A DNA stretch of 64,000 nucleotides, taken from positions 496,001 to 560,000 of the forward strand of contig CAWUHX010000210.1 of assembly GCA_963922205.1 (NCBI GenBank), read 5' to 3'. Made by a program: the position numbers and the translations under genes. Under the pieces are notes generated by a model. The model ran no database searches. It had not been told where the DNA came from and saw only the letters and a list, made by a program, of their open reading frames with translations. Positions 1-64,000 of this stretch are shown piece by piece; position 1 is the first letter of the stretch; every line of letters starts with the position of its first letter. The DNA comes from Romanomermis culicivorax. Taxonomy: Eukaryota > Nematoda > Enoplea > Mermithida > Mermithidae.

Positions 1-460
1 TTTACACTCAATATAATTTTGTGCGTAAAGTGATCACAGTAATCAAATTCCCGGTGATGGAAAACCTCCTCCGAAGAAAAAATTACACCTGGGATAATTT
101 TTGGCATAAAGTGATCGCATTCCTTAAATTTATCATGATCGAAAACCCCTTTCTCAAAACAATGACGAAAATAGGCTTGGTGACATCCGACATAATTTTT
201 TTTTGTAAGGTCATTCATCAAATTCCCCGTGGTGGAAAACCCCTTCCACCAAAAAATTATGGAAATTCGCTTGTTTGCACCTGGTATAATTGTTTTATGT
301 AAAGTGACCACATCCATTGAATTCTATGCTGTCGAAAACTCCCTCCACTAAAAAATCACGGAAATACGCTTGTTTACACCCGGCATATTTTTTTGGGTAA
401 AGTGACTGCATCCATCGAATTCCCAATGGTCGAAAACCCTTACAGCCCCAAAATCCCAAT
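1..460 (-). repeat. Diverged tandem minisatellite, unit about 100-115 bp
   Basis: Four to five degenerate units, each containing an EcoRI-like GAATTC followed by CAATGGA (reverse strand), then a TTTACAC-AAAAAATTAT block and a GTAAACAAGC-TATTTCCGTGATTTTT block. The same unit is read in the opposite orientation at 30480-31250 and 45000-45440. Short open frames across it change between units and are not genes. Confidence 0.7.
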
Positions 461-870
461 AAGGGTATCGGTTTAATTGAAACTGCAAAAAACTGGTAGT
501 GCATTATTCTGCAAAAAAATATTTTTTGAAGCCGTAAGTATTATATAGCAAAATTGGGGAATTTTGCGTTTCCCGGGACTTTGGACCACGATATAACTGA
601 ATTGAGGCCATATTTAAAAAAAATAAAAAATCTCATTTGAGATTGCACCCCCAAGATGCTTAGGCCGAAGTATGGAGCTTGGATACGCCACAAACATTGT
701 GGTGCATGGTGGGACTGGGGGCCCTTAAAAAGTGCGTTTTTTGCATGTTTTGGGGCCCGACCGAGCACCACTTGCAGATAGAGGCGAAATGACAATAGGC
801 ACTGCATAGTTTGCCCTTGTGCCTGAAATTATGCAAAAAATCTAAAGGTTCTACCTCTTACCGTTTCGGC
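421..870 (-). repeat. Flanking module of the minisatellite-bearing repeat family
   Basis: Reverse-complement copy of the block at 30062-30480: shared stretches include CCCAATAAGGGTA, GCACCCCCAAGATGCTTAGG, CCGAAGTATGGAG, and GGGCC(C) next to TTTTTGCATGTTTT. A shorter, more diverged copy lies at 43908-44260. Module and minisatellite together form one dispersed element, presumably non-autonomous; no coding capacity is seen. Confidence 0.65.
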
Positions 871-875
871 TCTAG

Positions 876-951
876 GGTGGTGCGTGCGTGCGTGCGTGCG
901 TGCGTGCGTTCGTGCGTGCGTGTGTGCGTGCGTTCGTACGTGCGTGCGTGC

Positions 952-989
<38 letters not shown>

Positions 990-992
990 TAA
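876..992. repeat. GTGC/GT microsatellite
   Basis: Alternating GTGC repeats with GTTC interruptions grade into pure GT. The purine-pyrimidine alternation could adopt Z-DNA. The Val/Arg/Cys-rich open frame across it is an artefact of the repeat. Confidence 0.9.
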
Positions 993-1019
993 CAAACAAA
1001 AATTATTTTTTCATTTTTA

Positions 1020-1545
1020 GACATGTTATAACATACTGACTGTTATAACATGGTCCTATGTTATATGATACAAAAAACTTTTTGGTTGTTATTTTTCGAC
1101 ATGTTATAACATATTGACATGTTAAACATAGTCCTGGGTTATAACATACAAAAAAATTTTTTTTTCATTTTTTGACATGTTATAACATAGGCCTATGTTA
1201 TAACATATCCCATGTCATTTTATACCCAATGTTTAACATATACAGTGTTATAAGATATACTATGTTATAACATATCATATGTTATAACATATCATATGTT
1301 ATAACATATCATATGTAATAACATATCATATGTTATAACATATTAAGACGTAGGCATGTTATAACATAGATGGTAAAACAGAGTATGTTATAAAATGAGG
1401 CATGTTATAACATGAGGTATGTTATAACATCAGAAGCTCTGTTATAACACAATATATGTTATCGCAAAGTGTATGTTATAACATGGGGAGGTAGGTTATA
1501 ATACAGGGTATGTTATAACATGGGGAGGTATATTATAACATGGGG
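1020..1545. repeat. Array of the perfect palindrome TGTTATAACA
   Basis: More than twenty copies or one-mismatch variants of the self-complementary decamer TGTTATAACA, usually followed by TA, are spread over about 525 bp with irregular spacing. Around 1260-1340 they become a near-regular array with alternating ATATGTTATAACATATC units. Each unit equals its own reverse complement, so the array has no strand polarity and can form cruciforms or bind a symmetric dimeric protein repeatedly. No gene is present. Confidence 0.9.
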
Positions 1546-1579
1546 TGTTTTATGAAGCCCCTTTCATACTTCTGCTTGT

Positions 1580-1720
1580 TGCCCAGCAAGCATGCTCACT
1601 GAGCATGCTCAGCAGTCTTCATCCAGAAGCAGAATACCGAGCACGAAAAATTTGCTCGTCGAGCATGCTCGGGGTAGTAGATCATTTTTCTACTCCTCCA
1701 AGCATGCCCGGCGAGCAACA
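1580..1720. repeat. Cluster of GAGCATGCTC palindromes
   Basis: The decamer GAGCATGCTC, or near variants such as CAAGCATGCTC and AAGCATGCCC, occurs about five times in 140 bp. A related site (CGAGCATGCTCC, preceded by CGAGCAGCAAGCTGCTCG) lies at about 4350-4392. Open frames here are not conserved in style or context. Confidence 0.6.
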
Positions 1721-2313
1721 CACATTATAAGAATAGGCATGTCCCAGACTGGGCTAATTTATCGAAAATTGAGCAATGCGCGCACGACCAATGCGAAGTT
1801 TTTTGCATTTTGATTCGTCGGTGGTATGGATGTATCAGGCCAGAGATGATCAGGCTGGTTAGACAGTAAAGATATGTCGGATCACAGGTCGAGTCAGAGA
1901 CCTCTAGCAAACCAAGTCAAGTGCCAAAAAAATATGTTCAGTTCATAAAGTGTGGCACAAGCACATACTCCCCATGTTGCATGCTTGTTTATTATTTAGT
2001 ATAGATAAACATTGAAAATGGGAAATCACTCACCTTATTGCTTTTAAATACTATTTGTTGTTTTGAGAAACGAGAAATGAAATGAGACACGGAAATGAGA
2101 AATAAGAAAAATCTTTCTCTTATTCAAGGCAAGAAACGAAAATCAAACGATCAATGATTATTGAAAATGGATAAAAATCTGAAATGATGGCTAAAGATGG
2201 CATATTCTTTGTCTGTGGAAAAAAATTTTGTAGGATTTAATGTTTTGCTTAATCTCAAAAACTGCTCCTTGAAAACTATCTGTCAGGTACAAGAACTATC
2301 TCTCAGGTACTCA

Positions 2314-2487
2314 TAAGCCGCATTTATACTTCATGGCATGACCACGGTCCTGGCAGCCATGACCAATCGGATTTCCGTGCACGTGATGTGCAACCAATCC
2401 TATTTAACGTGAGTTTTTCGTGGCGCAGTCTAATTGGTCACGGCAGCCGTGGCCGTGACCATGCCGTGAAGTATAAATGCAGCTTTA
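2314..2487. mobile_element. Short foldback MITE (about 170 bp)
   Basis: The left end (TAAGCCGCATTTATACTTC) and right end (GAAGTATAAATGCAGCTTTA) are inverted repeats that continue through CATGGCATG and CCGTGACC motifs. A partial relative with CCGTGAC and AAGTATAAATCCGGCTTAA is at 48430-48475. Confidence 0.6.
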
Positions 2488-2869
2488 TTTTTGCCTGTTT
2501 TTTATTAAATGCTTGTAAATTGAAGAATGATCAACATCGGTCCCACATTGTTCGCATGAATGTTTCACTAAAGAATTTTTGGAACACAATAGAAATTATA
2601 AAACACTCAATTTGAAACAATGATATTGTCAGAGGGTCAATTCCTCTGACCTTTGGTCCTCTAATTACCTCACTTTCATTTTCTAAAGTTTCTTTATTGC
2701 TAAAGTGTTTCCATTTATTCTCAGGTAAACAAACCGATAAAACGGTTTGTGCCACACATATTTTTGGTCTAAAATAAATAAATGGTTGGCGCAAATTTTT
2801 TGCATACTACTTGCAAGTCAATGTTAGGCGCGTTGCAATGTTTTTATTCATTGTTATTAATATTTTCGT
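2488..2869. other. Unassigned AT-rich sequence
   Basis: No coding, RNA or repeat signal that I can support. Confidence 0.5.
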
Positions 2870-3480
2870 CTTGAAATCGTCGCCCGTTTTTATTGGGTGT
2901 TGGAGAATCGTCTCTCCTCCGTATAGTACTAGCGTCCGATCCGTAGGATTCGGGCGTCGTGTCAATTAGCCGCGGTGACTGAGGAAAGGTCGTTGGCATT
3001 TTCGCCGTTGTGTCCCTCGTGTGTGGTAGTGTCGCGTCGCGGACGAGTTTTGAGCAGTTACGCGGCCTGAGAAGTTTGCAACGTCCCATTTTGATAAGAA
3101 GAATCAGTGAGTGGTTGTTTTGGAGTTAGGTTCACCTATTTTGGCAAGGTTTCAGCTTAGGCCGTGGCCCGAGATATCCTATTGTCCCTGTGGCTCGTTG
3201 CTCAGGAACGAAAAGAAGGATCAGCCGAATAGGGAGGTTTTAGGCGTTAGGGTTCACGTTTCTGACACTCTGCATATTTGTTTCTTACTCACCCTCATTG
3301 CTATATTCTACTACCCATTGTGTTTTGCTCACCAATAAACATTCCGTGCACCAAGTCTCAACTCTCAACAGTAGGACTGTAATTAGTATCGGGTTAGCGT
3401 CAGGGGCCGTACCAGATTGGATCTCCCGAGAACCGCAGGTAGGCAGCCGAGGGCATACGAGCACGCAATACGACAATATT
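2870..3480 (+). mobile_element. Possible solitary LTR plus leader remnant
   Basis: This GC-richer block in AT-rich surroundings has CCAATAAACATTCC (polyadenylation-type signal) at about 3330. About 60 bp later comes TCAGGGGCCGTACCAGATTG, which resembles the start of an LTR-element leader or primer-binding region. No partner LTR or coding remnant is visible, so this is tentative; a decayed host exon is an alternative. Confidence 0.25.
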
Positions 3481-4300
3481 GTTGAATAATTCTTCGTGAA
3501 TTAGGGATAAATGATTTTTGAGCATACTTTTTCAGAAGGTGAAGGCTAAAAATTATTCATCATCCATTGTGTCATAATGCATTGAAGGAAAATATAATAT
3601 TGCATTACATTCAACGTTTTTCTTATCGCAAATAACCAAGAATGACCCAAGATTTACACTTCCTCAGTAAATAATCACATGCAAGGCTGATTAATGCAAG
3701 AATTGCCATACAAAACAGGATATTATCGATCATAGCTAGCTCAAAAATCCATCGGCCGATATTTAAAAAAGTCAATTATCAGCCGATGCTATTGCATCGA
3801 TCATCCCCTACTTTCATTGGAAAACTACCGAGAAAACCTTATTTTTGAAAATATATATAATAATGACAAAATTAATCCATGTAGAGTAAAATTTCATCTG
3901 CTTTCTTCTAACGGTAAAAACGACCAACTAAATTTTTTGACTCGTGACCTCCAATGCGCAGAGGTATATGGATAACGGGTAAGGTCGAGAGTATTTGTCC
4001 CTGTTTCGGTTCGAGTTAGAAAATATCGGGTAGGATCGGGTGGCATCCGATACATCCCTAATCGCTAGATTTATTTGTGGGATTCCATATTTTTGCTGAG
4101 TTTTTGCAATGTCTATACGAAAAAAATTATCGGATGATGAAACATTTGAACCTATTGAACTTGTTCGTGAAAAAGAATTCTTGTTTAACGTTCAATCCCC
4201 TGATTAAAAGGACAATAGGAAAAAACGCCGTGTCTTCAGAGAAGTTCAGGAAGAACTAACTATTCAAGGTTCTGATTTTAAGATTCATACATGGAAAGAA
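3481..4300. other. Unassigned AT-rich sequence
   Basis: No supported gene or RNA. A GCCGAT(A/G) palindromic pair near 3753-3790 is the only visible structure. Confidence 0.4.
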
Positions 4301-4392
4301 ATAAGTATGCATTTTAGAGCAGAAATTTTCTCGCGAAATATGAACGAACTCCGAGCAGCAAGCTGCTCGCCAAGCATCGCCGAGCATGCTCC

Positions 4393-5189
4393 TTCTGGAC
4401 AATTAAAGGGACTGTTCTTGGTTGCATTGCTGATTCTCATCCATCACAGGATAGTATCTTCTGCCAGAACAGTATTTGCATTGCTTCTATGATTCATCGA
4501 TTGTCACACGCTTCGATGATCAGGTGAGGCTAGTTGAACAACATTTACTGCGGCAATTTCTGGAAGCAGAACCTCTTTGAAATGGATTTTTGAAAGTAAA
4601 AATAAGACATCAGGGCTGATTTGGCTGGCATGCTATGCACAAATATGGTCAATATTAGAGGAAATTTGGAGTAGGAGTTTATTTATGTCGGCTCGCATTA
4701 TTTGAGTCAACTTTGGATAAGGATTATATCCTTGACTCCGTCAAAAGCCATTGTACAATAAATAAATTCTTTTGAGCCGGTACACCTGTTATAAAGCAGT
4801 CCGTTTGACGCCATTACTTCCAGATTTTCATGAAGCATTACAAGCTACACACTACAGGAACCACCAATATTGTTGGTGAAATGGGTACTCTAAAGTTAAA
4901 GAACATGTAAAACGCTCACAGCAAATCAAAAGTAGGTTCTACTTAAATAATTGCATGAAGGAATTTGTCTCGAGAAAAAGTTTGATGCTGAAATCATATC
5001 CAGATTTATGCACAAAAAACAACAGTTTTCCATAGATGAATTTATAAAACAGAGCAACAACTTGCAAGTCTCACGACCATGTGAAACAAGTCGTTTCGAT
5101 AATGACCAATGAACGGAGTACCATATCCTGCTAAAGCAGACAATTTATGCGAGAAAAATGAACCAGAAGCAATGATGAACAATGTGGTA
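4393..5189. other. Unassigned AT-rich sequence
   Basis: No open frame with coding character and no recognised repeat, apart from the MITE fragment that starts near 5190. Confidence 0.4.
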
Positions 5190-5295
5190 CTTATATATGA
5201 GCGACATAGGACTTGAAATTTGTGAACTTACTCAACTAACCTTCAACAATTTTTTTTTTGAAAAATCTGTGAGTAAAAGCTTTCTGTAAATTTTA
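5190..5295 (+). mobile_element. Fragment of the CTATAGTCTGTT MITE family
   Basis: Shares ACATAGGACTTGAAATTTGTGAAC...CTCAACTAACCTTCAACAATTTTTT with the fuller copies at 10931-11181 and 34384-34631. Both ends are missing. Confidence 0.55.
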
Positions 5296-7270
5296 TTTTT
5301 ATATTTTTTGTATTTTTTCGCTCAAGATTTATTCATAAATGCTGCAGTAAATTCAAGTAAAAGAGATGCGTGCTTTGCAAGTTTACTATTCACATGAGCA
5401 TCTTTTTGTGATCCACCAATCATTAAAAAATGGGCTATAGCATGACTGTATTTTATGAGCATTTCTGTCAATTTATTTAAAAGAAGTTCCTAATTTCATG
5501 CTTTACTTTAGATTTTAATCTGTTTTTTCAGGGCTGCCAGAACAAGGCTGCCAGAAAAAATTACTGGATTACTTCAAGGCACATGAAGAATGGAATTAAG
5601 AAAAGAGCATAGCTTAAATAAAACACGAATAAAACACAATGATGAAGCACACAACAATGAGTTTTGAGATCTTACCACAGAATTTGCATGATTCCATAAG
5701 ATTGCATACAAGAATTTTTGCAACAACACTAAATTTAGGACAGAATACTTGGAAGTTATCCTATAAAATTTTTTATGACCTTATAAGTCTGCTTATATGA
5801 TGAGAATTTCTTGTTAAGATCCTGATAGATCTTATCCAAAACTTACAAGATTGTGTAAGTATCTTATAAGACAATGGTACAGATTTTGCACGACTTTTCC
5901 CAAGATTTTTTGCAAGATTTACAAAGACCAAGAACAAGGAAAGTGGTCAAAAAGGGCTCTAAATGACTTTCCCAGCCTTTTTAAGCTCTTTTTGGTACAT
6001 CAAAATAGTGTAAATACTCAATTATAAAAAACTTTCATACCCTATAATACAGTATTGTCTTGTGCATATAATGAACGTTTGACTGCAGTCAAGTCTTTCC
6101 TAAACAGTGATATCTTGAAACATTGCTTTACTTGGAAATCTCCAAAAAAGTTGCCTTTTTGACGCATTTTCCACTTATCATACAGTTTAATTAAATTATG
6201 CTTTCGGGCAAATGTGAGTTGCTTTCCTTAAAATGCTTTGGGGCCACTGTGGGCTACTTCCTTTTGTTTTCCACCTAATTCTTACACTTGACTCTCATTT
6301 TCAAGCTTCCGTTTACCATGTTTTACCCACTTTCCACCCCTCCATGATGTACGTTTTTCTTGCAGTTCGGATATGAGTGTTATTGTGGGATGAAAATTAT
6401 TCGGCGGGGGTTTTTTATATTTTAGATTTGTGATGGGGAATGATTTTTGAGGATAATTAGTGAGGTAACCAATAATTATATCTAGAGATACCCAAAAGTT
6501 GAGAAAAAGCAGGAGTTAATCCAATGGATTTGTTGCCTTAACACCCATGTTGGACTGGGGCATGAAAAACCTTTTAACTGAACTCCGTGCATGCAACGAA
6601 ATTACTACAGTAATTTAACGAAATTACTACAGTAATTTCGTCGACCCAGTGTATTCAGGCAATACCGTGACAGGACACGGGTATAAGTGGTTCTAAAGTA
6701 AGCAAGAATGTGAAACTGGTATCCAAACGTAACCAGTCTTGGAGGTTAATTTCCGGTTCTGATCAACACGGCCTCAGTATCAGACTGTTTTTTTCGGACC
6801 ATTTTCATGTGTAAAATTCGGTCTGGAGCATGGTTTGTCTTGGTGGAATAACCGGCGTGCAAAATCTGCATGGACCGGTTCTTGCCGTGAAATCCAGTCT
6901 CGATAGACGGTTTGACCGGTCACAAATGACGAACTGGTTGATACTGTATAAATATGTAAAATTCAGTCTGGATCGGATCATCTGACAGTCTCAGTCTCAG
7001 ACCGGGATCGGAAACTACATTGTCGGAGTGGTAATTTTCAGTTCGGTATGAATTTTTTTTCCGGGCAATTTTGAAACGAATTTCTCTTCTCGTCACCAAA
7101 ATCGTTTACATACATGATTTGCAGTAAAGAATTTCAGCCAATAATTTGTAAAAAATTTGAACTAATTGAAATTTTTACTCACGATTTAGAAGCAATCCAA
7201 AAAACAAACCATAGGCGTCAGTTTTCGAGATTTTAATGCTATCACTGATCAATGAATGCAAAACTAGCAA
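5296..7270. other. Unassigned AT-rich sequence with short repeats
   Basis: At 5650-5940 there are dispersed short motifs of the AAGATCTTAT/TTACAAGATT kind. At 6595-6645 a block (CGAAATTACTACAGTAATTT) is repeated twice in tandem and is itself palindromic. At 6740-7040 diverged GACCGGT/CGGTCTGGA motifs occur. No gene is supported. Confidence 0.4.
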
Positions 7271-7511
7271 TAGTCTGTTTTTTTGTAAAATGCTTCCAAA
7301 TAGAAAAGTGACAGAAATCAGAACTGCCGTCAAAATCGTTTACATAGAGTACTTACTATATTATTTTTCAGTCGAAAAATTGTTAAAGGTTAGGTCGGTA
7401 TGTCCACAAATTTTCAGTCCTACATGATATATTGTTTATCAGAAAATCGTGAAAGTCTGACATACAACTTGCTTTCTACTTTTAGAAGCATTTCAAGAAG
7501 AACAGACTATA
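7271..7511 (-). mobile_element. MITE, CTATAGTCTGTT family (reverse copy)
   Basis: Ends are inverted repeats: TAGTCTGTTTTTTTGTAAAA at left and AAGAACAGACTATA at right, both followed inward by ATGCTTC(C/T). The interior matches the 10931-11181 copy in reverse. Confidence 0.7.
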
Positions 7512-7689
7512 AATGACTGATACTATTGAATACTCGATTTGGCAATGCAAAAACGGTTTAAATCACAGATCGCTCGATTTGCTCAATCATCGAGGTGTGT
7601 ACTAATTGTTTCACAATCGAATATTTTACATTCTGTAAGAAAGTTTAAACCAACAAAAATCAGGAGTAAAAAAAATCCTATGTAGGGGC

Positions 7690-7917
7690 GAAATGTTTCT
7701 AATGAATGGAAGTGGAAAGCAAGTAGTATTTCAGATTTTCCCGATTTTCTAATAACCAATATACCATATAGGACTGGAAGTTTATGAGCACACTGACCTA
7801 GCCTTTAACAATTTTCGAGTGAAAAATTTTACCGAGCTGTATTAAAACGATTTTGACGACAGTACTGATTTGTGTCACTTTTCTATTTGGGAGCATTTTA
7901 TAGCAAGCCGACTAAAA
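7690..7917 (+). mobile_element. MITE, CTATAGTCTGTT family (decayed ends)
   Basis: The interior (GGAAGTGGAAAGCAAGTAG... to ...GGGAGCATTTTATAGCAAG) matches the 10931-11181 copy, but the terminal repeats have decayed. Confidence 0.6.
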
Positions 7918-8209
7918 GCACATCAACCTATGATCCTGTGGATTTTTTTTCTTCTTTAGTTCACACATTACGACAGTAGCTGTGAAATTAACATCATTAC
8001 GTCATCGACTATACCTTCTACACTCCCTGTATCGCCCTGCATGTTTTACGAATCGGATCGTCAGCTATACTTTCAACACCCCCTGTATATCCCCACACAG
8101 TTAAGGCTGTAAACTTTGATGTATATGTTTTGTACAGCAGTATCTTTTGCATATCCTCTGTACGGGCCTCTATAACTACTCTCAGCTCTGACCTGTCTCG
8201 ACTTCTACC

Positions 8210-8960
8210 TCCATGTCTAACCCCTTGACTGTTACCTCAACTATGTCTGTTTCAACTATTTTACCACAAGGAACTTATTCTCAACTTTTTTTCTCCCCTT
8301 CACATTACTATTCAACCTCCATCAGCCACAGAGCTAATGAAGCAGTACTAGCTCTTTATCATTTCTTCAGGGATGAATTTTCTCCTGCCCTCCTGGAAGC
8401 AGCCGATGGTGCTCTTCCTGACTTCTCTGCACTGTCCTTCTCTGGATGCCCAGCTGGGCTGCCCAGCTTGGTTCTCTTGTCACAGTGCAACTTTGTTGGC
8501 CTTTCTACATGAAAGCTGTTATATCTCAAGCTGGCACTGCTCAATAGCAACCACCAACCCCTCAATAAATACGGACATAAGTACCATTTTAACAGCCAAC
8601 TCTAAAGCTACTCAATGTTCAGTTTTTCTGCCATATTTTTTGTGTTTCTACTAGTCTTCCTTTTTGGCCAAAAGTATTACAAAAATATCGGTTTTATAAA
8701 CTAACTTTGAGCTTTTGTACAGTAGTTTCATTTTGTGAATTTTTTCTCATATGTTTTTGTATTGTTTCAGCATCATTCACACACCCCGGTATTGCCATCC
8801 AGCATTGCGTCGAAAAGGATCCATGTGTTTACATTTCAAGAGAGTCACAGCCTCGCCTTTCTCTACTTCTATTCCCTCAATTAACTTGCTTCATGCAATC
8901 CTGCCTCCAGGAGAGAACACCTTTACACTACAATGACTTTTCTTCCCTCCAGATATGATC
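8210..8960 (+). pseudogene. Element D: ORF3 C-terminal remnant and 3' untranslated region
   Basis: This is the 3' end of a retrotransposon related to element B. In one frame near 8335 an ANEAVLALYHFFRD-like segment occurs. In another frame, LCTVLLWMPSWA lines up with [13 protein letters not shown] of the C-terminal domain of element B's ORF3 (about 27300), so a frameshift lies between them. A Ser/Thr-rich stretch precedes it, as in B. The sequence GAGCTTTTGTACAGT (about 8708) is shared with B's 3' untranslated region at about 27740, and the end AAGGTGATCTGCTGC-purine tract is shared with B at 27990. The upstream part of this element is missing. What the domain does is unknown. Confidence 0.55.
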
Positions 8961-8975
8961 ACTTAAGGTGATCTG

Positions 8976-8992
8976 CTGCTTGGGGAGGGGTC
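8976..8992 (+). promoter_or_regulatory. Polypurine tract of element D
   Basis: The TTGGGGAGGGGTC run follows AAGGTGATCTGCTG, the same context as the tract that abuts element B's 3' LTR (28003-28016). Such tracts prime plus-strand DNA synthesis in LTR elements. Confidence 0.55.
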
Positions 8993-9438
8993 TTGTACAG
9001 TACTTTTTGGTTTTAACGTCTGATTACATTTTCTTGCAATTTACAGCCACAGATAGGGTGTTCTACCATGATGCCTGAAACACTGTATTGGCTGTAATTA
9101 CTGTTCCTTATATTCGACCGTGAATTGCTCTGCCAGTTATGTTCGTTTTTATATTTTACTATTAATTTCTCCCCTGGTCTGGGACTAAGCCCCAGAGGCG
9201 AACTGTTTGATACACTTCACATCATATTAATCGACGCTCACAGGAGAGCCATTGTCCTTGTTCTTTCGCCTCGATGACTCTGCTTGGAAAATCTCAGATT
9301 TCACAACTTGGGTTATCTTCCAACATTTTCTCCATCACCGACACTATTTTTGTCCTCAAAGTTTTCACATTTTCCCGTCATCTACATTCCAGACCAATAC
9401 AATAGAAGAATCTATTTGTTAATGCTTTTTAGTTTTAC
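8993..9438 (+). mobile_element. Probable 3' LTR of element D
   Basis: Begins (T)TGTACAGTACTTTTTGG directly after the polypurine tract and runs to about the target duplication of the neighbouring MITE. No second copy is in the window, so both ends are approximate. It does not resemble element B's LTR. Confidence 0.4.
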
Positions 9439-9446
9439 TCACTCTA

Positions 9447-9667
9447 CATACCTGTAAGAGGTCCGACCAGTTGGGGGTGAGGGGGTAAATACAAAATTTT
9501 TTTTTGGGGGGGGTCGAAAAAAGTCGAAATTTTTCCCAAAAAGGCCAAAAAACATACACTTTTTTGCAAATTTATTTAATTTTTTCCAAACTGGGGGGGG
9601 GGTGGGTATATGGTTGGCCAAGTTGGGGGGGGGGTGGATCCCCCCAACCTCCCCAAGTACAGGTATG
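9447..9667. mobile_element. hAT-like MITE with an 8-bp target-site duplication
   Basis: Inverted ends CATACCTGTA and TACAGGTATG bound 221 bp rich in G-runs. Immediately outside is the exact 8-bp direct repeat TCACTCTA (9439-9446 and 9668-9675). An 8-bp duplication is the hallmark of hAT-superfamily transposition. A second copy of the family is the insertion target of element B (11348-11365 and 28440-28560). Confidence 0.75.
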
Positions 9668-9769
9668 TCACTCTAGCACAGACATATAAGATTGATGGAA
9701 CAATCAGGGACAACCGAGAAATCAAACTAAACTTCTTTTTGGCTGTGCTTCAGCTTAATTGTAGTTAAT

Positions 9770-10220
9770 ATTATAAATTATTTTCATTGCCGGCGCAGAG
9801 CGCTGGAAAAATTTGAGATTTTGACCATCTAAGTCGCACCAAAATGCATCTTTTCATCAATGCCAGCAGTAGAAACGCCCAAAAAAATTTCCGTTCTGTG
9901 CGGAAAATGCCCAAAAATTTTTCCGCACAGTCCAAAAAAAGTCCGCTCTGTGCGGAAAAAACCCTGCTTGTCACTACAGAAAAATCCTACCTTCTTCAAG
10001 AATCGAACCTGATCCACCAGCCTATGGACTTAATGCGTTTACCAATACACAATTTCACCACAAAGCGTGAAAACTATATTGTAAGACCCTTGGGAAAAAT
10101 AAATGTCTACTCACTAGTCACAGAAATCTATGCTCAAAATTAACATACAACTCATATACAGTAATTAGGCTGAGGGCTGGGAACCCACTTATAAAATTTA
10201 GCTGCTTTTGCCACCGTCTC
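9770..10220 (-). mobile_element. SINE-like copy 1 with tRNA-derived head
   Basis: Read on the minus strand, GGTGAAATTGTGTATTGGTA (about 10056-10035) resembles a tRNA A box. About 30 nt later GGTTCGATTCTTGAAG is a B-box match, so this is a tRNA-like RNA polymerase III promoter. The tail, with AGGCTGAGGGCTGGGAACCC and AAAATTTAGC, is shared with copy 2. At 9880-9960 an inverted pair of GTGCGGAAAA/TTTTTCCGCAC motifs can fold. Open frames here are not genes. Confidence 0.5.
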
Positions 10221-10479
10221 TCGATAACGGTTTACTTAATACCAAAAGTTTATGTTCATAAAAAAAATTTTCAAAGGCCACGAAAAGCTTTTGCCAAAAA
10301 AATCAAAAAAGTCGACTTTTGAAATTTATTCACAAGTCGGTTCCCTTCTAAGTTATGGTCCAAACTGGCATTTTTGGACTCTTCAAGATGCCAGCTATCC
10401 AGATCAGTTCGAAAATCCAGACGCTCATGGGATTCAGGAACTCATTTGCATAAAATCTGCACACATCTCACATAGTCTT

Positions 10480-10835
10480 TGTCACTACAGAAAAATCCTA
10501 CCTACTTCAAGAATCGAACCTGGTCCACTGGCCTATGGACTTAATGTGTTTACCACTACACAATTTCACCAGAAAGTAAACACTATATTTCTTTAAGACC
10601 CTTGATACTATTTTAGCTAACAACTACATTTGGAAGAGCCTCAATAGCACTGTGCCCGGCCCTTCAGGCACAGCTGCTATACCATAAGCCTAACTCTAAG
10701 GAGAATTCTGAAGAAAAAATAAACGTCTACTCTCACTAGTCACATAAATTCATGCTCAAAATTAACAAACAACTCATATACAATAAATAGGCTGAAGGCC
10801 GGGAACCGACTTGTAAAATTTAGCCCGATTTTCTC
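10480..10835 (-). mobile_element. SINE-like copy 2 with tRNA-derived head
   Basis: Strong match to copy 1: the same A-box-like (GGTGAAATTGTGTAGTGGTA) and B-box (GGTTCGATTCTTGAAG) motifs on the minus strand, the same GTCACTACAGAAAAATCCTA flank, and the shared AATTAACA(A/T)ACAACTCATATAC region. About 100 bp (10590-10690) are inserted relative to copy 1. It is not a functional tRNA: there is no plausible acceptor stem or anticodon arm. Confidence 0.5.
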
Positions 10836-10930
10836 CAAATACTACTTCGAAAGGAATATCATTGATTAACTGATTTAACAACGACTGCCGAATCTTAAAT
10901 ATTAAGAGTAATATAAGCCGTGCCACCTAG

Positions 10931-11181
10931 CTATAGTTTGTTTTTCTTGAAATGCTTCTAAATAATGAAAGTGGAAAGCAAGTTGTATTTCAGATTTTTA
11001 CGATTTTCTGATAAACGATATATCGTATAGGACTGGAAATTTGTGAACGTATTGCATTAACCTTTAACAATTTTTTGAGCAAAAAATTTTACAGTAACAG
11101 CCCTATGTAAATGATTTTGACGACAGTTCTGATTTGTGTCACTTTTTTATTTGGAAGCATTTTATAAAGAACAGACTATAG
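10931..11181 (+). mobile_element. MITE, CTATAGTCTGTT family (best copy)
   Basis: 251 bp. Left end CTATAGTTTGTTTTTCTTGA and right end ATAAAGAACAGACTATAG are inverted repeats, extending about 40 bp inward through ATGCTTC(T/C)AAATA and AAGTG. TA-rich flanks suggest a TA target but do not prove it. Four relatives are in this window (5190, 7271, 7690, 34384). Confidence 0.75.
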
Positions 11182-11347
11182 ATCATAGCAAACAATAACT
11201 GTAACAATCATTACTGGCCCGAAGAACCGAAAAATTTTGAGGTTTTGACCTTGTAAAATGCACAAGAAGGCACTTTTCGGACTAAATCCTTAAGTTTTCC
11301 GAGCCCAAAATTTTTTTTGCATTCCCATTTTTTTCATCAGAAACAAC

Positions 11348-11365
11348 CATACTTGTAAGAGGTCC
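11348..11365 (+). mobile_element. Left end of hAT-like MITE interrupted by element B
   Basis: CATACTTGTAAGAGGTCC matches the left end of the 9447-9667 MITE. The following MITE bases (AACCAGTTGGGGG) resume at 28444, after element B. The last four bases, GTCC (11362-11365), are the 5' copy of B's target duplication. Confidence 0.8.
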
Positions 11366-11826
11366 TGTTGTAGTGACATTTCCAGTCTCCCACAACTGTT
11401 TTAATGTCACTTTACAACTTCTTGTACCTTACAACCAAAGATGAGCATGTCTCGAGCATCTCATCGATATTCAAACTGAGTGATGCAATTACTGTAGTCA
11501 TTGCATCATGTGCTGAAATTTCGGTCAGTGATTCAGAGTTTTGCGTTTTGTATTTTTCTTACCGATTGTTCCTACCTAACCAAATAAACTCCTCGTGGTG
11601 CATTTTACTGTCGCTGCCAGTAATAATTTAAATTGAGAAATCAAAGATTAAAAATTTTGAGCCTTTGTTATAGAGAGGGAAAATGCGCCCCGGCTGAGTG
11701 CTAGGTAAGTCTTAGTATTAAGGTCTGAACCTCTTGGACAAAAACTCCTGCCAAATCATTTTCAAATCTCAAATACTTTTGGTGGGTCACCAATCAAGAG
11801 TCTCCCTAATAAGTACATATATATCA
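11366..11826 (+). mobile_element. Element B 5' LTR
   Basis: About 461 bp starting TGTTGTAGTGACATTTCC and aligned with 28017-28439 along most of its length, with scattered mismatches. An extra segment of about 40 bp near 11631-11680 is absent from the 3' copy. CCAAATAAACTCC supplies a polyadenylation-type signal (about 11579). The divergence between the LTRs indicates an old insertion. Confidence 0.85.
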
Positions 11827-12060
11827 CTGGTGTTTAGTAAGTACTTACCTTCTCTGCGTTGAGGCCTAGTTTCCTTTACTTCTCATCAAATACTGGAGGC
11901 TAGACCTCGTAGGACATCTGCCTTAGGTTATTTTCCAGGTTTGTATAAGATGCTAATGAACACTCAAAAAATTCCTTATACCCCATCGGTGAATAGCATT
12001 TCACTAGTGGCTCCGACGGCACTTAGCAACTTGCTAGTCACCTCTGAGTCCTGGAAAAAT
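11827..12060 (+). CDS. gag: Element B leader and truncated gag start
   Basis: Follows the 5' LTR. A donor-like GTAAGT at 11837 and an acceptor-like TTATTTTCCAG ending at 11938 suggest a small leader intron just before ATG 11950. The frame opens MLMNTQKIPYTPSVNS and continues to about WKNPGS near 12060, where antisense element A sequence begins and the real frame is lost. The identification as the gag N-terminus rests on position, directly after the LTR and leader, and not on a recognised motif. Confidence 0.45.
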
Positions 12061-12065
12061 CCTGG

Positions 12066-13116
12066 AAGTAAGCTGTTGTGTAAATTTTCTGGCAGTCCAG
12101 TAACCTGCAGATTTCTTCCATGAGATCTGAGGTAAAGCAACCTCGTCTATCACTGAGTAATCTCCGTGGAGTCCCCTGTCTGAATATAATAGCTTGTAGA
12201 AAAGTATCTACAACGGTGCCAGCTGACTGATCTGGGATCAATTCAGCTTCAACCCACTTTGTGGAATAGTCCTGAAAGACTATGACATACTGTCTCTTCT
12301 CGCTGAGTGAAGAAATACCCACAATATCCACTGATACTATGTGGAAAGGACCTTCTGGAATTAATGGTATCAGGGTAGGAACTTCAGCATTTCCTAGGTT
12401 AGCCATTTGACAAACTGGACAAAACTTGATCCAGTGTCTGACATCCTTTTCAATTCCAGGCCAGCAGAACCATTTTTTAATCATGGTCAGAGTTCTCTTG
12501 AACCCTTGATGAGTCATCATAAGGGCACTGTGGTACTGGTGCAAAGTATTGTCTCTCAGAGAGGATGGAACCACTACTTGATCATCAGCTCCCTGTCGCC
12601 CTTCCTGGTATAACACTTCTTTCTGGATATAAAATCCAGTGTGATACTTGGTTGTCCCATTCAGACCCAATGTATCAAAATAAGGTTTCAATACCTCGTC
12701 TTTTCTATGCAAGAAGGCCATGGGATCATCTTTAAAGAGCCCTTTTGGCTACTCATCTTCTTTGGGGTCTGCCATAGTGAATTTGGGTTCTTTTTCTGGA
12801 TATAACCAGGTAACTTTTTTTTCTTACCTTTTTCCTGGTTACCTCCTTTTTCTCTTACCTGCCCCTGATTGCCATCAGGCTGAACCTGGGCCTGATTACT
12901 CTTTTCCACTTCTTTCACCAAGCTCCTTGTAGTGACAGCATTTATCAAGTTTGCTGGCAAGATAGATTCTGAATCACCCTCAGAATCTTCAGGATATATC
13001 TGATTGAACCTCGGATTTAGTTCAATCCTTTGATTTTCCTCACTTTTCTTCCCTGGATATAGTGGAGTACCATCTTCAGGATTCGGATTCGTTGAATTTC
13101 TGAATCTCTTCACCAA
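12066..13116 (-). pseudogene. pol: Element A integrase (truncated) and preceding linker
   Basis: Residues from 13116 form a Lys/Gln/Glu-rich linker between RNase H and integrase. In the next frame (12721 down) the HHCC zinc-binding region is visible (HQYHSALMMTHQGF ... CPVC). The first catalytic Asp lies in IVSVDIVG and the second in RRLLSDRRG. The frame ends at KIYTTAY (about 12066), before the catalytic Glu, because the sequence jumps to element B. The integrase therefore cannot be active. A frameshift separates linker and integrase near 12700. Confidence 0.8.
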
Positions 13117-13323
13117 ATTGAGATGGGTTTACTCAATTTGCTGTGCTTCCTGATCTTTCAGATTTGACTGTCGTCTATCTTCTGAGAACATATGTTCCTA
13201 TTTTGGCAGTATTTTTTCTGTCTGATTGTCTGGTTCATTCATTCTAGAAAGGAAATCTGCCATGACATTTTGTTTTTCAGGCACATACTCTAGCTTATGG
13301 TTGAACAGAGAGATGAATGAGTA

Positions 13324-13965
13324 CTATCTCTGCAACTTACCATTCGTCATCACATTGGCCTTCATTGAGAGTAAAGGCTTGTGATCAGTTCTCAGTATCA
13401 CTCTGTGACTTACCAGATAGTGCTTGTCGAACCTGGAGCAGTACACTATGGCCAAGCATTCTCTTTCCGTGGCTGACCATTTCTCCTCGTCCGCTTTCAA
13501 AATTCTGCTATTATAAGCAATTACCCAGCAGTCAGACTTGGTCTCCTGGTAGAGAACTGCTCCCAGTGCTGTTCCGCTGGCATCCATCTGAAGGACCAAG
13601 TCCACAGACCCTTCCAAAACTGGGTACCTCAGAAAAGGCACTGACAACAATGCATCCTTTAGGCTTTGAAAAGCCTGATAGTGAACCTCCGATACCTCCC
13701 AAACACTGTTTTTTCCTGTTAATTTATACAGAAGTTCCACAAATTTAGCTAGACCTGTTATGACTTTCTTGCACCATTGTAGCATTCCTAGAAACCTTTG
13801 GAGTTTCCTTTTAGGCTCTGGGAATGGGAACTCTTTAATGGCTTTTATTTTCTTCAGATCCAGTGAAACTCCATCTGAATTTAACATATGTCCTAAAAAA
13901 TGGGCTCTCTCTTGGAGAAATTCACACTTCTCATTTTTCAAGGTCAAGTGAGCCTTTCTTAGAAC
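13324..13965 (-). pseudogene. pol: Element A RT thumb/connection and RNase H
   Basis: Minus strand. LQERAHFLGHMLNSDGVSLD is the RT region after the catalytic loop. RNase H follows, with LQMDASGTALGAVLYQE (first Asp), KWSATERECLAIVY (Glu) and LRTDHKPLL (Asp), all retained. Sequence is open over about 200 codons, then continues toward the linker after a stop. In Ty3/Gypsy replication this domain removes the RNA template. Confidence 0.85.
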
Positions 13966-14779
13966 TTGCAGGACTAGCTCTAAATTAACTAAATGTTCGT
14001 CAAATGTGTTTCAGAATACAATATTATAGTCTATATACACGAGACAGATTTTCCATACATATGGGTGCAAGACTCATTCCATCATAGGCTGGAACTCTGC
14101 TAGCGCATTCTTTAAACCAAAAGGAATGACCTTAAATTGATATAGCCCTTCCTGGCATATGAAAGCTGTTTTTTCCTTGCTTTCCTCATCCATTGGCACT
14201 TGCCAATAACTGATTTAAAATCCAGGGTAGTATAAAATTTTGTCTTTCCTAAACAGTCTAGGTAGTCATCCATTCTGGGAATGGGATACTTGTCATCTTT
14301 TGTGCCTTATTTATACCCATAAAGTCCACTACTAATCGCTTGGTACCATCCTTTTTACCTACTAGAAGTAACAGAGCTGCCCAAGGTGTCTTTGATGGGT
14401 CTATAACACCCTTTTTGAGCACATCTTGGACATGATCACAAACATGTGGCCTTAAATTGATGGCAGTCCTCTGATAACATTTAGCCACAGGTGCTGCATC
14501 CCCTGTATTTATCTTACAGGTCAAATACAGTGTAGTAGTTGATGGATCATTCGGCAAGCTGAATACTACTCTGTATTTTGGGAGACATGTTAGAGCTTGT
14601 TCCAATTGATCAGATGGTTTATTGGATTTAGCTAGCATACTGTACAAAGCTTCCCTGAACTCTTTCTCATCCCTTTGAGTCGATTCAGGTTTAGCTTGAA
14701 CTGCACAAGTTTGCAGCTTCTCCTCTTCTTCAACTATCTCACCTTTTAGTTGATCTTGATTAGAGGAATCACATAACAC
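13966..14779 (-). pseudogene. pol: Element A reverse transcriptase N-terminal half, catalytic loop altered
   Basis: Minus strand. HVCDHVQDVLKKGVIDPSKT, KKDGTKRLVVDFMGIN and, in other frames, [18 protein letters not shown] identify a Ty3/Gypsy RT. The catalytic box reads LVYIDYNIVF at about 14045-14020: the second Asp of YIDD is Tyr, which should abolish polymerase activity. Frameshifts near 14260 and 14100 and an in-frame stop after NIVF confirm decay. Confidence 0.8.
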
Positions 14780-14788
14780 ATAATTATT

Positions 14789-15510
14789 TTAGCCAATTAT
14801 TTGATTTTGTTTCAAATGGCATCCTGATCCTGTGCTATTACATACCATAACTACAAAATCATTTCTGGTACCATCTACCATAGTACTATCTATGTGGAGC
14901 CTTTCTTCATTTTCTTCAGACTCGATTATGATTCCATTCAGGTGATTTTCGCCTACCTTGTCCCAAAGCTTTGCTTTTACAAGTATATCAGTACCACTAG
15001 GCAAGTAGATTTGATTCAAACTTACCACTGGCACTGAAACCTTCAAAAGGCAAATCTTAGGCTGACATTGGTCAGCGGCACTTGTCGTAGATTCTGCGGC
15101 ACTCATGCTGATGACCTCTCCACAATTTGTTTGGGGCTGGCTCGGTGTGACGTATATCCTTTGTTGGTGATTGTTGAGCATCATCATCCTCTCCCTGAAA
15201 TCTATTATGGCTTCTACCTGAGGATGAGCTAAAAAGTCTGTTCCCACAATTACATTTTCACCTGCTTCAGGGATAACAATTGCTTTTACTGGGAACTGTC
15301 CACACAGGGTATCCATCCTAAATTGACTGTTTTATTGTTGGCTACAGCGACATTTAATATCCTCAGATATTTAGTGTAATCAGGACCTAAAGTTTCTTTC
15401 AGAAATTTAGCTGACATAACCATACACTGAGCTCCTGCGTCAATGAGAGCCAATGTCTTACCACCTCCTATAATAACCTCAATATAAAATGGGGCTGTTT
15501 CGGAGTACAT
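14789..15510 (-). pseudogene. pol: Element A retroviral-type aspartic protease
   Basis: Minus strand. The active-site loop is LALIDAGAQCMVMS (about 15455), where the usual D-T/S-G is D-A-G. The second half, VIVGTDFLAHPQVEAIIDF, is the conserved flap-to-C-terminal region (compare IIGMDFLAQPDVGAMIDF in element C). A frameshift near 15300 separates the halves. A C-terminal piece ends NSTGSGCHLKQNQIIG, homologous to the only protease part left in element B (18555-18660). Confidence 0.8.
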
Positions 15511-17690
15511 AATGTTGCTCCTGAGGGCTTGCTGGTGTGTCTCTCTTTATTACCTGTACTGCTGGTACAACAGTTTCTGCTGCAATAGCATTCACTTGGA
15601 AAATACTGCCCAATACTACATTAGGGCGATTCACTCTCTGATCTACCTGGCCCAAAGGATTCATTTGTGATTGCCTAGCAACCATTATGCTAGAATAATC
15701 CTTCTGCGGCTACTAATTAGTGAATTGACCCTGGTGCAGAGTCTGAGTTGGTCCCATAATAGTGGCTGTAATGCAGCTTGCTGCTGGAATTGCTGAATTT
15801 GTTGATACTGCTTCTCCAGTTCTTTTTGCCTTTTGAATTCCAAAAATTTGTTTTAGTCCAAATTCTGTTCAAAATTTTCATGGCTATCCTGATATCCCCA
15901 ATAGCCAACATGATAAGCACCTCTGCCTCTGCTATTAAAGTTAGCATTCAGGTAACCTCTTCTACCTCTGTAGTTACCTCTAGCAAAATTGTTGAAGCCT
16001 CCCCTGTTGAAGGTACGGAAACTAGCTCTGCCTCTGCTCCTGTGTTCAGACAAAACCCACAATGCAGTATTATGTGTTGTGTTCTTGTGGAACACACACC
16101 ATGGCTTTGTTGGATCTCAGGAGACTTGATCTCCCTAGCTGGTGCGAGGTATGGCCACATCAGGCCAATTTTCTATTTGTCTATCATCAACTTTTTGCTA
16201 GAGTTGATCGAATCTTTGGACCAATTGTATTATTTCCTTGGAAGTTTTCAAGAGAAGAGACTCTTTCTTACATTTTTCAGTCTGGGCCCTAGGGGCTTTC
16301 CCAACTGGAATCTCCTCTATTTCAGGTGAATAACTTCTGAACCTTTGGGTCTGGGATGGTACATGATTACCTAAACTTTGATATGGCTGCCAAAACCTTT
16401 GTCTCTGGCTTTGTTGAAACCCTTCTGACTGGCTCCTAGCAAATACAGCAATTTCAGGATCATGGCCATTCTGCATCGCTACCTCATTAATAACAATTAG
16501 ATCCTGCTGAGTACCCTTAGGTCTGTACTTTTGAAAGGCATTCCTATATCTTCATTCGATATCATGAACTTCTACAGCTAAATTATACCAAGTTCTAAAC
16601 ATTTGCTTAGAATTTTTCAGTTCAGACTGAAATGTGGGATCACTTTTGTACACAAATGTGTCAATAATCAGTCTCTCCTTTGACTGATAGTCTAAATCTC
16701 CTTTTACTAGTTCCACTAATATACTGACTCTTTTCAAAAAGTCAACGGCCTGTTCATTGGGTCCTTCTTGGATCTCAAATAAATCCCTGGTTAACATTTC
16801 CAGGTTACACTCTGGTGCAAAGACATTAATTATGGCCTTCCTGGCCTCCCTATAGGTCATGTTGCCACTTGCAACCACCTTTGGTCTGCCCTTAGAAAGC
16901 CCCAGCAGTGCTTCATACTTAGCTGATTTGGGTGTATCCCTACAGAGTTCTCTTTCTAATGCTGTCAAGAAGCTAAGCACCTGCTGATTTACAATACCTT
17001 CTTCTAAAAGTTTGAGTAACACACCTTTAATGATATTCCTTATAACATTCTCGTGTGCCAAATTATTAGTTGGCATTTCTCTCTGATTGTATGCTGCCAT
17101 TAGAAGTGCATCCATATCAGAGTTTAGAGATTGCAACATAATTCTATATGGATCTCGTTGTGGTGGTACACCTCCTTGATTGGATGGTAAATTGTCTCTG
17201 TCAAATCTATAATCCCTATATGGGAAACATGCCAGTTGATCTGGTCTAGGGGTATTCGGATCAATTATGTTTCCTCTACCATCATAGACCACTCTTGTCA
17301 AAGTCAGATGCTGCTGAGCTGGCTGATTTTGATTCCATTGGTCTGCCGATTGCTCAGCTCCCTTGAATCAAACATCTCCAGCTGGACCTCTCCAACTTTT
17401 GGGCTCAAAATTTGGTCTTAGCCCTTCATCAAACTTTGGCCTGCCTGTTGTTGGTCCATGTCAATTGATGGTGGGTGGTCTAATGGCACACCTAGATCCT
17501 GGGGCGTAAAATGCATTGCTTGTTGTTGCAATGGCACTACCCTCGCAGGAGTCTGATCTGGAATCACTGGGTCCAGGGCAGCATGCTATAGCTGATCCCC
17601 ATCTCCCTAATTGAGCAGATTCCCAGCATTCACCACTCTAGGTGGTGATCTATGCATAGTATTACCTCTCGACATCGTTTCATTTGGCAT
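15479..17690 (-). pseudogene. gag: Element A gag and nucleocapsid region
   Basis: ATG at 17690 starts MPNETMSRGNTMHRSP. The frame is Gln/Pro-rich, broken by stops near 17610 and 17590, then open from 17301 to 16552. That part has a capsid-like helical region (REARKAIINVFAPECNLEML, EQAVDFLKRVSILVE) typical of Ty3/Gypsy gag. After a frameshift, a Gln/Arg-rich stretch (16476-16198) leads to a knuckle-like C-x2-H-x4-H at about 16090. There the expected last Cys is Trp (CVFHKNTTHNTALW). An RGG-rich tail follows at 16060-15870. Pieces down to 15479 link to protease. No intact frame remains. Confidence 0.7.
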
Positions 17691-18050
17691 TTTAAATTAT
17701 GCTAATTTTCTGTAGAAACCTGGAGGATATTTCTTTCTCCTAGTCTGACTACGAAGTTATGTTATCAGGAGTTAAAAGGGGCCACTTGTTGGGCAGGTCC
17801 TGTTAGGGGCCACTACTTGTTGTGCAGGTCTTTCCTTAAAGGTTTAAGAAAAGCTTGGTTCTGGTGTGAACTGACCTGTTAGAGCTAATTCATTGGCTAT
17901 GCTTCGGAGATTGTGCAAAAGGCCCGAATCCCCCAGACCTGGCAACAACAATTAATAACTTACCATTAATCGAGGGGCCTCAAAACAGAGCCCCCGATGT
18001 CCCCTAGGAGAGAAAGGTTTCCCCTCTGGGATAGACTTACCTGCAGGATC
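17691..18050 (-). other. Element A 5' leader
   Basis: Minus-strand sequence upstream of the gag ATG. Donor-like CTGCAG/GTAAGT (about 18036-18025) and AATG/GTAAGTT (about 17967) and acceptor-like TTGTTGCCAG (about 17940) suggest that the leader was spliced. The element's own LTR is absent; sequence passes into element B near 18050-18066. Confidence 0.45.
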
Positions 18051-18065
18051 CCTTGAAAGGTCTTC

Positions 18066-18870
18066 TTGGGCTTGCTGTCAGCAAGCGGGGCACCTGAGCC
18101 TTTGGCCCTTCACTCCAGACAGTTATTTGCCAGCAAATGGCAACCTCTTACTGTAATTCCTAGACATCAGCCTGACTCACCTGAAATAATTTCAACTCTC
18201 ACTACTCTTGAAAGACCTTTTACAGAAGAAATTCTGATTTCTGCCCAATCTTCAGACTATCCATGATCCGAAAGTGATGAGCCAGTTGAAGAGATTGAAG
18301 CTGAATTCTCTGATCGACCTGTTCAAACCAACACTTCCACAGTTGTTGATCCCAACAATCTAGTTGTCCCAGAACTTACTGAACCTATCTTTATTGTTGC
18401 TGCTGCTACTGTTTAGATTCAACCTTATTCTCAACATTGGATTCATGGTCATGTTTTTCCACAGACAGACACACCTATACCTGATTTAATAGTTCAACCT
18501 GCACCTAACACTTCTAACCCTGAAGAATTTCCTGTAGAAACTTCAGTAATTGATATGTGTAATGGAACTTGTCCACTTCTGTTTGTCAATAATTCTGGTA
18601 ACCATCTTAAGCTTAGTACTAACCAAGTAGTTGCTGTTGTAAAGCACTCTCTGGAAAATTCACACACCAGCTCACAGGATATCCTCTCACCTGTTGCTGT
18701 AGCTGCATCAGAGCCTGATCCAGCTGATCACCAACCTGCTGCATTAGATCACTCTCTGCCTATTACTTCTAATTCTCAAAAACTTCACTTAGCTCTTCAA
18801 AAAATGACTCAAAATACCTCTGTCTCGCCCACTCAGAAGGCTGAAGCCATTAAGATACTCAAATGGTATC
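18066..18870 (+). pseudogene. pol: Element B protease C-terminal remnant and spacer
   Basis: Open segments broken by TGA at about 18264 and TAG at about 18414. A segment at 18555-18650 (CPLLFVNNSGNHLKLSTNQV) matches the tail of the protease regions of A and C. The protease active site itself is missing, lost where element A sequence adjoins. The spacer is Ser/Thr/Pro-rich and leads directly to reverse transcriptase. Confidence 0.65.
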
Positions 18871-20400
18871 AAGATGTTTTCAGCTTCCTGGTGATCCTCC
18901 TACTTTTACTCATGAGCTCACGGTAAACATTGATACTGGCAATGCTCAACCCATCGCTAGATACTACTATTGTGCTCTCATTGAACAATGCCCTGTAGTT
19001 AGGTCTCACATTCAGGAAATGCTCGATAAAGACTTTATTGAACCTTCATGATCCCCTTGGGCTGCTCCTCTTTTCCTAGTGAAGATGAAGGATGGTTCTT
19101 GACCCCCTGGTAGTTGGCTATCGAGGCATTAATGAAGTTACACCTAGTGATTGTTTTCCAATTCCTAGAATTGAGGATTACCTAGATGTAAGGGGAAATG
19201 CAAAGTTTTTCACAACTTTGGATCTGAAAGTAGGCTACTGGCAAGTACCTCTTGACTCTGAATCTCATGACAAAACTGCTTTCATGTGCCAGGAAGGACT
19301 TTTTGGGTTCAATGTTTTACCCTTTGGATTGAAAAATGCTCATGCAGAATTTGAACGTCTGATGGGAAGAATTCTTCATCCTTACATCTGGAAAATCTGC
19401 TTGGTCTACATAGATGATATTATTGTTTTCTTGAAAACTTTTGAAGAGCATCTTGAACACATTCAGATGATCTTCAAGGTGCTCAGAGACACTAATCTCA
19501 CTCTTCTACCTGATAAGTTTGAATTTCTACCTCCTAAGGTCAAATTTCTCAGTCACCTTCTGAATTCTAAGGGCATCTCCACTGATCCGGATATGGTAAA
19601 ACCTATTTGCAATTACCAGTTCCGGAGTACCAAAAAGCAGATACAAAGCTTTCTTGGCCTTGTACAATGGTGCAAGTGCTTTATGCCTAAACTCGCTACC
19701 TTATTGGCACCACTCTATGAGCTGCTCCAAAAAGATGCAACCTACACAGTTACTGATATTCAAAGACAAGCATTTGATGGTATTAAAACTGCTCTCACAT
19801 CTACTCCTTTGCTGCATTACCCTGTTTACGATGGTAAAGCTCAATTTGTCATTCAAACAGATGCCAGTACTATGGCAGTAGGTGCAGTTTTGTATCAAGA
19901 ATCTGGTGACAATAAGTGGATAATCGCTTATAATAGCTGTGTCTTAACTGATGCCAAAACTCGCTATAGTACTACTGAACGTGAATGTCTTGCAATTGTT
20001 TATGGTATCTGAAAGTACTGACATTATGTTTACAGACAACCTGTCATAGTGCGTACTGACCATGAACTTTTACAATGGTTAAAAGACAAAAAAAATAGCA
20101 ATACTAGACTGCAACCCTTCACAATCAGCTTGCAGGACTATGACTATAAGGTAGTGTATGTCAAAGGAAAGGATAATGCCTGTGCGGATTTCTTGTCTCG
20201 CAAAGATCTTCCCAAACCACCTCTTATCCCTCCGAATGAAGAACTTGCTTTTGAAATCTTTAGATCCGAATTTCGCTCTTCTGAACAATCTCAAACTTCT
20301 GCTGAGGAAATCTGTTCATCTATCACAGCGACAGACAATGTTTTACCTACTGCTACTGAGTTAGATATTCCTATCATAGACGCGGTTACTTGTCTATGAT
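18860..20400 (+). pseudogene. pol: Element B reverse transcriptase and RNase H
   Basis: Ty3/Gypsy [18 protein letters not shown] and [13 protein letters not shown] precede a TGA (about 19049). A frameshift near 19100 follows, then VGYRGINEVTPSDCFPIPRI, FFTTLDLKVGYWQVPL, FMCQEGLFGFNVLPFGLKNA, and the intact catalytic LVYIDDIIVF (YIDD at 19407-19418). RNase H has QTDASTMAVGAVLYQE, YSTTERECLAIVYG and, after a TGA at about 20010, VRTDHELLQWL, so its acidic residues are retained. The RNase H tail (KDNACADFLSRK) is followed by a Glu/Ser-rich linker with three more TGA stops (20397, 20490, 20523). Catalytic residues are intact but the frame is broken. Confidence 0.85.
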
Positions 20401-20529
20401 ATATGGCTAAGACCTCTTACACTCCTCAAACTATTGCGCCCAATCCTCAAGCTTTGTTAAAAGATGATTTCCAGTTACCAGCAGTAGAATGACCTGGTAT
20501 TGCCCCTCCACCTGAAATTCCTTGACTTC

Positions 20530-21785
20530 AAAACAAGGATCCTGTTTTAATTAAAGTTATAAGTGCTCTTAACTCTGATAATCCTCTTAAGTCTCCTACT
20601 TGCTTTTTCATTGAAGATGGTATACTCTACCAACAGTCTAAGGTACCCAGACAACTCCTTGTCCCTACAGCACTTGTGGATACTGTTCTTCACCAATTCC
20701 TTGGTGCAAAAATTATGAACCATCAAGGGCACAATCATACTCTTGATGCCATAAAGCTTCACTTCTGGTGGCCCAGAATGGAAGAGGCCCTGGGAACTTG
20801 GATTAAAACTTGTAGGATCTGTCAGTTAACTACTGCTAAACTGCCCACTCTTGGACCTCTGATTCCTATTAAGCCGACATATCCATTCGAGATTGTCACA
20901 ACTGATATTGTTAATACTTCCACTGTAAGTGATCACAGATCTTACGTCATTGTTTTCCAAGACTACTTCACTAAGTGGGTAAGTGCTCACCTGATCCCTG
21001 ATCAGAAGGCCCCTACTATAGTCAAATGTTTTGTCAACAATGTCATTCAGCAACACAGAACTCCTCAATTTCTGCCTTCTGATCAAGGTAGCTGTTTCAC
21101 CTCAAAACTCATGCAAGATGTTTGTGAGCTGCTGAAGATCAGAAAAGTTCAAACTACTGCCTATCACCCTCAGTGCAACCTGATGGTTGAGAGATTCAAT
21201 CAAACATTAATTTTTCAACTTAAACAGTATACTGTGGAAGATCCTGATAACTGGGAATGATACCTACCCTATGCAGTCTTTGCTTATAATGCTATTCCTC
21301 ATATTGCTACCTGCCACTCTCCATTCAAATTGTTGAGAGGTCATGAGCCTTGAATCACTTTTGATTACAAATGCGGGAAACATCTGACTTTACCTTTAAA
21401 TTATGAGACTTATCAGCATATTCTGACTAAATCTCATCTGAATCTGTATAAGAACATTAGCGAAAACCTGGATAAAGCAGCAACCTCTAGTAAGTTCTAT
21501 TATGATAAGAAAGCCAAACAGTGCTAGATCGCCACAAATGACCTTGTGTTACTGGTTAACTCTAAGAAAGGTAATAAGATACAGCCCAACTACATCAGCC
21601 CATACATTGTTACTGGCACAAATACTCTTGATAATAATGTCCTCACTATTGATGCATTAGATTCTCCTGGTAGACCTCAAATTGTATCCATTTCTTGCCT
21701 AAAAAATTATATTCCAGGATCTTCTAGGGAAATCTTTTTAGCTAAAGCTGGTGGTCCTCCTCCGCCATCTGTTCTTGCTAAATAA
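20530..21785 (+). pseudogene. pol: Element B integrase
   Basis: The N-terminal zinc region ([20 protein letters not shown] ... CRICQ, 20690-20825) is H2C2. The catalytic core has D in VTTDIV (about 20902), D in LPSDQGSCF (about 21080) and E in [10 protein letters not shown] (about 21188), so the D,D,E triad is intact. The C-terminal domain continues to 21785 (LVNSKKGNKIQPNYISPYIV), interrupted by TGA at 21258 and 21351 and TAG at about 21525. It ends LAKAGGPPPPSVLAK. Integrase inserts the cDNA into host DNA; for this copy that is recorded by the GTCC duplication. Confidence 0.85.
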
Positions 21786-22350
21786 TTGAGTTAAGATTAT
21801 CAACTATCTGTATTTATTTCTGTAAGAGTAACTAATTTTCATAATTTTTGTGAAATTCTGAACTCGCTATTTTTGGTACCTCACTTCTGCATTGTTATGT
21901 ATTTATTTACATGTATAATTCCCCCCCCCCCAACCACCAAATTTTTTCGACTCTGACTACTTTCTCAAACATAGTCTGAGTTTTCCACGTCAGTTGTCCC
22001 TCTGTGTACGAAAATCTTATGTATTATCTTGAGTTGTAAACTATGCATGTTAAACATGATGTATATACATGTCCCTTCACATCTGCATTTCTGGTGTAAA
22101 CTCCTGCATCTACCCTATGAACAAAGGTTCTGATTAGAGAGCAGTCTTTCAGCTCAGTTTCGATTGAAACAGATCCTCAAATCTATGAGAGCAGACCTTG
22201 GATGACCTTCAGGATTTCAATTCTTGCATGATGTCTGTTTTGTTTGTTTCTGTTGCAATTGCTTCATTTTGGTTTCTTTCTTTAGCTTAGAAATTCTTTC
22301 ATTTCCAAAGTTGTCCTATTTTCGCATTTCAAAAATATTGAGTTAGCTTT
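21786..22350 (+). other. Element B spacer between pol and ORF3
   Basis: Noncoding. A C-run lies at 21920. A strong acceptor-like tract (TTGGTTTCTTTCTTTAGCTTAG ending about 22287) lies 60 bp upstream of the ORF3 ATG. This would allow ORF3 to be made from a spliced subgenomic RNA, as env is in retroviruses. That use is an inference. Confidence 0.4.
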
Positions 22351-22516
22351 ATGGCACAACCTGCCATTTCCATCAATGCAGGGCGGCCACCTCTGCCGCC
22401 GCCTTCAGTTCATCAGCCGCCGCCTATCTTTAGCGCCAATATTAACACCCAAGAGCAGTATGCGACTTGAGCAGACACTTCAGGATGTCAAAATGACATT
22501 GCATTTTCCGCGGACG
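22351..22516 (+). CDS. Element B ORF3 exon 1 (proline-rich leader)
   Basis: ATG 22351 opens MAQPAISINAGRPPLPPPSV, about 55 codons, Pro-rich, with one TGA at 22468 and ending FSADG. The exon ends at a consensus donor, GACG/GTAAGTTG (GT at 22517). Joining to 23112 across the intron keeps the frame and makes the codon GAG. Element C has the same arrangement, with donor at 59340, so the exon boundary is supported by comparison. Function unknown. Pseudogenised by the TGA, most simply a CGA-to-TGA change. Confidence 0.65.
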
Positions 22517-23111
22517 GTAAGTTGCATGCATTTTCACCTGCTGTCCTTTTTTTCTTGGTTCATGTCTTTTTTTTCTTGGTCTTTCTGGTTTGAGTTTCCC
22601 ACTGTGCTTAGTTTCCGACTCCCTAAGTACCAAAAGACTCGCAGTAGTCAGTTTCTGCCAGTCTGATCAATCATTATGCCTTGGCCTAGCTTGCGCACAT
22701 TCCGACACTGAGGCTGCAGACTGCTTCTGAAGTTAATCTCAAATTAACTTTGGTTGTGAAGGTCATGCTCAAGTCCATAATCGAGAGAAGCCATCTGCCT
22801 AAAATCAAACTTCATTTTCGAACACTAAAATTTTCAAAAATCAACACTTTTCGAATTTCTCAAATTCCAAACTAACAACTTTTCAGATTTTTACATAAAA
22901 CTACTACTGATTTTCCAAAACTCAAAACAATCTCAGCATCATATTTTCAAATACCTTTCCTTCAAATTTTCAAAATTTCCTTTCTTATTTTTTAGTATTT
23001 TTGGTCAAAACTTTTTTTTCTAACTTCCCTGTATGTTTAAGTATCTCTGAGTAGATACTCTCAGTCACTTTCTCTTAAGAAATGTGTATAATTTATCTTA
23101 AATGTTTTTAG
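22517..23111 (+). other. Element B ORF3 intron (595 bp)
   Basis: GTAAGT donor, AT-rich body, and TCTTAAATGTTTTTAG acceptor. Element C has an intron of 623 bp at the homologous codon (58718-59340), in the same phase (one base of the codon before the intron). Introns inside retrotransposon coding genes are uncommon because retrotransposition of spliced RNA would erase them. Persistence implies that full-length genomic RNA stays unspliced. Confidence 0.65.
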
Positions 23112-23965
23112 AGTTCAATGTCAAGCGGCTCGTTTGAGTAAGAGAGCTTGAGCAGTGGTATATGTCACTGTTTCAGCATCCTCCTAGTTCCATATCCTTG
23201 CCAGAGTTCGTACTCCCAGGCCATCTGCATTCAGCATTGTCCACAGTGCAGATGCCCAATTTTCGTGGATACACTCTGATTGGCTTTGACACTGAATCGA
23301 TTATTACATCAGACTTGTCAAGGTTTTCACATTCTTGTTTTATACCTTTTAATTCTGATACCAAGACTGTACCTAGGTACATGCAACTCACCCACCCAGA
23401 TGGCAGGGCTCTCGTTTTCAAAGCTCTCTTAGCCACCGGAGAAGATTGGACTGCCTTCTTTAAGTAGTTTGATAACACCCATACCATTGTCTCTAAATTT
23501 GATGCCGACAATGACTGGCGTGCTCTGTACACTCTGGTAGGTCCTTCTTCCCACACAGCAAGTCAAAGTGCTGAACCTACGGTCATCCCCAAGATACGGA
23601 TGATCAACATTGTCGGATGCATGAAACGGAGTGAGAAATCTCCTGATCTTTTCGAGAAAGCCCAGCTTATCAGCTTTTTCCCTGAATGCGGCACTCTCAA
23701 AGCATGCATAGCCTGTATGTGGGCTTGGGATATGGTATCCTTTAACCGCAACTTTTCTAAAAACCCCACTTATTAGGCCACACCATCCTAACGCTAACTG
23801 TTTGGCAATAAGCTAATATATGTGGGACTAGATGCTTTCTATCTCATTCTGATGTATCTAGCTTTGGGTCACCATAGTTTTCTTGATGAGCTCTTTTGTG
23901 CAGCCAAAATCTTTCCTCACGATTTATTTCACCCTTCTATTATCGACCATATTGCTAGGGTTCTA
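23112..23965 (+). pseudogene. Element B ORF3 exon 2: DEDDy-type 3'-5' exonuclease domain
   Basis: Exon 2 begins EFNVKRLV-stop-VRELEQW, matching DYNIKHLVCVGEIEQW of element C. The domain then shows Exo I, TLIGFDTESI (D-x-E, about 23270-23300), a strand YMQLTHPDGRALVFKALL, and Exo II, SKFDADNDWRALYTL (about 23495-23535). It continues with KIRMINIVGC and LKACIACMW segments, then Exo III, LIYVGLDAFYLILMYL (Y-x3-D, about 23815-23860). This is the order and spacing of the RNase D/WRN/EXD class (DNA_pol_A_exo1-like). The enzyme class removes 3' nucleotides from RNA or DNA using two metal ions held by the four acidic residues, all present here. Breaks: TGA 23135, TAG 23465, TAG near 23774, then a frameshift before Exo III and another near 23960. 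Confidence 0.7.
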
Positions 23966-25110
23966 ATTTGTCATGGGTAGATAAGGACTCTCTATTACCT
24001 ACTGGGTTTGACTTTCCCAACAACCCCACTCTGTCGACGGAATTCCTACCAGCAGTGATGCAGGACGAGGCATTGTCGGTCCTCTCCTATCTTTTTATGG
24101 ACACTATCCAGCCCACCCACGGTCAGCAGATGAGCCGGGCTACATTGACCAATGGTGTGGCGCTCTTATAAACTGTTCAAGCTTCAACTTTTCCATGTCC
24201 TCTGCCAAAACTCTCTTGGATTCATTGCAGGAATCTTCACAATGCTCAAGCTAATGACCCTCAGTCATCACTCGAGTATCCTGTGATACTCAATAATCCT
24301 CTGGATCTTCAAATGGCCATAGCCACAGCTATGCGGTCAGGAAAGCTCCTGATTTACACTATGCTTTGGGTGCACCAATGTCCATTAACTATCCAATGCA
24401 GGTTTTCCATTGCCTCCTTACTGATTTTATTTCCACATCTGATCCCCTTCCTTGTGAATCTGATGCCTTCACTGATTGCATGGCTAGAGATCAACTGAGG
24501 TGGGGAAAACAGTACAGCAAAGGTTACCAGCACCCATCTCAAACTTATCTTCATTATCTGACACCTAAGAATGTCCACACCTCGAATCTTTTGACTGCTA
24601 GCCTTCCACTACCTCTCCATGCTCTCTGGAGGAATATGATGATGTCCAAAAGACAATTTGTAATGCCATTAGTGACATGGTCGAGGAACTTAGGAAGTTT
24701 TACATGCTCTAATGTTGGTTGGATGTGAAGGGTGACCCTATGGACATCCTTACTCACTATAAGAAAACCTTGCCCCAAGTCAAACCTAAATTCGGGTGCA
24801 AATCTGTATCTCATATCACAGACCATTTGGCTCTACATCCAGTCATAGTCTCCTCAGCTAGAATGGACATCGACAAATCAAATCTTCTACACCAGGACTC
24901 TAGGTACAAAATTAATCCTCACTACTACTTTTCCTGGTTGTCAAAGTGTGTATGTCTACTACTGATTTACCAAGTTTTGACGCCACCATCTGCTACCCTC
25001 AATACTGTAACTTCCACATCTGCTACACCTTCTGCTCAATCTTCAACAACTCTCCCGTTAGAAGCTACGCCCAGGGTTGACCTCGATCAGTGTGTTACTG
25101 TTGACTGAGA
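23966..25110 (+). pseudogene. Element B ORF3 middle helical region
   Basis: Follows the exonuclease domain in several frames: DKDSLLPTGFDFPNNPTLST, then PVILNNPLDLQMAIATAMRS, MSINYPMQVFHCLLTDFIST, and KVKPKFGCKSVSHIT-type segments. The PLDLQMAIATAM and CLLTDF segments align loosely with PVDVVWYITAGLA and LFQLGRECYEPVEI of element C (57480-57380). This implies a conserved helical domain after the exonuclease. At least four frame changes or stops (24171, about 24360, 24498, 24726) break it. No known fold recognised. Confidence 0.5.
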
Positions 25111-25642
25111 ATTATTTCACATAGCAGTTAATCTTCTGAAGCATAATAACTTACCCACTCCTCCTCATAAGGGTTTCTCGCCTTCCGGACAAAAGCTAAG
25201 CCTTTTTCCGGACCATGAATTCCTATTTTTGTATGAGATGATTTTTGGACCTTTACCTACCACTCCTACCCCATCCTCCAGTCAGCCAGCGATGGTTCCA
25301 ACAACAGTAGCCATGCAACCAACTGTTTCTGTTATGCCTTCAACTCAGAGCGCAGTGCAGCAACCTCAAGTTGTGGTTCAGCCTCAAACATCCATTTCTG
25401 CTCCACCTCAGAGTGCCTCGAAACAACCTCAAGTTGCTGCTCAGCCTCAACCATCAACTTCTGCAACTCAGTCAAGCTCATCTGCTAAGTGTAGGAGCGC
25501 TGCAAATCAATCGATATCAATAGCAGTTAAGCAACCTACAGTAAACAGCGATGCCCTCACAGTCACGCGCATGCCAGGCAAACCTACGCTATCCAATCCT
25601 ACTGTAGACACTATACCAAGATCCATTGCCTTATGTCTCTGA
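25111..25642 (+). pseudogene. Element B ORF3 low-complexity linker, part 1
   Basis: Open from 25229. It is Pro/Gln/Ser/Thr-rich, with an imperfect internal repeat of about 27 codons (QPQVVVQPQTSISAPPQSAS and QPQVAAQPQPSTSATQSS). It ends where the exon-bearing insertion begins. Probably a disordered linker. Element C has a Pro/Gln/Thr-rich counterpart (56400-55640). Confidence 0.55.
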
Positions 25643-26140
25643 GTTTTTTTTCTCATTTATTAAAAACATATGCAACAGGAAAGTAATGGACCTCACGACT
25701 ACACCTACAAAGATTAGAATCTAAAGTTACGTGATATCATGACATAATATCTTAGTTTTTATACCTTTTTTTCATATATAAATGTATGATTTGTATGTAA
25801 AACTTCACTTCACTATATTCTCTTAATAAATTTAACTTACTTGCTTTTCTGCTCTTTGACAAAGTCGTAGGGTCGTCCTGTAAAACGTCGTCCACATCAT
25901 CCGGATTTGCAACTATTGGAAGCTGGAAAGAAACATATTTTCGTTACGAGACTAAACTTTTCTTTTAAAATTACCTTAGTGTTTTCCTGAGCGTTGCCAT
26001 CATTGTCCATCCTTTGACATTTCCATTGGCGTTTCTGAAGAAAACAGAACAACTCAAGAACATTTTTAGCATTCAGTCCGATTTGCAGGTTGTTCAGCTA
26101 CAGTAACCTGTATTTACCCTTAACCCAAAAATAGACAACC
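25643..26140 (-). mobile_element. Insertion in ORF3 carrying two antisense mini-exons
   Basis: This is an AT-rich block unlike flanking ORF3, whose Ser/Pro/Lys-rich coding resumes at about 26145 ([20 protein letters not shown]). Minus-strand gene structure: acceptor CTGTTTTCTTCAG, exon 26034-25975 (60 bp), donor GTAATTTTA, a 52-bp intron, acceptor TTTCTTTCCAG, exon 25922-25841 (82 bp), donor GTAAGTTAA. In one continuous frame the exons encode an Asn/Asp-rich peptide containing RMDNDGNAQENTK followed by LPIVANPDDVDDVLQDDPTT. No parent gene recognised and the insertion ends are unclear. Confidence 0.5.
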
Positions 26141-27617
26141 CTTACATAAGTCTAAGCAATCTTATCGTATTCCTAAGGTCGCTGCAGCCTCAGTAGTCGC
26201 AAAGCCTTCATTTTCCACCTCTGCTACCCCAATTTCTAGTCCTACACTCACAGGTGAAGATCTAGCTGAAGCTTTAGCTGAGATCCAAGTTGGTACCAAG
26301 ACTGTCAACCACTTTCACATCCTTGACATCTCTGGCAAACCTATGATGGATGTTCTTCACCATCTCCATTCTCAACTAAAGAAATGGAAGATAGATCCAC
26401 AGGACAAATCTGGCAAATCTCACAAACCTACAGCGAAGTCTTGTCCGGCTGCTCAAAAAGGCACCCATGCTTCAAAGACCAAACTGGAATCTAAGAAACC
26501 TTCCACATCTCAACAGTACAAACCTCACCATTCTCGTGTCATGCCTCAGTGTTTCACACAACCTCAGGCCACTGCCAAACCAGTAGCTAAGACACACTGT
26601 AGGCAACAAACCATTCCTAAGGTGCCTATGGAGCAGCTTCCATCACTGTTTTCAATCTATTTTCCACCTGGTTTTGGTGCACCAGAACAGCCTCCCACTG
26701 CTGTTGCGCCCATCTACCAGCCTTACATTCAACAACTGTACCAACTGGCTATTGTCCCTCAGTATCAGTATCTTGCTCAATTTCCACCTCCTCCACTGGC
26801 TTATGCCATACCACAGCTAAATGCTGGGTATCAGGCACCACCGGCTAGGTATCCTGTTCCTTTTCAACAACCTGTGGTCCAGTTGCAGCAACAACACCAG
26901 CTAATCGCTGCTACTGCAGCTCAACCTCCACCACCTGTTCAGCAAGCTCCAGTAGTACAGCAATCAACCTTGTCTACTACAAAGAGTGCAACTACTCAAC
27001 TACCCTCCTCTAGTGCATCTCATTCCATGACTGCTACTATGTCCACGACTGCATCTATGTCACAATCTGCTCCCCTATCAGCCCACCAGCCCGGTCTGGC
27101 TGGAACTCATTTCAAGCCTAGAGTGGTGACCCACCCTGATATCTTCGACCTGTTATCTTGCCTTAATATTAATTTTCCGTCTGGCACCTCTCAAAAGGCA
27201 ACTGACGCAAATATGTCTCTTTACCAATTATATCGAGATACCTATAAGATCTCTGTCATTAGGGCTACTGAGCGCTCCATTCCTGACATCCTGTTGAGTA
27301 CCATCCTTGACTGGCTGCCCAACTGGGCTATTGGCATCCAGATAGCTGAGCTCACTCTCTTCTTACGCGAATGTCAATCATTGAACAAAACATTGCATTA
27401 CCTAACTGCCAATACCTCATCAGTTGAGATGATCAAGGCTATTCTTGAGAAACCTCAAGAGGTAGGCGTCTGTGACCCTCATAGGCTATGTGTGTTGGCC
27501 ACGGTTTGTGCCAACCCTCACCCTGATGGTCATGTCACAGGCCGCATCCTTGGTCAGTTTACTGTATCTTCTCAATCGTATCATCAATGTTCCGGTTCCC
27601 ACACTGCTCGTCCTTAA
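26141..27617 (+). CDS. Element B ORF3 linker part 2 and conserved C-terminal domain
   Basis: Open from 26343 (earlier codons in frame from about 26145) to the stop at 27617. It has a Lys/Ser-rich segment, a long Pro/Gln/Tyr-rich low-complexity segment (26690-27100), then a structured end. That end has [40 protein letters not shown] and [15 protein letters not shown], probably helical. The last part is the homologue of IPEPLWDRIICEIILEWLTE in element C (about 55370) and of the remnant in element D (about 8430). No known family recognised. A nucleic-acid or particle-binding module is possible but unproven. This is the longest undamaged stretch of ORF3 in the window. Confidence 0.6.
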
Positions 27618-28002
27618 ATCAGTAGTCTATTGCTACTACTGATATTTTTAGTTCTTCTGCATTTCTTTTGTTTGCTTTCTTTAATTTCTCTGCTCAAAAA
27701 GTTTTAATCTCGGTGCTTTCATTTTCTACTTCAAAATTTAAGAGCTTTTGTACAGTTTGTGACTAAACCTGTGAAAAATTTTCTTTTGTGCGCATTTTTA
27801 TTTGTGATGACCAAATTCACACAACCAGTTTGCTGTATCTGTGTCTCCTCTAGTTAAGTAAGTATCTTAAGTTCACTTTCTTGCCATTTTGGATATTGTC
27901 AGGTCTTGCTGCCCTCATTCTTCCACAAATGAGAGTCAGAAATTCTCCCACTGCAACTACTCAGCCACACCTTGTAGTCTTGATGGCTTAAGGTGATCTG
28001 CT
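27618..28002 (+). other. Element B 3' untranslated region
   Basis: T-rich and noncoding. Shares GAGCTTTTGTACAGT and the terminal AAGGTGATCTGCTGC with element D's 3' region (8708 and 8961). Confidence 0.6.
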
Positions 28003-28016
28003 GCAAGGGGGAGGGG
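28003..28016 (+). promoter_or_regulatory. Polypurine tract of element B
   Basis: AAGGGGGAGGGG immediately precedes the 3' LTR's TG. It is the expected plus-strand primer and fixes the LTR start. Confidence 0.85.
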
Positions 28017-28439
28017 TGTTGTAGTGACATTTCCAGTCTCCCACAACTGTTATAATGTCACTTTACAGCTTCTTGTACCTTACAACCATAGATGAGCATG
28101 TCTCAAGCATCTGATGGATATTCAAACCGGGCGATGCAATTACTGTAGTCATTGCATCCTGTGCCAGAATTTCAGTCAGTGATTCAGAGTTTTGCGTTTT
28201 GCATTTTTCTTACTGACTGTTCCTACCTCGCCAAATAAACTCCTTGTCACGCATTTTACTGTCATGGCCAGTAATAAAGGGAGTATGTGCCTCAGCCCAG
28301 CACTAAGTAAGTCTTAGTATTATGGTCTGAACCTATTGGACAAAAACTCCTGCCAAATCATTTTGAAATCAAAATCAAATCTCAAATAATTTTGGTGGAT
28401 CACCAGTCAAGAGTCTCCCCAATAAAAACACATATAACA
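28017..28439 (+). mobile_element. Element B 3' LTR
   Basis: 423 bp, TGTTGTAGTGAC ... CACATATAACA, aligned with 11366-11826. Polyadenylation-type AATAAA lies in GCCAAATAAACTCC (about 28223). It is followed by the 3' target duplication GTCC (28440-28443). Removing 11366-28443 restores a continuous MITE sequence, which confirms orientation and ends. Confidence 0.88.
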
Positions 28440-28560
28440 GTCCAACCAGTTGGGGGGGGGGTAAATCTGAAATTTTGGGGGAAGGGGGTCGAAAAAAGTC
28501 GAAATTTTTCCCAAAAAAGGCCCAAAAACATACACTTTTTTGCCAATTTTTTCAATTGAG
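28440..28560 (+). mobile_element. Right part of the hAT-like MITE that received element B
   Basis: GTCCAACCAGTTGGGG and the GTCGAAAAAAGTCGAAATTT and CATACACTTTTTTGC blocks match 9463-9575. The MITE's own right end is missing and sequence diverges from about 28555. Confidence 0.7.
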
Positions 28561-28570
28561 TATAAGTCAG

Positions 28571-29370
28571 TGTAACGACCAGATTTGTGTGAGGTACTTT
28601 ACTTCTAACCAATCGGTCGATACGGCGGGGACAAATAATGGGACGGGGGCGCGGGCGTACGATTACAAATACGGGGCGATAATATACGAACAATCGACGG
28701 TCGCTTGAACGTCGAATACAAAACGGGGGCGGCGCGGTTGCTTGCAAATAAAAAATTACACGACACGGTTTAATTGCTTTCGAAGACGGTTGCTTGCAAA
28801 TGCGGGCGCGGGGTCGAAAAATTGAACGATACAAGAATGTGAATAAAATCACGCTTTGCTTCTTCTTTTATACGGCGATTTTGGCCACTCCCTGGGCGTT
28901 GCGGGAGGTCGAGCTTCTGTCCATCTTCTTCCGCCAATCGTCGTTTCCTGCTACGCTTTTTATGCTTTCTTAATTACGCCTCTCTAATGCTTTTCTGGTA
29001 CTGTATGCTTTCTGTGCTTCGCTTGCTTTCTACGGTGGGCTTGGCCACACCTTTGTGCTTCTGTGCATGTTTCCTGTATCCGTTTCTCTGTATACACATG
29101 TTTTGTGGGGCCACCGCTACCGTTACACTTGAGACTACTGTACGGCGGGGCTTCTACGCATTTTACTGCGTGCAGGTGTTGTTTACGATTTTTACTGGGG
29201 ATTACGGTAGCTGTGGAATGTGTAGTTTAGTGTGGGTTCTAGGGGAACAGCTGCCGTTTGTGCAAATTAATTAGGGCATCTTAATTGGGCTACCGGGGTG
29301 TGAACAGATCAAAATAAAGTACTTCACATAATTTTGTAGGAATGTTTGGGTGTGAATCCCAGACACCCTT
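28571..29370 (+). mobile_element. GC-rich segment, possible solitary LTR of another family
   Basis: Begins TGTAACGACCAG, is far GC-richer and CpG-richer than its surroundings, has GACGGTTGCTTGCAAAT twice, and contains AAAATAAAGTAC near 29311. TGTAACG is a common LTR start in some metazoan families. No target duplication or partner was found, and the open frame 28987-29274 (Cys/Phe/Leu-rich) has no recognised similarity. The compositional break is clear, the LTR call is tentative. Confidence 0.3.
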
Positions 29371-29629
29371 GAGACGATAAAATGTGAAAATTAATAATAT
29401 TTAATAAATGTCTATTACATACAGTATGCTACATATTTACAGTACTGCTTTAGCAGGTACGTTACATCAGCTTTGTGAACACGTGAATAATCGCGGTGAA
29501 ACAGAGGGATAAATGACGCCCGTAAGTGGCAAGTATAAATCAAAATGTTGCTTCCCTCGAGCGAAAACTTTGCTGCATCAAGGCATCATTTTGACGCCTA
29601 TCGTGGAAGTATAAACCAGGCTTTACAGG
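29370..29629. other. Spacer with a short foldback
   Basis: At about 29520-29625 GTGGCAAGTATAAATC and GTGGAAGTATAAACC lie around a GATGC-rich centre, reminiscent of the MITE ends at 2314. No gene. Confidence 0.3.
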
Positions 29630-30058
29630 TTAGGATGATTTTTGTTTATTTTCAGTAAATCTCAACGGTATAGGTTGCAGGATCAACTCAGAAATTGCTT
29701 CTTGAATCTTCATTGGAGCCTTCCCAAGAATGACTACTTGGCTTTTGAGTAAATCTACGGTGAAGCCTTTGAGAAATATTCGAGAAAATCCCAATATCGA
29801 ATTCACAGGTGTGAAATCGTTCACATGGACTAAAAAAGTATCATCCAATGAACTCACTTCAAACTGAATTTAAGTTTCATCTAGTTTTGAGTGAAAATTC
29901 CGCAAATCAATAACATAAGATTTAGAATTATTGTATCTTGATTTATATATAAAAACATCAGGCACAATGGAAGAACTGGTCAGCATGTCAGGGTTTAGAA
30001 AAGTCAAATCAGGATTACTCCTAATCGTGTAGATATTCTCTCCTGGGCCACCAATCAT
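29630..30058 (-). pseudogene. C-terminal fragment of a paralogue of the large TcdA/TcdB-like gene
   Basis: Reads IGGPGENIYTI, PDVFIYKSRYNNSKSYVIDL, then, after one in-frame TAA (about 29868), SSLDDTFLVHVN and LGKAPMKIQEAISELIL. These match IGGPGENVYTI, PDVFIYKSKYSNSKSYIIDL, SSLGSIFIVHVN and IGNVRMKILESNLKLIL of the gene at 34748-35500 in the same order. It is truncated at both ends: upstream it abuts a dispersed repeat at 30062, and downstream it lacks the last 60 or so residues. It is evidence that the family was duplicated locally, on the same strand about 5 kb away. Nonfunctional. Confidence 0.75.
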
Positions 30059-30061
30059 ATC

Positions 30062-30480
30062 ATAGGTGGGGCGATAGCGTCAACCTATAATATACTTGGC
30101 CCCCAAATTTCATGCCCCCCCTCTGGAGCCAAAATGATATGTGCTAGAAACTTCGGGTTTTTTCATAATTTCGAGAATACGGACAAACTATGGGGTGCCT
30201 TTTTCCATTTTGCCTCTATCTGCAAGTAGTGCTCGGTGGGGCCCCAAAAATATGCAAAAAATGCACTATTTGAGGCCCCCTTCCACCATGCCCAGCAATG
30301 GGTGTGCCATATCCAACCTCCATACTTCGGCCTAAGCATCTTGGGGGTGTAATCTCAAATGCGATTTTTTTATTCTTTTGAAATATGGCCTCAATTCAAT
30401 TATGTAGTTGTCCAAAGTCCTAAGAACCACGGAATTTGGCAATTTTATTTTTTTTGCAGTTTTAATTGATCTGGTACCCT
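30062..30480 (+). repeat. GCGATAGCGTCAACC module of the dispersed repeat family
   Basis: Starts GGCGATAGCGTCAACCTATA near 30069. It shares blocks with 421-870 (reverse) and 43908-44260, and its first 60 bp with 44750-44815. Followed directly by the GAATTCAATGGA minisatellite. Confidence 0.7.
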
Positions 30481-31250
30481 TATTGGGATTTTTGGGGTGT
30501 AAGGGTTTTCGATCATGAGGAATTCATTGGACGTGGTCACTTTACACTTAAAATCATCGTCAATATAAATGAAGGTACCACCGTGCCTTGTTGGAGGAAC
30601 AGTTTTTGACCATTGGGAATTTGATGGACGCGGTCATTTTACACAAAAAATTATCCTGAATGTAAACCAGCATATTCTTGCGAAAGAAAAACGGCCAGGA
30701 ATTCAACGGCTAGGAATTCAATGGAGGTGGTCACTTTGCACAAAAAATCATCATTAATGTAAATGAAGATACTCTCATGACTATTTGGAGGAAAGGGTTT
30801 TTGACCATTCAGAATTCAATGGATGTGGACATTCTGCACGAAAAATTATCTCTGGTGTAAACAAGCATATTTTGTGATAATTTGCATCAAGAAGTTTTGC
30901 ACCACTGGGAATTCAATGAATGCAGTCACTTAACATAAAAAATTATCCCATGTGTCAACAGATGTATTTTCCTGATTTTGGGTGGGAGGGTTTTTCGACC
31001 ACGGAGAATTTAATGAATGTGATCATTTAACACACATAATTATGTTTAGTGTATACAAATGTATTTCTGCGATTTTTGGGGAAAGAGGTTTCTGACCAAG
31101 GGGGAATTCAATGGACACAGTCACATAACACAAAAAAATTGTTCGATGTGTAAACAAAGGTGTTTCTCCGGTTTTCAGGTTGACATATTCCTAATCATGG
31201 GGAATTCAATGGAAAAAGTCATTTTACACTATTCTTACAATGTGTTTTAA
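30481..31250 (+). repeat. GAATTCAATGGA minisatellite, about 7 units
   Basis: Units of about 105-115 bp with GGAATTCAATGGA, a CACTTTACAC-AAAAAATTAT block, and a GTAAAC...TATTTTC block. Homologous to 1-460 (reverse) and 45000-45440. Phasing of short open frames is lost between units, so it is not coding. Confidence 0.75.
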
Positions 31251-31413
31251 GTTCTATATAGTTTACACATCCTTTACTTTTACCGGAAGTGAGAATTCCT
31301 ACCTTTAAGATTGCTTTTTATTGCTTCTTTGATGTGAAGATGACCAAGTTTAAAACTTTAATGTGCTTCTAGAAGGTTTTCATGCATGGCTGAGGCCCAC
31401 TAAAAAGAGGTGG

Positions 31414-33143
31414 ACTAGTTTATTAGAAAATGCCCCGATGGGGCAGAAAAAAGAAGAATATACTTGCTTGGACAGTTGATAAGCCAGAAAATGAAGTGGA
31501 CTACATTTTTGAGAACTGGGGTTAAAGTAGGAAAAAATTCACTTCCATTATATTGGATTTTCATTCTTTCTCAGAAAAAATTTTCCATGTCTGTGAAAAA
31601 GTATATTCTGCAGCTGAGTGCATCAACACACTTTCCAACCAAACATGTGCATCTCCGAAATCTTGAGGGGGGTACATGTGTGGACCTTGGTTTTTTGAGA
31701 CAAAAATTCAGAAAAAGTTGGCCAAAATATTTTTTTTCTTAACAAATTTTCCAGTTTCGAAATCTTTGGTGTAGTTTGTACTCCCCATGTCATCCCTCAC
31801 ACATGTGTGCTACTAACTGCCTTAAACTTTTTTGCTATTTTTAGTGTCAATAAAACAGGAGTCAACTCTAAAAAAGTGACACATGAAATCCCACTCAGTT
31901 TTTTTAGAAAAGGATACATCACAAAGTCTTCTTAGAACTAAATCGATTGTGCAAAATATGTTTAATTACCTCATTTGATATAACATACCGTATAGAATTC
32001 ACTCCATAAGTTCTAGTGATTAGAAGCCATAAGCAAATGTATTCTCCTCTATTTAACTATTCAACAAAAAAGCATCATTCACAGTTTTTGGATTTGAAGT
32101 GGAAGCTGCAGAAATAGTGCAAGCTTTTTGCGGGATGGCAGACTGGAAGCAATTTCACCCATCCCTGTCGCTCCCCTCCTGCTTTCAAAAAAGTCGTATT
32201 GGTGCTGTGGGAGTGTGAGTATAGTTGGGGAGAATCAAGTAAGGGATTTGGCGCCTACCCATAATATAGGCATGGCTGAACCAGGAGCATTTTTGTATGC
32301 TTTACCCTGCTCTCTATTTGCGAATCGGTGCCCAGTGACTCTAGCCAAGGCCCAGTTGCACTAAAAGAGTCTAAGCTCGAGCTCAATATAATCACAAACA
32401 AACAGGTGACTCGGTTTGGTCTCAAGTTCGGTATAATTTGAATGCCATCAGGATTATAACGAGCTCAATGTAGAGATTACCCCCAGCTCGAGTTGTCGGG
32501 TTGCACTAACATTTTCGCAGAATTTTCTTATTTATAAAGCAAATAAACATAAAAATATTTGCGATTCCCAAACTCGAACCTAAACCAATGTTAGTTAATC
32601 CTAAAGTGAGTATTGTTTGTGCACTGGAAGAAAATAATCTTGACACTGCGATTAGCTCAAAGTGAGGATTAGCAATTTAATCCCGATGATTGGATTATCC
32701 TCATGATGGGTTAGTGCAACGAACCTCAGGTTCCTTTATAGTTCTGAAAATGACTATAATGTGCCTTCCTCGCTACTTTTCAGCTAGAGTGAGAGGCAGG
32801 AGCTTTGAATCGGTCGGAAGTTAGAATGCTATTGGTTGAGTGAAGTCAGCCATTTGAATGAAGTCAGCCATCACAGCATATAATTTTCATATAGAAAAAA
32901 TTCCAGTAGTTGATGCCAATGGAAGGACAAAATGCACGATGCTGCAGAATATACTTGTTCACAGACATGGAAAATTTTTTAATGAGAAAGAATGAAAATC
33001 CAATATATTGGAAAGTGAATTTTTTCCAACTTTAGCCCAAATTCTCAAAAATCTAGTCCGCTCCTTCTTCAAGCTTGGCGACAATCCAAGCAAGTATATT
33101 CTTCTTTTATCTGCCCCATCGGGGCTTTTTCTAATAAACTAGT
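31414..33143. mobile_element. Foldback DNA element with about 205-bp terminal inverted repeats
   Basis: The left arm 31414-31620 and right arm 32940-33143 are near-identical in inverse orientation, starting ACTAGTTTATTAGAAAA and including GCCCCGATGGGGCAGA (itself palindromic) and AAGAAGAATATACTTGCTTG. The interior carries no transposase frame, so it is non-autonomous. It contains a smaller MITE (32349-32726). Confidence 0.75.
32349..32726. mobile_element. MITE nested in the foldback element
   Basis: Inverted ends GGCCCAGTTGCACTAA and TTAGTGCAACGAACC, with AGCTCGAG-type short palindromes inside and further TTGCACTAA copies at about 32514. About 378 bp. No coding. Confidence 0.5.
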
Positions 33144-34383
33144 TAATATTTCTTCAAAGCCTCTTAAAATTACTTGAGGCACTTATTCAGTTTGGTCCAC
33201 CTGCTTCCGCGTCAGCCGTTGGCGTCTACAGTAATTGAGCATAATTGAACAACCATCTCGAAAGCATGGATAAATGTATTAACTTTCTCATACTATCCTT
33301 GAGGCTTAGGGACGCAAAGGAACTAGGTGGGCCGCACTGGATAAGTACTATACTTTAGATTAAAAAAAGTTGGTAAATTCGTCTGCATAAGCAAATATTT
33401 GGGATAAAAACTTTTTGAAAGTAGAAAAAAACATGGAAGCGTTGAGGCAAGCAAAAAATCTCGATGGGATTTTATTGAAATATCATTGATAAATTTATTG
33501 CACAATCCAACCAAAAATTAAGGGAAATTGTGAAAAATGATTTCTGCCAACAAACAAATGGTGCGTTTTTAACAGTTATAGAGCTCATTAAATACGTAGA
33601 ACTGCATATGCTTATGGTTTTCATGTTGGTACAAACTCCAGTTTTTTATGTTCATAATGGTTAGCGTACTGCTCTGCTAGGCATTAACAATAGAAAAACA
33701 ATGAGCCTGTGGCATTTTGTTTAGCAACTTCGTTGATTGAAAAATCGAAAACGTAAAAATCAGGTTCGAAATAAAAAAGAAAAGCAGCCAAAATCGTAGT
33801 CTATTGATTTGGAAATGGCACATCTTTACTATATGAATCTTCGTATTCAAAAGTGACTGATATTTCACAATGGCTCTTACCCTACATGACAGCATAGAAA
33901 TTCTTCTGGAGATCAGCCAGGACAGGGATGGAATAGAATATTTTTTTCGTTCTTGATAATGAAAAGAAAGGTCTTAAAAAGGTCTCCTAATATTCAAGCA
34001 GCATATTCTTCAACCTGTATCAGTAACATATGTGAAATTATTCGCTTAGACAACACTTGTTAGAGCTTTAGTGTTACTTCTTCGGAATCAAGTATGGTTT
34101 GTTTAGAAAAATTGTTTAACTACAGCATCATTTCTATTTTTATGAAGACTTTATCTTCCCTCTTGTTCATTTTTCTTCGTCATCTTCTCAATCATTGCTG
34201 GGGGGCTCAAATCTTCTGGGGGTCAGCAAGAATCTGCTAGGGGGCAATCAAAAGCCGCTAGGGGTCGAAACCCTCCAAATCTTTCCGTTCATATATGGCT
34301 CTTACAAAGGTAACAGCTATAATTTTCTGATCTTAAGAAAATGATCTAGGCTGCATCTGGCATTTCTAGGTAATGTACTATAG
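33144..34383. other. Unassigned AT-rich sequence
   Basis: No coding or RNA signal supported. At 34200-34285 a GGGGG-rich stretch (CTGGGGGGCTCAAATC, TCTGGGGGTCAGCAAG, GCTAGGGGGCAATCAA, GCTAGGGGTCGAAAC) forms four imperfect tandem units. Confidence 0.4.
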
Positions 34384-34631
34384 TATAGTCAGTTTTTCTT
34401 AAAATGCTTTATAAATAAAACTATAAAGCAAGTACTATTTCATATTTTCGCGATCCTATGTTATGTCATATAGGCTTGGAAACTTGCGAATATACTCAAC
34501 TAATGCAACTGCTTTCTGAGTAAAAAATCTTTGGCTAAAGCTCTTTATGTAAGCGAGTTCGACAGCAGTAAGTACTAATTTTTGTCATTTTTCAACTAAC
34601 AGAAGTTTTATGGAAGGCAGACTGAAATAGT
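34384..34631 (+). mobile_element. MITE, CTATAGTCTGTT family
   Basis: Diverged copy of 10931-11181: TATAGTCAGTTTTTCTTAAAATGC at left, GGCAGACTGAAATAGT at right, with the shared interior CATATAGGCTTGGAAACTTG. Confidence 0.6.
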
Positions 34632-34747
34632 TGTATGCATCCCCTCTAAACTAGTGAATTACTTCAACAAAATAGTCATTCAACCATATAATAGAGAACA
34701 ATTTGAAGCCAGAAAGTTGAAATGACTTTTATTTCTCAAAATCTTCA

Positions 34748-36893
34748 TCAGAACCACACGTCACTAGTTAATGATTCTAAATTCACTAGATTAGTTTTCA
34801 TGAATCGTGCTTTATCGTTGAATTTTATAACTTGATTGGTGAATTTAATTATCACAGTCCGCATTTTATAAAAAATATAAAAATCTTTGAGAATCAAAAT
34901 CGAGCTGAATTTGTCGTCGACCGGTCGATTGAATCGATCGGTAATTACAAGATTAGTTGCGTTCGAATAAAATATCGAGTATTTGGCCAAAAATCGATCG
35001 ATGAAGATTTCCTGATTGTAGTCAATATCATAATGGGTTAGAATGATTTTAGTTTCATTTTTAGTAAATTTCAGCGGCACAGCCAGCAGTATCAGTTTTA
35101 AATTTGATTCTAGAATTTTCATTCGAACATTACCTATAACGAGTACTTGAGTTTTCAATGATTCTGCAGTGAAATCTTTGAAAAAAATTCTGCATAGTCC
35201 GAATTCCATGTTCATAAACGTGACAATATTCACATGCACGATGAAAATACTGCCTAATGAACTTATGTCCAGTCGAACTTCAACGTTGTCCAGTTTGGAG
35301 TATAACATTCGCAAATCGATAATGTAAGATTTGGAGTTACTGTATTTCGATTTGTAAATGAACACGTCCGGAACTACAGAGTATTTGGTCAGTGTTTTAT
35401 GATTTAAGGATGTAGCATTGAAATTACTCGAAATTGTGTAAACATTCTCTCCTGGACCACCAATTATGTGAGTAATGTGTTCAGGATCATTACTGATAAA
35501 TGTTGATCAATTAGTTTGATGTGAATTTTCACGCATGTGTGCTCCGAACACTACCGTCCAATTTTTCTGCGGATTATGCACTATAAGTGGTATTTTCCAA
35601 ATACTCACAATTTTTCTGAAATTCTTAGTTATCAAACCCGCCGTGTAATTGATAGTTATTAAATTTCCGAAAAATTCCTTTCCATCTGGCGAGTAAATGG
35701 AAAAATTATTTTTGAACTGGAATACACAATGTCTTAATTGTCCTTCTATATTTACTGTATTTTTCGGAATTTTTGCAGCTAATACGACTTTGGAAAATTC
35801 AAAATTAAGTGTCCTAGTCTTATTGACTAACCTAATATTTATAGAAGTAACGTGCCAATATTCAAAATCGAATACAAATACGTGGGAAACTTTTTCGGAA
35901 CTGTTTCGTATGCGGACGGTATTATTGGTGCTACCTGATTGGTAAATGTAGATAAATTTACCATTCACAGCATTATTCTGAATTTTAGTATGACTGGCCA
36001 CATTCACAGTGAGATTATAAGCCATTGTATCATCATCAATGAAAATTGAATCATAATTCTGCTCATTTCCACCTTGCAAGTCCACTTTACTCAAGTTTGC
36101 ACTTGTCCATAAACTGTCGGCTTCATATTTCCGACCTTTGACTATATGCATATCTTCAGCATGTAAGATGGAAAAGTTTGGAATTTCATCCACCATTCTA
36201 GAATGTCTTACTGACTTTTTTTTCATTAAATAACTAACCGATCCATTCAAATTAAATTTGCTCCAATCTAGTACATTTTGATCGCCCATACCGAAAATTA
36301 ATCCACTGGTTTTGTTTCCATTCAAAATGAAGATGTTTGTCATATTCCCACCGAAAATTCTCTTGTTACCATTGCCCAAAAAAAAAAAATTTTCGTGACC
36401 ATTCATTCCGTGGGTTACGTCAGTGCCATCGCCGACATTTGTTAAGATAACTCGTTTTCCATTTTTGTCTCCAAGTCCACTTTCCACTCCTATGGCATTA
36501 TGGCAGAAAAAAAATTGGCCCATAATTTTACGTGATCTGATCTTTGGCCTACAAGTAGCGGAAAATTCACCGTTTTTGGCATTGATTTCTAACCAATTTT
36601 CATGTGATTCCTTTTCAGCCAAATAAACATTGTTATCCGGCTCGAATTCCGTAAACGCCGCAGTTGAACGGTTTGTGAGCGTTGGCCCAATGTACATTTT
36701 AACAAATGGATTCTTTTTCAGCAATTCTTCATACATTTTAAAAACCGTATTCACAGGATCGAATCTGCTTTTCTCTATTTCTGTGATTGTAGATTCCAAA
36801 TTTGAATGGAAGAACTTTTTTAAGCCGACTTTAAATTTCTCCCATCCTGTCAAATGATACACATGATCCAATTTGTTCACTTCTCGCACTGCT
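34748..36893 (-). pseudogene. Large TcdA/TcdB-like gene, exon 2 (C-terminal half)
   Basis: Starts at acceptor TGTTTTTTGTTCACAG (ag at 36894-36895) and encodes about 715 codons to the stop at 34748. One TGA (35507-35509) interrupts the frame; the same frame continues on the far side. Early residues (VYHLTGWEKFKVGLKKFF) form an amphipathic helical region. A strand-rich region with repeated Gly-Asn motifs follows (GNGNKRIFGGNMTNIFIL, GMGDQNVLDW). A segment with IGGPGENVYTI and PDVFIYKSKYSNSKSYIIDL comes next, then a lysine-rich tail. From memory, this order fits arthropod and endosymbiont large proteins with a TcdA/TcdB-type pore domain. The function in an animal genome is unknown. The in-frame TGA makes it a likely pseudogene unless it is a sequence error. 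Confidence 0.55.
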
Positions 36894-36960
36894 CTGTGAA
36901 CAAAAAACATGTAATTAGTGACCAGAAGGAACAGAACCTGCGGCCGGTTCCATCAGAGAG

Positions 36961-37104
36961 ACTTAAGCTCCGGCTGAGCTGCAGCTTAAGCTGTAGAGTA
37001 ACGCTGTATGTTAGTTAAGCAAAAGCTCAGTTGCAGCTTAACGGCAATGGTATAACATATAAAGTTATGCTATAGCTTAAGCTGCAGCTCAGCTGGAGCT
37101 TAAG
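36961..37104. mobile_element. Miniature foldback element (144 bp)
   Basis: The left arm (ACTTAAGCTCCGGCTGAGCT, then GCAGCTTAAGCTGTAG) and right arm (CTATAGCTTAAGCTGCAGCT, then CAGCTGGAGCTTAAG) are inverted repeats of about 45 bp. Each is itself built from AGCT/TTAA palindromes. Confidence 0.75.
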
Positions 37105-37255
37105 CCATAGCATGACAAATAAATTATCAAAAAGTAGTCAGGAAGACCCCAAAAAGTTATTCCAGATCACCGTAAGTATAATAATGGGAACAAAAACTAT
37201 ACCATTTGTATAATTCGTCGACCATTAATAATAATAACACTTTTTTATCAAGCAT

Positions 37256-37480
37256 TTAATTGAATTTCACGCTTTCATTTTTTATACTACCCGAGATTTT
37301 TAGAATAGCGGAGTCTGAGATCTTACACCTCAAGAAGCAATGGATCATGAGATAGTCACTCAAAGTAAGGCTTTTTAACGATAAATCAGTTTGCCCCGTC
37401 AAAAACGTTTGTCCAATGTTGAATCGGTTGTTCTCAACCAATGGGAAAGTACCATTAGCTGACATGTCTCTGGAAATGTA
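37256..37480 (-). other. Exon-like open frame in the intron
   Basis: Minus strand: acceptor-like TTTAAACTACATTTCCAG (ending about 37476) is followed by ATG and 69 open codons with balanced composition (MSANGTFPLVENNRFNIGQ, LSDYLMIHCFLRCKI), ending at TAA 37256. It could be a small exon, an alternative terminal exon, or chance. No similarity recognised. Confidence 0.2.
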
Positions 37481-37603
37481 GTTTAAACAAGCTTCGTTGG
37501 TAATAAATTATTCACGTCAATTTTAATTTATGCGTGATTTCATAATTTACATTTGCAGTACGGAATACGAGAAGGGCCACTTGGAGAAAATCATTACCTT
37601 CTA

Positions 37604-38909
37604 CGGTACCGAGACATTAGAGCGTGGGACAATAGAGCGCAGGGTCATTAGAGCGCAGGACAATAGAGCGCAAGGACATTAGAGCGCAGGGCAATAGAGC
37701 GCAGGGACATTAGCGCGCAGGACAATAGAGCGCGGGACAACAGAGCGCACGAACAACAGAGCGCGGGGACAATAGAGGCGCAAGGGCAATAGAGTGCAGT
37801 ACAATAGAGCGCGGACATTAGAATCAATACAGTAGCGAATGCAGGGGGCAGGGACGGCCGCGCCTCCTAAACTCATGCTCTAAAAGTAATAATTATCAAG
37901 ATGATGATCAAATGCAAATTATCGGAAATCTACAGCCAGTTGCCCCATTGTTTCGTCCTTTTTTCCGTTTTGGTTTTTTTAGAAAAAGTTTTAAGAATAG
38001 AAAGAAAAAAATCGTTTACATGTCGAAGCAAATAATTTAACAAAAATACAGAAATTGTGAATAAAAAATTACCGCTTTGCTGCACCCAAAAATTCTCTTC
38101 CTCGGCCACTGAGACGATACAGCAGAGGACAATAATGGATAGGCGCAATAGAGCACAAGGGCATTAGAGCACAGAAAAATTAGATCAGAGCAAAATAAAA
38201 AAACGAACATAAAATAATGTCAACAAAAACTACATTTCAACCCAAAAATGTTTTCTTTAAATTTTTTCGTGTCTACCTGGAGAAGTTCAGGTCAATGCCA
38301 AAGCATTTTTCCACCATAGATTATTTTGTCAAAAGTTGCGAAAGATACAAAAAATCACAGATATTTGACCTTTGAACTTTCAAATAAAATTATTTCATTT
38401 TGTTATTTTTGAATTCATCATGAATTTCTAACTCACATTCAGAATCGCACACGCAGTTTTTTGTCAGTTTCTGAAATAAATCTGCTTGCTTAGTATTCTT
38501 TTTTCATGTTAAAAAACGATTTAAAATTGGCGTTCATTGCAGATCACGGAAAGTTGGTTAAATTTTTTTCGAACCAATAGATGTGCTCTAATGTCCCTGC
38601 GCTCTATTGTCCTGCGTTCTAATGTCCCTGCGCTCTATTGTCCTGCGTTCTAATGTCCCTGCGCTCTAGTGTCCCTGTGCTCTATTGTCCTGCACTCTAA
38701 TGTCCCTGGGCTCTAATGTCCCTGCGCTCTTTTGTCCTGCGCTCTAATGTCCTTGCGCACTATTGTCGTGCGCTCTGTTGTCCTGGGGTCTAATGTTTCT
38801 GAGCTCTAATGTCCGCGCTCTAATGTCCCTGCGCTCTAATGTCCCTGCGCTCTAATGTCCGCGCTTTAACGTCCGCACTCTATTTTCCCGCGCTCTAATG
38901 TCCGGTCAC
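37604..38909. mobile_element. Foldback element with minisatellite arms (GCGCTCTAATGTCC)
   Basis: The left arm (37610-37820, plus a short tract at 38140-38185) is about 14-15-bp units of ACATTAGAGCGCAGG / ACAATAGAGCGCAGG. The right arm (38582-38905) is the reverse complement, CTCTAATGTCCCTGCG / CTCTATTGTCCTGCG, about 20 units. Ends GGTACCGAGACATTAG and CTAATGTCCGGTCACG are inverted. The 400-bp centre (38190-38580) is AT-rich and noncoding. Architecture resembles Drosophila-type foldback transposons; no transposase. Confidence 0.7.
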
Positions 38910-38922
38910 GCATTCGGACATA

Positions 38923-39425
38923 CCGCATTTATTTCAATAAACGCCGCCCTTAAATAAATGCCGCCCTCGAATAAACGCTGCACTTTTGTTCGAAAAAAAG
39001 GAATAAACGCCACCCTTAAATAAACGCCGTGGCGATTCGAGGATTTACTATCCTTAGTTTAAAGTGAAAAAATAAGTAACAGTTTGCAGTAAGTTATATT
39101 TTGCGTGAATCATTCATTTTGTGAAATTCTGAAGAAAAAAAATTCTGAAAAAATTTTGAAAACTGAAATTCTCTAATTTATACCATTATCAGCAGCTTTT
39201 ATAAAAATTTGTTAATAAGTAATACATATGCATTCATTGTTGAAAAAGTAAAAATTTTATTAAAATTTGTAATCTTAAACTCAAAAATTAAATAAACGCC
39301 GCCCTTGAATAAACACCGCCGTTGAATAAACGCCGCCCTTCAATAAACGCCGTCCTTGCATAAACGCCGCACCAAATGTACCATTGAAAAAATAAACGCC
39401 GCGGCGTTTATTCAAATAAATAAAG
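38923..39425. mobile_element. AATAAACGCCGCC element, copy 1, TA-flanked
   Basis: Bounded by TA (38921-38922 and 39426-39427). Inverted ends are CCGCATTTATTTCAATAAACGCC and its inverse GGCGTTTATTCAAATAAA. Behind each end are tandem 14-17-bp units AATAAACGCCGCCCTTG. The AT-rich centre is partly different from copy 2 (51121-51523). TA duplication plus inverted ends suggests a Tc1/mariner-type non-autonomous element. Confidence 0.65.
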
Positions 39426-39427
39426 TA

Positions 39428-40210
39428 TGCATCGCAAAAATTTTAAGATGCTTCCTAAAGATTTCAAGATGCATCGCAAAAAATAAAGATGAAGACTTTT
39501 TCGATGTTCGACTTTCTTCTCAACTGCATTGAATATTTTTCAAGATGATCTGGAAAAAAAATCTTGAAAAACATCAAGATCCTATCTTGGAAACAATCTA
39601 GATGGCCGGCACATCAATGGATGAAAATTTCTGGAACTAGCCAATCAAAGACGTCGTTCCGCCTCCAATGTTTATATATACGGGAACCCTTCAAAGTGAA
39701 TTTCTGAGACCACGGCTTGCTAATTTTTCATAAAATTTCTGAAAAGGATCCAAATTATCGTTTCTTTCTCGGGTTCCTGAGAAGGCAGGGAATGGCTTTG
39801 GAACAGCCGACAAAGTCTAAAATTTTGATTATTTTCCAGAATGACTGCATTCTGAGTGAAAAAGCCGCTCCCCGTAAAAACCAAGGGCACCATCCGTCTG
39901 CAAACTGTGACCTCAGAAATCCGATTTGAAGGGTTCCCGTTTATGTAAACATAGGAGGCGGTGCAATTGATTTGATTGGCTAGTTGCAAAGATTTTCACC
40001 CTTTGTTGTTCCGTCCATTTTGATTTTTTTAAGGTGGGAATCTTGATTTTTTTCAGGACTATCAAGACTTCCAAGGGCATCGCAATTTTTCCGAAAAACT
40101 TTTACATCTTGATTTTTTTGCGATGCATCTTGAAATTTTTGCCAAGCATTTTGAGATTTTGGCTATGCATCTTAAGAAAATGTTGAGCATCATGTTCGAA
40201 GGTAACCATT
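39428..40210. repeat. Large inverted-repeat block, copy 1
   Basis: The outer arms carry AAGATGCATCGCAAAAA (39426-39485) and the inverse TTTTTTGCGATGCATCTTG (40108-40133). The inner arms, about 39603-39700 and 39924-40027, share ATGG-CGG-ACA-CAA, AACTAGCCAATCAAA, CCGCCTCC(A/T)ATGTTTA and ACGGGAACCCTTCAAA in inverse orientation. The central about 220 bp is unique. Almost identical to 51540-52148. Short open frames inside are by-products. Confidence 0.7.
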
Positions 40211-40346
40211 TTTTCAAGTGGTAACAAAGTTTTTCAAGTATACCAAATTTTTTCAAGTGGTAACGATTTTTTTCAACTGGCCCTTTTCGTATTTGGTAAT
40301 ACAAACATTTCCACACGAATACAATGTACGGGGAGTAAAAATTTAC

Positions 40347-43257
40347 CTGTAAATTTCTCCGCCAATCATGGACTGACGCCCAATCCAATAGGTCCCGTGA
40401 TAGCTGATAGTTCTTCGACAATTCCAAAAGCTTCTGCGATTTCGACTCCTATGTCCACAGCGTCGATTGACAAGAAAACTCCATCTTCTGTTATGTCAGC
40501 CAATGCTTCGGTGTCATTGTTTCTGTATTTTTGAATGCTGTTTAGTAGATCATAGGTGATCAATACAGATGTTGTTCTTCTAAGGAAAGGGGAACTCAGC
40601 GTCAAAGCTTGGCCTAGGTAGCTTTTCCCTACGCCTATTAATCTAGTTCCTAATCCGAAAATTTTATCAGCAACGTGAGAGGCTGCAAATCCTCCAGCTA
40701 CGAAACCCATATTAAAGCACAATCCTTCGAAATCCCCATCAAAAATATTAGTGATCATATCTTTGATTATCATTCCATGGACTGTTACCATGCTGACTTT
40801 TTGTACAGTTTTAAGGTTTAGTTGAAAACGCGAAGGTTTCGTCAATTTTGCATTTGGATCAATCAATTTTGCATTTTCGTCATATGGAAGTTCGCAGATA
40901 TCACTTCTTTTAGATCTCGCTATGCCATCAAATTTCATGCATCCTTGCAACAATTGCTTAAAATTTTTCAAGTTTGAATTATAGTCCATTCTTGTTATGA
41001 TAACATTGTTACTGCTTTTCTTTCCTTTTTTATTGAATATAACGTTGTAAGAACATGTTGCGACATTGCTGGCTTTTGCCAATAGTGTCAGAAAGTTATA
41101 GAACATTCCATCGCCTGATGTCATTGATAGTTGACGATCTAGGTAAGAAAATGAAAAGATTCGTAACTTTGATATATGCAGAATACCCTTTTCTGTGATC
41201 GAATGATATTCTTCTTTTTTGAACGGAATCACTTGACATCCTGCTGTGCCATCACCTGTAGTAGGTTTCACATTTTGGTGTATCGAAATTTGTGAACTGA
41301 ACATCCCTTTGATAATAGACACCAATTCATCTGCATTATCTATCAATTTTTGACTCTCGTGAAAGAATGCTGCCAAATGATTCGACCGTTCAGCTGATGG
41401 GAAAACGACATGATCAACGTTTGAAATCAAATCATGTATATTGACCGATGGCAATTTCCTAATGGATTCCTCAATTAGTTCAGGATTACTAGAAACTATA
41501 TTGACAGGCTCCACTAGAATTTGCCTCTTGATGAAATTTTTTAATGGAAATTGAAGGTCTGCGTCTGAAAAAGGTTCTTCATTTAGCCAGATTACAGTAT
41601 TTACAACTATGATATGAGTATCAGTTGATCTTGTTCTAAGTAAACGCGTATGCTCATTGGCATCATAAATACTTTCCAGTGGGTGTCGTACTGGACTCTC
41701 AAAAAAGTTAACCACCAAGTCCAATTTAGGATTTTCAGTCTCAATGACAAAAGTTGTTAAGAATTTCCGTAGGTCGTCAATTAATGGATCAAGTTCAAAA
41801 TTTACTTCTTGTCTCAAATATATTTTCGGTGAATGCTGATTTTCGTTATAAGATCCAGCTTCACCCATTATATATCTACTGAGACACCTCAGATTTTTCA
41901 TATCAGTTAACTTTTCCCTTGATTGTACAATATCGAATGCTTTGTAAAGCTTATCTTCAAAAGCTTTTCTTTGACTTTCGTACATACTTCGTTCTGCATT
42001 CTGATAGTGACTATAAATTTTTTCAGCATTTTCAGCCATTAGCTTTGAAATGCTTACGGGTTTTGGTTCAGTTCTGATTGAAATAATGGACACAGGACTG
42101 TTCATCGACGTCAAACAAACTGCTGCATAGAAACATTCTTCGGTCAGAGTTTGAATATACGGAGGCAGTTCCACAGCTTTCTTGTTCAGGACGAATTCTG
42201 TAGCTTTCACAGTCGCTCTGGCAGTGTCGAAGTCTCTGAAGTCCACAAGGATGGGCCTCTGGGTCATCCTATGTAGTATATCTTCTGAATTACTCGTAAT
42301 CACCATTTTTGTACAATCGTGGTGGTTCATTTCTATATTTTCCACATGCAGTGAAATTTTATGATAATTCTTCAAATTCATATTCAGTGCTCCGTGAATA
42401 AAACCGCAATGATCGACGCGGCTTGTCGACAACTTCAAGTTATACTTCAAGTCGTATGTTCGATAAATTGTAGCCAGTTTTGTGAACATTTCAGTCAGTT
42501 GCCTTCTGAATAAGTCGGGTCCTTGATCAACCCTAGGAAAAAGTATCTTTTCGCTTGATAGATGATCCATTGCATCAATGAGTTTAGATTCAGCTACAAA
42601 ATCTTCCGGGACATAGTGTTCCAAATGTGCGAGTGGGATTAAGCTCTCTTTGGCCACAACTGGTGATTTTTCCGACGGTATTACACTAAATATATCCAAA
42701 ATGGCGATGTCTGAGCCTTCGTTTCTCCATTCTTCCGTGACCTCGTACGGTCTCCAGGTTGATGGTTTGAAGATTTTCAAATGTTTCGCCCTCGATAAGC
42801 TATATCCTCCTTGATTTTTTCCTTTTTCCCTCAGTTTCCTCGATAATTCAGTCAAATCTCGTTTGGTTAACTTTTCAGCGCTACGAAACAGATCTTTTTC
42901 TTCAAAATCGAACAGATGATAATGCAGATATTTTTTACCTGTCACAGCCTCAAATGTTGTAAAAACTTTTATAACATTGGGTACATCAGAATCAATGGAT
43001 TCAAGTTTGAAAAACATGTCTTCGATGCTCAATTTTTCCAATAGTCTGGTATGCGGCAAGGATAAAATTGAGCCGAGAATGTAGTGCAGTAAATAAGTTC
43101 CGTAACCTACGTCATTTCGAGCAGTTTTGCCCAAGCTCAGAGAATCAGATTTAAGAAAATCTGCTTCGAACACATTACCAAAATACGTATCTTCGCCATT
43201 AATATTGAATAAAGCTTCGGAATTTTCAAAACTCGTATCATCGAACGACGCAGCCAT
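40347..43257 (-). pseudogene. Large TcdA/TcdB-like gene, exon 1 (N-terminal and pore-domain half)
   Basis: 963 open codons from ATG 43257, in a favourable start context (TCAAAATGG), to a stop at 40366, 19 bases before the donor. Residues 1-350 are acidic and helical; 350-650 are mixed. About 820-960 form a hydrophobic, Gly/Ala-rich stretch (MGFVAGGFAASHVADKI, TYDLLNSIQKYRN, IDAVDIGVEIAEAFG, ending AITGPIG). That pattern recalls the translocation or pore-forming segment of TcdA/TcdB-type proteins (Pfam TcdA_TcdB_pore), by memory only. There is no signal peptide. The stop and the phase mismatch imply a one-base frame disruption in the last 20-40 bases of the exon. No glucosyltransferase or cysteine-protease motif was noticed. 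Confidence 0.55.
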
Positions 43258-43296
43258 TTTGATTCACACCAATGCAGAGCTATTCGTGCGTTCCAT

Positions 43297-43306
43297 GTTT
43301 ATAACA
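43297..43306 (-). promoter_or_regulatory. Possible TATA element of the large gene
   Basis: The minus strand reads GTTATAAACATGG about 45 bases before ATG 43257, compatible with a short 5' untranslated region. Weak evidence in AT-rich DNA. Confidence 0.25.
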
Positions 43307-43907
43307 GCGAGCTGTACTTGTTGTTTTCCACGGGTTTATTTGATCACCATGCTTATGTCTGGTATGGTGCAAAACCCGACGTTCAACGCTAACTGCATGA
43401 TATTTTCTAGTTTTCGTGCTGAAAATTTTTGATTTGGACTCCACATATCACGAAAACATAATCTGGTATAAACTAGTCGAACTGTACATTTTGATAGAAA
43501 AAAATTCTCAAACCCATAATTATTCAACATGTTTATGTTCGTCAATATTATCACACGCTTTTACCGTTTTCTGATGTTATCACACGAATGTCAGCTAGAT
43601 CCCACTTTGTTTGCGCAACAAAAAGGGCGTCCAGAGGCACAAGCAGTCGAGATTATTCTCTGCTTAAGGGTCATACTTGGGTTTTTCGGCGCAACGGAAC
43701 GGAATGCAATCGACAACACGTAACCGAACGAGAGGGAAATTTTCGTTCCGTTCGGTTCTGTTGGAAGTTACCGCCGGTCGTTTTCTAAAAAATTGCAGTG
43801 ATCCTTTCCGACCGAAAGTGGATTTTCAGGCTGAACATTTGAAGCTGTTGGCGATCCGTTCCGGTCCGTTCCGCCGGAAAAGGCGATTATAAATGAGCCT
43901 ACGTGGC
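43307..43907. other. Upstream region of the large gene
   Basis: 43307-43570 shows nothing definite. 43600-43885 is GC-richer with repeated CGTTCCGTTC/GGTCCGTTCC and GGAACGGAA motifs in both orientations, so probably another short inverted-repeat element. Confidence 0.4.
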
Positions 43908-44260
43908 GCGGTAGCGTCAACCTATAATATATACTTGGCCCCCTAAAATCTGACTAACCCCCTAGAGCGAAAACGGTTATAGATGAGGTTTTTTGCATAA
44001 TATCCGCCATGTGGGCAAACATAGGGGTGGCAAAGGTCGTTGTGACTTTAAATGCAAATGAGGCATGGTGGGAGGCCAAAAACATGCAAAAAACGCCCTT
44101 TTTTAGGGCCCCAAGTTGCCGCAGGTTCCTCAATGGGTACGCATTCCTGAACTTTGATACTTTTACCCGTGCATCTATCAAGTGTCCATTCCGAATGTGT
44201 TTTTTATTTTTTGAAAATATTGATTTTGTCAAGGTATATGAGTGACCAGAGTTCGAGAAA
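43908..44260 (+). repeat. GCGGTAGCGTCAACC module, diverged copy
   Basis: Starts GCGCGGTAGCGTCAACCTAT. It shares CATGGTGGGAGGCC, AACATGCAAAAAACGC and the CCATTCCGAATG region with 30062-30480, at lower similarity. Confidence 0.55.
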
Positions 44261-44419
44261 ATACCCTTCGTTTGGGTTCGAAAAAATCATTTTTTTGGTG
44301 AAACAGATGTAGTGATCCATATGCGTAATAACAGGAGGATTACAATAAGGAATGTACCTGCCCCGGCTCGGCTTCGCCTTGGTTCTGCCCCCGGTTCCGT
44401 CGCGGCTGCGCCCCTATTT

Positions 44420-44670
44420 TTTGGGGGCATTTTTTATTAAAAAAGTAATTTTTAGGTAAAATCAATGATTCTCGAAATTTTTTGAGAAAAGGTATTTTCG
44501 ACCGTGTCAAATCTAAAGGGCATACTCTCACAGTGTGCAAAAATTTTTCTGGGGATTTTTCACAAAAAAAAAGTAATTTTTGAGTAAAATCAACGATTTT
44601 TGAAATTTTTCGGGAAAAGGGGTATTGAAAGTGTTGAATCTAATGGGCATACTCCCACTGAAAAAATTAA
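44420..44670 (+). repeat. Two tandem units of about 125 bp
   Basis: AAAAAAGTAATTTTTAGGTAAAATCAATGATT...GAGAAAAGG...GGGCATACTCTCAC is repeated as AAAAAAAAGTAATTTTTGAGTAAAATCAACGATT...GGGAAAAGG...GGGCATACTCCCAC. Confidence 0.6.
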
Positions 44671-44749
44671 TGCTACTTGATGTGTATGACATGATGAAAA
44701 ACTACTATGCTATTGATCAGCTAATCTTATAAATTGTATCATAGTTGGC

Positions 44750-45445
44750 ACGATAGCGTCAACCTATAATATACTTGGACCCCAAAACTTATGTCCTCCC
44801 TCTAGAGCCAAAAAGAAAGTTATAGTCTGCTTATTTCCAAATTAGCCTCGGAGAGAAAAATAGTTCGTAGAAACCAGTCAGCAGCTTATTATACTTGCGT
44901 CGTAGGCCGAAATCTTTCTTTCGCAATTTATTCGCCAATCTGCTACAGTCAACTCGAGAGCATCAACATCATTCTGCACCGAAGCTCGTTTGGAAAAAAT
45001 AGAGCTTAGGGTTTTTTCATGTTTCGATCATGGGGAATTCAATGGACGTAGTCATTTTAGACAAAAAAATATCCCGAGTTGTGGAAGGGGTTTACGACCG
45101 CGAGGAATTCAATGGATGCGGTGGCTTCACGCAAAAAAATAATCATGAATGTAAATAAACGTATTCCCGTGATCTTTTGCGGAACGACTTTTCGACCATT
45201 ATGAATTCAATGGACGTGTTCACTTTACGCAAAACATTGTCCTGAGTGTAAACAAACGTATTTTCGCGAATTTTTGGTGGAAGAGGTCTTCAACCGCGAG
45301 GAATTCAATGGACACGGTTACTTTATAAGAACAATTATCCTGACTGTAAAACAAAGGTATTGGCGTATTTTTTTTCTAGGGAAGGGGTTTTCAACTGGCC
45401 GGAAATTTAATGGATGCGGCCACCTCACACAAAAAATTATCCCGC
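44750..45445 (+). repeat. Third locus of the module plus GAATTCAATGGA minisatellite
   Basis: The module start (CACGATAGCGTCAACCTATA) covers 44750-44820. An unrelated segment lies at 44825-44995. Minisatellite units with GGAATTCAATGGA(C/T) run from 45020 to 45420. Confidence 0.65.
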
Positions 45446-46263
45446 GTCTAAAAAACGTTAAAAAACGAGCAAATCTTGGTCTAAAGTGTGGGAAAAAAAT
45501 CACAGGGCAAATTTCGAGACAAATCATGGAATATTTGGCGGGCTAAAATTGGATAAAAATGCAGACTAAATGTTGATGGCAAATCTCGGGCCAAATGACG
45601 GGAAGTCAAGGTAAAATCGCGGGCAAAAAAAGCGGGGAAAATTTTTGCCAAATGGCTGGCCAAATCTGGGGGTGAATGTAGCACAACTGAGGTTAAATGG
45701 CAGGCTAAACAAAGGATAGACCGTCGCCGTATGACCGATAGGCTAGGCTAAATTGCGGCATTTTTCCGTGGAAATTTAGCCCACGAAAGAGTCCTGCATG
45801 GTGGTGGGCTAAGATACAAAAAATATTGTTGCAAAAATAAAATAATGGATTTTTTCTAGAATACGTAGATCTTCTAGACGATGCGGTGGATGAAAATTGG
45901 CGGGGAAGATCAATCAATAGACCTTTAACTAAAAATAGAAAAGATACGTTCCAAATAGATGACGATCGACTAGCATACCGTACCAACAGAAATAATGCGT
46001 TAAACCCAGTAATGCAAGTAAAGCTGTTCATTCCTGGAAACCAAAGAGGCTAGAATATTTGAATTCTGATCTTTACCAAGTTAATCTGCTGTATTTTCAT
46101 GTTTCATTGTTACAAGATACATCCAACCGGTTTTGAGCTGCAGTTATTTACAGTGAACCATTGTTTTTTGGCGTCGATTTTGTTTACCTAAAAAGCATAT
46201 AGTATATAGGAACGACAATTATAAACATCTTACTGTAGAAATGATTTGCAGCCAATAAACGTT
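45446..46263. other. Unassigned sequence
   Basis: 45460-45715 has diverged short repeats around GGGCCAAAT/GGCAAATC(T/G)CGGG. The rest is featureless. No gene supported. Confidence 0.35.
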
Positions 46264-46450
46264 TAAGCCCTATTCAGAAGTGAAAAATCTTAGGATTTTT
46301 GTCGCCGACAATCAACAACAGTCGGCGATTCTAAGGAATAATTAGAATGATTATTTGCAAAAAGCCCAATTCAGAAGTTAAAAAATCCTAGGATTTTTGT
46401 CGCCGACAATCGGCGATACTCGGCGACTGCACTTCTGAATTGGGCTTTAG
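46264..46450. mobile_element. MITE with TTTGTCGCCGACAATC repeats
   Basis: Inverted ends TAAGCCCTATTCAGAAGTG and CACTTCTGAATTGGGCTTTA. Inside, the block AGGATTTTTGTCGCCGACAATC occurs twice (about 46290 and 46390), each with a nearby GTCGGCGA inverse. Confidence 0.7.
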
Positions 46451-46564
46451 TTTCCAAAGTATTCAATAGTTGGACAATGTATTCCACGAAAAATGTTTCT
46501 TCAACCGAAAATTTTATATCTCTCTCTCCGATGAGCAGATCTTAAATATTCTAACCACCACAAT

Positions 46565-47613
46565 AAAGGCCCTGTCATACTTCACTGCGCGGCGCCGGTT
46601 GTTCTATTCATACAAAAAAGCGGCGTCGCGCGGTACCATCTTTGAAGTATGAATAGGTTTTCGTAATTTTTGCGGCGCCGCCATCAAGTTTCAACTGAAC
46701 AGAAATTTTTGAACAAGTTATGTGTTCTAAAGTTGCAGTATACTGTTGTTGTGATATCTATACATGTAGTGGAATCATATTTTTCACTTGAATGGTGAAT
46801 TCTGAAACTTGTCAAATTATTTTACCAAATTGGTTATTTAATTTTCAATGAAGATTTACTAAGAAGTTGATCCCTCCTTTGCAATGAAGACATTAATGTG
46901 TAAAAATTATGAATATGCAAAGTAGGTGTAAACATGTTCCTACAACAAGTGTACTCGCACATTTCAATTGTGTCTTTATTCCCTCAACGTCTCTTTTCCG
47001 CAAATATCCCGATTGTCTGAAAGTCCATATTCCCCGTAGGTCCCGATTCCCCGAATAACGAATAAATTTCCTATTTCCCTGAAAAATGCATTAGTCCCTA
47101 TTCCCTGGACGTTCCGGTTTTCCGAATACTAGGGAAAGGATGGATCCACTTTAAATCTGGGTCCTAAACAGCAGGTCCGACCGGACCCAGAGCAGATCTG
47201 GATCCTGTATATAGCACATGTGTGAATCAATAATCGTGTGTATATATTGAATTTTTCTGAGAAATATCAATTTATAAAATTGATATTTCTCAGCAGTTCA
47301 AGAGCTATTAATCGTTGGAATGAGAAGCAAATTGAAGCAAGAGCCCAGAATCTTTAGACTTGGCCTTTTTGAAAGCTTCTATCTGCACCGTGCAGGAGTG
47401 ATTGATTTTTTTGCGCTTTTTATTCTTCGATTTTTTTCGTATTTTTCATCTTTTTCGCATTTTTCGTATTTCGCATTTGTCGAGACGGGCAATACACATT
47501 TTTTGAGAAGAGCAAAATCCAAAAGTAAAAAAGCGGCGCCGCTTGTTAGTATGAATAGCGCGGCGCCGCGCGGTACCGCGCGCTACCTCGCAGCGAAGTA
47601 TGACAGGGCCTTA
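46565..47613. mobile_element. 1.05-kb inverted-repeat element with GCGGCGCCGC ends
   Basis: The left end AAGGCCCTGTCATACTTC and right end GAAGTATGACAGGGCCTT are inverted. Behind both are GC-rich palindromes (GCGGCGCCGC, CGCGGTACC) and GTATGAATAG. The interior includes a back-to-back AAATATCAATTTATAAATTGATATTT palindrome (about 47262-47292). No transposase frame. Confidence 0.7.
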
Positions 47614-49900
47614 ACACTATTCATATAAGCACATTCTGCCATTGTGAAACACCCTTTCATCCAGCATGCGAGCACATATTTTGCTGGGTTAGCTGACCAC
47701 TCTGCGCCCTTTTCCGTCATACAGTGATAGGACAATTCTCGGACTGAACAGTCGGACATTGCTGGGCTGAATGGCGAGATAAATCGAGGAGCAAATGCTG
47801 GGGGGAGCTGAAGTGGGGTCAGTTCTATAATCCAGTTAATGTAAAATGATAGTTGCAACTAAAACCAAGAAAAGTAAGTTCAATTTGATGCAGAATTCTC
47901 GCTTGGTGGAATACTTTGTAGTAGAAAAAGTCTGAATTTCTCCACGATAGGAAAGGCCAAAGTCATTAAAAAAAATCATGCTCATCTACCGTAGGTTTGA
48001 ACGAAACTGCGTTGATACCTGAGTGCTACAGAATTTGACCACTAAACCAGGTTATTAAATAAAATTTTCAGCTATTCTGCTTGCCGTTCACGACGAAAAA
48101 AAATATTTCATTGATTACAGTAATAATCTCACTGTACTCCATTCATTGTGAAACGATCGATGCAGCGGTTGGAAATTAGGCATACGTATCATTATTATAG
48201 GTCGTTAAATCAACTTTGATGATTTCGAAATGGTTGAAAAGAGTGATCATCAAAGAACCTGTATCGTGGATGAAAAGCTTATTGTATAAAGTCAACCAGC
48301 TTTCTATAATTTCGAATAAAAGTTTGACTGTGACCACGCTGCATCGGCCACTTCAAAATGAACGGAGGATATAGTTTTTCGTATTGATCTAACTTCCATG
48401 GGATCGATTATTTCAAAATGAAAGAAGTATAGTCACGGCCGTCGTGACCGTGACGTAAAGTATAAATCCGGCTTAAGACTGATTTTTTGATTCCTGGCAG
48501 ACTTCATTTGCCGTTACTTCGACCGCTTCATCCATTATTCCGAATCAAAGGAGTATACTAGTGACCAGCCGAATAATGGCCAACTTCCGTGGTATTATTG
48601 CACATTCCTATAAGTCAAAAACTGATAACTTTTTGCTAAGTTCTTCGATTCTCGATCATCCTCGATTCTTGTTCCATCAGCGGCTGTTTTCTGCAGAAAT
48701 TTCTGTCAATTTAGACTATGCGCCCGTCTTCAACAAAAAAAAAATCGTACGTTTCTTAGCTGTTCATTCAAAGAAAAAGCGTGTATATTTCAGAACATCT
48801 CAACAATGAAATCATATTATACACAAAGCTGGATGGATAATAGAATTTCTTCTCAATATATCACGATTAATATGCGAATAACAGTGTCCAAATGAACTAG
48901 GCAGAAAAAAGGATGTGCTGCCTGATGCAGCACATGTTATACAATATTATTTTTTTCTCTTTTGACTGATGGATATATACATATGCCAGTTATCACAAAA
49001 GCTTACAAAAGCAGAAAATTTTACATTTACGCACCACACCGATTTTATGGAAGATATTTTCCCAGGAAATTTTTTTATTCCTTAGTCATCGCATTCCAAC
49101 TTAACATATTTACAAATAAAATTTACCCTTTGCTTAATCATCTCAATTGTTCTAAACAAATCAGTTACCCAATTATATTGAAGCCTTCGGCACATGTTAG
49201 CAGATGCTGTTTGTAAACAACTGTTAACATTGCCAACATTCCGATATTGGAATCCAAATATTTTATGCAACTTATTTGAAGTCGGACATTATGAACAACT
49301 TGACGACGATATTGTCTGTAAGATACGTTTTTTGCTTGACAAAATGACGCAATAGCATTCCGGTCTTTTGTGGGGGTTTAACTATGTTCCTGATCAGCTA
49401 GGAAAATTTACTTCATTAATTTTATGATCGATGCAGCGAGGTCACACCGCAGTTTCTACTCAAAATTCCGGATGTCTTATTGACCCTATTCAAGAAGTGT
49501 TTTCTTCGCGATATATCGATTCCTTGATGATCATCCTTTTCAACCCTTCTAAGACTACCTCCATTAATTTCCTTTTTTTGGAATTTATTGAGAAAAATAC
49601 AAAAAAATGTAAAACTACAAAAATGGACGTATAATGTAATTTCCTTTTTTTCTGAAGAATTCATATTTAGTTTTTATCTGTATTTTTTGCGTTCTTTTGG
49701 GAAGGTACCTATTGATTCGAGGTCATTCCATTTGTTAAAAATGAAGATTTTTTATTCTTTTCAACACATATCCCATTCCTTTATTGCATTTTATTGTGTT
49801 GACTTTATTCATTGCAAAATTTAAAAAACTGTAAGATTGAGGCCTTCCTCTGCTCCTGCTCTCTGCTCTGAATTTTTTTGCGAATATAACTATTAATTAT
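47614..49900. other. Mostly unassigned AT-rich sequence
   Basis: 48430-48475 has the ACGGCCGTCGTGACCGTGAC and AAGTATAAATCCGGCTTAA partial MITE end. Open frames at 48561 and 48962 (60-84 codons) show no recognisable motif and have AT-driven composition. No RNA gene seen. Confidence 0.35.
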
Positions 49901-49904
49901 TTCA

Positions 49905-51112
49905 TTATGCCATGTTTTTTTTCACTGGTTCATATCCAAATATTATTTCTTTATGAGTAAACTTGCTATTTTTATCGCTTTTTTCATTTATTGAACGTTC
50001 CAGCTCATTCCATAGAGATTTTGCTGATTGAGATTCCAGAAATGTATGTGAAATATAATCATCTTCATTGCACTTATACCAACCACTGCAATATTTAATT
50101 CTATATTTCACTAATAAGCGTGGGTTGATCATGATGTTATGCAGAATTTTATATTGTATTTCCTTGCTTTTGTTATTTATACCAAATTTGTATAGCATTT
50201 TCCATGATTTAGTAAAGTCCTTGTCATTTAATTCCAGTTTCGCTTTCCATTTTTCTTGTCCCGTTGGTATACATTCTTTCCATTATAGAAGATATTTTTT
50301 TAGATTTTTCATTTGTATTCTATCAAAATTAAGAGGTTCAAAATTAATCTGGCCTTTCATCAGGTTAGATTCTATAATTATAGTCCTCCAGGATTTAGGA
50401 ATGGGATAGATTATTCTTGCATAGTCAAACCATTTTATCTTACATAGTTTCCAGTTTAGATCTTTCCAATTTTTTAAAATTCAAATCCTCTTTGAACCAT
50501 TTGAGGAGATAATTGAATTTTGTTTCTTTGAGATCGTCTAAATATAGATTAATCTATTGTTGTTTAGTTTCTGTGCGATTACATCCATCCAACTACAGCT
50601 TGTGAATTTTCATGCAGAGCTTTCATCCATGTTATATATTTTTTCCAAAGTTGAAAGCTTCTAATGTTTTGAACATAAAGTGTCTATTTAGGGAGTCAAA
50701 GGCTTTTTCTATATCTAGTGATATTAGATATCCAATGTCATCTCTGTCCTCATTGTGTTCGATCAAGTCTAGCAAATACCTTATATTCTCACCAATATAT
50801 TTACGTAGTACAAAGCCTTTCTCATCCTCATGTGTAATGTGTTTCAAGTTCTTTTTTAGTCGTTCAGCTAAAATTTTTGCCAATATTTTATAGTGCACAT
50901 TCATAAGTAATAGAGTTCGTCAATTTTCTAAGTTCTCCAAATCTTTTTGGGGTTAATTGCACTTCTTCCTTGAGATCTAGTCATTTTGGAACGAAAATTC
51001 ATAGCACTCTTTCGATACGATGTGTTAGCTAAAATATTTCAATATTTTTTATAAAACTTTACCGTGAAGCCGTCATCTCCAGTTGACTTATCGTCTTTGA
51101 TGCTGTTCAAAG
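49905..51112 (-). pseudogene. Non-LTR retrotransposon (LINE) reverse transcriptase relic
   Basis: Minus strand. Near 51100 LNSIKDDKSTGDDGFTVKFY matches the start of an L1-like RT. After several stops, NVHYKILAKILAERLKKNLK, GFVLRKYIGENIRYLLDLIE and SLDIEKAFDSLNRHFMFKTL (50904-50640) are the classic RT-0 to RT-2a blocks with the first catalytic Asp. The FADD-type box is not found. A later segment (50198-49905) has a Cys/His-containing C-terminal region with SAKSLWNELE, typical of the L1/Tx1 group end. The 5' part is cut off at the AATAAACGCC element (51121). Dead copy. Confidence 0.75.
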
Positions 51113-51120
51113 CTTTCTTA

Positions 51121-51523
51121 CCGTATTTATTTGAATAAACGCCGCCCTTAAATAAACGCCGCCCTCGAATAAACGCCGCACTTTTGTTCGAAAAAAAGGA
51201 ATAAACGCCGCCCTTAAATAAACGCCGTGGCGTTTATTCGAGGATTTCCTATCCTTAGTTTGAAGTCAAAAAATGAGTAACGGTTTGCAGTAGGTTGTAT
51301 TTTGAATAGTAATTGTTGAAAAAAATTGAAAAAAATATTGAAAAAATAAGTGATACATATGCATTTATTGTTAAAAAGGTAAAAATTTTATTAAAATTTG
51401 TGGTGTTAAACTCAAAAATTAAATAAACGCCGCCCTTGAATAAACGCCGCCCTTGCATAAACGCCGCACCAAATGTACCATTGAAAAAAATAAACGCTGC
51501 GGCGTTTATTCAAATAAATACGG
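51121..51523. mobile_element. AATAAACGCCGCC element, copy 2, TA-flanked
   Basis: Inverted ends CCGTATTTATTTGAATAAAC and GTTTATTCAAATAAATACGG sit directly between TA dinucleotides (51119-51120, 51524-51525). Tandem AATAAACGCCGCCC(T/C) units lie behind both ends, as in copy 1. It inserted next to the LINE relic. Confidence 0.75.
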
Positions 51524-51539
51524 TAATGCACAACATTTT

Positions 51540-52148
51540 TTCGAGATGCATCGCAAAAATTTTAAGATGCTTCCTAAAGATTTCAAGATGCATCGCAAAA
51601 AATAAAGATGAAAACTTTTTCGATGTTCGACTTTCTTCTCAACTGCATCGAATATTTTTCAAGATGATCTAGAAAAAAAATCTTGAAAAACATCAAGATC
51701 CTATCTTGGAAAAAATCTAGATGGGCGGCATATCAATGGATGAAAATTTCTGGAACTAGCCAATCAAAGACGTCGTTCCGACTCCAATGTTTATATATAC
51801 GGGAACCCTTCAAAGTGAATTTCTGAGACCACGGCTTGCTAATTTTTCATAAAAATTCTGAAAAGGATCCAAATTATCGTTTCCTTCTCGGGTTCCTGAG
51901 AAGGCAGGGAATGACTTTAGAACAGCCGACAAAGTCTAAAATTTTGATTATTTTCCAGAATGACTGCATTCTGAGTGAAAAAGCCGCTCCCTGTAAAAGC
52001 CAAGGGCACCATCCGTCTGCAAACTGTGACCTCAGAAATCCGATTTGAAGGGTTCCCATTTATGTAAACATAGGAGGCGGTGCAATTGATTTGATTGGCT
52101 AGTTGCAAAGATTTTCATCCTTTGTTGTTCCATCCATTTTGATTTTTT
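51540..52148. repeat. Large inverted-repeat block, copy 2
   Basis: Near-identical to 39428-40038, with only scattered substitutions over about 600 bp. The same pair of neighbours (AATAAACGCC element plus this block) therefore occurs at two loci 12 kb apart. It diverges after TTTTGATTTTTTAAG, so the outer right arm of copy 1 is absent. Confidence 0.75.
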
Positions 52149-52151
52149 AAG

Positions 52152-52260
52152 AAGGGGAGAGGGTATGCATTGATAGTAGATATATCTTTTGTTTGAAATC
52201 TTTTGTCTGAATCTTTTGTTTGAAAAGATATATCTACTATCAATGCATACCGTCTCTCCT
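52152..52260. repeat. Perfect 29-bp hairpin
   Basis: Arms 52162-52190 and 52223-52251 (GGTATGCATTGATAGTAGAT and on, and its exact inverse) flank a 32-base loop of repeated ATCTTTTGT(T/C)TGA. Near-perfect outer GGAGAG/CTCTCC extend the stem. The absence of mismatches suggests recent origin or selection. Confidence 0.85.
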
Positions 52261-52339
52261 TAATGCTTCCCCACATTTTCTTTGAAAGCCCGATAGTTAA
52301 AAATCCAGAACGCTTTCGATTTTGCTTGTCCTTTGAGTT

Positions 52340-52515
52340 GTTCAACCATCCTCTTCTTTGTCAGTTTGCTCTTCTAGTTTACAAATTTTCTTTTGATATT
52401 CAGTTTCTTCATCACCATTTGAATTGGCGCGTTTTCTTTCAGAATTTGAATTGGCGCGTTTTCTTTCAGAATATCCATACATCACTTGCCATGCTGTATT
52501 ACTAAAAATGGCAAT
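52340..52515 (-). other. Exon-like segment with an exact 24-bp tandem duplication
   Basis: Minus strand: acceptor-like TTGCCATTTTTAG (about 52503) precedes a charged open segment. It contains SERKRANSN twice (from an exact duplication near 52418-52470), then GDEETEYQKKICKLEEQTDK and a stop near 52350. It could be the end of a host exon or chance. No family recognised. Confidence 0.25.
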
Positions 52516-53289
52516 AAAGTTGTACTACAATAAAGTGGATGCAAATTTACATCGATACACATAAACAACCAGTCAGAAAATCAAAAATTTGTCGGTGCAA
52601 AATTTGTCATTGATTTCCCGATGTAAAGTCATATTTGACAAAACTATACCGTTCCATCTTGTTTGAATTTATGTGCCATGGCCCAATTTGTATCGAATAT
52701 GCTGACACATAAATTCAGTCCCACTGTTCTTCATAAAAGACGGTTTTCAAATAACAATGGGTGATCCTCACTTATAAATTGCAAGCAAGTACACTCATTG
52801 AATTATGATATAATGAAAGTGAAACGCAAATAATGTAGAAAATGAGCAGAAATGCTAAAAGAGTATCAATCCTCGTCCTAATAGTTGTTTACATCAGCCG
52901 AGTCACACTTGATGAAAAATACAATGAATTAAAACGGCTCTAGATGGGAAGGCATTGATTTTTTTTAATGAATCATTTTGAATGGGTACTCCATCCTTAA
53001 ATAATCGTAGTCAATTTAAGGCTTGCTGGTGTTTGATCTAACTGTCATCAATTTTCAGGGATTTTTTTCTTTCAGTGTTCAGTCAAGGCCAACCAAGCCG
53101 GAATTGGTACATTTTGCTCAATGGCGTTGTTACAGTTTTTAATTATTGCTACGACCAATGGCCTGTAAGCACATTCATGATGCCCTCTATTCAAGATATG
53201 TTGTGTTTACTCCTCTGCTTAGGTCAGAAGACGTCAGCAATATAACTCAAGATACTATTGGCTTGTATCCAACTGACTACTGTAGGTCA
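52516..53289. other. Unassigned sequence
   Basis: No coding or repeat feature supported. Confidence 0.4.
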
Positions 53290-54236
53290 CTCAAAGGAGC
53301 TTCCTATTAGCAATCAGCTAAGTACAGTGCAACAGTCCTTAAGTAGAAATGAACACAACCTTCAGTCACTAATTAGCAACTGGAAACTCTAACTCTTGCA
53401 ATCGAAAAGCAATCAGGGTCTCCCCAGATGCTTTCTAAAGGTTTACACAAATAAGGAGAACTCACTATAACGACGTCCAGGAAGGCTGGGGATTTCCTCA
53501 GTAATGGATCCCTTGTAAATAGGCTCTCGCCTCCACTAAATGCACAAGTAATAAGTAATAAATAATAATGATATGAATAATATAAAATTTTATTCAAATA
53601 TGTGTGGGGCTGTCGGTGTTCCGGTTTCACTGGGCCTAACAGAACAATTATAAAATACACGGAGGCGACTCACCCACAACACAAACAATTTTCAGAATGA
53701 CCAACATATTGTCTTTTTGGTCGAATTGTGACTTCGTCGATTTCACCAATTTTGCATAGATGTGGGATGACTGCTACCATTAGTAAATCCCCAACATCCC
53801 TCAGGCCTTGAAACTAACCAATGGGAGGTGAAGAAGGAAACTGTGAGCAGGACTTTTACCTTTAGGGTGTGACCTACTACTGGATCCCAACTCCATAAAA
53901 TATTATGATCCGACCCTGATTGGTCATAATCATCATGACCCTGAAGGGTGTACAGGTCATGACAACCCCCAACATCAAGTCTTTTTACAAGGTTACCCAG
54001 GTCTGTCCACTAAGATGCTGCGGCTCGATCAATCATTGATCCAGCATCTGATGGATCAACAACTCTGCGTTGGCTTGACTTTCTCTGGCTCTGCGAGCAT
54101 TCCTTGAGGCTCCTGAGTACCTTCCTCCACAGTTGATCATTTCGTCCCATTGAGTGATGTGGAGTGTTTTTAGTAGTAGCTCCATAATCCCTGCAGTAAT
54201 TGGCTACTGTCGTCCCCTCCTCACCTTTGGGTTCAC
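53290..54236 (-). mobile_element. Element C 3' end with probable LTR
   Basis: On the minus strand a purine run GGTGAGGAGGGG (about 54236-54224) lies where the polypurine tract is expected. A TGTTGGGGGTTGTCATGACC start is at 53974, and a TTTGAATAAAATTT polyadenylation-type signal at about 53590. Which of the two marks the LTR start is undecided, and the partner LTR lies beyond 64000. Confidence 0.4.
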
Positions 54237-54680
54237 CAATGTTTCCTCACAAAAACTAAAAATACTAAATGGCGAATGAGTATTTACAAAACTATTATGG
54301 GTGAAAAATATTGATCAAAATTTAAAATACGAGGCACAAATGACAAGAAAATATACAAGGCAAAAAATAATGACAAGAACAAAATTACAAGGCAAAATTT
54401 GATGAGATTGAAATATGAGAAAAACAATAACAATAAATGCAAAAATAAGTCAAAGAATTTTAAACCAAAAATATGGACTCAAGTGATGAGATTGGCCAAA
54501 AACCAGATTTTGAGAGCGACAACACAACCAAAAGTTTAAATAATACTTTTGTATTTTTGTATTTTATATTGCTTTTGAATTTTTTGTGATTTTATAATGT
54601 TTTCGTGTTTTTGTATTTTTTGAATAAATTAAATTTGATCAAGAATGGAAGATTTTGGACCAAATTTTTTGCAGCTAAAA
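54237..54680 (-). other. Element C 3' untranslated region
   Basis: Noncoding and A/T-rich, with AAAAATACAAAAA-type runs, between the ORF3 stop and the purine tract. Confidence 0.4.
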
Positions 54681-55480
54681 CTTATTGTTTTTGCCCACCG
54701 CCTTGCTGCTGGCCTTGTTGGTGACCTCTGCAACCTGGGAATGTGCCATAAGGGTGTTGACCTCAGTATATACCTCCGCCATCAACATAACCAGCTCTAC
54801 CCCTGTTTGGATTGTTGAAATAAAACTGGCCTGGTTGGGCACCCATTCCCCATCCTCCACAAGCTCCCCTAACACACTGTGGATGCTGTATAGGTTGATG
54901 TTGTTTTGAAATGGTTCCGGAGGCTTGCCCAGTGCCAGTATTGAGGCCAGTTGAGACCTGGCTGGTTACAAAAGCCGTGGCTCCTTGACCACCAGCTTGA
55001 CTACTTGCGAGTCTGGTGCCTGAAAGGTCTGTCCTGCATCGTTCAGAACTTTGCTAAACTTAGCAGTAGTCCGAGGACTTGGCCTACCTGACCTTTTGAC
55101 ATCCATCTCAGCCACTTACTGAGTGTAATTATACATCACCAAGTAATAGGCAGTCTTGAAAACGTCCGAAGCAGTGGCACTTTGATATTCCCATAACAGC
55201 ATGATGTTTGTGAACACTTTGGCTGAGACTGATTGTTTACCAATCTGCTCAGCCGTAAGCGGCACATAGTCAAGCATAAGGAATATCATTAAACATAAAT
55301 ATCTGACCACTGCAAATTTGATACTTACTCGATATTCGGTGAGCCATTCAAGAATAATTTCACAAATGATCCTATCCCATAGTGGCTCTGGAATATTTTG
55401 GGAGTCATATAAAAATCCTCCTCAGACATCAAACAGTGGCTGATACAGTTTGTATATAGCCCCGACTGCTTTATTAATTA
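54681..55480 (-). pseudogene. Element C ORF3 C-terminal domain and Gly/Gln-rich tail
   Basis: Minus strand: IPEPLWDRIICEIILEWLTE, then VVRYLCLMIFLMLDYVPLTA and SATASDVFKTAYYLVM align with [32 protein letters not shown] and the following part of element B (27280-27500). After a TGA (about 55116) and frame changes, a Gly/Gln-rich tail (GMGAQPGQFYFNNPNRGRAG and GQHPYGTFPGCRGHQQGQQQ) ends near 54680. Element B lacks this tail. It could bind nucleic acid through RG/Gly-rich sequence, by analogy only. Confidence 0.5.
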
Positions 55481-57262
55481 TCAGCCAAATCTCGGGATCC
55501 TCAAACTGCTCATCACAGAAATAATTGGCCAATTACAACGTAACAAAAGAAATTGGATCACTGGCTCTACTTTTATCCTTGGTGACTTGCCAAAAATCCA
55601 ACAATACATCCTGAATAACTCCACTGTCGTTTCTGGTGTTTGTTGATTTGTGTCGACAGTATCTAGAGTCAACAGCTTAACTTTCTCAGATGTAAAGATT
55701 TGGACTTTCTGTCCTGCAGCCTGTGGCTTGCTAGGGGCTCCCTGCACTTTAGGCTGATGTGGTGTGGAAGTAGATGTGTCCATAGCCTGTGACACAAAAT
55801 GCATGGACTGATTCGTAGCCATAGATAAAATATCTGTAGAGGCAGTCTGCAACATAGGAGTAGTCAAAGATACCGTGGTCACGGATACCATTGCTGAAAC
55901 CGGAGCCAAAGTTTTAGCAGTTCTCAGCTGCGTAAACTTTGCAGGCTGCACATTGCCTGTTCCACCTTCTTCTTCTCCTGATGGGCTTTTGTTTTTCATT
56001 TTTTTCAAGTTAACAAAAATTTGCCTATCATCTAATTTTTTTCTTTCATTTTTTATGGCTTCAGCAGTATAGTATCTGAAAACACCTTCTGTATCCCAGG
56101 TCAAGGCCAAAACCTGAATTTCCTTTTCTTCCTCAGCCAGCCGGGCGGCTAACTCTTGTGGTGTTTCCACCATGGTATGGATAGGTGTCCCAGCTGTCTG
56201 ATCCTCCTCTTTCTCTTTTGCACCTTTTACATCCATGTATTGACTAATGTAAGCTTGGTCAAACATGTTCTGCTCATCCTGGGCAATCGGAATTTCTTCG
56301 GACTGAGCCTGATTTTCTTTGCTAGACAAGTACTGACTCGCATTCATAGTAGATGCTTGTATCACTTGTGGCATAGGTAAACCTGGTGGCGGTGGCAACA
56401 TCTCTGTCTGCAGTAGCGTCACAACTTGTGGTTGCAGTTGCAGCTACATGACAGAAGATGCTGTCATTGTTAATTCCGCTACCTCTGGGTCAGCGATCAA
56501 AATATACAATAATGCGTCTTGGTTGTCGACCTGTTTGCAGCTTTCCTCTCCCAGAAGCATGGAATCTGCCTCTTCCTCACCCTCTAATTTCGTGACATCC
56601 TCATCCACTTGAGCTGACCGAACTGTTGGTTCATCATCAGCATCAAGTATATCAGATTTCATCTTGAAATGAGATTTCTTTGTCTCATTACCATAAGTAT
56701 AGGTAACCGTAGGTATTTCTGTCGGCAGAGGCCTCTGGTGAATACACTTTTCAGGAAATTCATATGTATACATCGGATAATCAGGCAGTATACATCTTAT
56801 CTGATTTGTTTGAAGAGTAGGCGTGTCTGGTGCCAATCCATATCACAGCGACGGAGTTTTGGCCCTGAATTCGACATAGTAGAACCTTATATAGAAAAAG
56901 CAGTTGGCCCAATAATGCCTATTATGGGTTATATTGTCTTTTGCTTTTTCTGTTGAAATTGGATATCCTATTTTGACACACCAGTGTAACCAAATAGGCA
57001 TAAAGCCAAACCAATTTTGCCAGGTCGTAACCTGCTGGCCTTTTACAGCAGGTTGGGGTTCCATTGGCAGTAAGATAGCTACTATGCTAAAATTCTGCAA
57101 AACCCTGTCATCAGTCTTCCATGCCATCTTTTTTATCAGTTCGGCGTCCTCCTTCGAGTAGGATTTGAGGAAATTATAATTCAATAAGTACCTCAGTATG
57201 TATTCATACTTGGCACAACTTTGACGCCAGAAAAAACAAATAGTAGAGGAATTAGGTTGCAT
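55481..57262 (-). pseudogene. Element C ORF3 middle and low-complexity linker
   Basis: From 57262 to 55481 a single frame is open for about 590 codons apart from one TGA (about 56845) and one TAG (about 56446). It contains AELIKKMAWKTDDRVLQNFS and QNWFGFMPIWLHWCVKIGYP (aromatic, structured), then an acidic stretch (EDVTKLEGEEEADSML). A Gln/Pro/Thr-rich linker follows, like that of element B. Only two isolated stops in so long a frame suggest the gene was intact until fairly recently. Confidence 0.55.
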
Positions 57263-57900
57263 GCTTTTTCCAATGCAGAAAATATTGTTGAATCCATGAC
57301 ATTCTCATAATTCCTCAAGTCCACCATCCAATGGTCCCTGTGGTACTTAGCCATGCCGGTGTCGATTTCCACTGGCTCGTAGCACTCCCTTCCAAGTTGG
57401 AACAATTGCAACTGCTTCGACCAGTCCTGTCGAGGAGTCTTATTTATGGCAAGACCTGCTGTGATATACCATACGACATCTACTGGATCCATTAGTTTAA
57501 AGAACGAAACCCCATGCAACATTTCTGTGTGTAGTTGGTTATTCACCTCATTGGTCCTACTAACCTGCTGATCCAATGTATCCATGTCCTCCTGATCACT
57601 TAAATCCTCCCACTGATTCAATTTTTTCTTTCTAGGACCAGCTTTTAGCACCTTGGAAAAAACTCCAGACAGTAAAGTGTGGTCCTTAGCTTTAGCGGGA
57701 TTTTTAATATCAGCAGGACATAAATAACCCGACAAATCAGTTTGACATTGCATAGCCCACCTAGCCATTACTTCCTGCCGCATCAATTGGTAGACTTTGA
57801 ATAACTGCCTTTTTATGATATCTTTCTCTTCTATGAAGTTTGGATCCTCGAACCCCATTAGATCTTGAGAATAGACTGTATAAAGACATAAAGCCTAAGT
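57193..57900 (-). pseudogene. Element C ORF3 helical region after the exonuclease
   Basis: Minus strand, open from 57858 to 57193: MGFEDPNFIEEKDIIKRQLF, KLMDPVDVVWYITAGLAINK, QLFQLGRECYEPVEIDTGMA. The PVDVVWYITAGLA block corresponds to PLDLQMAIATAM of element B. A frameshift near 57230 leads to the next segment and another joins it to the exonuclease domain. Confidence 0.55.
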
Positions 57901-58717
57901 TTTCACTCGAACCAGTGACATAATATCATGGAGGTATGTTGCCATAACCCCACTCAATTCGCCACATAATCCATAGTGAAGGAACCCCCAAAAACACGGC
58001 AATTGAGTAATAGGCATCCAAGCCAGCAAACACAATTTCAGTGTCCTGAATCTTGTAAGCCAAGAACTTTTCTCCAACTTTCTTGTCAATGAAGTCGCAT
58101 TGGTATTTGCTGACATCAGCCAAGTAAAATTCTGTGAAAAGGCCTTTTAGTCCAAGGTTTTCAGGACATAGACCCAAATTATGAGCATGATTGATCATGG
58201 GTCTGGTCATCATTCTGATGCAAATCTCACAATCTCAGTACTTTCCAAATCCTTGGAATATACCGGCTTGTATGATTTTTGTCTTATCATGAGCCAAGGC
58301 ACCCGTAGACTTTCAAAATTGTAACTAAATCATCCACAACTTTGAAACGGACCACTGATTAAAGGAATTAAATCAAGAGATCCCATTCCTGCAGCTTCAA
58401 TGTTATAAGTTTGATAACATAGCTGGATCCATCTATATGGAGGAATGACGCCAACCTCATGAACTCTTTCCTTTCCAGGTTTTGAATTGAAACTTTATAA
58501 GTTACTACACATACCTCCAGCTTCTTGACCTTTTCCACGTCCAAATTGACAATGCCTAACCCCCAAAACTGGCTTGTGATCAATTGTTTCAGGATTGGCT
58601 CAATGTTGCTGCGGTGTACCCATTACGGTTTCATCGGTCTTTGCGGCCAATATCCCATGGCACTGGCGAACCATTGTTCGATTTCGCCAACACAGACCAG
58701 ATGTTTGATGTTATAAT
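57890..58717 (-). pseudogene. Element C ORF3 exon 2: DEDD-type exonuclease domain
   Basis: Begins at acceptor TTTTTGATTTTTAG (ag at 58718-58719) with DYNIKHLVCVGEIEQW, matching element B's exon 2 start. Next come Exo I, LGIVNLDVEKV (D-x-E, about 58560), FMRLASFLHIDGSSYVIKL (strand), and Exo II, VVRFKVVDDLVTI, with Asp retained (about 58340). Then come NLGLKGLFTEFYLADVSKYQ and Exo III, EIVFAGLDAYYSIAVF (about 58040-57990). Here the usual Tyr four residues before Asp is Phe. It is broken by TAA near 58623, a stop after EWDLLI (58368), a frameshift around 58300-58210 and another near 57980 in an A/C run. All four acidic positions are still present. Confidence 0.65.
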
Positions 58718-59340
58718 CTAAAAATCAAAAATACTTTGCCCCTTGATCCTTTAAAAATTAAGCATCAGGCCATCGCCACCACTTAAATAACCCAATTTGA
58801 CTGGCACCAAATTTAGAAAAAGATTTAGTGTGGGGAAAAAATAAATTAATTGGATAGGTTAGGTCTCAAAGTCATAAAGTAAGCAGGCATGGTGGTTAAT
58901 GCAAATGCTACACCAATTTTTCAGGAACCTCACATTTGCAACACCTTTCGCTTCTCGATGTCATACACCGTCAATTTACCACTTATCATAGGGATAACTC
59001 CATGCCTCGGTACAAAAATTAAATGATGAGTAATTAATCAATCAAGGTTTTAATTAATCAAGAAATAAATTTAGTAAACCAGGGGCTTTGATAAACACCA
59101 AAAATAAATGCTTTGGAATCAGATCCAAGGTAAAAACAATTAGATTTTGGCTTTTTAGGGCCCTAAATCCATTAGGTTTTTTCTTTTCACCTATCCTAAC
59201 ATTTTTAGAAACTTTTCTTGGAACTCGTTTTCCCCTTGGTTGGCCCATTCAGAAAATTGAGCGTGAAGAAATCATTCCAAAGACACCTAAATGGGCAAAT
59301 TTGTTCCACTTACCAAGAAATAATTAAATAAGAAACTTAC
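58718..59340 (-). other. Element C ORF3 intron (623 bp)
   Basis: Minus-strand donor GATG/GTAAGTTTC (GT at 59340-59339) and acceptor GATTTTTAG. Homologous in position, phase and approximate length to element B's 595-bp intron, while the sequence is otherwise diverged. Conservation across subfamilies argues that the splice is real. Confidence 0.65.
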
Positions 59341-59412
59341 CATCAGTCAAAAAACCTTGGTTATTTTGGTGGCCTTGTGGTCGGCATGCCTTCACGTGAT
59401 CGGCGTGCAAGC
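59341..59412 (-). CDS. Element C ORF3 exon 1 (end only recognisable)
   Basis: The frame reads DHVKACRPQGHQNNQGFLTD up to the donor, parallel to element B's exon 1 ending FSADG. An in-frame TAA lies about 20 codons upstream with no ATG between, so the start has been lost or lies beyond an indel. Confidence 0.4.
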
Positions 59413-59873
59413 ATTAATTTCAAGGGAATGGCGGGACGCCTAATTTGGACATTTCCAATATACAATAAAAAGTTTTTGAAAATTATTTCGTGTTGTATTT
59501 TCTGAAGCAAATAAAATGTTAGAGAACATTTATCATTACTTCAATATAAATACAATATACGAAATTACCAAAAATATTTTTCTTTCAGGTCCTTGGCCTG
59601 GACGAAAATTTTGTTCTGAAAAAATTGTGTGATGCGATGCGGAGCACATGGAAAAACACGACTTTTGAAAATGAGAACAAAAATTGGTCGTAAACCTCCC
59701 CAAAATGTAAAGTAAAATTTTAGTGTGGGGTGTACAAATTAACAATATTATTCTGAATATTTGACCCTTTGCATCACAAATTTAAAAAAGGTATTAAAGG
59801 AATATAAATCAGTTAAATAACACAAAAAATAAAAATTTTATTCACATAAAATACACGTATACAGCATTTTCTG
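59413..59873 (-). other. Element C spacer between pol and ORF3
   Basis: AT-rich and noncoding, equivalent in place to 21786-22350 of element B. Confidence 0.4.
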
Positions 59874-61429
59874 CTAAAAATTTTTAGACACAGAAATAAC
59901 GACCGGGTGATCTTTGGTCTCTACGAGATTTCCAGTTACAGTAACTGGAGTATCCCGGAAGACCTGCCACTTTTTGTGTCGAGACCATCTGGTACATTCA
60001 TATCGAAAGTGTTTTAGCCTACTTGCTGATAGGACCTGCTTTTTAAGTGGGTTGTTCCAATGTGCTATTGTGAGCACATTTTCTTTCAATCTTTTATCAT
60101 TGATGATAATATATGGTCCCTGCCAAGGTAACCCCAGTTTTTTCTGTCTGTCGACTTTTAACAGAACCCAATCTTGGTTTTTAAAACCAGAAGTCTTAAT
60201 TTTGTTATCAAAATATTTCTTGCTGTCTTTAGCAGCTTTTTGTATGTTTTCGGCGATACTTTCATAAAAATTTCTAAGATGGGTAGCCAAAACATACCTA
60301 TAAGCCTCATAGTTGTTAGGCATGACCATTCTAAGAGCAGCAGTGAAATTGATACCAAAATTAGCTTCATGCCCCTGCAGCAGTGAAAATGGCAAACATT
60401 TCATTGCTGTGTGGGGTGTGGCATTATAAGCAAATACCACTGTGCTGAGGTACCTTGGCCATTAATTGTTATCCTCAATTGCAACCTTTCGCAGCTGCTT
60501 TATTAGAGTTTGGTTAAATCTAACAACCATACCATTACCCTGTGGGTGGTATGCCGTTGTGAAAATTTTTCTGCACTCTAACAGTTTACAGACTGCTTTC
60601 ATAAGATTTGAATTAAATCCAGATCCATTGTCACTAAGAAGCTTTTTCGGGGTACCATGTGCCTAAATATCACATGCTCTAAGAATGCATCCACTATGGT
60701 TTCAGCCGTCTGATCAGGAATCAATATAGCTTCAACCCATTTAGTGAAATAATCTTGAAAGACAATGACATATGGGCAACGTTCTCTCAAGGGAGCAGTC
60801 CCTACTATGTCAACAGACACAATATCGAAGAGACCCTCTGGTATAATGGGTATCAATGAGAATATGGAGCTTTTACCAGGAGTAGCCACTTGGCAGACAG
60901 GGCAAAACTTCAACCAATTTCTGACATCTTTTTCAATGCCAGGCCACCAGAACCACTGTTTGACAACACTCAGAGTTCTTTTGAACCCTTGGTGTGTCAT
61001 TATAACGGCTTCATGATATTGGTGAAGAATACTGTCTCTGAGAGAATTCGGTACCAGGATTTGATCATGGCCATGTCCCTCAGTGTCCCCATAAAGAACT
61101 CCATTACCCTCATAGAATCCCCTATGATACTTCCTAGTGCTTTTGACACCTAATCTTTCCCAAATAGGGGTAAGATTAGTGTCTTCCTTTTGCAATTTAG
61201 CTATAACTTCTAAGTCAATTGGATAATTGATCTTATCATCATCATCATTTAAATCATCCTCTCCTTCTTTCACTTCTCCAATTTCTTTTTCTTTATTCCC
61301 GAAAAGCCAAGCAATATTTTCAGGATCAATCAGTACAGATGTACCTGGTACTTGATTTGCTGCACACTGATCCTGAATTTTTGCTTGTAATCTAGTTGTA
61401 ACTGCATCAACTACCATAAGCTTCTGCAC
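59874..61429 (-). pseudogene. pol: Element C integrase
   Basis: Minus strand. The zinc region HQYHEAVIMTHQGFKRTL ... FCPVCQ is intact. The first Asp is in IVSVDIVGTA. A frameshift near 60640 falls at the second Asp (the VTMDLDL region), and the third position reads GMVVRFNQTL, where Glu of the usual VERFN is Val. The C-terminal part (60440-59874) has VFAYNATPHTAMKCLPFSLL and DWVLLKVDRQKKLGLPWQGP, the GPY/F-type module. Catalytically dead. A TAA near 60470 also interrupts. Confidence 0.85.
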
Positions 61430-62100
61430 CTAATTTCTGATTTGCAGTGTATCTTTGGTAGTTGGTGCAATATTCTCTTTTTCTACCATCAATTCCTGGG
61501 TATCCATCAATTCCTTGGTCTGCTCAGGGAGATTTTTTTCGTCTCTACTTTCAACTTCTTCATCCCTTATCCTCTGAAATTGTTGTACCAACTCTTGGCT
61601 TTCAATTTCATTGGTTTGAGTTCCAAAATTATGAAATTAAATTTTGAAGACATGTTCCCATTTTGGTGGGTTTTTGTCCTCAGTCTCTTGAGGTTCATCC
61701 TTCCTTGAGAGGAAATCAGCCATCACATTTTGTCTATTGGGCACATACTCCAATCTATGATTAAATTGATTTATAATGGAATATCATTTTTTAAGTTTAT
61801 CATTGGTTTGAGTATTGACTTTCAGTGATAAAAGTGGTTTATGATCAGTGTTGATCAATACTTTTTGTCCAAACAAATAGTGCTGGTAAACTTCAAGACC
61901 ATAGACAACCGCTAGGCATCCTCGCTCTGTAGCACACCTTTTCCTCTCATCTTCCTTATGGATTCAGCTGCTATAGGTTATTACTCATTTGTCATCTTTA
62001 GTCTTTGGATAAAGTACTGCTCCCAGTGTGGTTCCACTGGCATCTGTTCGGAGAACAAACTCCACAGTTCCATCCAAAACAGGATACCATAGAAATGGTA
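61430..62100 (-). pseudogene. pol: Element C RNase H and linker
   Basis: Minus strand: VEFVLRTDASGTTLGAVLYP (Asp), RCATERGCLAVVYGLEVYQH (Glu), NTDHKPLLSLKVN (Asp), then YVPNRQNVMADFLSRKDEPQ. A Glu/Gln-rich linker to integrase follows (EIESQELVQQFQRIRDEEVE). Stops near 61970, 61780, 61640 and 61430. Confidence 0.8.
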
Positions 62101-63103
62101 CTGAGGTAAGTGCTTTTTTCAGTTCTTCAAATACTTGATGATGTTCCTCTGTAGCTCGAAATTTCTTCTTTCATGTACTCGTGAGCTTATACAGCAGTTC
62201 AGTGAGCTGTGCGAGGTTTGGGATAAATTTCTTACATGGTTGCAGTATACCCAGGAATCTTTGCATATGCTTCATGCAATTGGGAAATTAGAATTCCATA
62301 ATAGCCTTCACTTTTTTCAGATCTGGTGAGATTCCATTTTTGTCCTGTATGTGTCCAAGGAAATGAACATTTTTTGGAAGAAATTCACACTTCTCTGGTT
62401 TAAGTGTTAGCTTTACTTTCCAAAGAGCTTGCAAGACCAACTCTAAATTCTCCAAATGTTCATCAAAAGTCTTGGAGAATACAATGATATCATCAAATTA
62501 TACTAAACAGATCTTCCAGACTAGACCATGCAAAACTCTCTCCATCATTCCCTGAAATTCTGCAGATGCATTTTTAAGTCCAAAAGGTATAACTTTAAAC
62601 TGATATAGGCCTTCCTGACATATAAATACAGTATTCTCATTACTGCCTTCCTCAAGTGGGACTTGCCAATATCGGGACTTTGGATCCAAGGTGGTATAAA
62701 ATTTGGCATTACCTAGACAATCCAATTAGACATCCATTTTAGGTATAGGATATGTATCGTCCTTAGTAACTTCATTTATACCTCTGAAGTCCACAACTGG
62801 TCTCTTGGTACCTTCCTTTTTACCAACTAGGTAAAGTAGAGCAGCCCACAGTGACTAGCTGGGTTCAATAACTCCTTTATCTAACATGTCCTGGACTTGA
62901 GCTCTAATCCCTGATCTTTGGTTAATGGGAGCTCTGTAATAATGTTTTGCGACTGGCATCGCATTACCAGTATCAATTTTGCACATATGATACAGTGTTG
63001 TAGTTAAGGGATCATTGGGTAAGCTGAAAACATCTCTGTATTTAGACAAATTTGCTACAGCTTTTTCCTTGAATTCCTCAGCAATATCAGCCTTGGAGAT
63101 CAT
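62101..63103 (-). pseudogene. pol: Element C reverse transcriptase
   Basis: Minus strand: VFSLPNDPLTTTLYHMCKID, DMLDKGVIEPS, then after indels NAKFYTTLDPKSRYWQVPLE and [20 protein letters not shown]. The catalytic loop near 62500 reads VWKICLV-stop-FDDIIVFSKTF: the Tyr codon is a TAA and the next residue is altered, though both Asp remain. KPEKCEFLPKNVHFLGH follows. Confidence 0.8.
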
Positions 63104-63953
63104 TTCATAAGCATTTCCCTAAATGCAAATGCATCATGCTTGGACATTCTGGGAGTGGCCTTAAAATTATCTTCAACACTAAACATCCCACAACTCATAC
63201 TTTCTACTTCTGATACTCCTGAATTTTCTTGTAAAAGTGAGTTACAGTAGCCTACAACCTGACTAGGTTGCAATTGGCATCCGGAACCCATATTATTCGA
63301 AATCATCAGAACAAAGTCTTCCCATTTACCATCAACCAGTGTGCTATCAACTCTAAATTTCTTCTCATCTTTATTTCCTTCTATGCCCAAACAATTCCGA
63401 TGTGTTTTAGAAGATCATTCCCATAATCTTGCCTTAGCACATCAGTTCCGTGTGGTATGTATACTTTGGTACATGATACCACTGGAACCAGTATACCTAA
63501 TTGGCATATCCAGGGGTATTGATCATCTTTAGGAGTTGAATGTACTATAGGTGCTTCCCCTATACAATCAATAGCTTGTATATGACTCCCATGACTTTTA
63601 GGTACAAGACTTATAGCTTTCTCAACTCCACTAAGCTTCATGATACCTTTACCAAAATCAATCATTGCTCCAACATCTGGTTGTGCTAAAAAATCCATTC
63701 CAATTATAAGATTTTCCTCAGCATTTGGAATGATTATGGCCTTCACCAAGAAAACTCCAAATTCACAATGCATTTTTACTTGAATGTAACCATGTGCATG
63801 TACTACTGCACCATCTGAAACAGTGACTTTTAGTATCTCAGGGTATCCAGTATATTCTTCATCAAGAGCTTCCTTAAAAAACCCTGATGACATCACCGAA
63901 CACTGAGCACCAGTATCCACTAAAGCCTTGGTGTTAGTATTACATACAGTCAC
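63100..63953 (-). pseudogene. pol: Element C aspartic protease
   Basis: Minus strand, open 63953-63381: TKALVDTGAQCSVMSSGFFK carries the intact D-T-G catalytic loop, and LIIGMDFLAQPDVGAMIDFG is the second conserved block. A frameshift near 63390 leads to FVLMISNNMGSGCQLQPSQV, the tail shared with A and B. The upstream gag and 5' LTR are outside the window. Confidence 0.85.
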
Positions 63954-64000
63954 ATTAATGTGAAATGGGAGAGTTCGAGGAAATTTAGAAAGCTGTAATT

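What the first reader, a model, noticed from the sequence alone, without database searches (positions are those of the whole stretch)
22351..27617. Ty3/Gypsy retrotransposon with a third gene encoding a DEDD-type 3'-5' exonuclease
Downstream of an unambiguous Gypsy integrase, element B has ORF3 with Exo I (GFDTES), Exo II (DADNDWRAL) and Exo III (YVGLDAFYL) in the right order and spacing for the RNase D/WRN class. It is bracketed by LTRs, so it is element cargo. Gypsy elements are known for env-like third genes, and I know of none with an exonuclease. Possible roles, all inference: trimming or proofreading of nascent cDNA or RNA ends, analogous to nidovirus ExoN, or degrading host small or double-stranded RNA, analogous to the arenavirus NP exonuclease.
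Basis: partly seen in the sequence, partly recalled or inferred. Interest (0 to 1): 0.95.

Follow-up and report, generated by a model that had tools for sequence, protein, structure and literature searches.

The report
Exonuclease gene in nematode Gypsy retrotransposons
Jumping genes in a mosquito-parasitic worm carry a third gene with the signature of an RNA/DNA-trimming enzyme; the stretch read here is a dead copy, but hundreds of related copies exist, many with this gene still readable, and its protein sequence has been kept by natural selection, so the enzyme probably helps the element spread.

Summary
The genome is Romanomermis culicivorax v2. Window element B is an old, dead Ty3/Gypsy copy; its ORF3 (22351-27617) has DEDDy motifs Exo I, II, III in order, but with six in-frame stops mapped, no gag/PR found and a second element nested inside. 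[quoted passage not shown] LTR pairs are 99.2-100% identical, and the seven with full-length LTRs show 4-bp target duplications. A polypurine-tract/LTR junction occurs 631 times (control 0). Exonuclease dN/dS is 0.05-0.16 among nine relatives: strong purifying selection. Window element C belongs to a second abundant exonuclease-bearing family; a third type is Pfam-recognised. Pfam does not recognise families B and C; identity rests on motifs, cross-family alignment (about 26%) and a low-confidence model whose 50 listed PDB neighbours I read as all DEDD-fold. New here, as far as my searches show: a nematode host, giant ORF3, mass amplification, measured selection. Substrate and activity are untested.

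The parts
11366..11826 (+). LTR copy of the element-B family (starts TGTTGTAGTGACATTTCC); probable 5' LTR of B, now separated from the body of B by element A
   Evidence: 77.5% identical to 28017-28439, same strand; the 18-base start motif occurs only at 11366 and 28017 on the plus strand
12038..17700 (-). Element A: another Gypsy element on the opposite strand (PR, RT and INT pieces by homology, a gag-like frame by my reading), lying between the LTR at 11366 and the pol of B; right end approximate
   Evidence: stop-to-stop frames; tblastn of family-B pol to 12068-15507; integrase 59% identical to that of element C
18288..21767 (+). pol of element B (RT/RNase H 19092-20009, integrase 20526-21257), interrupted by stops
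   Evidence: 56.5% identical over 1171 columns to the gag-pol of relative L023; Pfam RVT_1, RNase H, H2C2, rve
22351..22516 (+). ORF3 exon 1 (ATG at 22351; in-frame TGA at 22468)
   Evidence: sequence; a similar small first exon can be read in relative L023 and the join in UniRef gene model P0121, both by eye
22517..23111 (+). Inferred ORF3 intron (GTAAGT ... TTTTTAG), 595 nt, phase kept
   Evidence: sequence; inferred, no RNA data
23112..24000 (+). DEDDy exonuclease domain: Exo I 23282-23299, Exo II 23501-23527, Exo III 23819-23845; stops at 23135, 23465, 23774, 23789, 23795
24001..27617 (+). Rest of ORF3 (P/Q/S/T-rich and C-terminal part), broken by frameshifts and stops and by unaligned sequence around 25643-26123
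   Evidence: tblastn of L041 ORF3: 24010-24390, 24614-25015, 27111-27575
28007..28016 (+). End of the polypurine tract (GGGGGAGGGG) next to the 3' LTR
   Evidence: a like tract stands before the 3' LTR in 10 of 10 fetched relatives
28017..28439 (+). 3' LTR of element B
57634..58724 (-). Second, independent exonuclease-bearing ORF3 in the window: element C (decayed), Exo III motif FAGLDAYY near 58000
   Evidence: L051 exonuclease region matches in three pieces, 72-84% identical; genome-wide family
60006..63986 (-). pol of element C (PR, RT, integrase pieces)
   Evidence: tblastn of family-B pol in four pieces

Best explanation
ORF3 of element B is a decayed copy of a real, selected third gene of Ty3/Gypsy retrotransposons of Romanomermis culicivorax. 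[quoted passage not shown] it has the motifs of a DEDDy (RNase D/EXD2/WRN-like) exonuclease domain, followed by a long P/Q/S/T-rich region and a basic RS/RE/RD-rich tail; its protein sequence is under strong purifying selection. INFERRED: the domain has the DEDD fold; it is made from a spliced message (small first exon, intron of about 0.4-0.6 kb) and acts in the nucleus as a metal-dependent 3'-5' nuclease on RNA (or single-stranded DNA) 3' ends. Mechanism I commit to, at about 0.4: the RS/basic part binds element or host RNA, and the DEDDy domain trims RNA 3' ends so that element transcripts escape decay or Dicer/RdRP-type silencing, which by published data is what this worm has in place of piRNAs. 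The confidence below is for a selected DEDDy-type ORF3, not for the substrate.
Against: No Pfam hit over cut-off for families B or C and no credible PDB sequence hit (the profile gave Psb28 at 0.013 and a response regulator at 0.84). Both AlphaFold models are low confidence (mean pLDDT 40 and 45); 0 Foldseek hits at E<=0.001; the VIA alignments cover model residues 23-207, so Exo I and II but not Exo III. In the wider alignment A7 (18 sequences with fragments and decayed models) no motif residue is invariant. Which Exo II aspartate is catalytic is unclear: the window family reads N then D, some relatives D then N, one D then A. Among 132 aligned UniRef models (of 134 given; 50-87 cover a given site), which I take to be mostly decayed copies, catalytic residues are not clearly better conserved than the domain median (0.80, 0.78, 0.62, 0.76, 0.89, 0.88 against 0.825). 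No GTRAGT splice donor was found in relative L023. No expression or activity data. dN/dS pairs share ancestry, and copies were chosen for open frames.
Confidence: 0.85

Rival explanations
1. RNA-binding adaptor, not a nuclease: the DEDD fold serves for binding element RNA (nuclear retention, export or localisation), as in Egalitarian, Maelstrom or EXD1, in the role that the CERV protein plays for Cer1 of C. elegans.
Against: Exo I DxE kept in 19 of 19 distinct family-B loci and Exo III Y..D in 18 of 19; at least one aspartate of the Exo II pair remains in 18 of 19, and the 19th (L044) has a six-residue deletion there.
Confidence: 0.3
2. Replication enzyme: the exonuclease trims or proofreads 3' ends of nascent minus- or plus-strand cDNA or of the tRNA primer, as the first reader suggested by analogy with nidovirus ExoN.
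For: DEDDy enzymes act on single-stranded DNA and RNA 3' ends (PMC5408684); model neighbours include exonuclease-type domains of family-A DNA polymerases.
Against: ORF3 is a separate frame behind an inferred intron, not part of gag-pol, so packaging with RT would need an extra step; LTR elements in general work without such a gene (general knowledge).
Confidence: 0.2
3. Env-like protein: ORF3 serves cell-to-cell or horizontal transfer and the exonuclease resemblance is secondary.
For: Position downstream of pol is that of env; long ORF3.
Against: In L041 no hydrophobic stretch of transmembrane strength (highest 19-residue Kyte-Doolittle mean 1.72, and that is the Exo III helix), 7 Cys and 6 sequons in 1,557 aa; DEDD motifs.
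Confidence: 0.03
4. Passenger: a captured host gene without function for the element.
For: [quoted passage not shown] the one family-C pair examined gives 0.35.
Against: dN/dS 0.05-0.16 in 36 of 36 pairs, against 0.15-0.49 in 45 pairs of the decayed window subfamily; same kind of gene in several element families.
Confidence: 0.03

Closest known systems
DEDDy ORF3 of bdelloid rotifer LTR retrotransposons Juno and Vesta (Rodriguez et al. 2017, PMC5408684)
   Same: Gypsy-class LTR elements; extra ORF downstream of pol; RNase D-like DEDDy exonuclease domain; occurs in more than one element lineage of one host.
   Different: Nematode host; ORF3 frames of 1,658-1,799 aa (ten family-B copies) and 1,356 aa (many family-C copies) with long low-complexity and RS-rich parts (family B); very high copy number; strong purifying selection measured here. 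Sequence relation to the rotifer proteins was not tested (their sequences were not reached).
DEDDy ORFs of Terminon/Athena Penelope-like elements (PMC5408684; PMC6431247 passages and one section)
   Same: Retroelement-borne DEDDy exonuclease.
   Different: Penelope-like, another class of retroelement.
CERV of Cer1 (C. elegans; PMC10309623 passages)
   Same: Third gene between pol and 3' LTR of a nematode LTR element, from a spliced message.
   Different: 517 aa; the paper reports no obvious homology outside nematodes and the word exonuclease does not occur in its text. No sequence comparison made here.
Cellular DEDDy exonucleases: EXD2, WRN, Rrp6, mut-7/Nibbler, RNase D
   Same: Motif order and, in a weak model, fold.
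   Different: Sequence divergence below Pfam/PDB detection for the window family; host genes, not mobile.

Membership tests
Ty3/Gypsy LTR retrotransposon | PR, RT, RNase H, integrase in that order in one polyprotein | tested here: met
   L023:1033-7887, 2,285 aa; the window copy has RT/RNase H and integrase, with stops, its PR was not found
Ty3/Gypsy LTR retrotransposon | LTR pair TG...CA, polypurine tract, target-site duplication around the unit that includes ORF3 | tested here: met
   10 of 10 LTR pairs; TG...CA ends and 4-bp duplications in 7 of 7 copies with full-length LTR pairs, 3 others truncated
Ty3/Gypsy LTR retrotransposon | tRNA primer-binding site after the 5' LTR | not tested
   TGG follows the LTR; no tRNA matched
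DEDDy 3'-5' exonuclease fold family | Exo I DxE, Exo II D, Exo III YxxxD in order and spacing | tested here: met
   invariant in A5, five sequences of three subfamilies, not in the wider A7; Exo I 19/19, Exo III 18/19 distinct family-B loci; the exact Exo II residue is ambiguous
DEDDy 3'-5' exonuclease fold family | RNase H-like DEDD fold | tested here: inconclusive
   all 50 listed neighbours read as DEDD-fold, but model pLDDT 44.7, best E 1.8e-3, and Exo III outside the aligned part
DEDDy 3'-5' exonuclease fold family | metal-dependent 3'-5' exonuclease activity | not testable with these tools
   needs purified protein
Pfam PF01612 (DNA_pol_A_exo1) as a curated family | score above the curated cut-off | tested here: not met
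   families B and C give no hit, so they are not filed under PF01612; the L008 type does reach it, E=1.4e-10
Rotifer Juno/Vesta DEDDy ORF3 | sequence clustering with the rotifer ORF3s | not tested
   rotifer sequences not reached; the 120 listed of 160 hits and the 78 hits are all R. culicivorax
Env-like third gene | transmembrane segment, fusion-protein features | tested here: not met
   hydropathy, Cys and sequon counts of one ORF3, L041

The most novel reading that the evidence does not exclude
The ORF3 exonuclease is a retrotransposon-borne counter-defence: it removes 3' ends of silencing RNAs or of their templates in a worm that by published data lacks piRNAs and 22G-RNAs, and this underlies the massive amplification of exonuclease-bearing Gypsy lineages (family B recent by its LTRs, family C abundant but undated) in a genome reported to be four-fifths transposable elements.
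Probability: 0.2. Interest if true: 0.85.

Novelty: new variant of a known kind. Interest (0 to 1): 0.6.

Why it matters
An exonuclease as the third gene of Gypsy-class elements has been described in bdelloid rotifers without evidence of benefit to the element (PMC5408684). Here the same kind of gene appears in a nematode, in at least two abundant element families with open copies, as part of a giant ORF3, and selection on it is measurable in family B (dN/dS mostly 0.05-0.09 at high dS). That turns 'what is the exonuclease for?' into a testable question: many near-identical and many diverged natural copies exist, the candidate catalytic residues are named, and the host's unusual small-RNA background suggests a concrete hypothesis.

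Tried and rejected
Pfam on the window pieces and on open ORF3s: no PF01612 for this family; weak DUF4350, DUF5432, Spot_14 and CMS1 hits ignored as below cut-off. PDB sequence searches: nothing relevant for families B and C. Profile comparison of the window-family exonuclease with the L008 type: roughly colinear but probability 1.6%, E 0.03, not used as proof. First AlphaFold job (pLDDT 40) not used; second used only with caution. MAFFT misplaced Exo I of the L008 type when aligned with the others, so that type was left out of the last model. A test for extra conservation of catalytic residues in 132 UniRef models was negative. The dN/dS sets were parts of what I had: 9 of the 10 loci L041-L050 (L044 left out for its deletion), 6 of them in the second test, and 10 of the 12 loci L009-L020 with the window copy in place of L009 (L010, L012 left out); the ten copies were not used except L023 (same locus as L041). 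Family C dN/dS rests on one pair, 0.35. Relatives outside R. culicivorax: none among listed hits (searches scored only the roughly 8,000 candidates sharing most words). Literature searches for precedents (open-licence PMC library; listings, then the papers named): rotifers, reviews of them and the 2019 mention; no nematode case in those listings. Rfam and tRNA scans of the window: nothing.
Full report
Host. The window is contig C210:496001-560000 of a 359,112,060-base, 595-contig genome, the same size and scaffold number as R. culicivorax v2 in Table 1 of PMC10879605 (passages; 289 of 359 Mb are transposable elements according to that paper). All listed database relatives of ORF3 are R. culicivorax proteins (120 listed of 160; 78).

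The window copy. Element B has a plus-strand pol at 18288-21767, 56.5% identical to that of a relative with an open gag-pol, with RT, RNase H and integrase domains. Behind it, ORF3 starts with a small exon at 22351, continues after an inferred 595-nt intron at 23112, and can be followed by homology to 27575, close to the stop at 27617. A polypurine tract and an LTR follow at 28007-28439; a same-strand LTR of the same family lies at 11366-11826, 77.5% identical, with a minus-strand Gypsy element between it and the pol of B. The copy is dead: one stop in exon 1, five in the exonuclease domain, more breaks downstream.

Relatives. A search of the genome with the 101-aa Exo I piece gave 1,826 first-look candidates, of which the 150 scored all match. 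Of these, 70 (the window copy included) are 57-100% identical, in frames of at most 363 aa; 80 are 44-48% identical, many in open frames of 1,640-1,680 aa. Ten of the latter, chosen by me for long open frames on the plus strand, were fetched as separate upstream and downstream stretches. In 10 of 10 there is a direct-repeat (LTR) pair around pol frames and ORF3, 528-599 bp, 99.16-100% identical. Seven have full-length LTRs with 4-bp target duplications; in three the 5' LTR is truncated. Five of the ten have one open gag-pol frame of 2,285 aa; the others are interrupted or deleted there. The PPT-LTR junction pattern occurs 296 times forward and 335 reverse with up to two mismatches; the reversed control pattern 0. 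So ORF3 is a standing part of a young, abundant element family.

A second family. Element C on the minus strand of the same window has the remains of a DEDDy ORF3 behind its integrase. Its family has 1,925 first-look candidates (150 scored, all match), with many frames of exactly 1,356 aa. One open copy (L051) reads VGFDVE / FKVVDDL / YAGLDAYY, and a 601-base piece about 1.6-2.2 kb upstream of its Exo I (L053) reads as integrase by eye. Its exonuclease matches window element B at E=1e-24, 24% identity over the domain. LTRs of family C were not examined. A third type (L001-L008) is recognised by PF01612 (L008: E=1.4e-10; 80 PF01612 matches in the genome, not checked one by one) and lies behind a degenerate integrase-like frame in L002, L005, L006, L007 and L008, 5 of 8 loci (L002, L005 and L008 confirmed by BLASTP to family-B integrase).

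Selection. Nei-Gojobori dN/dS of the exonuclease domain is 0.05-0.16 in all 36 pairs of nine relatives, with dS up to 1.19 and dN at most 0.083. The region behind the domain gives 0.04-0.29 in 15 pairs of six copies; the decayed window subfamily 0.15-0.49 in 45 pairs of ten copies over the Exo I piece; one family-C pair 0.35. Pairs share ancestry, and copies were chosen for open frames. A test that did not support me: in 132 UniRef gene models, which I take to be mostly decayed copies, catalytic residues are not clearly better kept than the domain median. My reading is that the gene was kept by selection during amplification and that copies decay after insertion.

How it may work. The open ORF3 (L041) has the exonuclease domain in its first quarter, a KKKKKK run, P/Q-rich and S/T-rich stretches and an RS/RE/RD-rich tail, no transmembrane segment. 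A spliced first exon is inferred: the window copy has GTAAGT and TTTTTAG at the join, UniRef model P0121 shows the corresponding join, and L023 has a similar small exon about 0.4 kb before the domain frame, but without a GTRAGT donor. This suggests a nuclear RNA-handling protein rather than an envelope. R. culicivorax is reported without Piwi and without triphosphate small RNAs, in a clade with RRF-3-type RdRP only (PMC4323106 passages); an exonuclease acting on RNA 3' ends could protect element RNA from that pathway. An RNA-binding, non-catalytic role (Egalitarian-like, or in function like CERV of Cer1, PMC10309623 passages) is the main rival, and a role in cDNA end processing is possible. 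None was tested.

Novelty. DEDDy ORF3s of Gypsy-class LTR elements were published for bdelloid rotifers in 2017 (PMC5408684, parts 1-3 of 5 read) and are repeated in reviews (PMC5718144 passages; PMC6431247 passages and one section; PMC6338049 passages). In my searches (listings of an open-licence library) I found no nematode case, no ORF3 of this size with this domain and no measured selection on it. I therefore rate it a new variant of a known kind.

Noticed in passing
window 54800-63990, minus strand: A second decayed Gypsy element (C) in the same window also has a DEDDy ORF3 behind its integrase; its family has about as many first-look candidates as family B and many open frames of 1,356 aa.
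   Followed up: partly
L001-L008: A third, PF01612-recognised exonuclease ORF (up to 614 aa), in five of eight loci directly behind a degenerate integrase-like frame; a different lineage of exonuclease and of integrase.
   Followed up: partly
P0001: A UniRef R. culicivorax gene model joins an Exonuc_X-T (DEDDh-type) domain to the tail of the L008-type ORF; could be a gene-prediction artefact or a chimera.
   Followed up: no
window 40366-43263, minus strand: A 965-aa open frame without a Pfam match at E<=0.01, in an otherwise repeat-rich window; 34748-36952 minus holds two more long frames (252 and 481 aa), the longer also without a match.
   Followed up: partly
window 30505-31065, also 3-458 and 45022-45458: A degenerate tandem repeat with a 97-base period, six copies in a row at 30505, related sequence elsewhere in the window.
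   Followed up: no
window 38921-40029 and 51119-52148: A 1.1-kb direct repeat, 84.6% identical, with shorter repeats nearby; perhaps another transposable element family.
   Followed up: no
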